From positions 19,039,501-19,103,500 of the forward strand of contig NC_089726.1 of NCBI RefSeq assembly GCF_035083965.1: a stretch of 64,000 nt of DNA. Direction: 5' to 3'. A program made the translations under genes and the position numbers. The DNA is from Branchiostoma lanceolatum. Its lineage: Eukaryota > Chordata > Leptocardii > Amphioxiformes > Branchiostomatidae. Each line of letters starts with the position of its first letter. Position 1 is the first letter of the stretch. The notes under the pieces are model-generated. The model was not told the DNA's origin, ran no database searches, and was given only the letters and a program-made list of their open reading frames with translations. This document shows, piece by piece, positions 1-64,000 of this stretch.

Positions 1-1390
1 GACTATGAATGGACCTCGTTGTTTGGGACTAAATCCAATGCGTTTTTACACAATTCTAAGAAAAACAAAGACAAAAAGTCTATTATTCTGTAATTCCTCT
101 GGCATGTTCTAAAGCCATTTTCACCGATTTTATTGTCACTGCCCTTTGAATTTTGGCCAATGGACTACTATTCAAAGGGTCGATTAATTGAAGCCTGACC
201 GTAAAATGACCGTAAAAATGCTTTCCCCAATATGTATCTAGTATGTAAATCTAATTCTTGTGTGACTGAATTTTGTTTGTCATGTACCAAGCATAAGACT
301 CGCACAACCCCCAAAAAATCATTTTCACGCAAAAAGGAAGAAATTTTCAACCATGTGCATTGAATGCGGACTTTTATGAAACAGTGTCTGTCCGACCTGG
401 TATGGTGAGTTTTGCCTCAGTGAGTCTGCTGACGTGTTCTACAATTGCGCCACACGACGCCACATGGCCGTAAAAATGCTTGCCTCAATATGTATCTACT
501 ATGTAAATTTAATTTTTGTGTGACGGAATTTTGTTCGTCATGTACCAAGCATAAGACTTGCACAACACCAAAAAGTAATTTTCACGCAAAAAAAAGAAGA
601 AATTTGCAACCATATGCATTGAATGCCCACTTTTATGTCAGTGTCTGTCCGACCTGGAATGGTGAGTTTGCTTCAGTGAGTCTGACCCGTGTAATTATTA
701 ACCTATGAATCAATCAGGCTGGCAGTTGTAAGTATTACATAGATAAATGAAAAAAAAATTCCTATAGTACAACTACAGCTGCAGACGGAACATTATTGAA
801 TTGGGAGGTAACTCTGAAATAGATCACGAGACAATAGGAGACATGCATCTTGAATCTTTACTTTCATTTCTTTGTTTGCGCTGAATTCAAACAAGTAGGC
901 TAATTGCAGTGGTACAAACAGTAAACAAAAGTTACAATGGCTATAGCTACGTACGTTCCTTGGGGGGGGGGTACTTTAGAGGTAGTTAATGGCAAGAGAG
1001 AAGTCCCAATGTTTAAATGATTTGTGATTTTTAATAATAGAAATGTGTCTTCTAGCTGGAAAAGCTCGGGAATAAGCCCATTTGTAATTTTGACTACGCA
1101 TGTGCAGTATCTAACTAACTTTCGGATCTTCCTGCAGCCCTTGCAGGTGTTACACGGGGGAGTAAAGCGGGGGAGTTGCGCACAAACCAACTGATGTTTC
1201 AGCAGTCCTTCTGCTTCCTTTCCGGGGACTACGGAAACATTGGCAGGTGGGTATAGCTCCGTTTTATGACAGAAACTATGGAATAACCGACCTGAAGAAG
1301 CTATTCGTGAGAGTTCAGTATCCACCCCGACCAATCGACCTCTTTGAAACTCAGATTCGAATCAGCCATGACCCTACAAATTGTCTCCTA
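1..1390. other. gene-free repeat flank upstream of transporter copy 1
   Basis: No gene is recognised here. Positions about 205-440 and 468-690 are two diverged direct copies of the same roughly 250-bp segment, and the same words recur at 5020-5180 and 8890-9050. The G-run area near 960 resembles the one at 5490 in the duplicated units. An open frame of 144 codons lies on the minus strand at 900-1334, but it matches no family I know and sits partly in repeat sequence, so I do not call it a gene. Confidence 0.6.
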
Positions 1391-1392
1391 TA

Positions 1393-1657
1393 GTTTGCTT
1401 TAACGACTAGATATTGCAAAACAAAGTCGCCAGTGATATACTGGAGGGTGTCAGCTTTAAAAAGATGTTTTCAGATTGACAATTTTGGTACTTTGGAAAT
1501 GATAAAAGCTGACCGCGATTTAATGTTAAAAAAAAGCTTCTACTACTTTTCTTTCAACGTTAAATCGCGGTCATCCTGAAAACATATTTTCAAAGCTGAT
1601 ACCTTCCAACATCTCACTAGCGACTTTGTTTTGCCAGATTTAGTCGTTAAAGCAAAC
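1393..1657. mobile_element. MITE-like inverted-repeat element flanked by TA
   Basis: The two ends are long imperfect inverted repeats beginning GTTTGCTTTAACGACT, with further paired blocks such as GCAAAACAAAGTCGC and the central word CCGCGATTTAA in opposite orientations. TA lies directly outside both ends (1391-1392 and 1658-1659), as expected of a Tc1/mariner-type non-autonomous element. There is no coding capacity. Confidence 0.6.
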
Positions 1658-1671
1658 TAGGAAGCAATTTG

Positions 1672-1722
1672 CCGGGTCATGTCGGGTCATGTCGGATCAT
1701 GTCGGGTCATGTCGGGTCATAT
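1672..1722. repeat. 10-bp tandem repeat
   Basis: About five head-to-tail copies of GTCGGGTCAT, one with a single change (GTCGGATCAT), lie immediately after the preceding inverted-repeat element and upstream of transporter copy 1. Confidence 0.85.
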
Positions 1723-1939
1723 ATTACAAGCTGAGAGATGAGAGATGATGCTCCTTACACAAACTGAGTTGCTAAAGTGTGTGCACTTGGCAATCTCAAT
1801 TCCTGTAAAATTTCGTGCAGCTAGCAGCAATTTTGGATATCAAATGCTTGCACTTCTTGGAGATAAATATGGGCTTTTGTTTTTTTCTCGAAAATGTATG
1901 ATTTACTATCTTTTACAGTTACTGCAGTAGCTGTACAGA

Positions 1940-2974
1940 ATGGCATTGTCAGCGATATCGATGAAGGATGATCTCGAAGAAGATGCCAGTGACGACAAGA
2001 GAGCATCTCTCAGGGCGGCAAGAGGACCACTGCTTGCATTGGGAGCAACGGTTCTCTCCTGCTTATCAGCGGAATTCATGGCCCTAAGTAGTAAGGGTGG
2101 AATCCCGAGTTTCCAACTCCTGTTCTTTCTTAACCTGACCCAACTACTTGTAGTTCTAGTTTGCCTTGTAATCTTTCGTCCAAAACTAATAGGGGACAAC
2201 AGACGACAGAACGGTTTGTTGCTCCTGGAAACGTTCGTTAACAACATCGCGACCTCCCTGGTGTTTTTGTCCTTCACCTTTGCTGCACCCGGCATCGCGT
2301 TCGGCATCATCCAGGGATCAATGCCGCTGTTTACGGCCTGTTTTGGGTTCATATTCCTGAAGGAAACAATCGGTCTTATACCGTGTTGTGGGATTTTAAT
2401 CAGCGCTACTGGGGTAGTGATAGTTTCAATTGGGATGGTGGACCAGGACCAGGCTGTTAAAGCCACACAGGTAATGGTAGAGTCGATTCTCCTGCCACTG
2501 GCAGCTGGCTTCATGGGAGCACCAGATATGGTTTTGATACGTGCCATCCAAAAGGATGTGTCCGGCCTCACTATGTTGTTCTACATACAATTACTGGGAG
2601 CCGTAGCCACACTTATACTAACTTTAACGCTTGAGACCCCCGTATGGGTAATGTCGACAGAGATAGCTGGGTTCGTAGCTGGGCTAGGCTTGTCCGAAGC
2701 TGTGGCCCTGCTGTTCTTGACAGCGGTACTTAAATATGAGAAGGCAGCCATCGCTGTTGCACTGCGCACACTCGTGACACCGTTCACAATCCTACTGGAT
2801 TTCTTCATCTTGAACGAGGTACCAAATCTACTCAAATGGGTAGGTTTGTCTCTTGTAGTACTCGGTACAATAGTGATTGCTGCCCATACTTACTGGACAC
2901 ATCGTCAGGACGAAAATCACCGGGTATTTCTGGAAAAGATGGGATTCTCTTCTTCAGAAAGTGAAACCAAATAG
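1940..2974 (+). CDS. EamA/DMT-family transporter, SLC35G-like, copy 1
   Basis: This is a single-exon 344-aa membrane protein of the drug/metabolite transporter superfamily. An acidic, cytoplasmic-looking N-terminus (residues 1-27, with one DASDDK unit) is followed by ten hydrophobic segments in two five-helix EamA halves: about 31-50, 57-78, 90-113, 118-137, 147-165, then 185-206, 213-235, 240-262, 272-293 and 298-320. The tail is hydrophilic, with HTYWTHRQDE and a Ser-rich end. The EKAA...LRTLVTPF stretch and closing helix resemble SLC35G members; the transported substrate cannot be told from sequence. The start ATG at 1940 is conserved in copy 3. The copy sits at the head of an array of duplicated units; homology to copy 2 begins near 1746, in the 5' leader. 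A spliced 5' UTR is possible but not shown. Confidence 0.8.
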   Translation: MALSAISMKDDLEEDASDDKRASLRAARGPLLALGATVLSCLSAEFMALSSKGGIPSFQLLFFLNLTQLLVVLVCLVIFRPKLIGDNRRQNGLLLLETFVNNIATSLVFLSFTFAAPGIAFGIIQGSMPLFTACFGFIFLKETIGLIPCCGILISATGVVIVSIGMVDQDQAVKATQVMVESILLPLAAGFMGAPDMVLIRAIQKDVSGLTMLFYIQLLGAVATLILTLTLETPVWVMSTEIAGFVAGLGLSEAVALLFLTAVLKYEKAAIAVALRTLVTPFTILLDFFILNEVPNLLKWVGLSLVVLGTIVIAAHTYWTHRQDENHRVFLEKMGFSSSESETK

Positions 2975-3859
2975 ATTTATATGAACACCTAACATTGATA
3001 AAACAATACAATTATACATACTGGAGAAATTATCCTTACTTGATACCTTCTATGATGGAGTAATTTTCATCTATTGAAACTCAGGTTGTACTCTAAACTA
3101 GCAACGATAAACACACTGAAAGAAAACAACTGTAATTCATAAAAATCACAAGGTTTATCAAGGGTAATTAGGCATTATTGCCAGTCATGTTTCATTGCGA
3201 AAATCTTCTTAGATATCATTGTGTGTAATAACATAGGTTCAAAGTCTCGTTACAGAGGCTTTGTCGTTATCAATATTGGTGTTGTGGTTTTTACTTCTCA
3301 TTTTTACATACGATTGTGAACCTTACTAGTTACGTACATGTATTGGTGTATTGGCAGATAGCAATAAGTAAGTAGTACATATGATGGGGCGTACAAAAAT
3401 AAATGCATTTTCTATCATAGCAGGTTCATTTCTGAATGAAATGAATTGACATTTGGCACAAATGTCACATTCTTATGTGCGACTAAGTTAACTTTAAGTT
3501 GACCACTCCCTTGGAAGTTTGTCAGAACCAAAGATTAGTCAGACATGATTCGTTTACAATTACTTTAAGAAACTTTAATTACACCTGTATGATGATACAT
3601 GTCTCCTCAACTAACATACCAAATTTGGTTTTTAAACTCCTTACAGTTCCTCTTTTACAGCTGCTAGGATAGAGTGAGGTGTGATATCAGAGCCAGTCAA
3701 ATTCATAGTCATATGCTGATTAAGGACTTTTGTAGACTTCTTGTCCACTAATTAAAAGAAACGAAGCTTGACACAGATATCATGTGTTTAACTATTATAA
3801 GAAGTGTGCTTAGTTTTATTTAACTTATGGGAAAGTAGTCTACAAAAGCGATTCATCAA

Positions 3860-4057
3860 CTCGTGACACCGTTCTCAATCCTACTCGATTATTTCATCTT
3901 GTCACAGGTACCAAATGTACTCAAATGGGTAGGTTTGTGTCTGGTAGTACTGGGTACAATAGTGCTTGCTGTTAATACTTACTGGACACATCGTTAGGAC
4001 GAAAATCATCGATACTTTTTGGCAAAGATGGGATTCTCTGAAAGTAAAACCATATAG
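3860..4057 (+). pseudogene. transporter pseudogene, 3' fragment (copy a)
   Basis: Only the last roughly 60 codons of the SLC35G-like transporter remain, starting at LVTPFSILLDYF. The upstream sequence to about 3858 matches the 5' flank of the intact copy at 11757, so an internal deletion fused the promoter side directly to the C-terminal coding end. The reading frame is also broken by TAG where intact copies have CAG, just after THR. The same deletion and stop occur at 7692-7889, so both predate the unit duplication. Confidence 0.85.
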
Positions 4058-5597
4058 ATTTATATGAACATCTAACATTACCAAAACAAGACATGTATAC
4101 ATAGTGGAGAAATTATCCTTACTTGATACCATCTGTGATGAATTAATTTATTTTCATCTAATGAAACTCAGACTGTAGTCTAAACTAGCACCGATACACA
4201 CTGAAAAGAAACAACTGTAATTCATAAAGGTTTATTTGGAATAGTCAGGCATTACTTTTTCATGTTTCATTGCGAAAATCTTCTTAGGTATCGTTGTGTG
4301 TAATAACATAATTTCAAAGTCTCGTTACAGAGGCGTTGTCGTTATCTATATTGGTTTTGTGGTTTTTACTTCTCAGTTTTACATACGATTGTGAACCTTA
4401 CTAGTTACATGTATTGGTGCATTGACAGATAGCAATAAGTAAGTAGTATACGTACATACGATGGGGCGTACAAAAATAAATGCATTTTCGAATGAAATGA
4501 ATTGAAATTTGGCACAAATGTCACATTTTTATGAGCGACTGAGTTGATTTTAAGTTGACCACACCCTTGGAAGTTTGTCAGAACCAAAGATTAGTCGTTT
4601 ACAATTACTTTAAGAAACTTTAATTACACCTGTATGATGATACATGTCTCTTCAACTTACATACCAATTTGATTTCTGAACACCTTACAGTTCCTCTCTT
4701 ACAGCTACTAGGATAGAATGAGGTGTGATATCAGAGCCAGTCGAATTCATAGCTAAACAAGTCATCAGTTGATTAATTAAAGACCTTTGTAGACTTCTTG
4801 TCCACTAAGTAAGAGAAACGAAACTTGACACAGACATTATGTGTTTAACCATTAAGAAGTATGCTTAGTTTCATTTCCGAAAGTAGTCGTCAACAAAAAC
4901 GATTTATCAACATAGCGTATATTCAGGACACTGATGCCCGCTCTGAATTCAGCTCATATCTCACTCCACCCTAGGAACGAAGAAAGAAAAAACTGATTTG
5001 ACTTCAGAAGTGAATTAATTTTGTTCGTCTTGTACCAAGCATACGACTTGCACAACCCAAACAAGTAATTTTCACGCAAAAAAAGGAGACTTTTGAAACC
5101 ATATGCATTGAATGCAGACTGGCATGAAACATGTCTGACCTGGTGGGATGAGTTTTGCTTCAGTGAGTCTGACCCGTGTAATTATCAACCTATAAATCTA
5201 TCAGGCTGGCAGTTGTAATTACTACATAGATGACAGAAAAAAGATACCCGCCATAGTACGACTACAGCTGCAGACGGAACATCATTGAATTAACATACAA
5301 CTTTAAAAGAAGCTGTTGAGACGATAGGAGACATGCATCTGAGATCGTTAATTTCATTTTTTTGTCTGCACTGAATCCATGTCCGTAGGCTAATTGCAGT
5401 GGTACAAAAATTTCAAAAGGTAACAAGTGTCTTTTCTATAGATAGATCAAATGTTTTATATGTACATTCCTCTGTGTGTGGGGGTCGGTGTGGGGGGGGG
5501 GCGTCTTCCTTGAAAGCAGTTACTGGTAGCTACCTAATGAAAAGTCCCACGGTTTCCATTTCTGATAATTTTGATAGATTGATATGTTATTTTTATG

Positions 5598-5830
5598 TTA
5601 TGTCGCCGAGGGTGGCGATCCTCCCTCGGAGACATAACTTAGCCTCTACCAGACCCCGCGCATAGCCGGGAAAATAGTAGAAATTGGCCAAATAGAGTGA
5701 ACAGTATGTTTAGGGAGTCAGCTACGGAGACAGGGTCCAATCTGCCATCTTAGGAGCCTGTAAGTGAAACCCTGTCAAATATTCTCTCTATAGCCGGCGT
5801 AGTTAGTCTGGTAGAGACTAGACATAACTC
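5598..5830. mobile_element. MITE-like element, copy in unit 1
   Basis: The element opens with a tight hairpin (TTATGTCGCCGAGGG pairing with its complement) followed by CTCTACCAGAC, and closes with GTCTGGTAGAGACTAGACATAAC-type sequence in inverse orientation. Orthologous copies sit at the same place in the second unit and in the right arm of the inverted repeat, so it was present before duplication. It carries no ORF. Confidence 0.6.
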
Positions 5831-7691
5831 CCTAAGCCGACATTACAGAAACTTGGCCCGTGTAAAAAATCGCGTATCAGTGCTCCAACCAAAAATGAAC
5901 GCCGCCGCTCCAAGAAGTCTACGAAGGAGTCTAATGATAGTCATGTTTAATACGTTACGAAATCTTGTTACATTTTGTTGTTTGTAATGTTCAAATCTTC
6001 GATCAAAATCTCGTTATAAGAGGAGTACACCCAAAGTAAACGTAAGAAAGTCCTGTCTGCGTATCGACCTTTCATGCCAACTGCTCAACCCAAAGCATAC
6101 GTTTCGAAATCCGATATATTTCTATAACGCACAGCGCAGTTTACGCCTGGATGCCTCTGATATAAGACTCCATACCCTGTCTTCAAGACGTTTCAATACG
6201 TCACCCAGGCGCGGCGGATAGACAATGTATGCAGTAGCCTCAGAGGCCCGAGGGCATGGATGCGCATGCGCCTAAATAAGCGACCGTTTCTCATGGTTTG
6301 TGAAAACTTGGCAGGGTTGTCGTGAAACTGGAGTACGCCTGCAAAGAACAGCTGGTTAATCTCAAGTCCTTTCTACTGTGAGTATAACGTAGCATTTCTA
6401 TTAGGTCAATCATAACAGAAAATACATGTACAGTCATGACCTGGTTTCAACAACTACATCGGAAAAGAGGTAAGGAAAAATGGTTGGTGAGGGTGCGTGG
6501 GTGAACCAGATACATTGGTCAGTAAGCCGAAAAAAAAGATTCACATTTCCAAAATATATAACTTAGTTCACCGGAAACATATCTACAAGAGATACCCAAA
6601 GTTTATAAACTCCATACTTTTGTACTTTATCATGAATTCCTCAATAAGCCAATTTTCTGTGTAAACAATCAAAATGTAATATTTAGGTCACCTGTCTAAA
6701 TGGCCCTCGTTGATAGGGACTAAATTCAGCGCATTTTTACATAATGAAACCCTCAAAATCAGATTCAAAAGACTCATATCTTCTTGAAGATGCATAATTT
6801 CGACAAAAAGTATAATGCTGGAAGGTGTAATCTTTATTTTGTGAATCTTGTGGCATTAAGCCATTTTCACCGATTTTTCCAAACCTGCCCTGAATTTTGG
6901 ACATTGGACTCCTATTCAAGACGTCGATTCACTGAAGCCTGACCGCGGAATCGAAAGTCTTTGCTTGCCGAAATATGAGACTGTGTGTCTTACTAATAGT
7001 CAATGGAAACTTTTTCTCGTCATATACGAATCATCAACAAAAAAAGACGTCATTTTCAAGCCGTGGATGCTGCAGCCATATGCAATGAATGCAGACTGGC
7101 ATCGAAATACTGGCTGTCTGAACTGGTCGGGCGAGCTTTGCAATCGCTAAACCGTGCAATCGTTAACCCACTAAACTTCTCAGGCTAGCAGTTGTAAAAT
7201 AAAAGTAGCACATACGAGGGAGGTACAAAAAGAAATCCATTTTCTTTCATAGCAGGTTCATTTTTGAATGAAATGAATTGAAATTTGGCACAAATGTAAC
7301 ATTTTTATGAGTTGACTTTAAGTTGACCACACCCTTGGAAGTTTGTCAAAACGAAAAATATAGATTAGTCAGACACGACCCGTTTACAATTACTTTAAGA
7401 AGCTTAGATATTACACCTGTATGATGATACATGTCTCTACAACTTACATACCAAATTTGGTTTTTAAACTCCTTACAGTTCCTCTTTTACAGCTGCTAGG
7501 ATAGAGTGAGGTGTGATATCAGAGCCAGTCAAATTCATAGTCATATGCTGATTAAGGACTTTTGTAGACTTCTTGTCCACTAATTAAGAGAAACGAAACT
7601 TGACACAGATATCATGTGTTTAACTATTATAAGAAGTGTGCTAAGTTTTATTTAACTTATGGGAAAGTAGTCTACAAAAGCGATTCATCAA

Positions 7692-7889
7692 CTCGTGACA
7701 CCGTTCTCAATCCTACTCGATTATTTCATCTTGTCACAGGTACCAAATGTACTCAAATGGGTAGGTTTGTGTCTGGTAGTACTCGGTACAATAGTGCTTG
7801 CTGTTAATACTTACTGGACACATCGTTAGGACGAAAATCATCGATACTTTTTGGCAAAGATGGGATTCTCTGAAAGTAAAACCATATAG
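7692..7889 (+). pseudogene. transporter pseudogene, 3' fragment (copy b)
   Basis: Second copy of the deleted SLC35G-like transporter. It has the same fusion of 5' flank to LVTPFSILLDYF, the same in-frame TAG after THR and the same shortened tail as at 3860-4057. Only scattered base differences separate the two, so the pseudogene was duplicated as part of its unit. Confidence 0.85.
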
Positions 7890-9478
7890 ATTTATATGAA
7901 CACCTAACATTACCAAAACAATACATGTATACATAGTGGAGAAATTATCCTTACTTGATACCATCTGTGATGAATTAATTTATTTTCATCGAATGAAACT
8001 CAGACTGTAGTCTAAACTAGCAACGATACACACTGAAAAGAAACAACTGTAATTCATAAACGTTTATTTGGAATAGTCAGGCATTACTTTGTCATGTTTC
8101 ATTGCGAAAATCTTCTTAGGTATCGTTGTGTGTAATAACATAGGTTCAAAGTCTCGTTACAGAGGCGTTGTCGTTATCTATATTGGTTTTGTGGTTTTTA
8201 CTTCTCAGTTTTACATACGATTGTGAACCTTACTAGTTACATGTATTGGTGCATTGACAGATAGCAATAAGTAAGTAGTATACGTACATACGATGGGGCG
8301 TACAAAAATAAATGCATTTTCTATCATAGCAGGTTCATTTTCGAATGAAATGAATTGAAATTTGGCACAAATGTAACATTTTTATGAGCGACTGAGTTGA
8401 CTTTAAGTTGACCACACCCTTGGAAGTTTGTCAGAACCAAATATTAGTCAGACACGACCCGTTTACAATTACTTTAAGAAGCTTAGATTACACCTGTATG
8501 ATGATACATGTCTCTACAACTTACATACCAATTTGATTTCTGAACTCCTTACAGTTCCTCTCTTACAGCTACTAGGATAGAATGAGGTGTGATATCAGAG
8601 CCAGTCGAATTCATAGCTAAACAAGTCATCTGCTGATTAATTAAAGACTTTTGTAGACTTCTTGTCCACTTATTAAGAGAAACGAAACTTGACACAGACA
8701 TTATGTGTTTAACTATAACTATTAAGAAGTATGCTTAGTTTCATTTCCGAAAGTAGTCGTCAACAAAAACGATTTATCAACATAGCGTATATTCAGGACA
8801 CTGATGCCCGCTCTGAATTCAGCTCATATCTCACTCCACCCTAGGAACGAAGAAAGAAAAAAACTGATTTGACTTCAGAAGTGAATTAATTTTGTTCGTC
8901 TTGTACCAAGCATACGACTTGCACAACCCAAACAAGTAATTTTCACGCAAAAAAGGAGACTTTTGAAACCATATGCATTGAATGCAGACTGGCATGAAAC
9001 ATGTCTGACCTGGTGGGATGAGTTTTGCTCCAGTGAGTCTGACCCGTGTAATTATCAACCTATAAATCTATCAGGCTGGCAGTTGTAATTACTACATAGA
9101 TGACAGAAAAAAGATACCCGCCATAGTACAACTACAGCTGCAGACGGAACATCATTGAATTAACATACAACTTTAAAAGAAGCTGTTGAGACGATAGGAG
9201 ACATGCATCTGAGATCGTTAATTTCATTTTTTTGTCTGCACTGAATCCATGTCCGTAGGCTAATTGCAGTGGTACAAAAATTTCAAAAGGTAACAAGTGT
9301 CTTTTCAATAGATATATCAAATGTTTCTATGTACATTCCTCTGTGTGTGTGTGGGGGGGGGGGGGGTCGGTGTGGGGGGGGGGGCGTCTTCCTTGAAAGC
9401 AGTTACTGGTAGCTACCTAATGAAAAGTCCCACGGTGTCCATTTCTGATAATTTTAATAGATTGATATGTTATTTTTA

Positions 9479-9711
9479 TGTTATGTCGCCGAGGGTGGCG
9501 ATCCTCCCTCGGCGACATAACTTAGCCTCTACCAGACCCCACGCATAGCCGGGAAAATAGTAGAAATTGGCCAAATAGAGTGAACAGTATGTTTAGGGAG
9601 TCAGCTACGGAGAAAGGGTCCAATCTGCCATCTTAGGAGCCTGTAAGTGAAACCCTGTCAAATATTCTCCCTATAGCCGGCGTAGTTAGTCTGGTAGAGA
9701 CTAGACATAAC
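9479..9711. mobile_element. MITE-like element, copy in unit 2
   Basis: This is the orthologous copy of the hairpin element seen at 5598, with the same TTATGTCGCCGAGGG hairpin and CTCTACCAGAC / GTCTGGTAGAG terminal pair. Here the hairpin stem is fully complementary, with CGGCGACATAA on the far side. Confidence 0.6.
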
Positions 9712-11756
9712 TCCCTAAGCCGACATTACAGAAACTTGGCCCGTGTAAAAAATCGCGTTTCAGTGCTCCCCCAAAATAAACGCCGCCGCTCCGAGAAGTC
9801 CACAAAGGGGGCTAATGACAGTAATGTTTAATACGTTACGAATTTTGTTAGATTTTATAGTTTGCAATGTTCAAAGCTTCGATCAAAATCTCGTTATAGG
9901 AGTAGTACACCCAAAGTAAAAGTAAGAAAGTCCTGTCTGCGTATCGACCTTTCATGCCAACTGCTCAACCCAAAGCATACGTCTCGAAATCCGATATATT
10001 TCTATAACGCACAGCGCAGTTTACGCCTGGATGCCTCTCATATAAGACTCCATACCCTGTCTTCAAGACGTTTCAATACGTCACCCAGGCGTGGCGGATA
10101 GACAATGTATGCAGTAGCCTCAGAGGCCCGAGGGCATGGATGCGCATGCGCCTAAATAAGCGACCATTTCTCATGGTTTGTGAAAACTTGGCAGGGTTGT
10201 CGTGAAACTGGAGTGCGCCTGCAAAGAACAGCTGGTTAATCTCAAGTCCTTTCTACTGTGAGTATAACGTAGCATTTCTATTAGGTCAATCATAACAGAA
10301 ATACATGTACAGTCATGACCTGGTTTCAACAACTACATCGGGGAAAGAGGTAAGAAAAATGGTTGGTGAGGGTGCGTGGGTGAACCAGATACATTGGTCA
10401 GTTAGCCGAAAAAAAAAATTCACATTTCCAAAATATATAACTTAGTTAACCGGAAACATATCTACAAGAGATACCAAAAGTTTACAAACTCCATACTTTA
10501 TCATGAATTCCTCAATAAGCCAATTTTCTGTGTAAACAATCAAAATGTAATATTTAGGTCACCTGTCTAAATGGCCCTCGTTGATAGGGACTAAATTCAG
10601 CGCATTTTTACATAATGAAACCCTCAAAATCAGATTCAAAAGACTCATATCTTCTTGAAGATGCAGAATATCGACAAAAAGTGTAATGCTGGAAGGTGTC
10701 ATCTTTATCTTGTGAATCTTGTGGCATTAAGCCATTTTCACCGATTTTTCCAAACCTGCCCTGAATTTTGGACATTGGACTACTATTCAAGACGTCGATT
10801 CACTGAAGCCTGACCGCGGAATCGAAAGTCTTTGCTTGCCGAAATATGAGACTGTATGTCTTACTAATAGTCAATGGAAACTTTTTCTCGTCATATACGA
10901 ATCATCAACAAAAAAAGACGTCATTTTCAAGCCGTGGATGCTGCAGCCATATGCAATGAATGAAGACTGGCAACGAAATACTGGCTGTATGAACTGGTCG
11001 GGTGAGCTTTGCAATCGCTAAACCGCGCAGTCGTTAACCCACTAACCTCTCAGGCCAGCAGTTGTAAGCAGCACATACGAGGGAAGTACAAAAAGAAATG
11101 CATTTTCTTTCATATATAGCAGGTTCATTTTCGAATGAAATGAATGAAAATTTAGCACAAATATAACATTTTTATGAGCGACTGAGTTGACTTTAAGTTG
11201 ACTACGCCCTTTGAAGTTTGTCAGAACCAAAGATTAGTCAAACACGACCCGTTTACAATCATTTTAAGAAGCTAAGATTACACCTGTATGATGATACATG
11301 TCTCTACAACTTACATACCAAATTCGATTTCTGAACTCCTTATAGTTCCTCTTTTACAGCTGCTAAGATAGAATGAGGTGTGATATCAGAGCCAGTTGCA
11401 TTCATTGCCGAATAATTTATGTGCTGATTAAAGACTTTTGAAGACTTCTTGTCCACTAATGAAGAGAAACGAAAATTGACACAGATATTATGTCTTTAAC
11501 TATTAAGAAGTGTGGTTAGTTTCATTACAGTTATGAGAAAGTAGTCTACAAAAACGCTGATACTCCTTGCACAAACTGAGTTGTTATAGTGTGTGCATTC
11601 GGCAATTTCAATTCCTGTAAAATTTCGTGCAGCTAACAGCAGATTTGGATATCAAATGCTTGGTGCGCTCCTTGGAGATAGATGAACTATGCTGGGGTTT
11701 TTTCTCGAAAATGTATGTTTTACTATCTTTTACTGTTGCAGTAGTAGCTGTGCAGA

Positions 11757-12953
11757 GTGGCATTGTCAGCGATGAAGGGTGATTTCGAAGGAGATGCCAG
11801 TGACGACAAGAAAGCACTTCTCACGGCGGCGAAGGATGATCTCAAAGAAGATGCCAGCGACGACAAGAAAGCAATTCTCAGGGCGATGAAGGATGATCTC
11901 AAAGATGATGCTAGTGACGACAAGAAAGCATCTCTCACGGCGGCGAAGGATGATCTTGAAGAAGATGCCAGTAAAAACGACAAGAGAGCATCTCTTACGG
12001 CCGCAAGAGGGCCATTGCTTGCCTTGGGAGCAACGGTTCTCTCCAGCATATCAGCGGAATTCATGGCCCTAAGTAGTGAGGGTGGAATCCCGCGGTTCCA
12101 ACTTCTGTTCCTTCTTAATTTGACCCAACTACTTGTAGTTCTAGTTTGCCTTGTAATCTTTCGTCCAAAACTAAAGGGCGAGAACAGACGACAGAACGGT
12201 TTATTGCTCTTGGAGGCGTTCATTAACAACATCGCGACCTCCCTGGTGTTTTTATCCTTCACCTTTGCTGCACCCGGCATCGCGTTCGGCATCATTCAAG
12301 GATCAATGCCGCTGTTTACGGCCTGTTTTGGGTTCGCGTTTCTAAAGGAAACAATCAGTGTCATACCGTGTTGTGGGATTTTAATCAGCGTTACGGGGAT
12401 GGTACTAGTTACGATTGGGATGGTGGACCAGGCTGTTAAAGCTACACTGGTAATGGTAGAGTCGATTCTCCTGCCACTGGCAGCTGGCTTCATGGGAGCA
12501 CCAGATATGGTTTTGATACGTGCCATCCAAAGGGATGTGTCCGGCTTCACTATGTTGTTCTACATACAAGTACTGGGAACCTTAGCCGCACTCACACTGA
12601 CTTTAACACTTGAGACCCCCGTATGGGTAATGTCGGCAGAGATAGCTGGGTTCGTAGCTGGGCTAGGCTTGTCCGAAGCTGTGGCCCTGTTGTTCATGAC
12701 AGCGGTACTTAAATTTGAGAAGGCAGCCATCGCTGTTGCACTGCGCACACTCGTGACACCGTTCTCAATCCTACTGGATTTCTTCATCTTGTCAAAGGTA
12801 CCAAATTTACTGAAATGGGTAGGTTTGTGTCTAGTAGTACTCGGTACAATAGTGCTTGCTGCCCATACTTACTGGACACATCGTCAGGACGAAAATCGTC
12901 GATACTTTCTGGAAAAGATGGGATTCTCTTCTTCAGAAAATGAAACCAAATAG
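11757..12953 (+). CDS. EamA/DMT-family transporter, SLC35G-like, copy 2 (ATG start probably at 11772)
   Basis: Full-length transporter with the same ten-helix, two-EamA-half layout as copy 1. The conserved start codon of copies 1 and 3 is GTG here (11757), with an in-frame TAG just upstream at 11745. The first usable ATG is 11772, giving about 393 aa and losing only MALSA. The N-terminus is expanded into four tandem 19-20-residue units of the DASDDKK type (one in copy 1), encoded by a 57-bp minisatellite. The membrane region is intact and closely similar to copies 1 and 3; the tail ends FSSSENETK. It lies in the left arm of the inverted repeat; copy 3 is its mirror partner. The transport substrate is unknown. 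Confidence 0.8.
   Translation: MALSAMKGDFEGDASDDKKALLTAAKDDLKEDASDDKKAILRAMKDDLKDDASDDKKASLTAAKDDLEEDASKNDKRASLTAARGPLLALGATVLSSISAEFMALSSEGGIPRFQLLFLLNLTQLLVVLVCLVIFRPKLKGENRRQNGLLLLEAFINNIATSLVFLSFTFAAPGIAFGIIQGSMPLFTACFGFAFLKETISVIPCCGILISVTGMVLVTIGMVDQAVKATLVMVESILLPLAAGFMGAPDMVLIRAIQRDVSGFTMLFYIQVLGTLAALTLTLTLETPVWVMSAEIAGFVAGLGLSEAVALLFMTAVLKFEKAAIAVALRTLVTPFSILLDFFILSKVPNLLKWVGLCLVVLGTIVLAAHTYWTHRQDENRRYFLEKMGFSSSENETK
11772..12002 (+). repeat. in-frame 57-bp minisatellite in transporter copy 2
   Basis: Four head-to-tail units of 19, 19, 19 and 20 codons, each reading roughly (M/A)KDDLxxDASDDKKAxLTA; the last unit has an extra residue and reads DASKNDKR. Unit length is a multiple of three, so copy-number change keeps the transporter frame. 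Confidence 0.9.
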
Positions 12954-13630
12954 TTTTACATCAACACCTAACAGAAACAAAACAAAACGATATAATTATG
13001 TATAGCGGAGTAGTAGTAGTAGACATTATTTATGATTAAGTGGTTTTCTTGTAGTGAGCCTCAGAATGTGTCTAAACTAGTTCTAAACGACCTACTCAAT
13101 TTAACATTAATGAAACAATGATTATACATAGTGGAAAATTATCATAACTTGATATCCTCTATGATGAAGTAATTTCTATCTAATGAAGCTCAGATTGTAG
13201 TCTAAACTAGCAACGATACACACTGAAAAGAAACAACTGTAATTTATAACCATCACAACTTTTAATGTGAATATTCAGACATTATTGCCAGTCATGTATC
13301 TTTGTGAAAATCTTCTTAGATATCATTGTGTGTAATGACATAAGTTCAAAGTCTCGTTACAGAAGCGTTGTCGTTATCAATATTGGTGGTGTGGTTTTTA
13401 TTTCTCAGTTTTATGGTGAACCTTATTAGTTACATGTGTTGACAGCCACTCCAGGAATATGGCAAGTCTACATGGATTTTTATTGTTCAGTTCTGTTACA
13501 TGTATTGGTGTATTGACAGATAGCAATATGGATGACGTGTATTGCCAATATAAGATGACAGAAATGTACCAATTAAGTTAAAGATGGTCTTTCTCGGAAA
13601 TTGCAAAAGTAACTTATCCTGACTAGTTAA

Positions 13631-15710
13631 CCCTCATCCGACCGACACATTTTTGGGACGAATCTGGCCGTATGGGGTCCAAACGGACCCCATTTTGCTT
13701 TGCCCCCTAAATATATTTCTGGTGGATCTTATTGTAGTTATTGTGAATATCCTGTTACAATAATCTATGGAGAACATTTTGACAAGTTTTGGTGTTGATG
13801 ATTAATGCTCATTGTCATAATTTATGCAGAAAATGAGGAGAACCCGCATTTTCCTTTAACCTTATCTAGACTGGTGGGGCTAAAAGTGCCCGCGCCAACT
13901 TTGACATCGTATAACTGCCAAATGACGTATGCTAAGATTACCAAACTTAGTGACTTTTCCTAAAATTTAGTTGGCAACAATTCCATGATAATAGTTTAAG
14001 TTTATCATTTTTCCTGTTGCCATGGCAACGGGTTTCTGACGGGCATTTTATACAAAAACAATGATATTTCTCAGGTTCTCTTGCTCAACCACAATAGTTT
14101 TCCAACCTGTATAACATCATATGTATTTAGATGTAACTTTCATAATTTATTATTCATAATTTATGCTAATTTGATTACGTAATCGCTCAAAATCCAAGAT
14201 GGCGGACAAGATGTTTATTTTAGGTATAAACAGACTTTTTGCCTTCAAATCCGTCACTACCTGGTATTTTCTTAACCAGAAACATTTAGATTAACGTTTC
14301 CAGTCTCTTTCTTTTGTGATTTGGGGTCATAAATGGAAAAAAATGTAATTTCAAAATTTCAAAATGGCCGATCCAAGATGGCGGATCCCAGGATGGCTAA
14401 CGACTCATGACGTCATTCTATGACGTCATTTTGGCATCATCGTAATCGCCATTGACGTTGTATGCCTTGGCATACCTTAAAATCAATAATACACTCTATT
14501 TTGTTTAATACCTTTCAATATTATGGGACTTCCCTATTTAGCCTATAAAATCACATCGATGACGTCATAATTACGTAATATTATGTCATAACGTCACAAA
14601 ATTTATAGAAATTATAAACCTTTACGTGAACATCACTCCTTGCTAATTTGGTGAGGATACATTTTACTGTTTGGGAGTTATGACGAATTTCTTTCTAAGG
14701 CCACAGCAAGTAAATTTTATGGATGACATCCTCCGCAGACTCCAAAATTAATGAGATAGGGCGAAAAAAAAACAAGACGGGCCAAAAAAACAAGATTCCT
14801 ATATTTTCAAATTTTGAGATCATAAGTCTTGTTAAACAAGAATTGAGGTGATGAAATATGATATCATTACCAACAGGTCTTTTATTCCTGTATTCAATCA
14901 ATGAGGTTTCATATCTAATGTAAAACCTCCTTGATTTAATGTAAACATGTCATTGTAGATGTGTATACATCTCAATAGACTAACTACAACAAATGCAGAA
15001 AAGAGCTTGTTGTACCGTCATCTGAAGCAACTACATTGGGAATTCATATGCGATGAAACACCTTGTGTATACAGCTCAATTAACTAGACCCCCCCCCCCC
15101 CGCATTATTTATATAATGTCCTTGCCAGAACAAATGCAGAAAACAGCTTGTTATTATACCATCATGGGCAGGAACTACACTGGGCATTCATATGCAATGA
15201 AACAACTTAGACTGTCAATGTTAAACTGTTCTTGAAGATGTGTATACAGCTCAATTAACTAGAACAAACGCAGAAAACAGCTTGTCATACCATCATGGGC
15301 AGGAACTACACTGGGTATTCATATGCAATGAAACACCTTAGACTGTCAACGTTTACGACATATTTGCCAATTTTTGGCATGTTGACCACCGTCGGAGGGC
15401 AATGAAATTTCTTGTTTTTTATTTCGAAATCAGGCGAAAATTAATGAGCGCGCTGATGTCATCCATAAAAATTACTTGCTGTGGCCTAATTACGTAATAA
15501 ACAATGCGAAATCATCTGGGGTCCGTTTGGACCCCAGCGGACAACACGCACACTTTAGAGTACAACTTCCGGTAAAAATTTCTCAGGAGTTGTAAGACAT
15601 GTACATGAACAAACTCATGGAAGTATTTTTTTCTCCAACGAAAAATGTTGATATAGCACACAGTAAAACACGCCTGGGGTCCAAACGGACCCCATACGGT
15701 CGGATGAGGG
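13631..15710. mobile_element. piggyBac-like non-autonomous element (2080 bp)
   Basis: The ends are inverted repeats CCCTCATCCGACCG / CGGTCGGATGAGGG, flanked on both sides by TTAA (13627-13630 and 15711-15714). The mirror site in the right arm (21812-21815) has a single TTAA between the same flanks. A further inverted motif, GGGGTCCAAACGGACCCC, lies inside each end and again near 15510. No transposase frame is present; the longest frames are about 68 codons. Internally, a segment with CAGAAAACAGCTTGT and CATTCATATGCAATGAAAC recurs three times between about 14990 and 15350. TTAA duplication with CC-starting termini is the piggyBac signature; family assignment rests on that. Confidence 0.85.
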
Positions 15711-16036
15711 TTAAATATGTGTACTTATAATTATTGACATATAGCAATATGGGTGACATCGTCAATGCAAGATGGCAAAAATGCACCAATTACGCTAAAG
15801 CTGTTTTTCATAGAAAATTGCAAAAGTATCATCCATGTTTGAAAATGTGCCTTGATTGAAATTTATAAGGCCTCTTAATCTACAAGGCCTCTTATAACAA
15901 AGGCTTGGTTTTGGTATTTATATTCATCACCATAACCCATTAATTCATTGACATTGTTTCCATGTATATCCATGTAATTGTTTGTCTGCAGTTAGCCTTC
16001 GGGCATGAAGCTTGCAATAAAGTTATATGAAGTTAT

Positions 16037-16910
16037 TTAAGTTGCCTTTACGTCCTCGTGTTTCCGGCCGTGACGCCGCGGGAGAATGTGTTTCCCCAGC
16101 GCAGTGAACGGCATCTCGACCCCGACGGAAAAGACAAAGGCTCCGGTGAAAATCCAAACGGAGAGTCCGGCGAAGAGTATAAACTGTCAAAGGCAAAAAT
16201 GTGAAAGAAGATGCAAATGAAAAGTTAAAATTTTCTATGGGACTCTTTTCTTCTATGTTCATGTGGTAGACCCATAGCTGACTTCATAAATAACCCTCTA
16301 CATATTCCTAATCATCTCCATGAAAAATGGAGATATAGTTTTTGGTGTGTCTGTGTGTCTGTGTGTGTGTCTGTGTCTGTGTGTTTCCGGACTACTATAA
16401 GCAGCATAACTCAAGACCCTATTGATGGATTACAATGAAATTTGGTATGTAGGCGGGTGTTGTGAAGCTAAAATTCAAAGTCAATTTTGGGCCCCCTGGT
16501 ATGTGACCTTGATACTGCAGCAGAACTTGATTTTTCCTATCTTTTGACCTGGACGCGCTATGGTCTTAATTTTTTGGTGGCAGATAGCTAGTTTGGTTTG
16601 CGTTCCTTTGTTTACTACTTCTAGTTTAGCTTCACATCTAATAATCCATGTATAAGTGACTGTCATATTCTCAATTGAAAATTAATTGTTATGTACCTAT
16701 TTTCAAAGTTCGAAATAAACAATAATGATAAAAGCAGTTACTAAAAATTCTGGAAATCTGTACTGACCCATGTGCATCCAGAGTAGAATATTGGGCCCCT
16801 GTAATGACCATAAAAGGCATACAGGACCAACGGATGCATAAGGTAGGCAACGTAGGACAGACGGCTTAACGGCAGCCAGACTTTCCAGGACAGGAACTCC
16901 GAGATGATAC
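16037..16910 (-). pseudogene. acyltransferase-3/NRF-6-like terminal exons, left-arm copy
   Basis: Two minus-strand exons in matching phase 0: 16768-16910, encoding GIISEFLSWKVWLPLSRLSY and HPLVLYAF-type sequence, and 16037-16183, encoding a final membrane helix, VEMPFTALGKHIL and a stop (TAA). The FLSWK...PLSRLSYVAYLMHP pattern and the closing FEMPF-like helix are typical of the C-terminal end of nose-resistant-to-fluoxetine (NRF-6) membrane acyltransferases. No upstream exons are found between here and the centre of the inverted repeat, so this copy looks truncated. Splice signals AG and GT are intact. Confidence 0.6.
16340..16386. repeat. GT-rich microsatellite
   Basis: An interrupted (GT)n / TCTGTG run. 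The mirror (CA)n run is at about 21143-21182 in the right arm. It is embedded in a dispersed repeat whose words (ACTCAAGACCCTATTGATGG) recall the stretch at 54540-54610. Confidence 0.8.
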
Positions 16911-17482
16911 CTATGCGGGTCGGAAAGATATCAGAATAGAGCAATGGGGGTTTGCACTCACGTGAATATGACGTAAGCACTATCTGCCATACTAGGTAGT
17001 TAAACACGGAAGAGACAAACCTATGAATATGCATATGTGTAATATAATAATGACATGACCGTAATTACCTGTAAGATTGAAACTAACATTCTAAATTAGT
17101 TTAACCATTATATATGGCGGATTATAAAGTAATTATTGTTGATACAAGAAAGGTACATATACTTCAATTGAGTGAAGACATCGTTTAGTACCCTATATGA
17201 ATCTGAAAAGTTGAAACATCTCGGCCTGAACTCGATCATGCTAGTCCTTTTACATGTAAATCAGCTCGGGAATTCCAGTCTGGATTTGACGGAAGCAATG
17301 CATTTACTGCGGGCCCGCTGTCGGGAGTTGAAATCCTGGTCAACGTTCCTGACTCTACAGATGCCCATCTAAACAACAAGAAAAGACCTCCATCCCGTGT
17401 TTTGATTGATGTCATTGCTAAGCAAAGGAGTCATGACCCGTACGTGATGCAACCGCGTAACAAGGACCGATGCCCTCCGAGC

Positions 17483-18064
17483 TTTTTCCTTTGCAATGCT
17501 CGTTCCCTGCTTAACAAGATGGACGAATTTTAAACAGTAGTTTCGGACAGTGGAGCCAACGTTGCGGTTGTCAGTGAAACCTGGATATCAAACAACCACA
17601 CAAGAGAACAAACTTATATGGACGGATTTACAGCGTTCTTGAAGAGCCGATCGGATCGACGCGGTGGAGGAGTAGCTGTATATGTGCGTAACAACATGCC
17701 TTCACGAGAACTCCAGGAAGTTGAAGTACCGGAAGAACTGGAATGTCTCTGGGTGTGGTTGCGCCCACACCGACTCCCTCGCAATGTAACATCACTCGCA
17801 GTCTGTGCCGTCTACATACCACCAGATTCACCACACCAAGACCTGCTCGTCGATCATCTCATCAGCACAACCGACGCTCTGCGGGTTAAGCATCCTAGTA
17901 TTGGGATTGTCATACTTGGGGACTTAAACCGGACCGATACGACCCGACTTTGCCAAGGTAACTCCTTACAGCAAGTTGTAGACCGGCCAACAAGAGGGAA
18001 TGCTGTGCTAGATGTTATCATTACTAACATCCACGCCCTGAATAATGCACCACTTGTAAAGGAA
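17483..18064 (+). pseudogene. retrotransposon endonuclease domain, disrupted
   Basis: Reads NARSLLNKMDEF, then a TAA at 17531, then in the same frame VVSETWIS, GGGVAVYVRN, YIPPDS, GDLN and VVDRPTRG, the ordered motifs of an APE-type endonuclease of LINE elements. The frame runs into the hairpin at 18042, after which the register to the RT part is lost. Confidence 0.8.
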
Positions 18065-18103
18065 AGGAAAGGAATCTCCTTTCCTTTACAAGTGGTGCAT
18101 TAT
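18042..18103. repeat. perfect 26-bp inverted repeat with 10-bp loop
   Basis: Bases 18042-18067 and 18078-18103 are exact reverse complements (ATAATGCACCACTTG... stem). They sit at the endonuclease-to-RT junction of the retrotransposon and duplicate endonuclease-frame sequence in inverted form. Confidence 0.95.
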
Positions 18104-18129
18104 ACAGGAAAAAACACTACGTAGACAAG

Positions 18130-19698
18130 ATGCAACAACTAAAGGTAGAGAACCCAGCCACCTGGTATAAGGAACTCAAAACCATGTGCAACATCGTTAA
18201 GCCACCCTGCGTTATCCACGTACCTGACGTCGATCCAACCGACCACAAAGCTGTTGCAGACGCGATCAACAAACACCTAGCAAGTATCTCACAACAATCC
18301 CCTCCAGTGTGTACCAGCCAGCTGCCAGCTTACCTGCCTGCACCGTCACCGCCACCACAGATCCAGCCCTGGGACATGTACGCGGAGCTGAGACGTGTCA
18401 AAGTCGGCAAAGCTGGAGGCCCGGATGGTATTGCACCCCGACTGGTTAGGATGTTTGCTTGCGAACTTGCCGAGCCCCTTACGGATATCCTCAACACGTC
18501 GCTGAAGGAAGGGGTAGTCCCCACTCAGTGGAAAGAAGCCGTGGTTGCCTCCATCCCCAAAGAACTCCCAGCAGTTATTGACAAGCTACGCCCTATATCT
18601 CTTACAGCGATATTCGCGAAGATTTGTGAGGGATTTGTCGCCAAGTGGGTGCTGTCGGACATTTGGAAGAATATCGACCAACGTCAATTCGGGGGTATAA
18701 AGAGAAGCTCAACTACACACTGTTTGGTCAACCTATTACACTTCTTGTTTGAAGGTGCAGAGAGAAGCAAGAACGTGGGAACCATTGTATTAACAGATTT
18801 CACTAAAGCGTTCGATATGGTTAACCACAAACAAGCCGTCAACAAACTCTTGAATATGGGAACGCGACCTTGCATTATACCCTGGATTGTTAATTTCCCC
18901 TCAGAAAGACGACAGCGTGTTAGATATGGAGATTCATTGTCAGACTGGCAAACTCTCACCACCGGAGTACCACAGGGTACAAAATTGGGTCCGATTATCT
19001 TTCTATGCATGGTTAACGACGCCTGTCTAGCACATGATGACCGGTGGAAGTATGTCGACGACCTGTCCCTTGGAGAGAACAGACATGTCCGGCAACAGTC
19101 GCACCTTCAAGAACAAGTGAACTCGTTAGACAAATGGTCCAAAGACACAGAGCTTAAACTCAATCCGAAGAAGTGTTTCACTTTCACTGTCTGTTTCCTG
19201 AAGACCCCACCCCCACCTCTGCAGATAGTCATTGATGGAAAACAGCTCAAAGCTGTAAACATTGTCAAAGTTTTGGGACTGTGGCTACAGTCAAATCTCA
19301 AGTGGGAAACACAAGTGTGCGAGATGACAAAAAAGGCAAGCAAGCGCATGTTCATGATTCGGAGGTGAAAAACGTTTGGCCTCCCACTGACTGACTTGGT
19401 TACAATATACTGTGGGTTCATCCGTCCAGTACTAGAGTGCTGTGTCCCTGTCTGGCATCACAGCTTAACAAGTCATCAAACGGCCGCCATTGAACGTGTA
19501 CAGAAACGGGCATGCCGCATTATTCTTGGGAGGGCCTACACAGACTATAACACAGCACTTAATATATGCGGTCTAGAGAAACTTGCCAGTAGAAGAGCCA
19601 ACCTGTGTGTGAAATTTGCAAACAACATCCGAGAGAACTGTAGAGTTAGTGCCCACTTCCAGGGGACAAACACACGGACGGTCACTCAGGAACTCTAG
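18130..19698 (+). pseudogene. retrotransposon reverse transcriptase, one internal stop
   Basis: One frame covers RT fingers and palm: KAGGPDGI, RPISLT, LTDFTKAFDMVNH, GVPQGTKLGP and the catalytic box YVDDL, then a thumb region. TGA at 19366 interrupts it after MIRR; the same frame continues through FGLPLTDL, YCGFIRPVLEC and VQKRACRIILG to a stop at 19698. Apart from that stop it is intact, so the insertion is fairly young. Confidence 0.85.
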
Positions 19699-19997
19699 TG
19701 GACTTACCCTGCCAGTCTGCCGGACGGTTAGATTTAGAAATAGCCTGGTGCCATCTATGTTGCGGCTTCTGAATGCTAGGAAATGAACGAATTGTCTATT
19801 TGATAAGCAAACGTATACAGAATAGACTAACTTAATGCTTTGAAATTGTTTTAATGTCATAGTAAGTGATTTTAAATGATTTGTGTAATGTCGGTGAAAA
19901 CAAAGTGCAATATGTACAGAGGGCACAATTCAGCCTGTGGCTGCAAAGCCTTTTTAAGAATAATAAACCATTTGATTGATTGATTGATTGATTGATT

Positions 19998-20310
19998 GGC
20001 AATCTGCTGGGTTATATACGCATGCTGTGTTGGATACGGAGGTAACAGTTTTTTAAACATTCAACAATTATTCCCTTCCCTCAGTGCCGAATCGGTGTGA
20101 AAAAAAGATACAGATCTAGAAATACAACCATTTATATTTTTGGGGCTTAGATCTCAAACGATCGTCTGTACCCGTAGTGCCTACATAATATGACCATGTC
20201 CTGAAATGTGATACCCCTCGTATATTTGCAATTTGACTGCGAGATTGGCTCCACCCCTGAGGCGTCGCAAAAAACTCATTCAATGTATCTTTATAAACTG
20301 AGCCCAGCGA
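19998..20310. other. unique spacer between retrotransposon tail and right arm
   Basis: About 310 bp with no counterpart in the left arm and no recognisable gene or repeat. It contains a GCGACGCC / GGGCTC-rich patch near 20250-20310, but I see no supported feature. Confidence 0.5.
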
Positions 20311-20615
20311 TTCAACTTTTCAGATTCATATAGGGTACTAAACGATGTCTTCACTCAATTGAAGTATATGTACCTTTCTTGTATCAACAATAATTACTTT
20401 ATAATCCGCCATATATAATGGTTAAACTAATTTAGAATGTTAGTTTCAATCTTACAGGTAATTACGGTCATGTCATTATTATATTACACATATGCATATT
20501 CATAGGTTTGTCTCTTCCGTGTTTAACTACCTAGTATGGCAGATAGTGCTTACGTCATATTCACGTGAGTGCAAACCCCCATTGCTCTATTCTGATATCT
20601 TTCCGACCCGCATAG

Positions 20616-21489
20616 GTATCATCTCGGAGTTCCTGTCCTGGAAAGTCTGGCTGCCGTTAAGCCGTCTGTCCTACGTTGCCTACCTTATGCATCCGTTGGT
20701 CCTGTATGCCTTTTATGGTCATTACAGGGGCCCAATATTCTACTCTGGATGCACATGGGTCAGTACAGATTTCCAGAATTTTTAGTAACTGCTTTTATTA
20801 TTATTGTTTATTTCGAACTTTGAAAATAGGTACATAACAATTAATTCACAATTGAGAATATGACAGTCACTTATACATGGATTATTAGATGTGAAGCTAA
20901 ACTAGAAGTAGTAAACAAAGGAACGCAAACCAAACTAGCTATCTGCCACCAAAAAATTAAGACCATAGCGCGTCCAGGTCAAAAGATAGGAAAAATCAAG
21001 TTCTGCTGCAGTATCAAGGTCACATACCAGGGGGCCCAAAATTGACTTTGAATTTTAGCTTCACAACACCCGCCTACATACCAAATTTCATTGTAATCCA
21101 TCAATAGGGTCTTGAGTTATGCTGCTTACAGTAGTCCGGAAACACACAGACACAGACACACACACAGACACACAGACACACCAAAAACTATATCTCCATT
21201 TTTCATGGAGATGATTAGGAATATGTAGAGGGTTATTTATGAAGTCAGCTATGGGTCTACCACATGAACATAGAAGAAAAGAGTCCCATAGAAAATTTTA
21301 ACTTTTCATTTGCATCTTCTTTCACATTTTTGCCTCTGACAGTTTATACTCTTCGCCGGACTCTCCGTTTGGATTTTCACCGGAGCCTTTGTCTTTTCCG
21401 TCGGGGTCGAGATGCCGTTCACTGCGCTGGGGAAACACATTCTCCCGCGGCGTCACGGCCGGAAACACGAGGACGTAAAGGCAACTTGA
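20616..21489 (+). pseudogene. acyltransferase-3/NRF-6-like terminal exons, right-arm copy
   Basis: Mirror of the left-arm copy: exon 20616-20758 and final exon 21343-21489 (stop TGA), joined in phase 0. The stop differs from the left arm (TGA versus TAA). Both copies point away from the centre of the inverted repeat and both lack upstream exons, as if the repeat axis lies inside the gene. An alternative is that the missing exons were lost in rearrangement or assembly. Confidence 0.6.
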
Positions 21490-22493
21490 ATAACTTCATA
21501 TAACTTTATTGCAAGCTTCATGCCCGAAGGCTAACTGCAGACAAACAATTACATGGATATACATGGAAACAATGTCAATGAATTAATGGGTTATGGTGAT
21601 GAATATAAATACCAAAACCAAGCCTTTGTTATAAGAGGCCTTGTAGATTAAGAGGCCTTATAAATTTCAATCAAGGCACATTTTCAAACATGGATGATAC
21701 TTTTGCAATTTTCTATGAAAAACAGCTTTAGCGTAATTGGTGCATTTTTGCCATCTTGCATTGACGATGTCACCCATATTGCTATATGTCAATAATTATA
21801 AGTACACATATTTAACTAGTCAGGATAAGTTACTTTTGCAATTTCCGAGAAAGACCATCTTTAACTTAATTGGTACATTTCTGTCATCTTATATTGGCAA
21901 TACACGTCATCCATATTGCTATCTGTCAATACACCAATACATGTAACAGAACTGAACAATAAAAATCCATGTAGACTTGCCATATTCCTGGAGTAGCTGT
22001 CAACACATGTAACTAATAAGGTTCACCATAAAACTGAGAAATAAAAACCACACCACCAATATTGATAACGACAACGCTTCTGTAACGACACTTTGAACTT
22101 ATGTCATTACACACAATGATATCTAAGAAGATTTTCACAAAGATACATGACTGGCAATAATGTCTGAATATTCACATTAAAAGTTGCGATGGTTATGAAT
22201 TACAGTTGATTCTTTTCAGTGTGTATCGTTGCTAGTTTAGACTACAATCTGAGCTTCATTAGATAGAAATTACTTCATCATAGAGGATATCAAGTTATGA
22301 TAATTTTCCACTATGTATAATCATTGTTTCATTAATGTTAAATTGAGTAGGTCGTTTAGAACTAGTTTAGACTTCATTCTGAGGCTCACTACAAGAAAAC
22401 CACTTAATCATAGATAATGTCAACTAAGGATAATTTCTCCACTATACATAATTATATCGTTTTGTTTGGTTTCTGTTAGGTGTTCTTGTAAAA

Positions 22494-23690
22494 CTATTTG
22501 GTTTCACTTTCTGAAGAAGAGAATCCCATCTTTTCCAGAAAGTATCGACGATTTTCGTCCTGGCGATGTGTCCAGTAAGTATGGGCAGCAAGCACTATTG
22601 TGCCGAGTACTACTAGACACAACCCTACCCATTTCAGTAAATTTGGTACCTTTGACAAGATGAAATAATCCAGTAGGATTGTGAACGGTGTCACGAGTGT
22701 GCGCAGTGCAACAGCGATGGCTGCCTTCTCAAATTTAAGTACCGCTGTCATGAACAACAGGGCCACAGCTTCGGACAAGCCTAGCCCAGCTACAAACCCA
22801 GCTATCTCTGCCGACATTACCCATACGGGGGTCTCAAGTGTTAAAGTCAGTGTGAGTGCGGCTAAGGTTCCCAGTACTTGTATGTAGAACAACATAGTGA
22901 AGCCGGACACATCCCTTTGGATGGCACGTATCAAAACCATATCTGGTGCTCCCATGAAGCCAGCTGCCAGTGGCAGGAGAATCGACTCTTCCATCAACTG
23001 TGTGGCTTTAACAGCCTGGTCCACCATCCCAATCGTAACTAGTACCACCCCCGTAACGCTGATTAAAATCCCACAACACGGTATAAGACCGATTGTTTCC
23101 TTTAGGAATATGAACCCAAAACAGGCCGTAAACAGCGGCATTGATCCCTGGATGATGCCGAACGCGATGCCGGGTGCAGCAAAGGTGAAGGATAAAAACA
23201 CCAGGGAGGTCGCGATGTTGTTAATGAACGCCTCCAAGAGCAACAAACCGTTCTGTCGTCTTCCCTCGCCCATTAGTTTTGGACGAAAGATTACAAGGCA
23301 AACTAGAACTACAAGTAGTTGGGTCAAATTAAGAAGGAACAGAAGTTGGAACCGCGGGATTCCACCCTCACTACTTACGGACATGAATTCCGCTGATAAG
23401 CAGGAGAGAACCGTTGCTCCCAAGGCAAGCAATGGTCCTCTTGCCGCCCTGAGAGATGTTCTCTTGTCGTTTTTATTGGCATCTTCTTCAAGATCATCCT
23501 TCGCCGCCGTGAGAGATGCTTTCTTGTCGTCACTAGCATCTTCTTTGAGATCATCCTTCGCCGCCGTGAGAAGTGCTTTCTTGTCGTCACTGGCATCATC
23601 TTCGAGATCATCCTTCATTGCCGTGAGAATTGCTTTCTTGTCGTCACTGGCATCTCCTTCGAGATCACCCTTCATCGCTGACAATGCCAT
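22494..23690 (-). CDS. EamA/DMT-family transporter, SLC35G-like, copy 3
   Basis: Intact 398-aa single-exon copy in the right arm, starting at the conserved ATG (MALSAMKGD). It has four N-terminal 19-20-residue DASDDKK-type units like copy 2, followed by the ten-helix EamA/EamA core and tail THRQDENRRYFLEKMGFSSSESETK. It differs from copy 2 at a few percent of residues, mostly conservative, plus reshuffled unit order in the N-terminal repeats. This is more divergence than in the central part of the arms. Role: multi-pass membrane transporter of unknown substrate. Confidence 0.85.
   Translation of the reverse strand: MALSAMKGDLEGDASDDKKAILTAMKDDLEDDASDDKKALLTAAKDDLKEDASDDKKASLTAAKDDLEEDANKNDKRTSLRAARGPLLALGATVLSCLSAEFMSVSSEGGIPRFQLLFLLNLTQLLVVLVCLVIFRPKLMGEGRRQNGLLLLEAFINNIATSLVFLSFTFAAPGIAFGIIQGSMPLFTACFGFIFLKETIGLIPCCGILISVTGVVLVTIGMVDQAVKATQLMEESILLPLAAGFMGAPDMVLIRAIQRDVSGFTMLFYIQVLGTLAALTLTLTLETPVWVMSAEIAGFVAGLGLSEAVALLFMTAVLKFEKAAIAVALRTLVTPFTILLDYFILSKVPNLLKWVGLCLVVLGTIVLAAHTYWTHRQDENRRYFLEKMGFSSSESETK
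23445..23675 (-). repeat. in-frame 57-bp minisatellite in transporter copy 3
   Basis: Four units of 19, 19, 19 and 20 codons. Compared with copy 2, the variants in units 2 and 3 are swapped in order (MKDD... before AKDD...), which points to unit turnover or conversion and not simple descent. Confidence 0.9.
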
Positions 23691-25700
23691 TCTGTACAGC
23701 TACTCCTGTAACAGTAAAAGATAGTAAAACATACATTTTCGAGAAAAAAACAACAGCATACATCTATCTATAAGAAGCGCAAATCTGCTGCTTGCTGCAC
23801 GAAATCTTAAAGGAATTGAGATTGCCGAATGCACACACTATAACAACTCAGTTTGTGTAAGGAGTATCAGTGTTTTTGTAGACTACTTTCCCAAAACTGA
23901 AATGAAACTAAGCACACTTCTAAATAGTTAAAGACATAGTATCTGTGTCAATTTTCGTTTCTCTTAATTAGTGGACAAGAAGTCTTCAAAAGTCTTTAAT
24001 CAGCACATAAATTATTCGGCAATGAATGCAACTGGCTCTGATATCACACCTCATTCTATCTTAGTAGCTGTAAGGGAGGAACTGTAAGGAGTCAAGAAAT
24101 CAAATTTGGTATTATGATGTAGAGACATGAATCATCATACAGGTGTAATCTTAGCTTCTTAAAATGATTGTAAATGGGTCAGGTTTGACTAATCTTTGGT
24201 GCTGACAAACTTCCAAGGGTGTTGTCATCTTAAAGTTGCTCATTAAATGTTACATTTGTGCCAAATTTCAAGTCATTTCACTCAAAAATGAACCTGCTAT
24301 GAAAACAAATGCATTTCTTTTTGTACCCCCCTCGTATGTACTACTTACAACTGCTAGCGTGAGGGGTTAGAAGGTTAACGATTGCGCGGTTTAGCGATTG
24401 CAAAGCTCACCCGACCAGTTCATAGCTAGTATTTCGTTGCCAGTCTGCATTCATTGCATATGGCTGCAGCATCCAAAGCTTGAAAATAACGTATTTTTAT
24501 GCTTGATGATTCGTATATGACGAGAAAAAGTTTCCATTGACTATTAGTAAGACATACAGTCTCATATTTCGGCAAGCAAAGACTTTCGATTCCGCGGTCA
24601 GGCTTCAGTGAATCGACGTCTTGAATAGTAGTCCAATGTCCAAAATTCAGGGCAGGTTTGGAAAAATCGGTGAAAATGGCTTAATGCCACAAGATTCAAA
24701 AAATAAAGATTACACCTTCCAGCATTACACTTTTTGTCGATATTCTGCATCTTCAAGAAGATATGAGTCTTTCGAATCTGATTTTGAGGGTTTCATTATG
24801 TAAAAATGCACTGAACTTAGTCCCTATCAACAAGGGCCATTTAGACAGGTGACCTAAATATTACATTTTGATTGTTTACACAGAAATTTGGCTTATTAAG
24901 GAATTCATGATAAAGTATGGAGTTTATAAACTTTTGGTATCTCTTGTAGATATGTTTCCGGTGAACTAAGTTATATATTTTGGAAATGTGAATCTTTTTT
25001 TTCGGCTTACTGACCAATGTATCTGGTTCACCCACGCACCCTCACCAACCATTTTTCTTACCTCTTTCCCCGATGTAGTTGTTGAAACCAGGTCATGACT
25101 GTACATGTATTTTCTGTTATAATTGACCTAATAGAAATGCTACGTTATACTCACAGTAGATAGAACTTGAGATTAACCAGCTGTTCTTTGCAGGCGCACT
25201 CCAGTTTCACGACAACCCTGCCAAGTTTTCACAAACCATGAGAAACGGTCGCTTATTTAGGCGCATGCGCATCCATGCCCTCGGGCCTCTGAGGCTACTG
25301 CATACATTGTCTATCCGCCACGCCTGGGTGACGTATTGAAACGTCTAGAAGACAGGGTATGGAGTCTTATATGAGAGGCATCCAGGCGTAAACTGCGCTG
25401 TGCGTTATAGAAATATATCGGATTTCGAGACTTATGCTTTGGGTTGAGCAGTTGGCATGAAAGGTCGATACGCAGACAGGACTTTCTTACTTTTACTTTG
25501 GGTGTACTACTCCTATTACGAGATTTTGATCGAAGCTTTGAACATTGCAAACTATAAAATCTAACAAAATTCGTAACGTATTAAACATGACTGTCATTAG
25601 CCCCCTTTGTGGACTTCTCGGAGCGGCGGCGTTTATTTTGGGGGAGCACTGAAACGCGATTTTTTACACGGGCCAAGTTTCTGTAATGTCGGCTAAGGGA

Positions 25701-25932
25701 GTTATGTCTAGTCTCTACCAGACTAACTACGCCGGCTATAGGGAGAGTATTTGACAGGGTTTCACTTACAGGCTCCTAAGATGGCAGATTGGACCCTTTC
25801 TCCGTAGCTGACTCCCTAAACATACTGTTCACTCTATTTGGCCAATTTCTACTATTTTCCCGGCTATGCGCGGGGTCTGGTAGAGGCTAAGTTATGTCGC
25901 CGAGAGAGGATCGCCACCCTCGGCGACATAAC
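25701..25932. mobile_element. MITE-like element, right-arm copy
   Basis: Reverse-orientation counterpart of the hairpin elements at 5598 and 9479, with the same terminal CTCTACCAGAC pair and the CGGCGACATAA hairpin. Confidence 0.6.
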
Positions 25933-27344
25933 ATAAAAATAACATATCAATCTATTAAAATTATCAGAAATGGAAACCGTGGGACTTTTCATTAGGTAGC
26001 TACCAGTAACTGCTTTCAAGGAAGACGCCCCCCCCCCACACCGACCCCCACACACAGAGGAATGTACATAGAAACATTTGATCTATCTATAGAAAATACA
26101 CTTGTTACCTTTTGAAATTTTTGTACCACTGCAATTAGCCTACGGACATGGATTCAGTGCAGACAAAAAATGAAATTAACGATCTCAGATGCATGTCTCC
26201 TATCGTCTCAACAGCTTCTTTTAAAGTTGTATGTTAATTCAATGATGTTCCGTCTGCAGCTGTAGTTGTACTATGGCGGGTATCTTTTTTCTGTCATCTA
26301 TGTAGTAATTACAACTGCCAGCCTGATAGATTTATAGGTTAGGTTGGAGTATGCCGAAAAACACTGGAGAAAACGACCGACCTTGGCTTGGGAGAGAACA
26401 TGCAGATAGAACAAACGCAGTTTTTATCATAACAGGTTCATTTTTGTATGAAATGATTTGAAATCTGGCACAAATGTAAAAGGACATCTCTTCTTCTGGT
26501 GAAAATATGAAAAATACAGTGAAATACTTCAATCTCAAGAAGAGATGTTTCTTTACATTTGAGCCAAAGTACAACTCATTTCATACAAAAATGAACCTGC
26601 TATGATGAAAATTGCGTTTGTTTCTGTACCACCCTCGTATGAATAGTTTTTCTAAGACGAAAATACATGACATTTCGATAATAACTTCCATTTGCAAATT
26701 CATGCCCGTAGGTTAATTGCAAGATTGAAAACAGTAGAGAAAGTAACAACAGTAAGAAGTGTCTATTCTATGCATCTAACTAACATTTCTACATAAAACA
26801 TAACTGGGGGGGGGAATTCTTCTTTGGATGCAGTGGCGGAGGAAAAGTCCCGCGTTTTCAATGATTAGTGGGTTTTCTGATTCTACTTTTATTTTTCTTA
26901 TTTATGTGTTTTTTTGTATGTCTTCTAGGTGGTGAAAGCTGGGAAATATTGTTTTGTTTGTTTCGAAAAGCTTTTTTTTCATCCTCATAATGAGGGCAAG
27001 GGTTATTGTACACGTATCCAACGCATTAGGTTAAGCTATGTGAGGAAGAGTACACATCGTATACATCTACATTTCTCTTTATTTCAAGACGAAATGCACA
27101 TAATAATACTAAAACAAATGTAACGGTTCTCAGTGGCAAATTTGCTAGATGTTGGCACATCGGCAACCAAATCCGCAGTGTGTTTTTTGCCACACAGTTT
27201 GACAGATTAGCCGAATAGGCTCAGTGGGCGTCACTCCACCGTCCGGGAAGTTGTAAAGTGCCTTTCCCAAGGGCACAACGTTACGCCACGCCGACGCCAC
27301 ACACGAAATGCACATAATGCCTTGATAATGTAATAGAATCAAAT

Positions 27345-27480
27345 GTCAGCACTGGGTCAAAGGTTGCCGGAAGTCGGTACCCCCCCCCCCCCGTCCCGGT
27401 TGAGAGAGGAATAAAGGAGGCCATCTCAACAGGGACGGGGGGCGTTACCGACTTCTTACAACCTTTGACCCAGTGCTGAC
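27345..27480. mobile_element. MITE-like hairpin element
   Basis: Terminal inverted repeats GTCAGCACTGGGTCAAAGGT and its complement are separated by a C-run and a purine-rich centre. Internal blocks (AAGTCGGTA / TACCGACTT) also pair. No ORF. Confidence 0.7.
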
Positions 27481-27525
27481 GTCACACGTTCGTAATCACG
27501 TGTCCACAGCACTTGGGTGAAAGAG

Positions 27526-27555
27526 CTGATGAAGACCGAGTGATCCGGTCGAAAC
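27526..27555 (+). other. hammerhead-ribozyme-like core motif (weak)
   Basis: CTGATGA, then a 5-bp stem GACCG/CGGTC with a 7-nt loop, then GAAAC: the order of a hammerhead catalytic core with stem II. One extra A separates CTGATGA from the stem, and I could not find a convincing stem I, so activity is doubtful. Similar CTGANGAAG-hairpin-CGAAACRTC motifs occur elsewhere in this window. Such motifs are known from Penelope-like retroelements. Confidence 0.25.
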
Positions 27556-27657
27556 TTCTGATCTGGTGAGTGAATTTTTTTGACTTGCAGAACAGTTTAG
27601 TTCACATTATGTATTTTACCAACTCAGATGAACTTTCATGCTAGTATGTATACTTAC

Positions 27658-28189
27658 AGGCTGATGAGGATTTCTTTCTCTCCGAAGTGAGGCAAGTGGT
27701 GATGATGAATTCGTAAAGTGTACCAGCGCTGACGAGTAGACAGACAATGAAAGCTGCTACCCTGGAAAACAAACATGCAGGTGAGTAAATAATTTTAAAA
27801 CTGGTACTCACGACTAAAAGCTATGAGGAGCTATCAGGTGGCATTCGCCATCTTTCTTGTAGATGGGTGGGAAACATACAGGTGTTAGTAGAAAAAAAGA
27901 ACCTGAGGTTTGTTGAAAAATCGAATCTAATCACATTCGAATGCAGTAATAATGATGATAAGCAAGTGACCTGAGTGTGCCCGCTTCCTTAAATGAATAA
28001 ATGGAAAGAAATGAAATGATTTTTTTTTAAATCGAAAAAAAAAACAATTCTTGGGTTTATACGCTTTCTTAATTAACAATGCCATACATTTGTAAACTTA
28101 CGTGGGGACAATGTACAAGTCTGGCGATATCCATTCGTACACCTCCATTTCACGGTGCACATCTTCTGAAGTCCTTGATGACATTGGAG
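27658..28189 (-). pseudogene. two exons of a putative NRF-6-like membrane acyltransferase
   Basis: Exon 28102-28189 (PMSSRTSEDVHREMEVYEW, SPDLYIVPT) joins in phase 2 to exon 27658-27761 (VAAFIVCLLVSAGTLYEFII, then TSERKKSSSA). Both have good AG/GT borders. A loop followed by a helix ending GTLYE matches the segment just before the acyltransferase domain in NRF-6-like proteins. With the terminal exons at 16.0-16.9 kb on the same strand, these may be the separated 5' part of one gene interrupted by the duplication. No middle exons are seen; they could also belong to an intact gene whose other exons I missed. Confidence 0.35.
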
Positions 28190-28599
28190 CTAGAATATGA
28201 ATGATATCTAGCAATGTAAACAAGCTAACGGAAGTGATTATCACGATATGCGTACATATTTATCGATGTTTTATAGTACAGAGTTTTGCTGTACATTCCC
28301 TGTCAAGCAGTAAGGAAATCATTGAAAATGTTCCATTGCATTTATCAAATATTTGAAAGTGATAATATACACCGTATAAATGTATATATCTCTCTCCCTC
28401 CCTGTTTCTGTTTATATACGTATGTATATGGTACAGAGCCAAGCTGCCAGATTGTACACGAACAACTACGACAGGGGTTCTAGTGTCACCAAAATGAAAA
28501 AAAAAAAATCGGCAGCGGAGGTCACTCGAAGAATAACAGAATGACAGAATGAAAATGTTCAGACTATGAATGCATTGTGTAAAAAATGACTAATAAACC

Positions 28600-28870
28600 G
28601 GTGGACGTACAGGCAAGTATGTAATACCGACTCAGAAAAGGACAAGAAATAGCCGTGTCTTCAAATACCAGACTTATCAACCTAGGATTGATGTGTTCAA
28701 GAGCTCGTATTATCCTAAAACGATCGTAGAGTGGAACTCGTTGCGACCAAGTACCGTAGAAACATCTCCATTAGACAGCTTTAAACAATGCATGCAGTTG
28801 GATTATGCGAAGGTTAGTTCGGTGTAATAATATAACCAGCTGCTGCCCCTCCCTCCACTAGATATCATTT
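28600..28870 (+). mobile_element. LINE 3' remnant (CR1/L2 type)
   Basis: The plus strand reads SRVFKYQTYQPRID, YYPKTIVEWNSL, SPLDSFKQ, which is the conserved C-terminal end of ORF2 in L2/CR1 elements (the WNSLP...SLDSFK motif), followed by a short non-coding tail. It is 5'-truncated. Confidence 0.65.
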
Positions 28871-30892
28871 ACCTGTTGTAGTGAACTGTAGCAAAAATCT
28901 TGGTGTTGTTGTTGTAGTGGAGTGCGTCCTTTTAGGCTGTCCCCCTCGTCATTACAGGTCAAAGTTTGCAGACAAACCGGAAAAATCACTTTAAGGTTGC
29001 TAACCACAGTATTTCGCCTAAAGGGATTTGCATAGTTAAGGATCCCAAAGTGAGAAGATTCGACGCTTGAAAATTCAAAAAAAGGTGCCGATTAGGGTGC
29101 CAGATTTTGATATGTTTGACTTCAAGGTTCAATGTCCAAAATATGTGAAAATGAGCTTAAATTTGCCAGCTCGTTCTCTTTTAAAAGCCACTTTGATATG
29201 ACCCCCAGCGGAGGTCACCGTACTGTAGCCGACTTACAGTAGTCGGGCGGTAACAATATTCAGGCGCGAACCCAACCCGACCGAACAAACATCGTAATCA
29301 AACTCGTACTGTCTCAAAACTGACGTATCCCTCTACCATTCACCACAGTTTCAGCCCCGCTAACGTGCACAGAAGAAAAACTATGGCCTTTTCAAGCAAT
29401 GTGACACACTACTTCATACGAACTACTATTGTCCACGCCCACTAATACTGTATTCTGTGGGGCCATGACAGACTTCGTGACGTCATGGCCAGGAGAATAA
29501 CACTGGAAAGCCTAATCATTAGTGTGCTGTACCATATGGGTTCGGTGTTAAGCATTTTGACGTGACAAACGAGTTTTTTTCAAGCAAAATAGTGCGATGT
29601 TCAGGACATTTTGACATTGTGCAAACTGTGAGACTCTGAAATGCTACAAGTCGCACTGGTTGATTTAATTCAGCAACTCTTGTTCTACTTCTTAACCCTT
29701 GTCCTGCTGGGCTTATTGCGCAATCTATTTCATTAATTCCATGCACCCCCCCCCCCCCCCTCTTCGTCAGGCCCGCTCTAATTTCTCACATTTGAAGAGC
29801 AGTTTTCCTTGTTCAAGTGAGTTACCGAAGCCTCGAAATTAACGTTTTCACCTACTGCCCCAGAATTGTCAACAACAAAAAACCTGAATTGTACCAAAGT
29901 TTCCAGGTGTGCACGGCTTTCCCCACTCCACCCAGGTGTGAATGGGTACCTGACTTCGGTTGGGGAAGGTCGTATTGAGGTCACCTGCTGGAGCCGAAAG
30001 GCAGCCTCCCAGACCCTTGCGACAGTTCCACAAAGTGCAAGTGTGGAGAAAATATGCATCTGTTCTGTATTATATGATTGTAAACCCTGCAGCAATTCAC
30101 CACTGGCTGCCATTGCACAGGTACTTTCTGACCAATAAACCAATAAACCATTATTATCATTATTACATTGAATTACAGGATCTAGGATAGGGTTACTGCT
30201 GTTGTACGTCACCCTCTTTCTATGGACCTCCATAAAAAAACAACACACAATAAACTTCTGAAAAGGCTGTCGATATTGTTTTGCATTTTAATTTATTCAT
30301 TCTTGATCAGCCAGGTCTATGTCGATGGTATTTTGCAAAATTCTTGAAAATTAAAATCATCGATTACAATTGAACATTCTGGTCGTCCTTTTCCCGCTGA
30401 CGTCACGAGACATACACTGCCCTAAACACTTTTCTTCCTTCTTTAGTTTTTCATATTTTTCTTAACTCGTGGACAAAGTTTCTTATATTAAGAATTTCAA
30501 GAATGAATAAGAAAGAAAAACTGAGGAATTAGTCCTTCTCACAACAAGGAACACTTTCCTACTTCTCTTCAGTTAAGAAACTATTTCTCAAAAAGATTTT
30601 CCCCCTCAAGAATTTTTAGAAATTCAGGTCCAAATTTCTTATTTCATTGACTTTAAGATTATCTCTCTTGTTATTTTTAAGAAAATATTAGAATTTTTCT
30701 CTCCCCTTTCGTCAAAATCTTACTTAAAGAAAACATTTTATAAGAAAACATTCTTAACTCCTGGACAAAAGGTTGTTCTTAAGCACAGAAACTTTCCTTC
30801 TGTTAAGAAATTTTTTCTGTGCATAAGAAGAAACAAGAAAAATAAGAAAATGTATATTGGTGGTGTAGCTGGGACGCTGGGCGGTACCGGCT
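28871..30892. other. gene-free region downstream of the acid phosphatase gene
   Basis: 29880-30175 looks like a dispersed-repeat tail (GGGTACCTGACTTCGGTTGGGG, ending in AATAAACC repeats). 30400-30850 is AT-rich with many TTAAGAA words, likely including the acid phosphatase 3' UTR; an AATAAA in the minus orientation lies near 30290. No coding exon was recognised. Confidence 0.5.
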
Positions 30893-33800
30893 TCACGACT
30901 CGGCTGTGTCGTCCCCGGCCGGGGCAGGTTGTCCCCGACGGAAGATCGGGAGGGCCAACACGGCGAACAGCACGATGGTCGCTACGAACACGCCGTAGAG
31001 AAAGCCTGGAAGAGACGACGTACACATTTGATCAAATTCGTTACCCTCAACGATTTGAAACTTTGTATAGATGTATAAAACATTCATATCCAGGGGAAGA
31101 TATTAAAGACAACCAAACAAATATTAGGGCCCAAAATATGAAAATAAAAAAATGCTGAAATCTTGATGGTAGTGACATTTACTAACACTATTTAACACAT
31201 TTGCGTAATAACTTTGAGCATTTCAAAACGGCGCAAAATCGTGCCATACGATGATTCCATTAGTCTAGAGAGCCTACAAAAACCCCGGTGACGATTTTCA
31301 GTGAGTTCTCACTTCACAACGACGTCATATTTTTGCATGATGACCGTTGCTATAAATTGTGGTGGTGTTGTTTTAACTAATCATGTCTAGAAATGACTAA
31401 ATAAATTGACTTTCAAAATCCGATTTTAGGGCCCTAGCATTGCTTGGGTGTCCTTTAAATACGAACGAAATTAAATCGACCATAACGAGTAGAAAGGTCA
31501 CTAAATCTGACATCTATTTTGGTTTGGCACTTTATTTGACATGTATAACTAGTTCGACTCTTGCGATACTGATACTAATACCAATACAAAAAGAAAGTTG
31601 CGAAATGATGGATAACAAAGTCTTTTGGTCACACGTATAATCCTGGTAATCAAAATGCCAGGAATATGAGAAGCTGAGATACACACATATTAGGTGGATT
31701 ACTAAATAGAAATATTTGAGAGGAATTTATTTTCTCACCGCTGAAAAAACTACGAGGTGGAAGTTCGCATGCGCGCCTCCACCTTCCCGGACTCATGATG
31801 ACGTCATCTATCAGGGTCACGAAGTCGTCGAATGGGCAGAAGGCGTCACATCCGGGGACTGTCAGCACGTAGGGGTCATGGCTGCTGTCGTTCCGGTACG
31901 ATATCTGCACGGAAAATGACCTAAGAAAAAAGAAGAAAGGGCACCTGCTAATTCAATCGTGTGATTAGAGAAAATGCCAGGAATATGAGAAGCTATTCAG
32001 AACTAGGACTGAAAGATTTAGAAACACCAGTATACCGTACATTGTAAGACTGCTGAATAAGGACCTAAAGCCCCCCTCCCACTTGACCCGCGGCACGCTG
32101 GCGGCGTCGCTGCGTCCTAAACTGAACTTGTGTTACCCTTGACTTTATAATGGGAATATCATTCAAAACGTACAAGTATGACCAAAAACACAAAAAGCTT
32201 AAAAGTATTTTTTTTTGTCGATTAAATTTGTTGAGTTCTTTGCCCATTCGATTGGCCGCAGCGAACCCGCCAGCGTGCCGCGGGTCCAGTGAGAGGGGGG
32301 CTTTAAGATCACGTGTCGCGAGCAGTAAAACAAAGGATATCTACCAAAGGCAATGACCGTTTATCTAACGTTTTCAGTAGGAAAGTTGTAAGAAGATTGA
32401 CGGTTAGCTCACCCCAGCCTGTCCTGGTACAGCTCGATCAAGACGCAGGAGGCGTAGGGCGCACTCATGTTGTTGTAGACATTAAGGGCAGACAGAAGGG
32501 CTGATATATCCAGGTCGTGCTAACAATGGCACAAAGTAAGTGAATGATTCAATTAGAAAAACGTAAAACTATCGTTGATGAAGGTTAGACATCCAGGTAA
32601 AAAGATACGCCGAATCGTTTAGGCTTCGAAAAATAGATAATTTTCATGCGCCCAAAATAGCTACTTAAGCAAATGGATAGTTTTTATGTGCCAAAACTAG
32701 TTACTCAAGCAACTGAACTATCCAGTTGCTTAAATAACTTCTTTCGAAACTTGATCATATCAAAGTCAGTGTACTTTTTGTTGCATCCATTAAGCTGCTT
32801 CTCATAGAAAAATCCAATATTTGACAGAGATAGAATTATCCATTTTTCGAACCCTAAACGATGAGCAACAACGATTTATCGCAAGGTGGGAGGGGGGCAT
32901 TTCGTTGAACAGAGACATAGACAGTGAAGAATTAGTTATTTTACGCATTAGCTTCTTTATAAGTTACGTTTTTCAGACATTCATAAAAGATTACACTTAG
33001 TAATACGTTTCTTTGAAAATACATTTTATTGGTATCTGTTCTTCCATACTCTCTTGTAAGACAATTGCAGATGATCGCAACCACTCTCACGCATGTACGT
33101 AAAATGGACCACTTTAGGCCAGGTGGCAGCTAGAACCCTAGTGCAACTGATATACAGTCAGATACATACGAGTGTAAGGCACATACGAGTGTAAGTCAAT
33201 ATGATATGCAAGTGGCTTCATAAAAGGTCAATATTTTAATCAAATGAATTGAAATTTGGTACAAATGTAAAGGCACATATGCTCTTGACAGTCGCTTATG
33301 AAAATTTGAACAACAAACTAAGATATGTCAGCCTCAAGAGGATATATGCCTTCACATTTGAGCCACAATTCAACTGAAAAAAATAGCCTGTTATAAAACT
33401 ACTTGCAAAACATATTGGCTCACCCTCGTTCTTAGGATGCCCAATAGAATATTAGCCAATTGCCCAAGAAGCCTGTATGCTATGGGGTTTATGTAGCAGG
33501 AGAAAGCCACAAACAATGTCATTGAAACCCATAGATAACTTTTAAGTTAAAAACACTCACAGCCGAGTACATCAACAGTCGATGAACCTTCTTGTCCTCA
33601 AGAACCTCTTGCCGAGCTTCCGTCATGTTTGACACGATGTTGTGAATCAGAAGTCCTGCAAAACGACGTGTATTTGTTCTTACATTACTTTTGGATCAAT
33701 ACTCAAGGAGTTATTAAAAGTGTCTAGCTTCCTTCATGCAAAAATGAATGACAGTCTTTTAAACGTTGATGAAGGTAAGACATCCAGGCAGTAAAATACG

Positions 33801-35157
33801 CCAAAAATAGTTACTCAGGCAACTGGAAAAAAATTCAAAATTTTCGAAATTTTATCCAGTTGCTTGAGTAACTATTTTTGGCGTAACAGTCTTTTAAATC
33901 TTTACAAAATCTAATATTCACGATTCATTGCACGGTATGTTGCGGAAAAATCGATGCATCGCCATATAAAGTTATGAAGATTTTGAGCACAAAAAGTCGC
34001 TGTGAAAAGCAACATACATGTGTCATATTTTGAGTGCCTTAGGCGAGAGGGATATTCACAAGTGACATCATGAACATACAAACATTCATGTAATCTTACT
34101 GTTACATTATTTTGTAATTTGCATAATTAGGGATTCTTTCAAGCCTAAACACCAAGGAATCTAAAAACGTTCAAATAGTCCAAGTAGGAAACGGCTTATA
34201 ACACTGAATAAAAAGACTCTTTTTACCCAACCAAGAGATTTATTCCACTGACGTTTCGGTGACCATCTGTCACCTTCTTCAAGGCAAATCTGACCGGTTC
34301 ACATAGCAATGCAGCACAGGTGTCGCTGCTTATACATAATAATGAGATGCATTCCCAAACGCAAAGTATGTACATATGTACAATCACAGGGGGTGGCATC
34401 ACAATCGTTATTATGTATAAGCAGCGACACCTGTGCTGCATTATTATGTGAACCAGTCAGAATTGCCTTGAAGAAGGTGACAGATGGTCACAGAAACGTC
34501 GGTGGAGTAAATCTATTGCTTGTGTAAAAAGAGTCTTTTTATTCAGACTTACCAACCTGCTGAAACTATTCACGGAGGCTTATAACAGTACTTACGTACC
34601 TGCCATGAGTTTACCCTTCTCGTCTCCTACAAAATGGGTCTCGTACGCGTAAGCAGTCAGTTCATGTAGCCTCTTGTACACCTCCGGGGTTACCCAGTCT
34701 GGCCAGGACATGTTATGTGCTTTCTAAGATATAGAAACAAAATATTGCAAAATGGACTTGAGAATTTCCTCACCAGTTACATGCAAAAACTAGAGTTTCA
34801 TGACCTCATACCTTCGTCAAATGATTTTAACCTTTTCGACTGATGTATTATGAGTGCTTTTCATCTATCATGCAAATAAGGTCATCATTTGCATGAATTA
34901 CATAAGTTGATCATCTTCCCCACCCAAATTGTAGAAGTTGTCTTAAGTATGAGTGCCACGCGTTAGAGAGTCTTATCATGCAATATAGCGGATTTTTTAA
35001 ACTTTCCTTATCAAGTATGCAAATTAGGGGGCCACAAATCTAGTCATTTCAAAATTTTATAAAGGCCTACCAACATACTAAATACCAAGACAATCCTTAC
35101 AGGCGTTCTCGAGTTATCGTGTTCATACATAGCCACAGACACACACACACACACACT

Positions 35158-35193
<36 letters not shown>

Positions 35194-38100
35194 AGCAAAC
35201 AAACACACACACACACTCACACAGACACACGCGCATGCTGGGCAAAACATAACCTTCTTGGCGAAGGTAATAATCTAGTAACATCAACCATGCACTTCTA
35301 CACTTTGCCTAAATGGAAGGTACTAGATGCAGATAACAGCATAAAAAGCTACTTTCCTGTAATTAAAATGTACACGAGCTACGGAATTAGTACGAATAAG
35401 ACTGACCTCACAAAGTAACGGGTCCTCTGTGCGCCAAGCATCCATGACTCCATGCGGCCTGTCCCAACCGGCCTTCTTTACGACATACGCCATGAACTCC
35501 TGTAATCGCGTGGAGAACAAAATTAGAATATTCAAACATATATCAATTTCTGACGTCATAAGTCCAAAAGGACACGTGACCTAAGTGACCGGTCATTCGA
35601 TCCTGAAGAAGGTTATGCTGAGTAGAGAAAGTTGAACATTCGGTGATTGAATGTCCTTTTTGGGTGTTTTGGAATGCAATTTGTATGTTGGAAATCAATA
35701 AAAAAATGAACATCATTAATCTTTGAAATCTTTATTAAACATACCACGTTCGCAGACTCTAGACGATAGAGTCTGAATCAAAATGGTATTTACATATGTA
35801 CAAACAAACAGATACTGACTGTTCATTGAAATGAGTTTTCAGTATGCAGTGACTTGATCGTCAAAGCTATATATCATTATGTATTGTAGCAATAACTTAA
35901 CATAAACTAAACTTACTTCTTAGTGACTACCTGGTGCATCTTTGCTCAAATATCGTATGGACGACACGACCTTTGAAGCATAAAGAAGAAGACAATATAA
36001 TCGACCACATTCTGTAAACTACGTACCTTGTTCTCTTCCTCTTTCCGCAGGAATTCTTCGGAATTTTTGGCCTCTTCCAACAGCTCAACGGCTCGGGGAC
36101 ATTTCAACCAGAACGCTCGCAGGAGCTGAAGGGGTGGGGAGAAACCACGTGCAAGAAAAAAATGCATGTATATATGCCTCTAGGTTTAATATACAAAACC
36201 ATAAAATTATCAACATATGCTTTGTATTGAACACTCAACTGATACAAACAAATCTAAATGTATCTGTTGATATGTAGTACAGTGTTGTGCACAGGTTTCG
36301 TTCTAGTTCGTCATAAAGTTCTTTGACCTTATCTAATGTAGAATCAAAATAATGCATCAGCCGAAAGGTGGAGAAGTACAACGATGTTTTGATGTATAAC
36401 TAGATATATTTACTTTGCCTTTGTTACATTTTGTACTGACAGATATAAAATGTAACTCATGTTTTCAACTGCATCCATCCGCCAACTCTTACAAAATGTA
36501 AGAGAATCAAACCTGTCACTAGTTCTGCTCTTGAAATACCTGTATCATCTATGACCCTGGTGCCTACATACACTACTAGGTGCATAAATGTGACATTTAC
36601 AATATCTGTAAAGTTCATGAGAAAAACATGGTTTATTACAGCAATACTTCATGAAAGAGTTCATCTCTGTTGGAAATTTGAATCATGCATAATCGAACAA
36701 ACGGCTAAACACTGAAGCGGAATGAGTTACTAAGATATTCTTCTATCAGTGACTTTTAAAAGTTAGCATGCAATCACGTACCTCCAAATTTTCGATGTCA
36801 ACAGTACATCTTGATCACGTAGTGACCTAGTCTCGCGAGAAGAACACGAAACTAGGACGAGACTAGTTTTGGAATGGAGCGGAATGGTTTTTGATTGACA
36901 GAAAAGGGGGTGTTGACATGTCCCTGAGAGACAGAGCCACAGTTTAACAGTGCGCAAGGCCTGGAGCGGAATGATTTTTGATTGACAGTAAAAACGGGCG
37001 TTAATTGCCCCTAACACAGATAGTCGATTGACAGAAAAGGGGGCGTTGACATGTCCCTGAGAGACAGAGACACAGTTTAACAGTGTGAAAGGCCTGGAGC
37101 GGAATGATTTTTGATTGACAGTAAAAACGGGCGTTAATTGCCCCTAACACAGATAGTCGATTGACAGAAAAGGGGGTGTTGACATGTCCCTGAGAGACAG
37201 AGCCACAGTTTAACAGTGCGCAAGGCCTGGAGCGGAATGATTTTTGATTGACAGTAAAAACGGGCGTTAATTGCCCCTAACACAGATAGTCGATTGACAG
37301 AAAAGGGGGCGTTGACATATCCCTGAGAGAAAGAGACACAGTTTAACAGTGTGAAAGGCCTGGAGCGGAATGATTTTTAATTGACAGTAAAACGGGTGTT
37401 AATTGTCCCAAACAGTGCCACAATTCAACGGACAGTGAGCAAATAGGACAATGACACACGTAGGTAGAAATGCCGAAATGGCGGCTTGTACAGTCCAGGC
37501 TAGCAGTTCCCCATATCATGCATTTTACATGACTCAAATTTCCTTCAATTCTGCATTTCGTGTTTGTCTCTGAAATCAAATCAATATGGTTTTCGGCCAC
37601 GTTCATATAAAGGTCACATTTATACCCCTGGTAGTGAAAAGGGTTGGCTACACCTAAAATCGCTTATTTTTGGCATTGGTATGCACTTAAGCCCCCCTTC
37701 CCCTCTCACTGGACCCGCGGCACGCTGGTGGCGTCGCTACGGTCGATCGAATTGACAAAGCACTCAACAAATTTCATCGGCAAAAATCTTTTTAAGCTTT
37801 GTGTCTTTTGTTGTCTTTTTGGTCATACTGCACGTTTTGAATGATATTCCCATTATAAAGTCAAGGGTAACACAAATCCAGTTTAGGACGCAGCGACGCC
37901 GCCAGCGTGCCACGGGTCGAGTGAGAAGGGGGCTTTACCATATCGGTCCCAGTACGGACGGTGTGGACTGGAACAGGCTGGTCGGGGAACAGTCTATCTA
38001 GGTTCGCCTCCACACTCATCAGGGTCCGGTCTGTGTCGGTACTTCGAACATAGACCTGTGAAGATAGGACATATAATAATAAAGTTGTTTTGCAAATACA

Positions 38101-41100
38101 TTGTAGGAACATAGGGAAAAACATACATGTGTTAGTGAACTGTGACTGACTTTGTTGTAACAATAGGCTACTAATACTCAATACGAATGTTGGCTATAGC
38201 TAGACAAGCTGGTTTGACTTCTTTTTTGGAGGCAATGAAAGACCTTAAAACTAAATATATATATTATGGTTATTGGGGGGGGGGGGGGGGAATATATTTG
38301 AACAATTTGAATACCCAGGGCGCTTGAGGAACAACTTGTGGCTGACATGCATAAATAGACACTATCATGGCGACATAGGTCATTCGATGACGTCACGTGA
38401 ATACGTTCTATACAGCAATCCCGGTCCGCACTAACATCCAAACAGATGTAGGGCTTACCTTGGTGTTTTAATCGTGTATTTGAGGCACTGTTTTTCTAGT
38501 GGTCTGTCTTTTTATCTCATTACCTTTGAAAATGACTCGCCCAGAAAATGACCGCAAAACACGTAAAACATGTCGCCTGCATTATCCGAACCCTACATCT
38601 GCTTGGAGATCAGGTGCTTACCTCATCTCTCTTGAACTTCTCACTCAGCACTTTGAAACCCTCCTTTCCGTAACGCTTTCGGAAGAATTCTCCAAGGTTG
38701 TGATGCTGCTCAATGCCGATCTACAATACATAAACAAGGGTGAAGTAGGAAAAGTAAAGTTATCAATCCACACACAAGCTAAACTGAAATTTACCTCGAC
38801 GATGTTTTAGTAATAACTCCGGAGTCAACTACCTTCCTCAGGAACAGACATGGCTGTACTTCTCCTTGCCGCATGGTGGCGATACTACAACAAGATGTGG
38901 TCCTTAGCATGGCTGAGTCTGTATTCCCCTCGTCTTGGTTCGACGATGTTTCGGTAATAACGCCGGAGTCAACTACCTTCCTCAGGGACGGAGAAGCTGT
39001 ACTGCCCCTCGCCGCACGGTGGCGATGATAAAAGGATGCGGTCACAAACATGACTGAGTCTTTATCCCCCTCGTCTTGGTTTATGATTGGTGTAGATTTT
39101 CTGATCCAGAAAGCCTCCGGATCCTTGATCCAGTCTGTGCGTCCATTCAGACTTTGAGGAGGGTATGGTGTTAGGACTTACCGAATTCGAAAACCTCGAA
39201 CGGTTGAATATCATTTCTGTGGCTGACTGAGAACTTTTCCTTTGACCCACCAAACCAATAAAACTATTCATGTAACGTAAGGATGAAACAGGTTCTGACC
39301 GTTGATGTTTCAAGAGTTCATTCAAAGACATGAAACAGCTGTCTAGTGGTGTCTCTCAAATGCATCAAACCATGACCATTCAAAGTATCCGTCTTTCTAT
39401 TAAGTATATTGTTGTATAAACTAGTAAGAGTATAGCTCATACTGAATAGATACATATTCCATAGGTTTGACTTAATTATGAAGGTGGATCTATGTTGAAC
39501 TACGTTGTCTGTGAAAGTTTCCCTACTCTCCGAGCAGAGGTTGGATGGGAATATTGTTACCTTCTTCTGGCGCCATGGCTTGCTCGTTTTCCACATGGAT
39601 TGGTTGGCTGTTAGAAAACAAGTTAGAAGATGGTAGCACTCTTCCCGTCCAACACACCTCTGCTTGGAGAGTGAGGAAACCTTCACTGACGACTTGCATT
39701 AACATATATCCACTAACGTAAGTCGGAAAAGCGATAATCTGTGGAATGTGTATCTAATATTCATTTTGAGCTATATGCTCACTAGTTGGTACAACAGCAT
39801 GCAGCGCTTGTGCCACAGGATCATTCTTAGTTCGTTTTATTAGGCCATGTTGATTTGATTATATGGATGACATCCGCACACGCATCAATTTTCATCCATT
39901 TCCGAAAAAAAAATTCTACCATTATACTGTAGATCGTGAAAAGCAACAATAAAATGAGCAAATACATGCCGTAAATTGCAAACGATATTTCGGAAAATGG
40001 ATACAAATGTTTAGAATGCCAAACTCAAAGAAGAAGATGTGAAAAACGAAAAATGAAGAATCCATTCTTTGATATACCATTATTTTTATGCTTAGTCATT
40101 TGTTCAACCTTCCTGATCACTCATACTTCATGATAAAGGCAACTTTTTGAGCCAAACTTCTTTTTTTTTCATTCGCACGCTCACATCAGTTTTGGGGTTC
40201 CCTGGGGATGTCATTGGGGTTCCCTGAGGATGTCATCCATATAATTAAATCAACGTGGCCTAAAAAACAAAAGCTGAGGATTGAAACTTACGGATGAGAG
40301 AAAGCCGAAGCCCTGTTCCCATGCGTCTTCTCTGTGGATATCGGTTGGGAAGGTTTGAGTCGGAGAGCGGTCACCGTGGCGGAACATCTGAGAGAAAATA
40401 AGTAACACACTGTAACCTTGGTGTAAGATATGCAGAAAATAAATAAAAAATCTAAAATACTTTTGTCTGGCCAACATTCGGCAGCTTGCGAGATGCCTAC
40501 TGAAACCAGCTCAGGGGCGCAACCGGGGGAGGCACAATCTCAAATTTCAAACACTCTATGGCAGGACTGACACATACAAATATTCATATTTCCCCGCACC
40601 ATTCCCCAGTGGAATGCCCTGCCTGGCACGGTTGTGACGGCTCCCACCGTTGAGTCTTACCGTGACAGGCTGGAGGCCTGCCCGCCGTAGCCTGGGACCT
40701 CCCCCCCTACTTTGCCCCTCGCGGAGTACTTTTTAGTCAAACTTCTATGAATTGTCGGTGGACAGGAGAACGACTCCCAAGGCTTGGTGGAAAGTTTGTC
40801 ACATCTACAGCACCCACCATTTCGCTTAACACAATCGAAAACCACAAGCGCGGTTCGAAGCAGTGCGTATACATGTATGAGGTTACGCCCACTTTTTGTT
40901 TTAGCACTTTACCGCACATGGCACTTTGTTTACCAAACGTTCCGGCTGTTATGCTGCTTTTTATAATTTCTGTTTCACCTGTTTCTGCCATAGCCCCTCT
41001 ACTTTCGAGAATTCAATACTATACATACCACAGTCAAGATAGAACGTCTAGTCAAACATATTCCATGTCCTAGAGAGACACATATGTACGGCGGGAATGT

Positions 41101-41272
41101 ACAACGTTTCTATCCAACACTTCATACTGAGCTTTGAATGGGAATCATCGAGAACTCTTTCACTTACCACACTAGCCTGCACCAAACTCCGCAAGTTTTT
41201 ATTCTCTCCTGTTGCCACGCCGAAGCCACCAAAAGCCAAGACGGCGAGAAGAGGAGCCCACACGGCCGCCAT
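30893..41272 (-). CDS. ACP2/ACP3-like: histidine acid phosphatase, lysosomal/prostatic type, 11 exons
   Basis: Phosphomonoesterase of histidine phosphatase branch 2. Exons: 41168-41272, 40292-40387, 38622-38720, 37939-38055, 36027-36125, 35407-35499, 34600-34723, 33561-33655, 32413-32519, 31739-31920, 30893-31005. All phases agree and the sum is 409 aa (human ACP2 is 423). Residues 1-22 are a signal peptide. FRHGDRSP (from residue 37) holds the nucleophilic His and the phosphate-binding Args; [14 protein letters not shown] is the third conserved block; HDLDIS in exon 9 supplies the acid HD pair. Six or more Cys fit family disulfides. Near the C-terminus a helix ([17 protein letters not shown]) anchors the protein, with the short tail [15 protein letters not shown]. 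Mammalian ACP2 uses a tail tyrosine signal for lysosomal sorting; no tyrosine is present here. Expected topology is luminal/extracellular. ACP2, ACP3 and ACP4 are not separable by eye. Confidence 0.9.
32062..32308. mobile_element. MITE-like element in phosphatase intron, copy 1
   Basis: Termini TAAAGCCCCCC and GGGGGGCTTTA enclose long imperfect inverted repeats including CCCGCGGCACGCTGGCGGC and a reverse partner near 32265. The centre is AT-rich and shared with the copy at 37689 (TTACCCTTGACTTTATAATGGGA). Confidence 0.7.
33165..33425. mobile_element. inverted-repeat element in phosphatase intron
   Basis: Starts with two ACATACGAGTGTAAG words and ends GGCTCACCCTCGTT; inner sequence (TTGAAATTTGGTACAAATGTAAAG / CTTCACATTTGAGCCA) pairs across the centre. 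It resembles the elements around 26410-26640 and the transporter flanks. Confidence 0.45.
33767..33887. repeat. inverted repeat in phosphatase intron
   Basis: ACGCCAAAAATAGTTACTC and its exact complement, plus CAACTGGA/TCCAGTTG, pair across an AT loop. The leading GATGAAGGTAAGACATCCAGG also occurs at about 32580, next to a second, weaker set of ACTCAAGCAACTG words. Confidence 0.7.
34207..34543. mobile_element. long hairpin element in phosphatase intron
   Basis: Arms of about 140 bp pair with few mismatches, from AATAAAAAGACTCTTTTTAC at one end to its complement at the other, including GCAGCGACACCTGTGCTGCAT. Each arm carries the motif GAAGAAGGTGACAGATGGTCAC followed by a GAAACGTC-type word. 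Confidence 0.8.
35129..35234. repeat. CA microsatellite in phosphatase intron
   Basis: Nearly continuous (CA)n with CACTCACG and CAAACAAG interruptions. Confidence 0.9.
36749..36866. mobile_element. half of a hairpin element also seen at 56.4 kb
   Basis: The run from TCAGTGACTTTTAAAAG through ACCTCCAAATTTTCGATGTC and GTGACCTAGTCTCGCGAGA matches the left arm of the element at 56405-56655. The right arm is missing and is replaced by a 133-bp tandem array. Confidence 0.6.
36867..37430. repeat. 133-bp tandem repeat in phosphatase intron
   Basis: CTGGAGCGGAATGATTTTTG recurs at 36961, 37094, 37227 and 37360, a constant period of 133 bp. Units contain GGGCGTTAATTGCCCC and GATTGACAGAAAAGGGGG. Alternate units share variants (GTGCGCAAGG versus GTGTGAAAGG), suggesting a 266-bp higher-order unit. 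A related fragment lies in reverse at about 41577-41613. Confidence 0.9.
37689..37938. mobile_element. MITE-like element abutting phosphatase exon 4
   Basis: Second copy of the family at 32062: TTAAGCCCCCCTTCC at one end and AAGGGGGCTTTA at the other, with the same inner words. Its right edge lies at the splice donor of exon 4, which ends at 37939. On the minus strand the donor reads GTAAAGCCCCC, so most of the intronic donor sequence belongs to the element. Confidence 0.7.
38795..39075. repeat. direct repeat pair of about 142 bp
   Basis: ACGATGTTT(T/C)(A/G)GTAATAAC(T/G)CCGGAGTCAAC recurs at about 38800 and 38942, and the downstream parts (GTACT...CTT/CTC...GCCGCA(T/C)GGTGGCGAT) also correspond. 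On the minus strand each copy carries a CTGAGGAAGG...AAACATCGTC motif. Confidence 0.7.
39497..39694. repeat. inverted-repeat element
   Basis: Ends pair imperfectly: GTCTGTGAAAGTTTCCCTACTCTCC near 39505 with its complement near 39685. No coding capacity. Confidence 0.55.
39838..40262. mobile_element. MITE-like element, about 425 bp
   Basis: Terminal inverted repeats start TTAGGCCA(T/C)GTTGATTT and include TATATGGATGACATCC. The 40228-40262 end sits 30 bp from phosphatase exon 2, and a short duplication (GGGGTTCCCTG(G/A)GGATGTCAT) lies inside that end. Confidence 0.65.
40480..40735 (+). mobile_element. LINE 3' remnant (CR1/L2 type)
   Basis: The plus strand reads, with frameshifts, [44 protein letters not shown], which is the ORF2 end of an L2/CR1 element. 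It is 5'-truncated and lies antisense in phosphatase intron 1. Confidence 0.7.
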
Positions 41273-42089
41273 TTTGTTTTGTTCTCTGAGGCGTTATGTA
41301 AGACATCAAGATTTTGATTGATGTTTACAGCGCAGCTATTGGTTGGAACAAGGCCAAACGGTGCCGCCAGACATAACCAGGGATTTTAATGTGAACTCTG
41401 TGTAAGTTTTGCAAAAAAAACTACAAGAAATGTGAAAGGATGTTACTACAGATACAAACATATAAATGGAAAATGCGAACTGCATACAATGCATGATATG
41501 AAGAACTTTGTACACCACTATTTTTCCCTATCTACTTACTATCCTTAAAACTATTTCTGGGACAATTAAAATAATGCCTCCTTTTCTGTCAATCAAAAAT
41601 CAGTCCGCTCCAGTTGTTAGATTCATGTTGTATTAGTGTGATTTTTGATTATCCTCGTGATTCACATTTCTGACGAATTTCACAGGAACTCTTTTCTAAA
41701 TGTTGACATTTAAAAAAATTCGTCCGTTTCTTCACTTGCATACTAACAATGTGATTGTACGTGTGAAATATGACGGAGTAGCGATAACACCCGTACAGTG
41801 CTGTGAGACAAAGGCTATTGTTTTGGAGCACCATATTAGTCTCATCTTTTGCCCCAAGCTTAGAAGTGGTACCGGTTTATCTGGTCGCTAAACAATGAAC
41901 AAAAAGATACAACCCGTCTTCTGTCTGAAAACCAATCACTAGAAAAGATTGCCGGATGTCTATGCCGTTCATGGGGTGCACACACAATCGGGAGACGAAG
42001 AGAACCTTTTGTTTTTCCGACATCAAGTTATTGATGTTTTGAGCTGGGCGAGGCAACATGTTATCGGTCTACAAATATGTAAATGTATA

Positions 42090-43549
42090 TGTAGCCTGGA
42101 TGCCTGACCCCCCAGACTAAAATATCTATCGTGTGGGGGTCTGGATTTATGCTTGGGGAAATTTTCTCATGCCAGCTCAAATACTGAGCGAGGATCCCAC
42201 CAATAGAGCAGCAGCAGGATCAGCAGGGAGCCATTTACACCCCTGCCATGATTGGTCAAAGACTCCCAGCTGTGTTTTTGAATCCACTAACAGATAAAAT
42301 GTAACTGTAGATAGGGCCCGTAATGTCTTATTTGGTTGTAGAACTGTTTAACACATGATCTCAGTTTAGCAAATAGGAGAACTAGAGGTACATTACTCAA
42401 TACACTTTTAAGTTTTGCTGTTATTTTGGAAAATAACTCCATGCATATTTGGAGAATTGAGTGGTTAATGATTAACCGTTGAGCAGTGTCTTGTCCATGA
42501 TTCGCTATTGTTTATAGGGCGTATTCACGTGACGTCATCACCCCTGCCCTCCGTGGGCGGCCATGTTGGTGTTCACCCTGCAGCGAAGTTTCTCGGTGTC
42601 CGACGCCCTCTAAATTTCCAAGGAATGCGAAGTCGTCTGATCGCTGTTTTATTATATGCAAAGAGTCTCCAGCCTCACACCCTTTTCGCTACAAAAATCC
42701 AATTTCACCTACTGGAAATGACCCATTATCGACGAGCGAGGTTCCCCAGCAGCAAACCGGCCGCTAAACTGTTTACAGAGTACGCATAAAATCAGTTCAC
42801 AGCATACAAGTGTTCCAAGGCCTGTAGCCACGTAGTACAGTACGTGTGAGTGTCGTGAGAAATTTTGTTGACAGGGAGTACGTTATGATCGGGAAAGTTC
42901 GACGTTGAAAGACCCCCAGTTTATGAATGAACGTATCTCAAGCAACGACTACACGGTGCCGCGACTGTGTTACACAACAGGCCTGTAACTTGCTTTTCGA
43001 CCAGATACAAAAGGTTTCCATACACACACGTTGATTCTCAAACTTCAACTATTTAGATCCGCTGTTCGTATGTCAGAAATCCACTTTTGTTTCAGTCGTT
43101 TAGTCCCTTCGTAATCGTAACCGCACGTAACACGAGAAACGCAAAACCAATCTTACTGTTACCCGACCGGTGTGTGCTTTATCAGTCTCAATCCAACATC
43201 TGACCACGAGGCAAAACACCATGATTATGAGACAAAACGTTTTGAAGGGAAATTGTGAATGGCGTAGAAAACATCTGCCATATTTATACAGAGAGTTCCA
43301 TAGGTCTCCACTATCAAGTGAGCACCAACATGGCCGCCAGTGCTCGTTGCTAGGGGGAGGGTCACGTGACTGAATACGCCCTATAGCCAGCTGGCCAATT
43401 GTGGTGCCATGTACCAGGCTACCTGTGGTGTGAGTGGCCATTAATCACAGCTTCTCCTCCCACTGACAGCACTCTGCTGAGGAGATTCCCCCACCCACAA
43501 GACCTCCACACGATAGATATTTTAGTTTGGGGGTCTGGCATCCAGGCTA
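42090..43549. mobile_element. DNA element with TAGCCTGGATGCC termini, outer
   Basis: TAGCCTGGATGCC(T/A)GACCCCC with ACTAAAATATCTATCGTGTG at 42092-42135 is matched in reverse at 43505-43549. The inner sequence has no transposase-like frame. A second element with different termini lies inside it. Confidence 0.65.
42513..43385. mobile_element. DNA element with TATAGGGCGTATTCA termini, nested
   Basis: TATAGGGCGTATTCACGTGAC at 42513 and its near-exact complement ending at 43385, followed in both ends by a GGCGGCCATGTTGGTG(T/C)TCAC-type block (imperfect). Two open frames of 93 and 113 codons inside match nothing I know. It is nested in the 42090-43549 element. Confidence 0.7.
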
Positions 43550-43604
43550 ATGTATATGCGGTTATTTCTGTTCCGAATTTCAGCTTCTTTAGTTACAATA
43601 GCAA

Positions 43605-43985
43605 AACTGTAAATGTATCTAAGTTCGCGTGGTTTTTATTTCGCGGTGAGGAGAAAATGGAGTGTTCGCGGGGGTTTTAAGTTCGCGTTTGAAACAATAA
43701 TAAGTTTATTGCGAATTCCTGCTCGAATGATAATTGAAAATAACATACATATAAGGACAGGGTACAAAATGGGTATAAGAGCGGCCAAATTAGATTATAC
43801 AAACGTAATTGTCTATGACTAGTGAACGGTTTGACTTCTCTTTTGTAAGCAATGGAAGACGTAATATTAGCGGTACAGTTAAAGGTGGGCAAAACGTTTC
43901 GCGGTGGTTTTAAGTTCGCGCTGCAAGTTCACCGCGAAAACCGCGAACAGAAAACCACTGCGAACATTTCTTCATTTACAATATA
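43605..43985. mobile_element. MITE, GTTCGCGGTGG family, interrupted
   Basis: Begins ACTGTAAATGTATCTAAGTT and ends with GCGAACATTTC...TTTACAATATA in reverse. The repeated GGTTTTAAGTTCGCG words are the hallmark shared with copies at 51173 and 60303. About 200 bp of other sequence splits it near 43685-43890. Confidence 0.65.
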
Positions 43986-45068
43986 GGTACGTTGAATTAT
44001 ACTGAGGCGGATTTATCTAACAAGCCAAGCTTGTGCTCTTACTGTAGTCACCCTTTATTCGAGACTTTGTTACACATTCAGGACACAGGAGACTACAAAA
44101 AGGGGGCGTTGTCACTTGTTGAACGGGTAAGGGGCTCGACACGGGTGACTTGCGGCGTCGCGTCGGGACCACACCATTTCCGAGACTCCACTGTAAAGGT
44201 TAGTCAAACAGCTGCTTATTTTTGTAGCTAAATTTCTATCTTAGGTACCACATGTTGTCTTCGTTAAGCCCTAAGACGCTTGGATAGAATGTGTTTAAGG
44301 TGCACGGCTATCCCCACCCCCAGGAAGTTAGGCCAAAGGTACAACAAGAATATTAAGTCCACTATAAAGAACTGTCTTATCGCTTCTGAATGAAGTTCCT
44401 TAGATATGTATTTCTGCCTCAAGTCTTATTCAAAGCGAGTCAAGGGCATTCCTTGTATCAAGACAGTCTTGAGACTCCCACTGAACGATAAGACGTGGTA
44501 TTGAGACATTGGAACGTTGCGTCCTCAACACACTGCTTAGTGTTGTTCCTTAATCACAATATTTCTGTAGTCTTATGACGTACACGCCCAGCTTACAGAT
44601 ATAAACATTCAGTAATCCAACACCGGGTAGGACTTATACGTCAGACTATGCCATATCATTAAATAGACATATGCTTCCATCTATCTGCGTATTCTGGATA
44701 TTTTTTGACACAAATGTCGCGCTCAATACATACTCAAGTAAAACACGCCGTGAAACAGGTCAAGGATATAAAATTTGGGTATACAGTATTGGTACAGTCG
44801 TGGAATTTTTGTCCGCGGTTCTTCTTTATTGTTACGAAACATCGAAGGTTGGTGATATCATAGCCCCGCTTAAAGTCTTGGGACACGTTATATATGCGTC
44901 TTCTGGATATTTTTGACACTGAGCGTTACGACAAAGTGACCTGCAGAGTTTCAAAATTTCCGTAAAATTTGAGACGAAATGTTTTGCAGTTAAACATGCA
45001 TTATTTATCACATAGATCTTAAGAATTTTCTGTTCTGTTTGCTGATCTATGTCAGTCTTTGGGTCCGG

Positions 45069-45152
45069 CACCGAGTTGTCCTGAGATTGGTGCCGAGTTG
45101 TCCTAAATGGCTAGGGGCCGAGTTGTCCCAGGGGCCGAGTTGTCCTGATACC
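45069..45152. repeat. short tandem motif GCCGAGTTGTCC
   Basis: Four occurrences of (A/G)CCGAGTTGTCC at irregular spacing of about 20-28 bp. Unknown role. Confidence 0.8.
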
Positions 45153-45533
45153 TTTTGACACAAATGTCGAGTATACAGTATATATATGTACAGTCTTCAG
45201 CACAGTCGTGGAATTTTCGTCCATAGTTCTTCTTCATTGGTACGCAAATTTACGCAGATCATAGCTCCGCTTAAAGTCTTGCGACAAAAATGAATCTTAA
45301 GACGTTCATGCAAATGCATGCGACTTAACAGACAATGGCAGGCTTGTCTGGGCGTTGTGCATTGAAGCGTGATTCTTAACTTAAGTTGAGGTCGCGCTTT
45401 ACCAACAAAAGAATGGCGTATTAGGCAACATTCCAAAAGAGGAGAAAGACGTGTTCTGTATAAAAATCGCTCTCTGATCTTGTAGCTCTGCCAAAGTTAA
45501 AACATTTTGCAGAAAAAAAGGAGCCTAGAGTCC

Positions 45534-46244
45534 ATTCCAAGTCACCAAGAGGGTTGTTATTGTCCTAATTTACACATGTTTTCAATCTATTGTAATTATT
45601 TGTGTGAGAGATTTCATACTGGAGAAATATTTTGAATGTGATTTCAACTTTATAAATATTTCTCCGGTTATCTAAAACTTTAGAAATATTCATCATATGG
45701 AATATGATATTTCTAACAGTTTCTAAAGAATGGTAACGGCATTCTACCATTATTTACCATTATTTACAATTTCCTACTATTTTTTACCATTATTTGTAAC
45801 ATCTTTATGAATAGGTCAGGGGGCTGGGAAGAAAGTAATTCACACATCCTTGCGAAGTATAGGGAAGAATGCTTTCCACAAAGGACCCAACATTGTCCCG
45901 CAGTGAAGTCTAAAGATGTACAAAAGCAGACAGAAGGGCCGGATTAGCACCTACTTTTATGGGGGCAATCACCATTCCACCATTGTTAACCATTTTCTAC
46001 CATTTTTTGTAAATACTTCTAAAAGTGAAAGAATAACATCAATGTTTAGAAATTATTCTAAATAAAGAGATTTTTGGGCAGTTCCTTTCAAAATATTTCT
46101 AAATTATTTAATTGACTTAAAATAAATTCATATTTCTATGTTCAATCTTTTAGAAAGAACTATTGTCAGTCAGATATTCTTTTATTAGAATTTTTTCAAA
46201 ATCATTACAAATATTATTATAAAACCCTCTTGGTGACTTGGAAT
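45534..46244. mobile_element. 711-bp element with 22-bp perfect terminal inverted repeats
   Basis: The first 22 bp (ATTCCAAGTCACCAAGAG...) at 45534-45555 are exactly complementary to 46223-46244. The interior is AT-rich with repeated ACCATTATTT and TTTCTAAA-type words and no ORF. A non-autonomous DNA element is the simplest reading. Confidence 0.75.
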
Positions 46245-46551
46245 AGTTCTATATTAAAATGCATCTACAGTCTGCAAAATGAAGTATAATTTTTTCCACG
46301 CATAGCGCTACCACTTTATTTGATAAAGGTTGGGCAGAATAATGATAATCTTTGATAACATTGAAGGATTTAGGACATCACGGTTACCTTGTTTCAATGG
46401 ATGAAAGGAACAGCGAGGCTTGCAAATTCTTTGGGGGGGGGGTTGTTTCACAATATGTTTACATGTCAATCAGAAATTCATTGTGCGAAATATTTGTCTA
46501 TCCGTATTCATATTGGCCTGACAATGACAATGGATACTAATAAGATAGTCA

Positions 46552-46641
46552 AAAACACACACGCACAGCTACACAAACACATATGCACACACACACACGC
46601 GAGCTCGAACACACAGGCACACTAACACACACACCAATGCG

Positions 46642-46694
<53 letters not shown>

Positions 46695-46829
46695 CTAGCT
46701 ACACAATACACACGCACAGATACACAAACATAGCTACACACACAAACATAAACCCATACACGTATACACACATACGCACAATAACATACCCCCCCACACA
46801 CACACCCACACGCACACGCGCGCGCGCGC

Positions 46830-46864
<35 letters not shown>

Positions 46865-46900
46865 CACACACACATGCACACACACATGCACACACACTTT
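46552..46900. repeat. long CA-rich microsatellite
   Basis: Nearly 350 bp of (CA)n interspersed with TACACA, ACATAC and a (CG)n patch near 46820. Open frames across it are artefacts of the repeat. Confidence 0.95.
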
Positions 46901-46943
46901 TTCGAGTGCCATATCATAATTTTGGTAGATGTCCTCCATTCTG

Positions 46944-47083
46944 TTACCCTGGGAGTCCAGACACCGTGTATCGGCGCGCTACCGAGCGCCGCACGCGCAC
47001 CCAAGCTTTCCCGGCCCACCCTCCCGCTGCCCCCGAAGACCTACCCCGCCCCAGATACACGGTGTCTGGACTCCAAGGGTACC
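46944..47083. repeat. GC-rich inverted repeat upstream of the peroxidase fusion gene
   Basis: GGAGTCCAGACACCGTGTAT and its complement flank about 80 bp of very GC-rich sequence. It lies 440-580 bp upstream of the TATA-like box and may be a small element or a structural feature of the promoter region. Confidence 0.7.
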
Positions 47084-47519
47084 ATTCTGTCCACCCTTCC
47101 TTTTCGTCCGAGCTGCAGACAGGCTGAGTCTCGCCAGAGGGCGATTCATGCAAGGCAAGCATTGCTTTTACAGCCAAGTCTCAACAAGTCTTCCAGGCGT
47201 TTGCTGGCATTGTGCCCGATATTAGTCCGCTGTCTGTCTACCCTGCTGTATCGTCTGACCTGTAGACAGGCCAGACGATCGCATTTCGCCATAGCTGACT
47301 ACAGTCGGTAAAAGTGTATACGCAGACTGCTGATAATCCGATTCCTATTTGGAATCTAAACGACGCCGGCATCCGAGAAGGTTTGGTTTTTACTTCGACT
47401 GATAAAGTGCATAGGACAATAGTGTGGCCTTTAGCTATTATGCAGCAAACAGACGGGCGGCAAAATTGCGACTTGATACATATGTGACGATCGATGGGGA
47501 GGGCAGGGCGTAGCGAGGT

Positions 47520-47527
47520 CTATATAA
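47520..47527 (+). promoter_or_regulatory. TATA-like box of the peroxidase/glycyl-radical gene
   Basis: CTATATAAG lies about 210 bp upstream of the start codon at 47733, the only strong TATA match just upstream of the gene. The 5' UTR would be about 180 bp if transcription starts 25-30 bp downstream. Confidence 0.5.
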
Positions 47528-47732
47528 GTCGTTACACGTACAGCCACCTATTTGTCCTCACCATTATCTAACGATTGCGTGACCAGCTTTAAAAAAAAGC
47601 ATTTCTTGTTTAAATTGATTATGCAGATGTCCTCATGTACATAACTGTAGCAGTTGAGAGAAATACTATCTGCCATTTTTTTCTTATACAGACGTGACTT
47701 GATAAAAAAGAAGCGACACCAAGTAACTCAAA

Positions 47733-50700
47733 ATGGAAATGCAGTGTCGAGTATCCGGGGACATGGAGCTGCCTGCAAAACGGGGAAGATACCAGAACGA
47801 CAGCACCCAACAAGTCTACGAATGCGACTCAAAACCAATCGGAAGAGTGCAGCCTGGCTTGTTGGCCGCCAAGCCAAAACATGGAGCCTTTGTCACCGTC
47901 AGGTACCTACAAGGAGCCGACCATCACCGACAAGAAATCATGGAGCTCATCAGGAGACTTCAACAGTACGGGAACGCAGCAGGAGAGCGAACCTGGTCGG
48001 TAGTAACCTTCAATCCGGAGCTGTGGAAAAACTGGCAAAACGGTCAGATACGGTTGGAGAAGCGTCCGGAAGGGAACTACCTACTCCCCAACTCCACCAA
48101 GTTTGTCAACACCGGCGGCGACATCTTCTTCTTCCTCAAGTCCGACTCCATGGATCACATTGGACGGCTGAAAGACATGGTCAGCCAACAGCTCAACGCC
48201 TTCCAGGACGTCAGTTTCGACGTACAAGACTCGGAGACGGGCAACAACCGCGTCATAGGCGGTCTTTTCGCCGACGGTTTGGCCAACCCAACGGACGTCG
48301 AGAACATCGACGACTTCGTCATCACGACGGAAGTGGACAAGGGCGCTACGGGTGGATCCTACATGCTGACGCAGAAGTTCGTCTTCAACTGGACCATCCT
48401 AGACAACATGACGCGTGACCAGCTTGAGAACATGATCGGGAGGACTGTGACCGACGACGTCCTAGTGGTCAATGACCCACGGAGGCACACCAAGTGTGCA
48501 CATATTCTGGACGAGAACGGGAAACATCCGCTCATCTTCCGACAGTCCATGCCCTACGGTCTCAACAAAACCGGCATCGGCCGCGAGGAGGGTACCTTCT
48601 ACATCTCCTGCGCAAACACATGTCAACGTTTCCTTGACATACTCAAGAAGCTGGTTGCGGAAGAAGACCATCTCATCAGCACCGTACACGCGGAAGAAGG
48701 GAGCCTCTGGTACGTGCCAAGCGCCGACGAGCTCGGCCTGGCGCCTGTCCCCGTCCGTGAGCAACTCACCTTGATGCCACAGTGGGACGTCAAGAGTGAC
48801 AACGGCTACATGTTCTACAACAGCCGAGAGTACATGTACCGGATGACTACAGGCGGTTACCATGACAACACGCCCAGCTCGCGCGTCCTGAAACTCATGG
48901 GTCGGGTCCTGACCGACTGGCAGCGCAGCTGGTTCGAAAAGACGGACGAGCCCCTCATCCCTGATCTCCAAAACTTCCTCAACAACGAAGACCGCACCCT
49001 CCTGGCCAAGTATGACAACGCCGTGCCCATCAGGAAAGGTCTGGCTACATACTACACATTACAGCATGTCGTCAAAACACCTCCCTTCTCCGAAAAGTTC
49101 GACCTGTACCGTATCTACCCCGATGAGCTGATCGTGGGAGTCATGCCAAGCTTCGCGTTTGGTCTTGGAAAGAGGGTGATGCCGTACCTGACGCCTGAGG
49201 AGCAAATCCCTGCCTTTCAAATGGGTGTCAACGAAGGTGCAGCTATAGGACACGTCGTGCCGGATTATCAGGTCATCCTGGACAAGGGTCTCCAAGCCAT
49301 TATTGATGAGATGGAGAACAACGCACGGTCCGCGCAAACAAAAGACAAGCAGATGTTCTTCCTCTCGGCTGCAAAGTCGTTGATGGGGGTGAAGGCTTAC
49401 ATAGAAAGCTACGCAGTGCTGGCCGATAACTTGTCCACCAAAGAAACGTTTACCGAAGAGCAGAAGGCAAATCTTCGACAGGTCCGCGACCGCATGCGGA
49501 AGCTTGCGAAGAACAAGCCGAAGACGTTCCTGGAGGCTGCACAGCTTGTATTCGCGATGCATTGCTGTCTACACATCGTCGGTGAGCTGATCTCTATCGG
49601 TCGGCTGGACCTGCTGCTGGGACCGTTCTACGCTCAGGGCCAGACAACTATGGAGGAAGCCCAGGAAATCATCGACTGTTTCTTCATGAAGATCGGCGAG
49701 AGAACCCTTCTTAACCGCCACGCAGCACAGGATAAGATATTCCCGGGAATGTGTGCCGTCCCCTATACAAGCGGCGGCAACTTCCCACAGGGCGGCTGCA
49801 TGAACCAGTGGGGACAACAGCTCACCATCGGCGGCTACCTGCCGAACGACGAACAGGTCCCAACGTCCGCCTGTAACGCAGTCACCCTGATGTGTCTCCG
49901 GGCCTCCAGGCGACTTCCCTTGAACGCCCCGTGCCTGACGTTACGACTTCACCGAGGCATCTCTCAAGAGGTGTTGGAGGAGACAGCCAAGACCCTGCTC
50001 AGTGGAGGAGCTCACCCGGTCCTGCTGCATGATGACAGGCTGGTTCCAGCTCTACAGGAGTCCGGGCGTAGAGGGATTCACGTCCGCCTGAGAGACGCCA
50101 GGAACTACGCCTGTGACGGTTGTTTCGAGCCCGTGTTCGTCGGCGCCTCCGAGTTCGCGTTCTGTACTTTCCCCCTGCTTGACGCCGTTGAAATGGCACT
50201 GAACGAGGGCACGCTCTACTCCCAGGCCGGTCCAACTTTCCTCCGGGGGTCCAAGAAATCCTTTCCCTCGCCACATGCCAATCAGATCAAAACGTTCAAG
50301 CAATTCCAAGACATCTTCCTGCAACATCTTCGCCTCCACATCCCCTTGCTCGTATCGTTCCTCGCCGGTGGCTATGGTAACATAGTGAAGGTGTGCCCCA
50401 GCCCTCTCCTGTCTGTCATGATGAGGGGGTGCATAGAGGCCGGCCGGGATCATTCAGGTGGCGGTACGGAGTACCACGATCTGGGCTTCATGTTTGTGGG
50501 CGGATCCAATGCCATCGACTCGCTCTACGCGATCAAGAAGTTAGTCTACGATCCACTCACCGCGCTGACGACCCTCCCGGATCTTCTGACCTGTCTGAAA
50601 TGTGACTGGGGCTACAACATGAAAGAGTTCCTCATCGACGTACGAGCCGGAACGGGCAGAGGGGAAGCGCAGGCAAGCTTCTTCAAACATCTTCGAGACG

Positions 50701-52045
50701 CAGCCATGTCTCTCCCAAAGTTCGGTCACGGCGAAGACGCAGAATTGAAGGAGCTGGCGTCCTGGATGTTCGAAAACGTCTTCAAGATCCTGAGGGAGAC
50801 CTTCGAGAATGCTCCCATCGGTGTGAAGGAGATCTTTGAACGGCTGGAGAAGGAGTTTTCTCTCCCCGACAGGCCGTTCGGCTTCGTGGCGCTGACAGGG
50901 ATAGGCACGTTTGAGGCGTACGTCGGGTACGGACTGAACAACGGGGCGTCGGCGGACGGACGGCGGAGCGGCCAGCCGATAGCGTCGGACCTGAGCCCGG
51001 CACCAGTACCGCAGGACCTGCCTGCTAGTCCCGACAGCTGCAACATTTACAAGTAAGTGGACAACATACAATTAGGCACTTGACTTTTTTCAAGTTACTC
51101 ACATCTTCTCTTTCTCAACTAATCAAACGGAATCCAATGCCTTTCGAATGCAATTTTGTGCTTTTACATTGATACTGTAAATGCAGAAATGTTCGCGGTG
51201 GTTTTATGTTCGCGGTTTTTGCGGCGACCGTTTCACCGCGAACTCAAAGCCACCGTGAACATTTTGGTCCAATACTGTAGAAGTATGTGACTATAGCGCT
51301 GCCGCGAAGTTAAAACCACCGCGAAATGCATTTACAGTATTTCCACCGCTGTAACGTCGTATTTTCCCTGCAAATTGTCTGTTTTGTTCAGGGCCCTGGA
51401 ATGTTGGAACCTTGACGTCATCAACATCGGCATGTCGTGCGGCTCTGAGGTGGATCTGATGATACGTGAAGACTTCCCATTGGACAAGCTGGCCGACTTC
51501 CTGCGTCACTACTCGGACCTGGACGTCCCCATTGGCTCCAACGTCATCGCAAGTAAGCCTTTTCCTGATTCGCTATTCTACAATAGCTAGAACTACAGCA
51601 CTAACATCATGGCCATTACATAATAACCAATGGAAAAAAGTCTCACTTTGAGTCACCAGACCGCAAGACAAACAGCTACATCCTGTCTCTTTTTCTGGCT
51701 GAAAAATTTCATCATCTTATCTTTGTTTTGAAAAGGGGTAGAATCGGTGGCTAGCGATCGTTTGTTCTCTCCATTCTCTATAAGTAGTCTCACGCTGATA
51801 TTTAACGCCAAAATGCAATCTAAGTCTAGTCTAGTCTGTTCTATTTAGTGATGAACTATTCTCATCTCAGTCTGTTTTTCTCCTCAGTCACGTGTGCTAA
51901 TCCGGAGACGCTTGAGAAGGCATCAAAGAAGACCGACCCATACGAGCTAGTGCGCGTGCGCCAGGGCGGTTGGACTGAGTTCTTCATCACCCTGTTCCCT
52001 GTGCACCAGGGCCAACAGCGACGCCGTATGTACGTCAAACCGTGA
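47733..52045 (+). CDS. DyP-type peroxidase fused to a glycyl radical enzyme (1212 aa, 3 exons)
   Basis: Exons 47733-51052, 51392-51552 and 51888-52045; phases and GT/AG borders agree. Residues about 45-335 are a YfeX-like dye-decolorizing peroxidase: GGLFADGLANP with distal Asp181, GGSYMLTQKF, MIGRT, proximal heme His257 (CAHI), distal Arg270 (FRQSMPYG). Residues about 385-1212 are a glycyl radical enzyme of the pyruvate formate-lyase superfamily: the GHVVPDY region, active-site thiyl Cys797 with Glu799 (DGCFEP), GGGTEYHDLG, SADGRRSGQP, and the radical loop RQGGW with Gly1188. The GCxEP motif is that of lyase/dehydratase members (choline lyase, glycerol dehydratase types), not pyruvate formate-lyase, which has two adjacent Cys. 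Substrate is unknown. No signal peptide, so it is probably cytosolic. The last residues (MYVKP) fall in a minisatellite. Its activating radical-SAM enzyme is not in this window. ATG at 47733 or 47739 may start. Confidence 0.9.
51173..51339. mobile_element. MITE of the GTTCGCGGTGG family in intron 1 of the fusion gene
   Basis: TACTGTAAATGCAGAAATGTTCGCGGTGG at one end pairs with CCACCGCGAAATGCATTTACAGTA at the other, with inner GTGACTATAGCGCTGC shared with the copy at 60303 (TATAGTCACATACTG, reversed). It places this intron in the same genome as the rest of the window. Confidence 0.8.
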
Positions 52046-52247
52046 CGTATGTACGTCAAACCGTGACGTATGTACATCAAACCGTGACGTGTGTATGTCA
52101 AACCGTGACGTACGTCAGACACGACGTATATACGTCAAACCGTAACATACGTCAGACATAATGTATGAACATCAAACCGTGACGTCATGTACGTCAAACC
52201 GCGACGTATGTACGTCAAACCGCGACGTATGAACGCCAAACTGTAAG
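52017..52247. repeat. minisatellite overlapping the stop codon of the fusion gene
   Basis: About ten imperfect units of GACGTATGTACGTCAAACCGT (20-21 bp, some shortened) run from the last codons of the coding exon into the 3' UTR. The TGA stop at 52043-52045 is part of the junction between the first two units. Confidence 0.9.
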
Positions 52248-52798
52248 ATAATCATTTTAGAAAAATTCAGTTAAAAGGTGAAGCCATATAACCATAACCA
52301 TAGCAATAGCTTATAGAAATTTAAGTATAGAGAGAGGTACGTGCACATGCACGTGGGAAAACCAACGGTAAACAATAGAAAACGTTCAGGGACGGGTCAC
52401 TATGCTAACGAGCATAGAGTGGGAAGAAAGTGGTTAGGCCCCTGTCGTCACAAATTAAGAACGTTCTCACGACTTTGCCCCCGACCACTCCTAAACCATA
52501 ATTGGCATGGCGCTGGATTGGGAGTAGCCTGGGGTCCATCCTATTCTAGCTCCACTTCGTTCCTATGATCGCATCTAAGATCAATATGAAATTCACAAGT
52601 TTGACACGTCAAACACACGACAGGTTGGCGCAGACAACTTTTAGAGACGAGTAGGCAATTTAGGTGACTGAGACTGTAAAATTAAAAGTGTCGGTGACTT
52701 TATGATTTATGGTTAAGTTGAGAACTTTTGTTACGGGAGGCCATTATTAATGTGATTTTAATTTTGAACGCATTATTGTGGAGACATGGGTGTGGTGT

Positions 52799-52804
52799 AA
52801 TAAA
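52799..52804 (+). promoter_or_regulatory. candidate polyadenylation signal of the fusion gene
   Basis: AATAAA on the plus strand about 750 bp after the stop codon, before the convergent peptidase gene ends. Position alone supports it; there is no transcript evidence. Confidence 0.35.
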
Positions 52805-52906
52805 TCAAGATGACTTCATTCCGTGAATTTGTGTGTCCTTTTTTTTCATATTCTACTTCTTGAAATGACGAAGGAATTAGAATGATAATATAATATAATA
52901 AAGGTT

Positions 52907-52912
52907 TTTATT
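52907..52912 (-). promoter_or_regulatory. candidate polyadenylation signal of the M28 peptidase gene
   Basis: AATAAA on the minus strand about 565 bp beyond the peptidase stop codon. The 52913-53476 stretch would then be 3' UTR; it contains no other recognised feature except AGCCGGTATAACCGCC at about 53367, which recurs near 63450. Confidence 0.4.
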
Positions 52913-53476
52913 TCTCATAAAAAGAGTGACAGGGTGGCAGGGTCCCAAGTAGGGACTCTGAATTGATATGCAGCTTTACACATTAGAAATATATTTAAAA
53001 CTGCACACATCACATACTGTTTCTTGTATCATAAATTGTTCAATTAAAAAGGTTTCTTGCATTAAATTATCGATTTAAAAAGGTTCTCACATTCATACAT
53101 TTTTCAGTCCTAGATTTGACTGTTTCAAGTTCGTTACAATGTGTTGTTTGGCGGTTGCTGATCTGTCCTCTGGATTAAGGGAGCAGACCTCTCAAGGACG
53201 TGTTGTTCAGCAGTTTTCTCCCAAAACGAAGGCACAACTGTTCCCGTCTCGTTTCCAATTGTTGTAGACCAAGCTAGCTGTGCAAAAATATTCCTACCTT
53301 TGACTTCGTAATAGAAAACAAATTACTCCACCCCCCCCCACATTGCCCTTGCTCTGTATCTGTATAGCCGGTATAACCGCCTTCGGCGTAACACATCAGC
53401 TTTGCAGACACGCGGCACGGTAGCAGCTGGTTATATTACATTGTACGGCCTGTCACACCTAACTTCAACTTCTCCC

Positions 53477-53758
53477 CTATGACGTTAAATCTATTGCAAT
53501 CAAAGTGTTGGCTGCTGATTGGATGGTGAATGTTATGATCGACAGCTGTTTCTGAACGTTTCGCCACGCCCCCTCTGTGTCGCCATTGTTGTTGACGGCC
53601 AGGTAGATGGCGTCACCTAGGGCAGGGAAGGTGGCTGACGAGTACAGACGGCTGGCCATGATCGTGTGCCTGCCACAAACGCGACAACGTTATTATTTAC
53701 TAATAATTATCATGATAATAATAATAATGATTCGACGACGACAATAATAATAATAATA

Positions 53759-53795
<37 letters not shown>

Positions 53796-56700
53796 TAATA
53801 ACAATAATAACAATAATAACAATAACAATAATGATAATAATAATAATAATAATAATAATTATAATGATAATAATAATAATTATAATAATAAAGTTCTTCT
53901 ACAACATTGGCAAAACCCAAAGTCATTAATGACAATTACAAAATACACATTCTGAAACTGATTCACCGACCATAATTCAATATCAACATTTATGCTCACA
54001 TTCTGCAAAATCACAAAGTACATACAATTCAAAACGAGATCTGAATTCTGTTGTTTACAGTATTCATCGCAACGCAATAGAAACACTGAAAAGCCCATTG
54101 CTAGTTGAGCTATTAGAGAAAAAAATAACGCAGTAACGAACCTGTAGAATTTCCTTCCCGGTATGCCTTGCGGGTCGATGAAGGCTCTCTCCAGCTGCAT
54201 CAGCTGGTCGTTGTACATCCGGGCAACAAACGGGCTGGGAGAGAGAAAAGCATCATGGGACATGTTCAACAATCTAATCTTGGCATGTAAATTTAAGACC
54301 ACATTCATGTAAAAATCATAAGAATACCGTTATGATAGCCCGTAAAATCGTCATTCTAGCTAAATGAACACTACCCGGCCCAAACTCATGTCAGTTCTAT
54401 CCAAGTAAGAGCTCTCTACCACCCAAAGTTATGACCTCAGTATGTCCAGAACACAAGATATCCAAACCGGAAGCTTCGTTGTAGTACCAAAGAAAGCCGC
54501 CAGTGGACCCAAAATCTGATTATTTCGTTAATGGGGTAAGTTAGACCTAACGACATACCAATTTTCATGGCAATCCATCCATAGCTTCTTGAGTTATGCT
54601 CTTCAACCATATATAGTTTACATATATACATACATACATACATACGAACATACAAACATACAAACAAATGCTACCAAAAACATAACCCTCTAGGCAAAGG
54701 TAGTACTATACTAGTAAATGGACACTTACTCCGTTATCTTCGCACCAGCAACCTCTGCATCAAATGTTTCCACCACTGTTGTGAAGTTGTTCACCGCTGA
54801 TGTTAGCGAATCTGAGAGGATGGACAAAATGTTTAAAAAGTACTGCCAATGACAATGACAATGAAGAAAGAAAACCTTGCATTCTCGTCCTTTAAAGGTT
54901 AATCATTGTTGCACTGCCTTGATTACAGTACGTTTGCAGCTTTCGTTGGAAGAATGTCGGGAACGAAACGAGGGATTGTCTTTATTTAAAAAAAACAGTA
55001 CCTGTAAGCAGATTTTTGAATTAGAATTAAAAAAAAAACATGATATTCTCTTTTCATATGATTGAAGTTGTTACTGTTGTATACAGCAGAAAAGGCGTCA
55101 CAATAGTCCTTCATATATAACAGTTACAGCTAATGACGACTACATATCAAATAACATAAATGAAAAAAATGGAAATGCATCAAAGACGGAGCATGACCAA
55201 CTGGCGTTCAAAATTCAGTATTACCTGTCTGTGTTATCAAGATAAATTTTGAGTGACGAATCTCTATGTGTAAAGGTAAAATACACACATTTACTGTATG
55301 TACAAGGCACGGAAATATTAACAACACCAATGGATTCCTCCTCACCGAGAGAGATGCCCCTCGCCGCCAGCTGACTGCCGTATCTACTCTCCAGGTCCGC
55401 CAACATCCCACCAAAGACCGCGCCGTACTCCGACAGCCGGAAGGGTAGGATGAGGGAGTCGGCCAGAGAGCGAGCTGTCTCCGCCCACAGCTGGGACATG
55501 GCCCGGTGGAACACGAAGTCCGGGTCGATAATTTTCTTCTGGAGGTGAAAAGTCGCGTACGCAGTGTGGTAGAGAGGGTAATCCCATATACCCATGGACT
55601 GTGGAGAATCAAAAAGTAAAAATGATTTACAAAAAGGATAAATAAAGCAAAGACATATTGTTTACCTTCATATAGTATTTACTCTGCTACTTTACCAGTA
55701 ACCATGGTGACAACCGTCTAGTCCAGGTCATTGACCTTATTTATTTGGAGAAGAAGGAGAGGAAGAAACGGAGCAAAAACTATATGTTTCCCTTTGAGAA
55801 TAAATATAATAATTAGTTTTGCAAAATATAGTTTCGACAGCATGCAAGTTACATGTAAGAAAATCAAAGGGCCCAAGAATGCAATCAAGTTGAATAAATT
55901 GATGCTTTCTAGCATATGATAGATGTCTTTTTTAACAGTACGACGTTGCAACTGAACTTGGACTGTTGAATATTGTACTTGCAATATACATATCATATTT
56001 CTCTCCAGACATACAATGTATCAACACACTTGTCTAAAGAAGCAATTTCTTTGATTAGCAACATATCTATAAGTGACTATATGCCCTTCTTGTATTCGAC
56101 GGGATTAGACTGTGACGTAACAAATAAAAATGGCTGACCGTGTCCTGGAAAAACGCCAAGTCGATAGACGGTATGCCGATTCGGTGGACGAAGGGTGTGA
56201 AATCACTCCCAGATCTCGGAAGATCCACTCTGTTTACAAGAGAGAATGAGTGATTGAATGAAAGATTTTATTGCACAACGATTGCATTGGTGACAATGTA
56301 TGACAATGTACAGGTAACACAAGTGACAGTTTAGGTCTAATTTTCAACTATTCTAAGTACTACACTACTACATAGAATGATAGTTGCAAGAATATTCATC
56401 AATCAGTGACTTAAAAAAAGGTTACGAGATACCAAGGAGGTATATAAAACCTCCTCGGAGATACGGACCTCCAAATTTTCGATGTCTACTTTACACTTTG
56501 ATCACGAAGTGACCTAGTCTCGCGAGAACACGAGACTAGGACGAGACTTGTTCTCGCGAGACTAGGTCATTCCGTGATCAAGACGTACAGTAGACATCGA
56601 ACATTTGGAGGTGCGTATCTCGTAACCTTTTTTTAAGTCACTGATTGATGAATATTCTTGTAACTGTTATCACACGTGACTGACGAATCTCTTCAAATAT

Positions 56701-59700
56701 ATCGAATGAAACCTTGAAATAAGACATTGATTACTAAACGGCACTATTGTAAACATCATATTGCATATGTCTAGGCTACTTTGCGTGCGACAGGAAAAGT
56801 ACTAACAGTTCCTTTTCTGCATAGCGTTATGAATGGATTGGGCTATGTGGATAGATATGGAATCTGGACAAGATAAAGGTACATTGAAAGTATCGGTACT
56901 TGATAAGATGTCATCAAAGGACGAGGCTGAAAATGAAAGGGACAACGCTAATGCTTCAAATGTCGGTAGAAACGGAAGACTCATTGTTGTACATTACCAA
57001 ATAAAAAGACGTAAAAATGAATCTGCAATTATACCATGTATAGCTAGTCTCATAGATCGATTGGCAAATAAGCCCATTCACGGTTCCGACTTCGCATGTG
57101 CAGTGTCAAATGTGAAGGCAGTTGGCTTGTAAACAGTGTTCGTCTCGACATTGTCTAGATTTGCACAACGGCCCGACGGGTTTTGTTTACGTCTCGGGGC
57201 CTTTACCTTTGACACTACACATGCGTAGTCGGAACCGTGATTGGGCTTATAGTCCTAGGTCGCATACCCAGGTCGGCTAACTCCCCTGGCATGTTAGATT
57301 TTTTTTTTGCCAATTTCGTATGCTACTATTTTTCCAGCGGCATATGAAGTCTGGTAGAGCCTAACTATATCATACAATTCTCTTGTGACGAAACAGGTGG
57401 AGGTAGCATATACAACACATTTGAAGGTTGTCAGAGGGGGGGGGGGGATTCAAACATTTTCTCGGTGGGGCCAAAGCAAAGGCCATGGGATCTTCTTATC
57501 TAATGGAGTTATACTATTCTACTCTGCCAATATACTATAATTCTTGTTTCTTTCATTGTAACTTTAATTATGTTTACTGGTTTCACAGTCACTTCTGAAC
57601 CGTGAACTTATCATCAACGTGAAAAAACCCTGTTGTTATTATTTATGATTCCTTCACACAATAGTTCTGTAAATCACTTGCCACCACCGTGAAGTTCAAG
57701 TTCAGTGAAAATTTCAATTTTCCTTACACCGTGAAATTTTGCTACCGTGAAGATAAAGTGAATTACAGTATATTGACATTTGTTGCTCTTTTTTAAAGTT
57801 GCAAGTCATGGCATTTATATATCGTACGACAAGTGTGTGGAACTTGAACGATAGTTACTCAGCAAATCGATCAACTTTTGTCACATCCATCTTACCTGGG
57901 TTTTGTATCCGGGTCACCCTCAACTTCCGGTGTGCGTTTCCTCCAAACGTCATACATGGTTTTCCCTTCCGGTGCACTGACAGGCCAGGGAACCTGCATA
58001 ACATTGGGTACGTGACTTGCGGGTTCGTTCAGTACAAAGGACAGTACTCTATACGAGTTTGCGTACACATACACAGATCCATGAACAGATACGGGGGGCG
58101 ACACAAGTTAACTGGCACGTATGACCCGCTACTACGGTCACGTGTCTCTGACGTCACGTTACAGGAGTAGACGGATCAACCAAAAATTTGGGTAAGTCCC
58201 AAATCATTATTGTGTTGGATGTGAAGTTTAATTCCTTAGTTCATAACATATCCATTATCATGCCTGATCTGGAAAGTGTTGTTTTACGACTTACGACGTT
58301 TTGGGGTTATCATTTGCTGCGTATGTTCCAAAATTACAGGCGAATGACATGCCTACCAGCAAAGTTCGCAACCATTAGATAAACCCACCTTCTTCGCGGC
58401 TTCCAGTAATGCCGGTGCAAGTTGGGGTGACGCTCTCCCACGGAGGGAGTAGGTGGCTGTTCAGGGGAAATCGTATTACAATACTTCAGCGGTATGAAAT
58501 GCTTACGGGAAACATTTAGTACGCGTATTTCGGACGCCAAATTTTTGAAAGAGACAAAATAAAAAAAAGCTTGCATCGGCCGGGAATCGAACCCGGGCCT
58601 CCCGCGTGGCAGGCGAGAATTCTACCACTGAACCACCGATGCTGACGATGATGGTAGGGTAATGTTAACTGTAAGATATATTATTTACATTTGAGCCCCA
58701 AACTTTTTAAACAGATATCATAAGTTATATGGCCATCAGGAAATCTTACAAAATGTTTTACAATAGATGAAATAACAATGGATGATATAGAAAGATGGAT
58801 AGGAAGTTGATGTTTTACTAACCTCTTACAGCCATGTCCACGTTCAAGTACGCCACAGCTCGCTCTGTTAGAATCTTACCGAAATCCTGTATAAGAAAAA
58901 GATGATTATATGACCATGAACCACGTTGTAGCTAATCTAATCTAAATGCAACATAAAATACTTCATTGTTTCAAAGAAAAACAGAAAGAATGTCGATGTA
59001 CTCTAGTGGTGAAGAAGAAATAGGAAGAAACGTATACAAGTATATGCGCTTTCGTAGATTCAAGTACGCATGTGCAGTGTCAAAGGTGAAGACCCCTGGC
59101 TTGTAAACAGTTCTGTCTCGACCATTGTCTAGATTTGCAGGACATCGCCCAGACGGGTTTTGTTTACGTCTCTTGGGCCTTCACCTTTGACACCGCGCAT
59201 GCGTACTCGATGTGCGAAAGCGTATATTGACGTGACCTACTTCGACCCATTCGAACGACCCGTGAACTCCATATTCTTCAGCATCCCAGCTGCAAAACAC
59301 GAGTGATCGTCTGGGGCGCCACCCTGCGGATTTGAAAGGCAAGTCACAAACAGAAGCGGCTAAAGGAATGATGAGTTCAAAAACTCTTGCATCGGCCGGG
59401 AATCGAACCCGGGCCTCCCGCGTGGCAGGCGAGAATTCTACCACTGAACCACCGATGCCGATATAATATGTTCATCATGCTCACGTCAGATACTGACTTA
59501 TACCATAACCTTAGATATAGTATTGTTAAGAATACGTAACTATACAGCTGATGAGCATTGACATCGCCGCCATGTTGTTAGAACTGATGATAGATACAAA
59601 ATGGCGTCATTAAAACACACGGGCGATCATTCTACGAAAAAAGGACGGAATATACTCATTTTTATGATATCTTTTTTAGAAGCAAATAGCAGGCATGAAA

Positions 59701-62700
59701 GAGAAGTGGGAAATCAAATACGTTAATGAAGGTTGGGAAATCAATATTTCATGACAGCCTCACATAATGACTTGATTACGAAAGTCCAGAACGACAAAGC
59801 AAACAGCCTATGCTGAGGTCTGTAAGCACACAGCCTATGCGGAGGTCTGTGAGCACCTCTTTTGAGGCCCCTGAGTACCTCTGTTGAGGCCTGTGAGCAC
59901 CTCTTTTGAGGCCTGTGAGCTTTGTTGTTCTGGGCTTTCGTACTAGTCACATTTCTTTAACCAACCAACATGGCGAACACGTAATCACGTAACTCATAAC
60001 CACGTGACAGCTAACCAATCAAAAGGTTACCTCTTTTCACCATTGCTCCGAACGCGTGGCTAACCTCCAGAAAGGAGCTGGTACCACTGCTAGGGTCAAC
60101 TCCGCCAAGGTTCCATGCGTCACGATGGTTGCCTAGCAACACATAACGGTCTGGAACAGAGAGTAACGAATGGGTACAAACTATAAAGATCGTTTTCATC
60201 GATGTCACTTGGTTAAGTCTAAATGAAACACAGCTGTTCAATGAAAAAACAAATAAAGTTCTCAAATTTACATAATGCTGATAACTGGATGCATCAAATG
60301 TTACTGTAAAATCAGTTAAGTTCGCGTGGTTTTCATTTCGCGTTAAGAAGAAAATGGAGTTTTCGCGATGGTTTTAAGTTTGCGGCAGCGCTATAGTCAC
60401 ATACTGCTACAGTATTGGATAAAAATGTTTGCGGTGGTTATAAGTTTGGGGTGAAACGGTCGCCGCGAAAACCACGAACATAAAACCACCGCGAACATTT
60501 CTGCATTTACAGTATATTGTCCAGGTAACGGTCTAAACCTGTATGACACGAAATCATGGTGTTCGGGGCCATAACACTTCCCCAAAGGGCCGCTAGGAGC
60601 GCAATTTAGTCAGACTAGTTGTATAGCTATCACTGTTCGGCTAAATACACATCAAAAACATAGAGTCTATGTTTTTAATGTGTATTAAGATCATAGAGAT
60701 ACAGATATCTAACTGACATGCAGGCACTTCCTCATTGGTCGATTCTCTAATTACCGTGTAATAATTGGTTGAATTGCTAATTGTGATGGACAGTTAGGAC
60801 CAGACTATTCTTTGCCACACTGGCCTCGTTTTCATTCTATCATGTCCGCCGCGTGAGAAAGGTGTATGTTGACTCTTTCCGTACATGTACCTCCATGAGG
60901 TGTGGCTCTATCTCACCTGGCTCCACGCGACCCCGGATGACCCCGATGACGTTGTGAATGGGCCTCACCTGACGGTTGACGTTAACATTCAGCCGGACTT
61001 TCCTAAACAAGATTTTTGTAATGAAAACAATATGAACTAGAGTTAAGTATTTGTGCTACATATACTTCAGGTTTGCTATATTGTTTTAGCGACTACGGGG
61101 CCTTTTTATAAACATGAATTGGTATTGAATTTTTTTATTATTTGAGTTGAATGTGTGATAGTTGTGTGCCGATTTGTTTAGAAAAAGAGAGCACGCTAGC
61201 GACCCCAAAAAATAACCCTCCCAATGAAATGGTATGGCGACCTTGTGACGTCACAATTCAAGATGGCGGCCACCTTATATGCCAACGGATCCAACAAAGG
61301 TTTTGCTACGCAAACTTGTAAAAACCCCAGGGGTTACTGTTTCTGTGCTTGTGTGATCGCACCTATAGCTTCAGGTCCTTTGATGGACTTGTGTGAATTA
61401 TGGTATATGGGTTGCTATTCAAGTCCCAAAGAAACATGGCAATATTTTGCCCCCTAGCTGTATATTCAAGTACTATAGCATTGCAGGCCGATACCGCCAT
61501 CTTGAAAGCATGGACAGCTGGTCAATCGTCCCCGACGTATGACCCCCTTATGGAAGGGAGATAGCTAGGGTTATGGCATAAAGAAATTCGCAAAAACTCT
61601 AAATTTATAGATCTTCGATTTCTTGTTGCCACTGTTTGTGAATGTATTGTTGACGGATATCACTTGAAAGCGTTACTGAGTCACATCATCAATGCACCAG
61701 GATGTAGCAACACAAGCATCTATATATATTAGAGAACTTTCCAGTGCAGTACATCTATATATATTTATGCGTATGTTATATCTATATATATTTATGCACA
61801 TGTTATCAGACCAAGCACGGGCACACACACCGCGCTCGTCCCGATGCCTGCAGTCCCGGTCCAAGCCGGTAGGTGATGTTGAGACCACCTCTCCAGGAGG
61901 ACGGAGCGTCCGGTCCTCCCATTGCACTTTGTGGAATAAAAGGAGGAATATATGATGAAGAAAAATTCTCTACTAAGGTAAAATGAAAACATAATTGCAT
62001 CGGCCGGGAATCGAACCGGGGCCTCCCGCGTGGCAGGCGAGAATTCTACCACTGAACCACCGATGCTACGGATAAATCATTAAGCTGTATTAAATTTTCA
62101 CGAGAAACATGTAGTACAATCATTTGAGACGCAAAAGTTTTGAACGAGACAAAAACGTTTGCATCGGCCGGGAATCGAACCCGGGCCTCCCGCGTGGCAG
62201 GCGAGAATTCTACCACTGAACCACCGATGCGATTCACATGTAATGTCTGAAACAGAAAAACTCGATTATCCATCACAATCATTGCTGATTAAATACCTGA
62301 GGAGGTGCCACGCGTCGTTATACCCTATGGGGTACGCCGGGATGGTGGGTAGGGGTTCACTCTCACTTTCATTCAACCGGAACATGTAATCTACGTCGAG
62401 AGAGGTAGACAATTTTTCATCGTTTTATCAAACTTCCTGTTGTTATAACTTCTCTTATCAAGCATTCTGTACTGTTATCTAAGCACATCGACTGGTGATG
62501 ATGACTGTCATCTAAATAAAGACCAATGCATTGTTGCTGTTGTATACGATGTATTGTTATATAATGAATTGCTTTTCGAAAGTTGATTATTCTAAATTTT
62601 GACAACAAACTAATACATTGTAGATAAAAAATTAACGCAAAGAAGAACTATCATGTCATCGTCATCATATCAACCCATTGAGCTGGATTTTCTATTGAGA

Positions 62701-64000
62701 CATAATCAATCACGTATCTTATAGCACAATACTAAACTTTCTTCCAACACGAAGGTATACACGGATAAAATTTTAACGACCACTGTCGCCTTCTTCAGGA
62801 TCAATAATGATCAATCACTTCCGAGCGTAAACTCGTGGGAGTTACAGACACGTGACTTTATTGACACGTGACTTTACGGTTACGTGACGTCAGTAAATGG
62901 TCAAACGAGCCACGAAGTTTATAACGTCGACCGTCCCTGTTTATGCTAGGGTCACATTTCAAATCCGGGGCCCGACCGGGCAGTATTTGGGAACGAAAAG
63001 TATGATATAGAAGACAACAAAAACACAAAACGTACCCAAAATTGACATAAACTTTGATTTTTTGTTTCCGCAAACAGCCCGGCGGGGTCCCAGTTAGGAA
63101 ATGTGACCCTAGCATAAGTGATGGCTGGAGTGGCCTGAACACGTGCACGTACCTTTTGCAGGGTAACCTGGTGTTAGCGGTTCCCCCTGCCCTCCCCCTG
63201 TGTAGAGGTAATGTCCCCTCTGCACTGCCGTACCCGGGCCGAACCACCCCTCGGGGTACACCGGCCGGCCGCTAGCTTCGGGGCCGGTCCCTACCGTGTC
63301 CGCGGGGTCCGAGTACACGATCAGGCCGATGGCACCCCGTACCTGGCAACGTCTCAACTACGAGGGACAAACACCAAATGAAAGTTACTCAAGCAACTGG
63401 ACTTTTGGAAACGGTTAGACATTTCAAATATCTGTATTTGTATTTATATAGCCGGTATAACCGCCCTTCGGCGTAACATTCCAGCTAATTTGACACTGAA
63501 GAAGATTTGTCGGTCAGCAGTTTTTAGTCATTATCCCCACGAACTATGAATTGATATGTAAATAAAGTAAAGACAATTGTAGATAGTCCAAAAGGATGAA
63601 AAATACATACAAATTTAAGCCAGGGTTAATGTAACTGAGACAACTAAGATAATAGCTTCCGTTGTTGTAGTACAGAAGCTAAAGCTAGTTCGCGGGCATG
63701 CCTGGGTCCTAGGTGCCAGACAGTTCGACTCGCAGCCCTCATACCCTGGGAGAACGTGTAAGTACAAATAACCCTTCAGGACTACCGCATATGTAGCATG
63801 TGAGACACAAAAGTTTGAAAAAAAACTTGCATCGGCCGGGAATCGAACACGGGCCTCCCGCGTGGCAGGCGAGAATTCTACCACTGAACCACCGATGCCG
63901 ACGATGTGGACATTCTGTGCTTATTTCGTAACAAGCATTTAGCACGCTTATTTTATACGCAAAAGTGTTGATGAAAAACAAAATTGATGCATCGGCCGGG
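53477..64000 (-). CDS. FOLH1/NAALAD2-like: glutamate carboxypeptidase II-like M28 metallopeptidase (5' end beyond window)
   Basis: Zinc exopeptidase of the transferrin-receptor/GCPII group. Exons seen: 63153-63342, 62297-62390, 61831-61926, 60917-61002, 60031-60150, 59241-59323, 58823-58886, 58389-58456, 57896-57993, 56139-56229, 55346-55598, 54730-54811, 54142-54234, 53477-53669; all phases agree, giving 536 aa. Order: end of the PA domain ([19 protein letters not shown]), M28 catalytic core, TfR-like dimerisation domain. Zinc and catalytic residues are present: His in GNHRDAW, Asp in GGVDPSSG, Glu-Glu in WDAEEYG, Asp in LNVDMA, His in PLYHT. Human GCPII binds C-terminal glutamate through two arginines in its GRAR loop; here that loop reads PSVDL, so substrate preference probably differs. 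The N-terminal anchor and the rest of the PA domain lie beyond 64000. Transferrin-receptor-like non-enzymes are excluded by the intact zinc site. Confidence 0.93.
53699..53893. repeat. AAT-rich microsatellite
   Basis: (ATA)n with AAC and GAT interruptions in the last intron of the peptidase gene, starting about 30 bp from the final exon's acceptor. Confidence 0.95.
56395..56655. mobile_element. hairpin MITE in peptidase intron
   Basis: Near-complete palindrome: TCAGTGACTTAAAAAAAGGTTACGAGA at the left and its complement at the right, with a CTAGTCTCGCGAGA core in both arms. One arm contains an extra GAGGTATATAAAACCTC hairpin. A half copy is at 36749. Confidence 0.8.
57066..57250. mobile_element. 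hairpin MITE in peptidase intron, copy 1
   Basis: AGCCCA(T)TCACGGTTCCGACT...CATGTGCAGTGTCAAA pairs with TTTGACACTACACATGCG...GGAACCGTGATTGGGCT. The centre (GTCTAGATTTGCA) is shared with the copy at 59045. Confidence 0.8.
57260..57375. mobile_element. remnant of the CTCTACCAGAC element family
   Basis: GCCAATTTCGTATGCTACTATTTTTCC and GTCTGGTAGAGCCTAA resemble the element at 5640-5830 (TCTACTATTTTCCCGGC; CTCTACCAGAC). It is a diverged, partial copy. Confidence 0.4.
58572..58642 (-). tRNA. tRNA-Gly(GCC), copy 1
   Basis: Complete 71-nt cloverleaf starting GCATCGGTGGTTCAGTGG, with anticodon GCC in the loop CTGCCAC, T arm GGTTCGATTCC and discriminator A. Acceptor and T stems pair fully. A run of T follows the 3' end on the minus strand, a Pol III terminator. 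It lies in a peptidase intron on the same strand as the host gene. Confidence 0.97.
59045..59228. mobile_element. hairpin MITE in peptidase intron, copy 2
   Basis: TACGCATGTGCAGTGTCAAAGGTGAAG pairs with CTTCACCTTTGACACCGCGCATGCGTA; outer GCGCTTTCGTA / GCGAAAGCGTA words add a second stem. Same family as 57066-57250. Confidence 0.8.
59388..59458 (-). tRNA. tRNA-Gly(GCC), copy 2
   Basis: Sequence identical to copy 1 across the mature tRNA, including anticodon GCC and fully paired stems. AAGAGTTTTTG follows, giving a T5 terminator. Located 65 bp from a peptidase exon, on the host strand. Confidence 0.97.
59773..59942. mobile_element. inverted-repeat element containing short tandem repeats
   Basis: TACGAAAGTCCAGAAC and GTTCTGGGCTTTCGTA form near-perfect ends. 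Inside, about four units of GAGGCC(T)TGTGAGCACCTC type, roughly 36-37 bp each, run head to tail. Confidence 0.75.
60303..60514. mobile_element. MITE of the GTTCGCGGTGG family in peptidase intron
   Basis: TTACTGTAAAATCAGTTAAGTTCGCG at one end and CGCGAACATTTCTGCATTTACAGTA at the other, with the same CGCTATAGTCACATACT centre as the copy in the fusion gene's intron. Confidence 0.8.
61996..62066 (-). tRNA. tRNA-Gly(GCC), copy 3, T-stem variant
   Basis: As copies 1 and 2 except for one base in the T stem: the 5' strand reads CCCGG, not CCGGG, leaving a C-C mismatch at the middle pair. Anticodon, D arm and B-box loop are intact and a T4 run follows. It may be functional or an early pseudogene. Confidence 0.9.
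62160..62230 (-). tRNA. tRNA-Gly(GCC), copy 4
   Basis: Identical to copies 1 and 2 in the mature region. Its end lies only 94 bp from copy 3, in the same intron. A T5 run follows (CGTTTTTG). Confidence 0.97.
63828..63898 (-). tRNA. tRNA-Gly(GCC), copy 5, T-stem variant
   Basis: One substitution in the T stem (5' strand CCGTG for CCGGG) gives a U-C mismatch at the fourth pair. The rest is identical and a long T run follows. It lies upstream of the first peptidase exon seen, on the same strand. Confidence 0.9.
63988..64000 (-). tRNA. tRNA-Gly(GCC), copy 6, cut by window end
   Basis: The last 13 bases match the 3' end of the other tRNA-Gly copies (CCCGGCCGATGC plus discriminator A). The 5' part lies beyond the window. 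The tRNA array therefore continues. Confidence 0.85.

Follow-up and report, generated by a model that had tools for sequence, protein, structure and literature searches.

The window, a 64,000-nucleotide stretch of Branchiostoma lanceolatum DNA, contains on its forward strand a gene of three exons (47733-52045) that encodes, in phase, a 1212-aa protein joining a DyP-type peroxidase to a glycyl radical enzyme (GRE). The ATG at 47733 opens a reading frame of 1107 codons. Exon 1 (47733-51052), which ends two bases into the codon that follows residues 1-1106, encodes the DyP half, the linker and the bulk of the GRE half; exon 2 (51392-51552) encodes a C-terminal part of the GRE, and its product matches the NCBI protein; exon 3 (51888-52045), aligned to canonical GREs, provides the glycyl-radical loop LVRVRQGGWTEFF and the stop codon. 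Both introns (51053-51391, with the donor GTAAGT at 51053, and 51553-51887) are GT-AG. The predicted product is identical over its full length (100% identity) to the B. lanceolatum protein at NCBI (P0001), and the junction between DyP and GRE, which falls within a single exon, recurs in bacteria. The open frame, the introns and the identical NCBI protein confirm the single-exon link between the two enzymes that an earlier note had proposed for this animal gene; the fusion is genuine, and chance is excluded.

The peroxidase half (47838-48752, + strand; residues 36-340) is a B-type DyP domain. It matched PF20628 (Dyp_perox_C) at 69-72 bits and passed TIGR01413, the model of the Dyp-type superfamily, at 110.3 bits against a cut-off of 100.5; it is DypB-like and aligns with DypB 3qnr and PDB 2hag. 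Residue conservation was counted in an alignment of 112 rows, drawn from the 120 matches listed out of 454, after removal of P0004 and of seven rows that were truncated or of odd length (8/120). Asp181 (48273-48275) and Arg270 (48540-48542), which the earlier note had named as heme residues, are borne out as the distal pair, with D in 107/112 and R in 109/112 homologues. The heme ligand had been wrongly placed at His257, a position that is His in just 35/112 aligned homologues; the proximal residue is instead His252 (48486-48488), which is His in 112/112 and corresponds in the alignment to the conserved His in DypB 3qnr, presumably the heme ligand there. The distal Asp and Arg and the proximal His of DyP-type enzymes are thus all present in the alignment, and the DyP half would be expected to load heme. 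Relative to B-type DyPs (DypB 3qnr, DtpB 8pws), the lancelet DyP differs in being joined to a GRE, and two aligned shrimp fusions carry Glu at the distal Asp position.

The GRE half (48810-52045, + strand; residues ~360-1212) has both introns inside its span and matched PF02901 (PFL-like) at 309-310 bits. The codons of the thiyl Cys797 and of Glu799 lie in the motif DGCFEP (50121-50129), and Gly1187-Gly1188-Trp1189 are encoded at 51965-51973; each of these residues is invariant in 112/112 rows, and the DGC-x-E motif occurs in 205/205 proteins of the family. The C-terminal loop aligns without gaps to RVAGY of canonical GREs, so that Gly1188 falls on the radical glycine. Judged from these alignments, the active-site residues of both halves are intact, as had been claimed for Cys797, Glu799 and Gly1188, and the GC-x-E motif supports the lyase/dehydratase type suggested with them. 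A domain search of the kind proposed by the same note matched PF20628 and PF02901, but even with the threshold relaxed to E<=1, PF01228 (Gly_radical) gave no match in the GRE half of the amphioxus protein; eight DyP-linked GREs, recognised by frame length and host, lie narrowly above the PF01228 cut-off at 22-31 bits. A PF01992 match at 938-1046 was under its own cut-off and was taken as chance.

Compared to glycerol/1,2-propanediol dehydratase GREs (1r8w, 9rcp) and the choline TMA-lyase CutC (5fau), the lancelet GRE shares ~22-25% identity; those enzymes have the canonical loop RVxGY, whereas the loop of the lancelet family is RxGGW, its GRE has no adjoining activase, and a DyP is attached. 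The NCBI name ‘sulfopropanediol dehydratase-like’ was rejected on equivalog scores, since, for (2S)-3-sulfopropanediol dehydratase, exon 1 (1107 of 1212 aa) reached 151 and 113 bits against NCBIfam equivalog cut-offs of 1000. Pyruvate formate-lyase proper is marked by an active-site Cys-Cys pair; the lancelet family has DGC-F/Y-E and lacks that pair. An AF2 model of a homologue was confident (pLDDT 94.3, pTM 0.93).

The DyP-GRE architecture is common in bacteria, and both Pfam domains are present in all of the 120 matches listed out of 454. The architecture search that the earlier note had called for found the fusion in bacteria, fungi and several animal phyla. Relatives were sought in genomes with two short motifs, a scan that detects only those carrying at least one of them. 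For phylogeny, rows were picked by hand from 208 proteins, 51 for the tree of the GRE half and 42 for those of the DyP half and of whole fusions, with P0004, P0005, P0008, P0124 and several others omitted; all trees are quick searches with SH-aLRT support only, with the caveat that the long canonical outgroup branches meet. Copies from lancelets, sea star, shrimps, coral and Hydra, i.e., chordates, an echinoderm, crustaceans and cnidarians, form one clade separate from the fungal copies, and three further assembly rows fall within it. Fungal rows cluster with Chromobacterium/Andreprevotia, and an AU test rejects uniting them with the animal rows. In the tree of the DyP half, Patiria is placed just outside the animals (support 91). 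A profile of seven animal sequences retrieved no further named animal genus. The fusion is therefore not peculiar to lancelets, and the lancelet gene genuinely belongs to a DyP-linked GRE family, of which it is an old animal representative; the distinctness of the animal clade from the fungal one is new here. Family members occur largely in bacteria that are known aerobes, as well as in fungi and animals. The family nevertheless extends beyond aerobes, since two fusion loci come from bins named for Scalindua (L005) and Desulfobacca (L022), presumably anaerobic.

The earlier note's statement that no such fusion had been described was wrong. A DyP-B/PFL fusion, Ccochdyprx, has been reported in Chaetomium cochliodes (Zamocky et al., 2016, PMC5041501), and that paper mentions, by citation, the same fusion in other prokaryotes and eukaryotes and terms its significance elusive. 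The lancelet protein fits this family, with DyP-B at the N-terminus and a PFL-like domain at the C-terminus of one chain, and bacterial relatives were noted there too; the Chaetomium protein belongs to the fungal clade, separate from the animal clade of the lancelet protein. The taxon key of the DyP tree in PMC5041501 lists Deuterostomia and Mollusca, so animal DyPs of some kind are in that tree, and the main text, as far as available, does not contain the words branchiostoma, animal, metazoa or hydra. The words formate, glycyl and branchiostoma are all absent from the accessible text of PMC4420034, and our search, which covered literature outside subscription, found no paper besides PMC5041501 describing the fusion.

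Stand-alone GRE relatives align from about residue 336-379 of the lancelet protein. These sister GREs, which have no fused DyP, have a separate DyP gene directly downstream in 14/14 loci with sequence there (L048-L053, L055, L056, L059-L062, L067 and L068), and this was the sole DyP in 8/8 genomes tested. The adjacent protein is EfeB-like (PF04261 and PF20628), a different subtype from the DypB-like domain fused in the lancelet, and is encoded by a gene of its own, but it is paired with the same GRE clade as in the fusion. A single GRE clade thus goes with DyPs of two subtypes, and a heme peroxidase accompanies the GRE in every complete locus seen among the relatives. This consistent downstream EfeB-like DyP is a new observation. 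Sister loci also hold PLD-like and cytidine deaminase genes. Downstream of the fusion loci, 49 of 57 genes were scanned, and DUF2608 was found in six, PF04185 phosphoesterase in four and PLD-like in four (figures from 25 of 42 families listed). No consistent pathway emerged among these 49 genes; the neighbours are suggestive of phosphoester-derived substrates, and this evidence was kept out of the verdict.

We further analyzed the bacterial hosts for a radical-SAM activase, applying the models TIGR02493, TIGR02494 and TIGR02491 at curated cut-offs, which may overlook a divergent activator. The 64 host genomes exclude the hosts of fragments L068-L072, and L047, L049 and L067 add no further genome, each being a second locus in one already included. 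No GRE activase scored above any of the three cut-offs in 57/64 genomes, ~31 of the 64 being metagenome or single-cell assemblies and possibly incomplete. In the other 7/64, each activase lies within ~3.2 kb of a canonical GRE that carries its own PF01228 match (49-133 bits). NrdG-like proteins at 80-107 bits, below the 126-bit cut-off, occur in 8/64 genomes, and further matches of the radical-SAM or ferredoxin type are common. At the loci themselves, 1009 ORFs picked from 72 loci were filtered first and yielded four radical-SAM-like ORFs: a PflA-like one ~7.7 kb downstream in L045, adjoining a canonical pflB; in L061, one that is separated from the GRE as the second gene upstream; and one distant ORF each in L019 and L024. 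Because ORF picking had missed some genes, e.g., the DyP of L062, the motif search was redone on six frames (stretches of at least 150 aa within 5 kb of the GRE, 70 loci). It returned 18 matches, of which three were by eye evident radical-SAM proteins (L005, L019, L061) and the rest chance-like; no radical-SAM gene adjoined the GRE in the 70 loci. That most bacterial hosts of DyP-linked GREs are without a recognisable activase is likewise new.

We consider it about an even chance that the peroxidase stands in for the radical-SAM activase, installing or renewing the radical with H2O2 and so giving an oxygen-compatible GRE. The DyP half, with heme and H2O2, would be a built-in activator of the GRE half: Compound I would pull one electron, via aromatic residues, from the C-terminal loop, where Gly1188 stands beside the invariant Trp1189, or might itself set up the thiyl on Cys797. 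Ordinary Cys/Glu radical chemistry of the lyase or dehydratase type would follow in the GRE half, on a small polar substrate. With the AdoMet-dependent activating enzyme supplanted by a peroxidase, GRE chemistry would be possible in aerobic cells, a relation like that of class I to class III ribonucleotide reductase. The direction of electron flow, the formation of the radical and the tolerance of oxygen are all inferred. This reading is favored by the confirmed fusion with (near-)invariant residues at both sites in 112 aligned fusions, by the DyP that adjoins the sister GREs, in two subtypes and as sole DyP, by the lack of activases in most hosts and beside the GREs, and by the confident model of a homologue. 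Consistent with this, the Chaetomium fusion gene is reported to respond to H2O2 with a 3-fold and to peroxyacetic acid with an 18.5-fold induction (PMC5041501). Counted against the reading are the NrdG-like and radical-SAM proteins below cut-off, the possibly incomplete genomes, the anaerobe-named bins, the difficulty of a glycyl radical persisting in O2, and a putative PFL activase that the same paper reports in C. cochliodes, which bears the fusion.

That putative activase is also an argument for the strongest alternative, which we regard as unlikely but well ahead of the others: the DyP would be a guard that shields the glycyl radical by clearing H2O2, and the radical would be put in place by a radical-SAM activase, conventional or divergent, whose gene lies elsewhere. 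Many hosts hold radical-SAM proteins under the cut-offs, and known GREs depend on an activase. However, 57/64 genomes gave no activase above the three cut-offs, those found adjoin canonical GREs, no radical-SAM gene lay next to the GRE in the 70 motif-screened loci, and a scavenger would need neither fusion nor sole-DyP status. It is improbable that the two halves are consecutive enzymes on one substrate stream, fused for channelling, with the GRE activated by another route; two DyP subtypes with one GRE clade would also suit a shared pathway, but the missing activase would be left unaccounted for. Marginally less probable again is that there is no glycyl radical, the peroxidase oxidising Cys797 directly or the GRE half being a structural or binding remnant. 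The loop missed by PF01228, with RxGGW in place of RVxGY, and the oxygen lability of a stored glycyl radical would fit this, whereas the invariance of Cys797, Glu799, Gly1187 and Gly1188 and the eight DyP-linked GREs that narrowly pass PF01228 speak against it. An artefact, be it bacterial contamination or a false model merging two genes, has a negligible chance despite an exon GC of ~55% against ~40% in the surrounding DNA, and was ruled out by the two GT-AG introns, the presence of the gene in several Branchiostoma assemblies (contigs of 1.2-30 Mb) and the single animal clade (10 named rows), together with a junction that falls within one exon and is found again in bacteria.

GREs, an enzyme type normally restricted to microbes living without oxygen, are taken to require both anoxia and a radical-SAM activase. 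Our results leave it somewhat short of an even chance that animals carry an oxygen-compatible, peroxide-activated GRE, with a heme peroxidase in the place of the activase and with the pairing found in bacteria in two DyP subtypes. If this is true, there would be a second route to starting GRE chemistry, and that chemistry would be able to work in air. The DyP-linked family of bacteria, fungi and animals would break both the anoxia rule and the activase rule, and GRE catalysis in aerobic animal cells would predate the split between cnidarians and bilaterians.

The gene at 47733-52045 opens with a frame of 1107 codons starting at 47733, to which exons 2 and 3 are added in phase across two GT-AG introns to give a chain of 1212 amino acids, with 100% identity to an NCBI Branchiostoma lanceolatum protein (P0001) on a contig of 25.7 Mb. 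This bears out the coordinates and catalytic residues proposed in the earlier note, His257 apart: alignment with sequence and structure homologues identifies the proximal heme His as His252. Two of the expected families were recovered by Pfam search, the DyP peroxidase as PF20628 and the glycyl radical enzyme (GRE) as PF02901, and TIGR01413 scored above its NCBIfam cut-off; PF01228, also expected, gave no match on the GRE half. GREs hold a radical on a glycine and hand it to a cysteine. The end of the amphioxus chain aligns without gaps to canonical GREs (YELVRVRQGGWTEFF against YKNLIVRVAGYSANF in the canonical GRE P0206), and Gly1188 therefore lies at the radical glycine position, the amphioxus loop differing in a second Gly ahead of Gly1188 and a Trp after it in place of Tyr. 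Of the 205 family proteins (P0001-P0205), 201 have such a GGW loop and four end early or differently; the DGC-x-E motif occurs in all 205.

A 21-bp tandem array (ATGTACGTCAAACCGTGACGT-like) at 52022-52260 begins within the last codons of the gene and covers its stop codon and 3' region, the first unit encoding the last residues, MYVKP. Elsewhere in the window, long single frames for EamA-like transporters at 1940-2974 (+), 11757-12953 (+) and 22494-23690 (-) apparently form a local family, a 412-aa reverse transcriptase frame (RVT_1) at 18130-19368 (+) is likely a retroelement, and five tRNA-Gly (GCC) genes lie within 5.4 kb at 58572-63898 on the minus strand.

Searching with the whole protein gave 454 matches, with both domains in all 120 matches listed; the Acropora copy as query gave 113. 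Among named animals, the fusion was seen in Branchiostoma (several species, with paralogues), Patiria, Macrobrachium, Halocaridina, Acropora and Hydra, and a profile from seven animal copies (26 matches) added no further named animal genus. A concatenated tree built on 42 fusions separates the 10 rows from named animals, plus three further rows, from all the others (SH-aLRT 100 for the branch). The GRE-half tree agrees on this grouping (support 99); in the DyP-half tree Patiria falls just outside it. Fungal fusions group with Andreprevotia and Chromobacterium, and holding animals and fungi together was rejected for the concatenated fusions (AU p 1.2e-36, 275.6 log-likelihood units). The animal copies may have originated by repeated transfer out of an unsampled source; we read the trees as a single early entry into animals that would predate the divergence of cnidarians and bilaterians and involve many losses, fungi having acquired the fusion separately. 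As a single species, B. lanceolatum carries at least three fusion paralogues (P0001, P0006 and P0007) with catalytic motifs kept, two of them on another contig of 22.4 Mb.

A motif-guided scan of a species-genome collection yielded 72 bacterial loci, which we sorted into 51 fusions, of which one runs off its contig and three have a disrupted frame, plus 15 sister GREs that stand alone and 6 fragments. In all 14 sister loci having downstream sequence, the next gene downstream is a DyP. Each was matched by a neighbour-cluster profile at 379-726 bits, 13 of the 14 belonging to that cluster (10 of these being the training set) and L062 lying outside it; the same profile gave zero matches at fusion loci. 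Pfam confirmed the DyP directly in L049, L053 and L059. Eight genomes that host a sister GRE (those with L048, L050, L051, L052, L053, L056, L059 and L062) were searched with PF20628, and each has exactly one DyP; in G026, G031 and G033 it shares a contig with the GRE, whose end is ~0.7 kb away, and in the other five we take it to be the DyP beside the GRE. The sister-locus DyPs are EfeB-like (L059 being the one tested), whereas the fused DyPs are DypB-like; thus one GRE clade is joined to two DyP subtypes, one within the chain and the other as a neighbour gene. One Acidobacteria metagenome bin combines a fusion (L024) with a sister GRE that stands alone and has its DyP as a separate gene (L049). 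A ~617-aa protein turns up repeatedly near fused and stand-alone forms alike (L017, L022, L031, L043, L048, L050, L053, L055, L056, L059 and L061); the one member scanned is PLD-like.

Searching 64 bacterial host genomes for activases, the radical-SAM activating enzymes, placed PFL-type models (TIGR02493, TIGR02494) above cut-off in six (G005, G006, G011, G022, G025, G044) and NrdG (TIGR02491) in two (G025, G052), seven genomes in all; with these three models, 57 of 64 gave none above cut-off. In each of the seven, the activase lies within ~3.2 kb of a canonical GRE having its own PF01228 match, an internal control in which 7/7 genomes with a canonical GRE have the activase beside it. Of the controls from outside the host set, E. 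coli, Bacteroides and Lactococcus were positive for PF01228 and TIGR02494 and belong to the seven positive for TIGR02493. Judging from their record titles, 33 of the 64 genomes are cultured isolates, four with an activase (hosts of L007, L008, L040 and L045); for the remainder, assembled from metagenomes or single cells, absence weighs less. NrdG-like matches below cut-off (80-107 bits) occurred in eight genomes (G015, G017, G018, G022, G042, G047, G050, G064). A motif search near the GRE in the loci saw no radical-SAM gene adjoining a DyP-linked GRE. At L061 only, a radical-SAM-motif protein (CNLGCSYC; 6671-8035) is encoded upstream of the stand-alone GRE, at a distance of two genes.

Most simply, the peroxidase would be the radical source for the GRE, because no complete locus seen lacks a DyP, because an activase was mostly not detected, and because H2O2 induces the fusion gene of Chaetomium, with peroxyacetic acid doing so more strongly, according to PMC5041501. 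The pairing with a DyP, the conservation of residues and the lack of activase matches in most of the bacterial hosts are observed; heme loading, electron transfer, the radical itself and oxygen tolerance are predicted. No NCBIfam GRE equivalog reached cut-off in the proteins scanned; phosphoesterases are frequent among GRE neighbour genes, only a hint to the substrate.

The earlier note knew of no described fusion, but the architecture is already in print in that paper, which describes the significance of the fusion as elusive and draws attention to a putative PFL activase in Chaetomium. Among the papers covered by our literature search, none was found on the animal fusion genes or on activation by the peroxidase. 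The finding is therefore part known and part new: the fusion architecture is known and, as far as searched, the animal gene family, the constant pairing with DyP and a candidate activase-free GRE are new.
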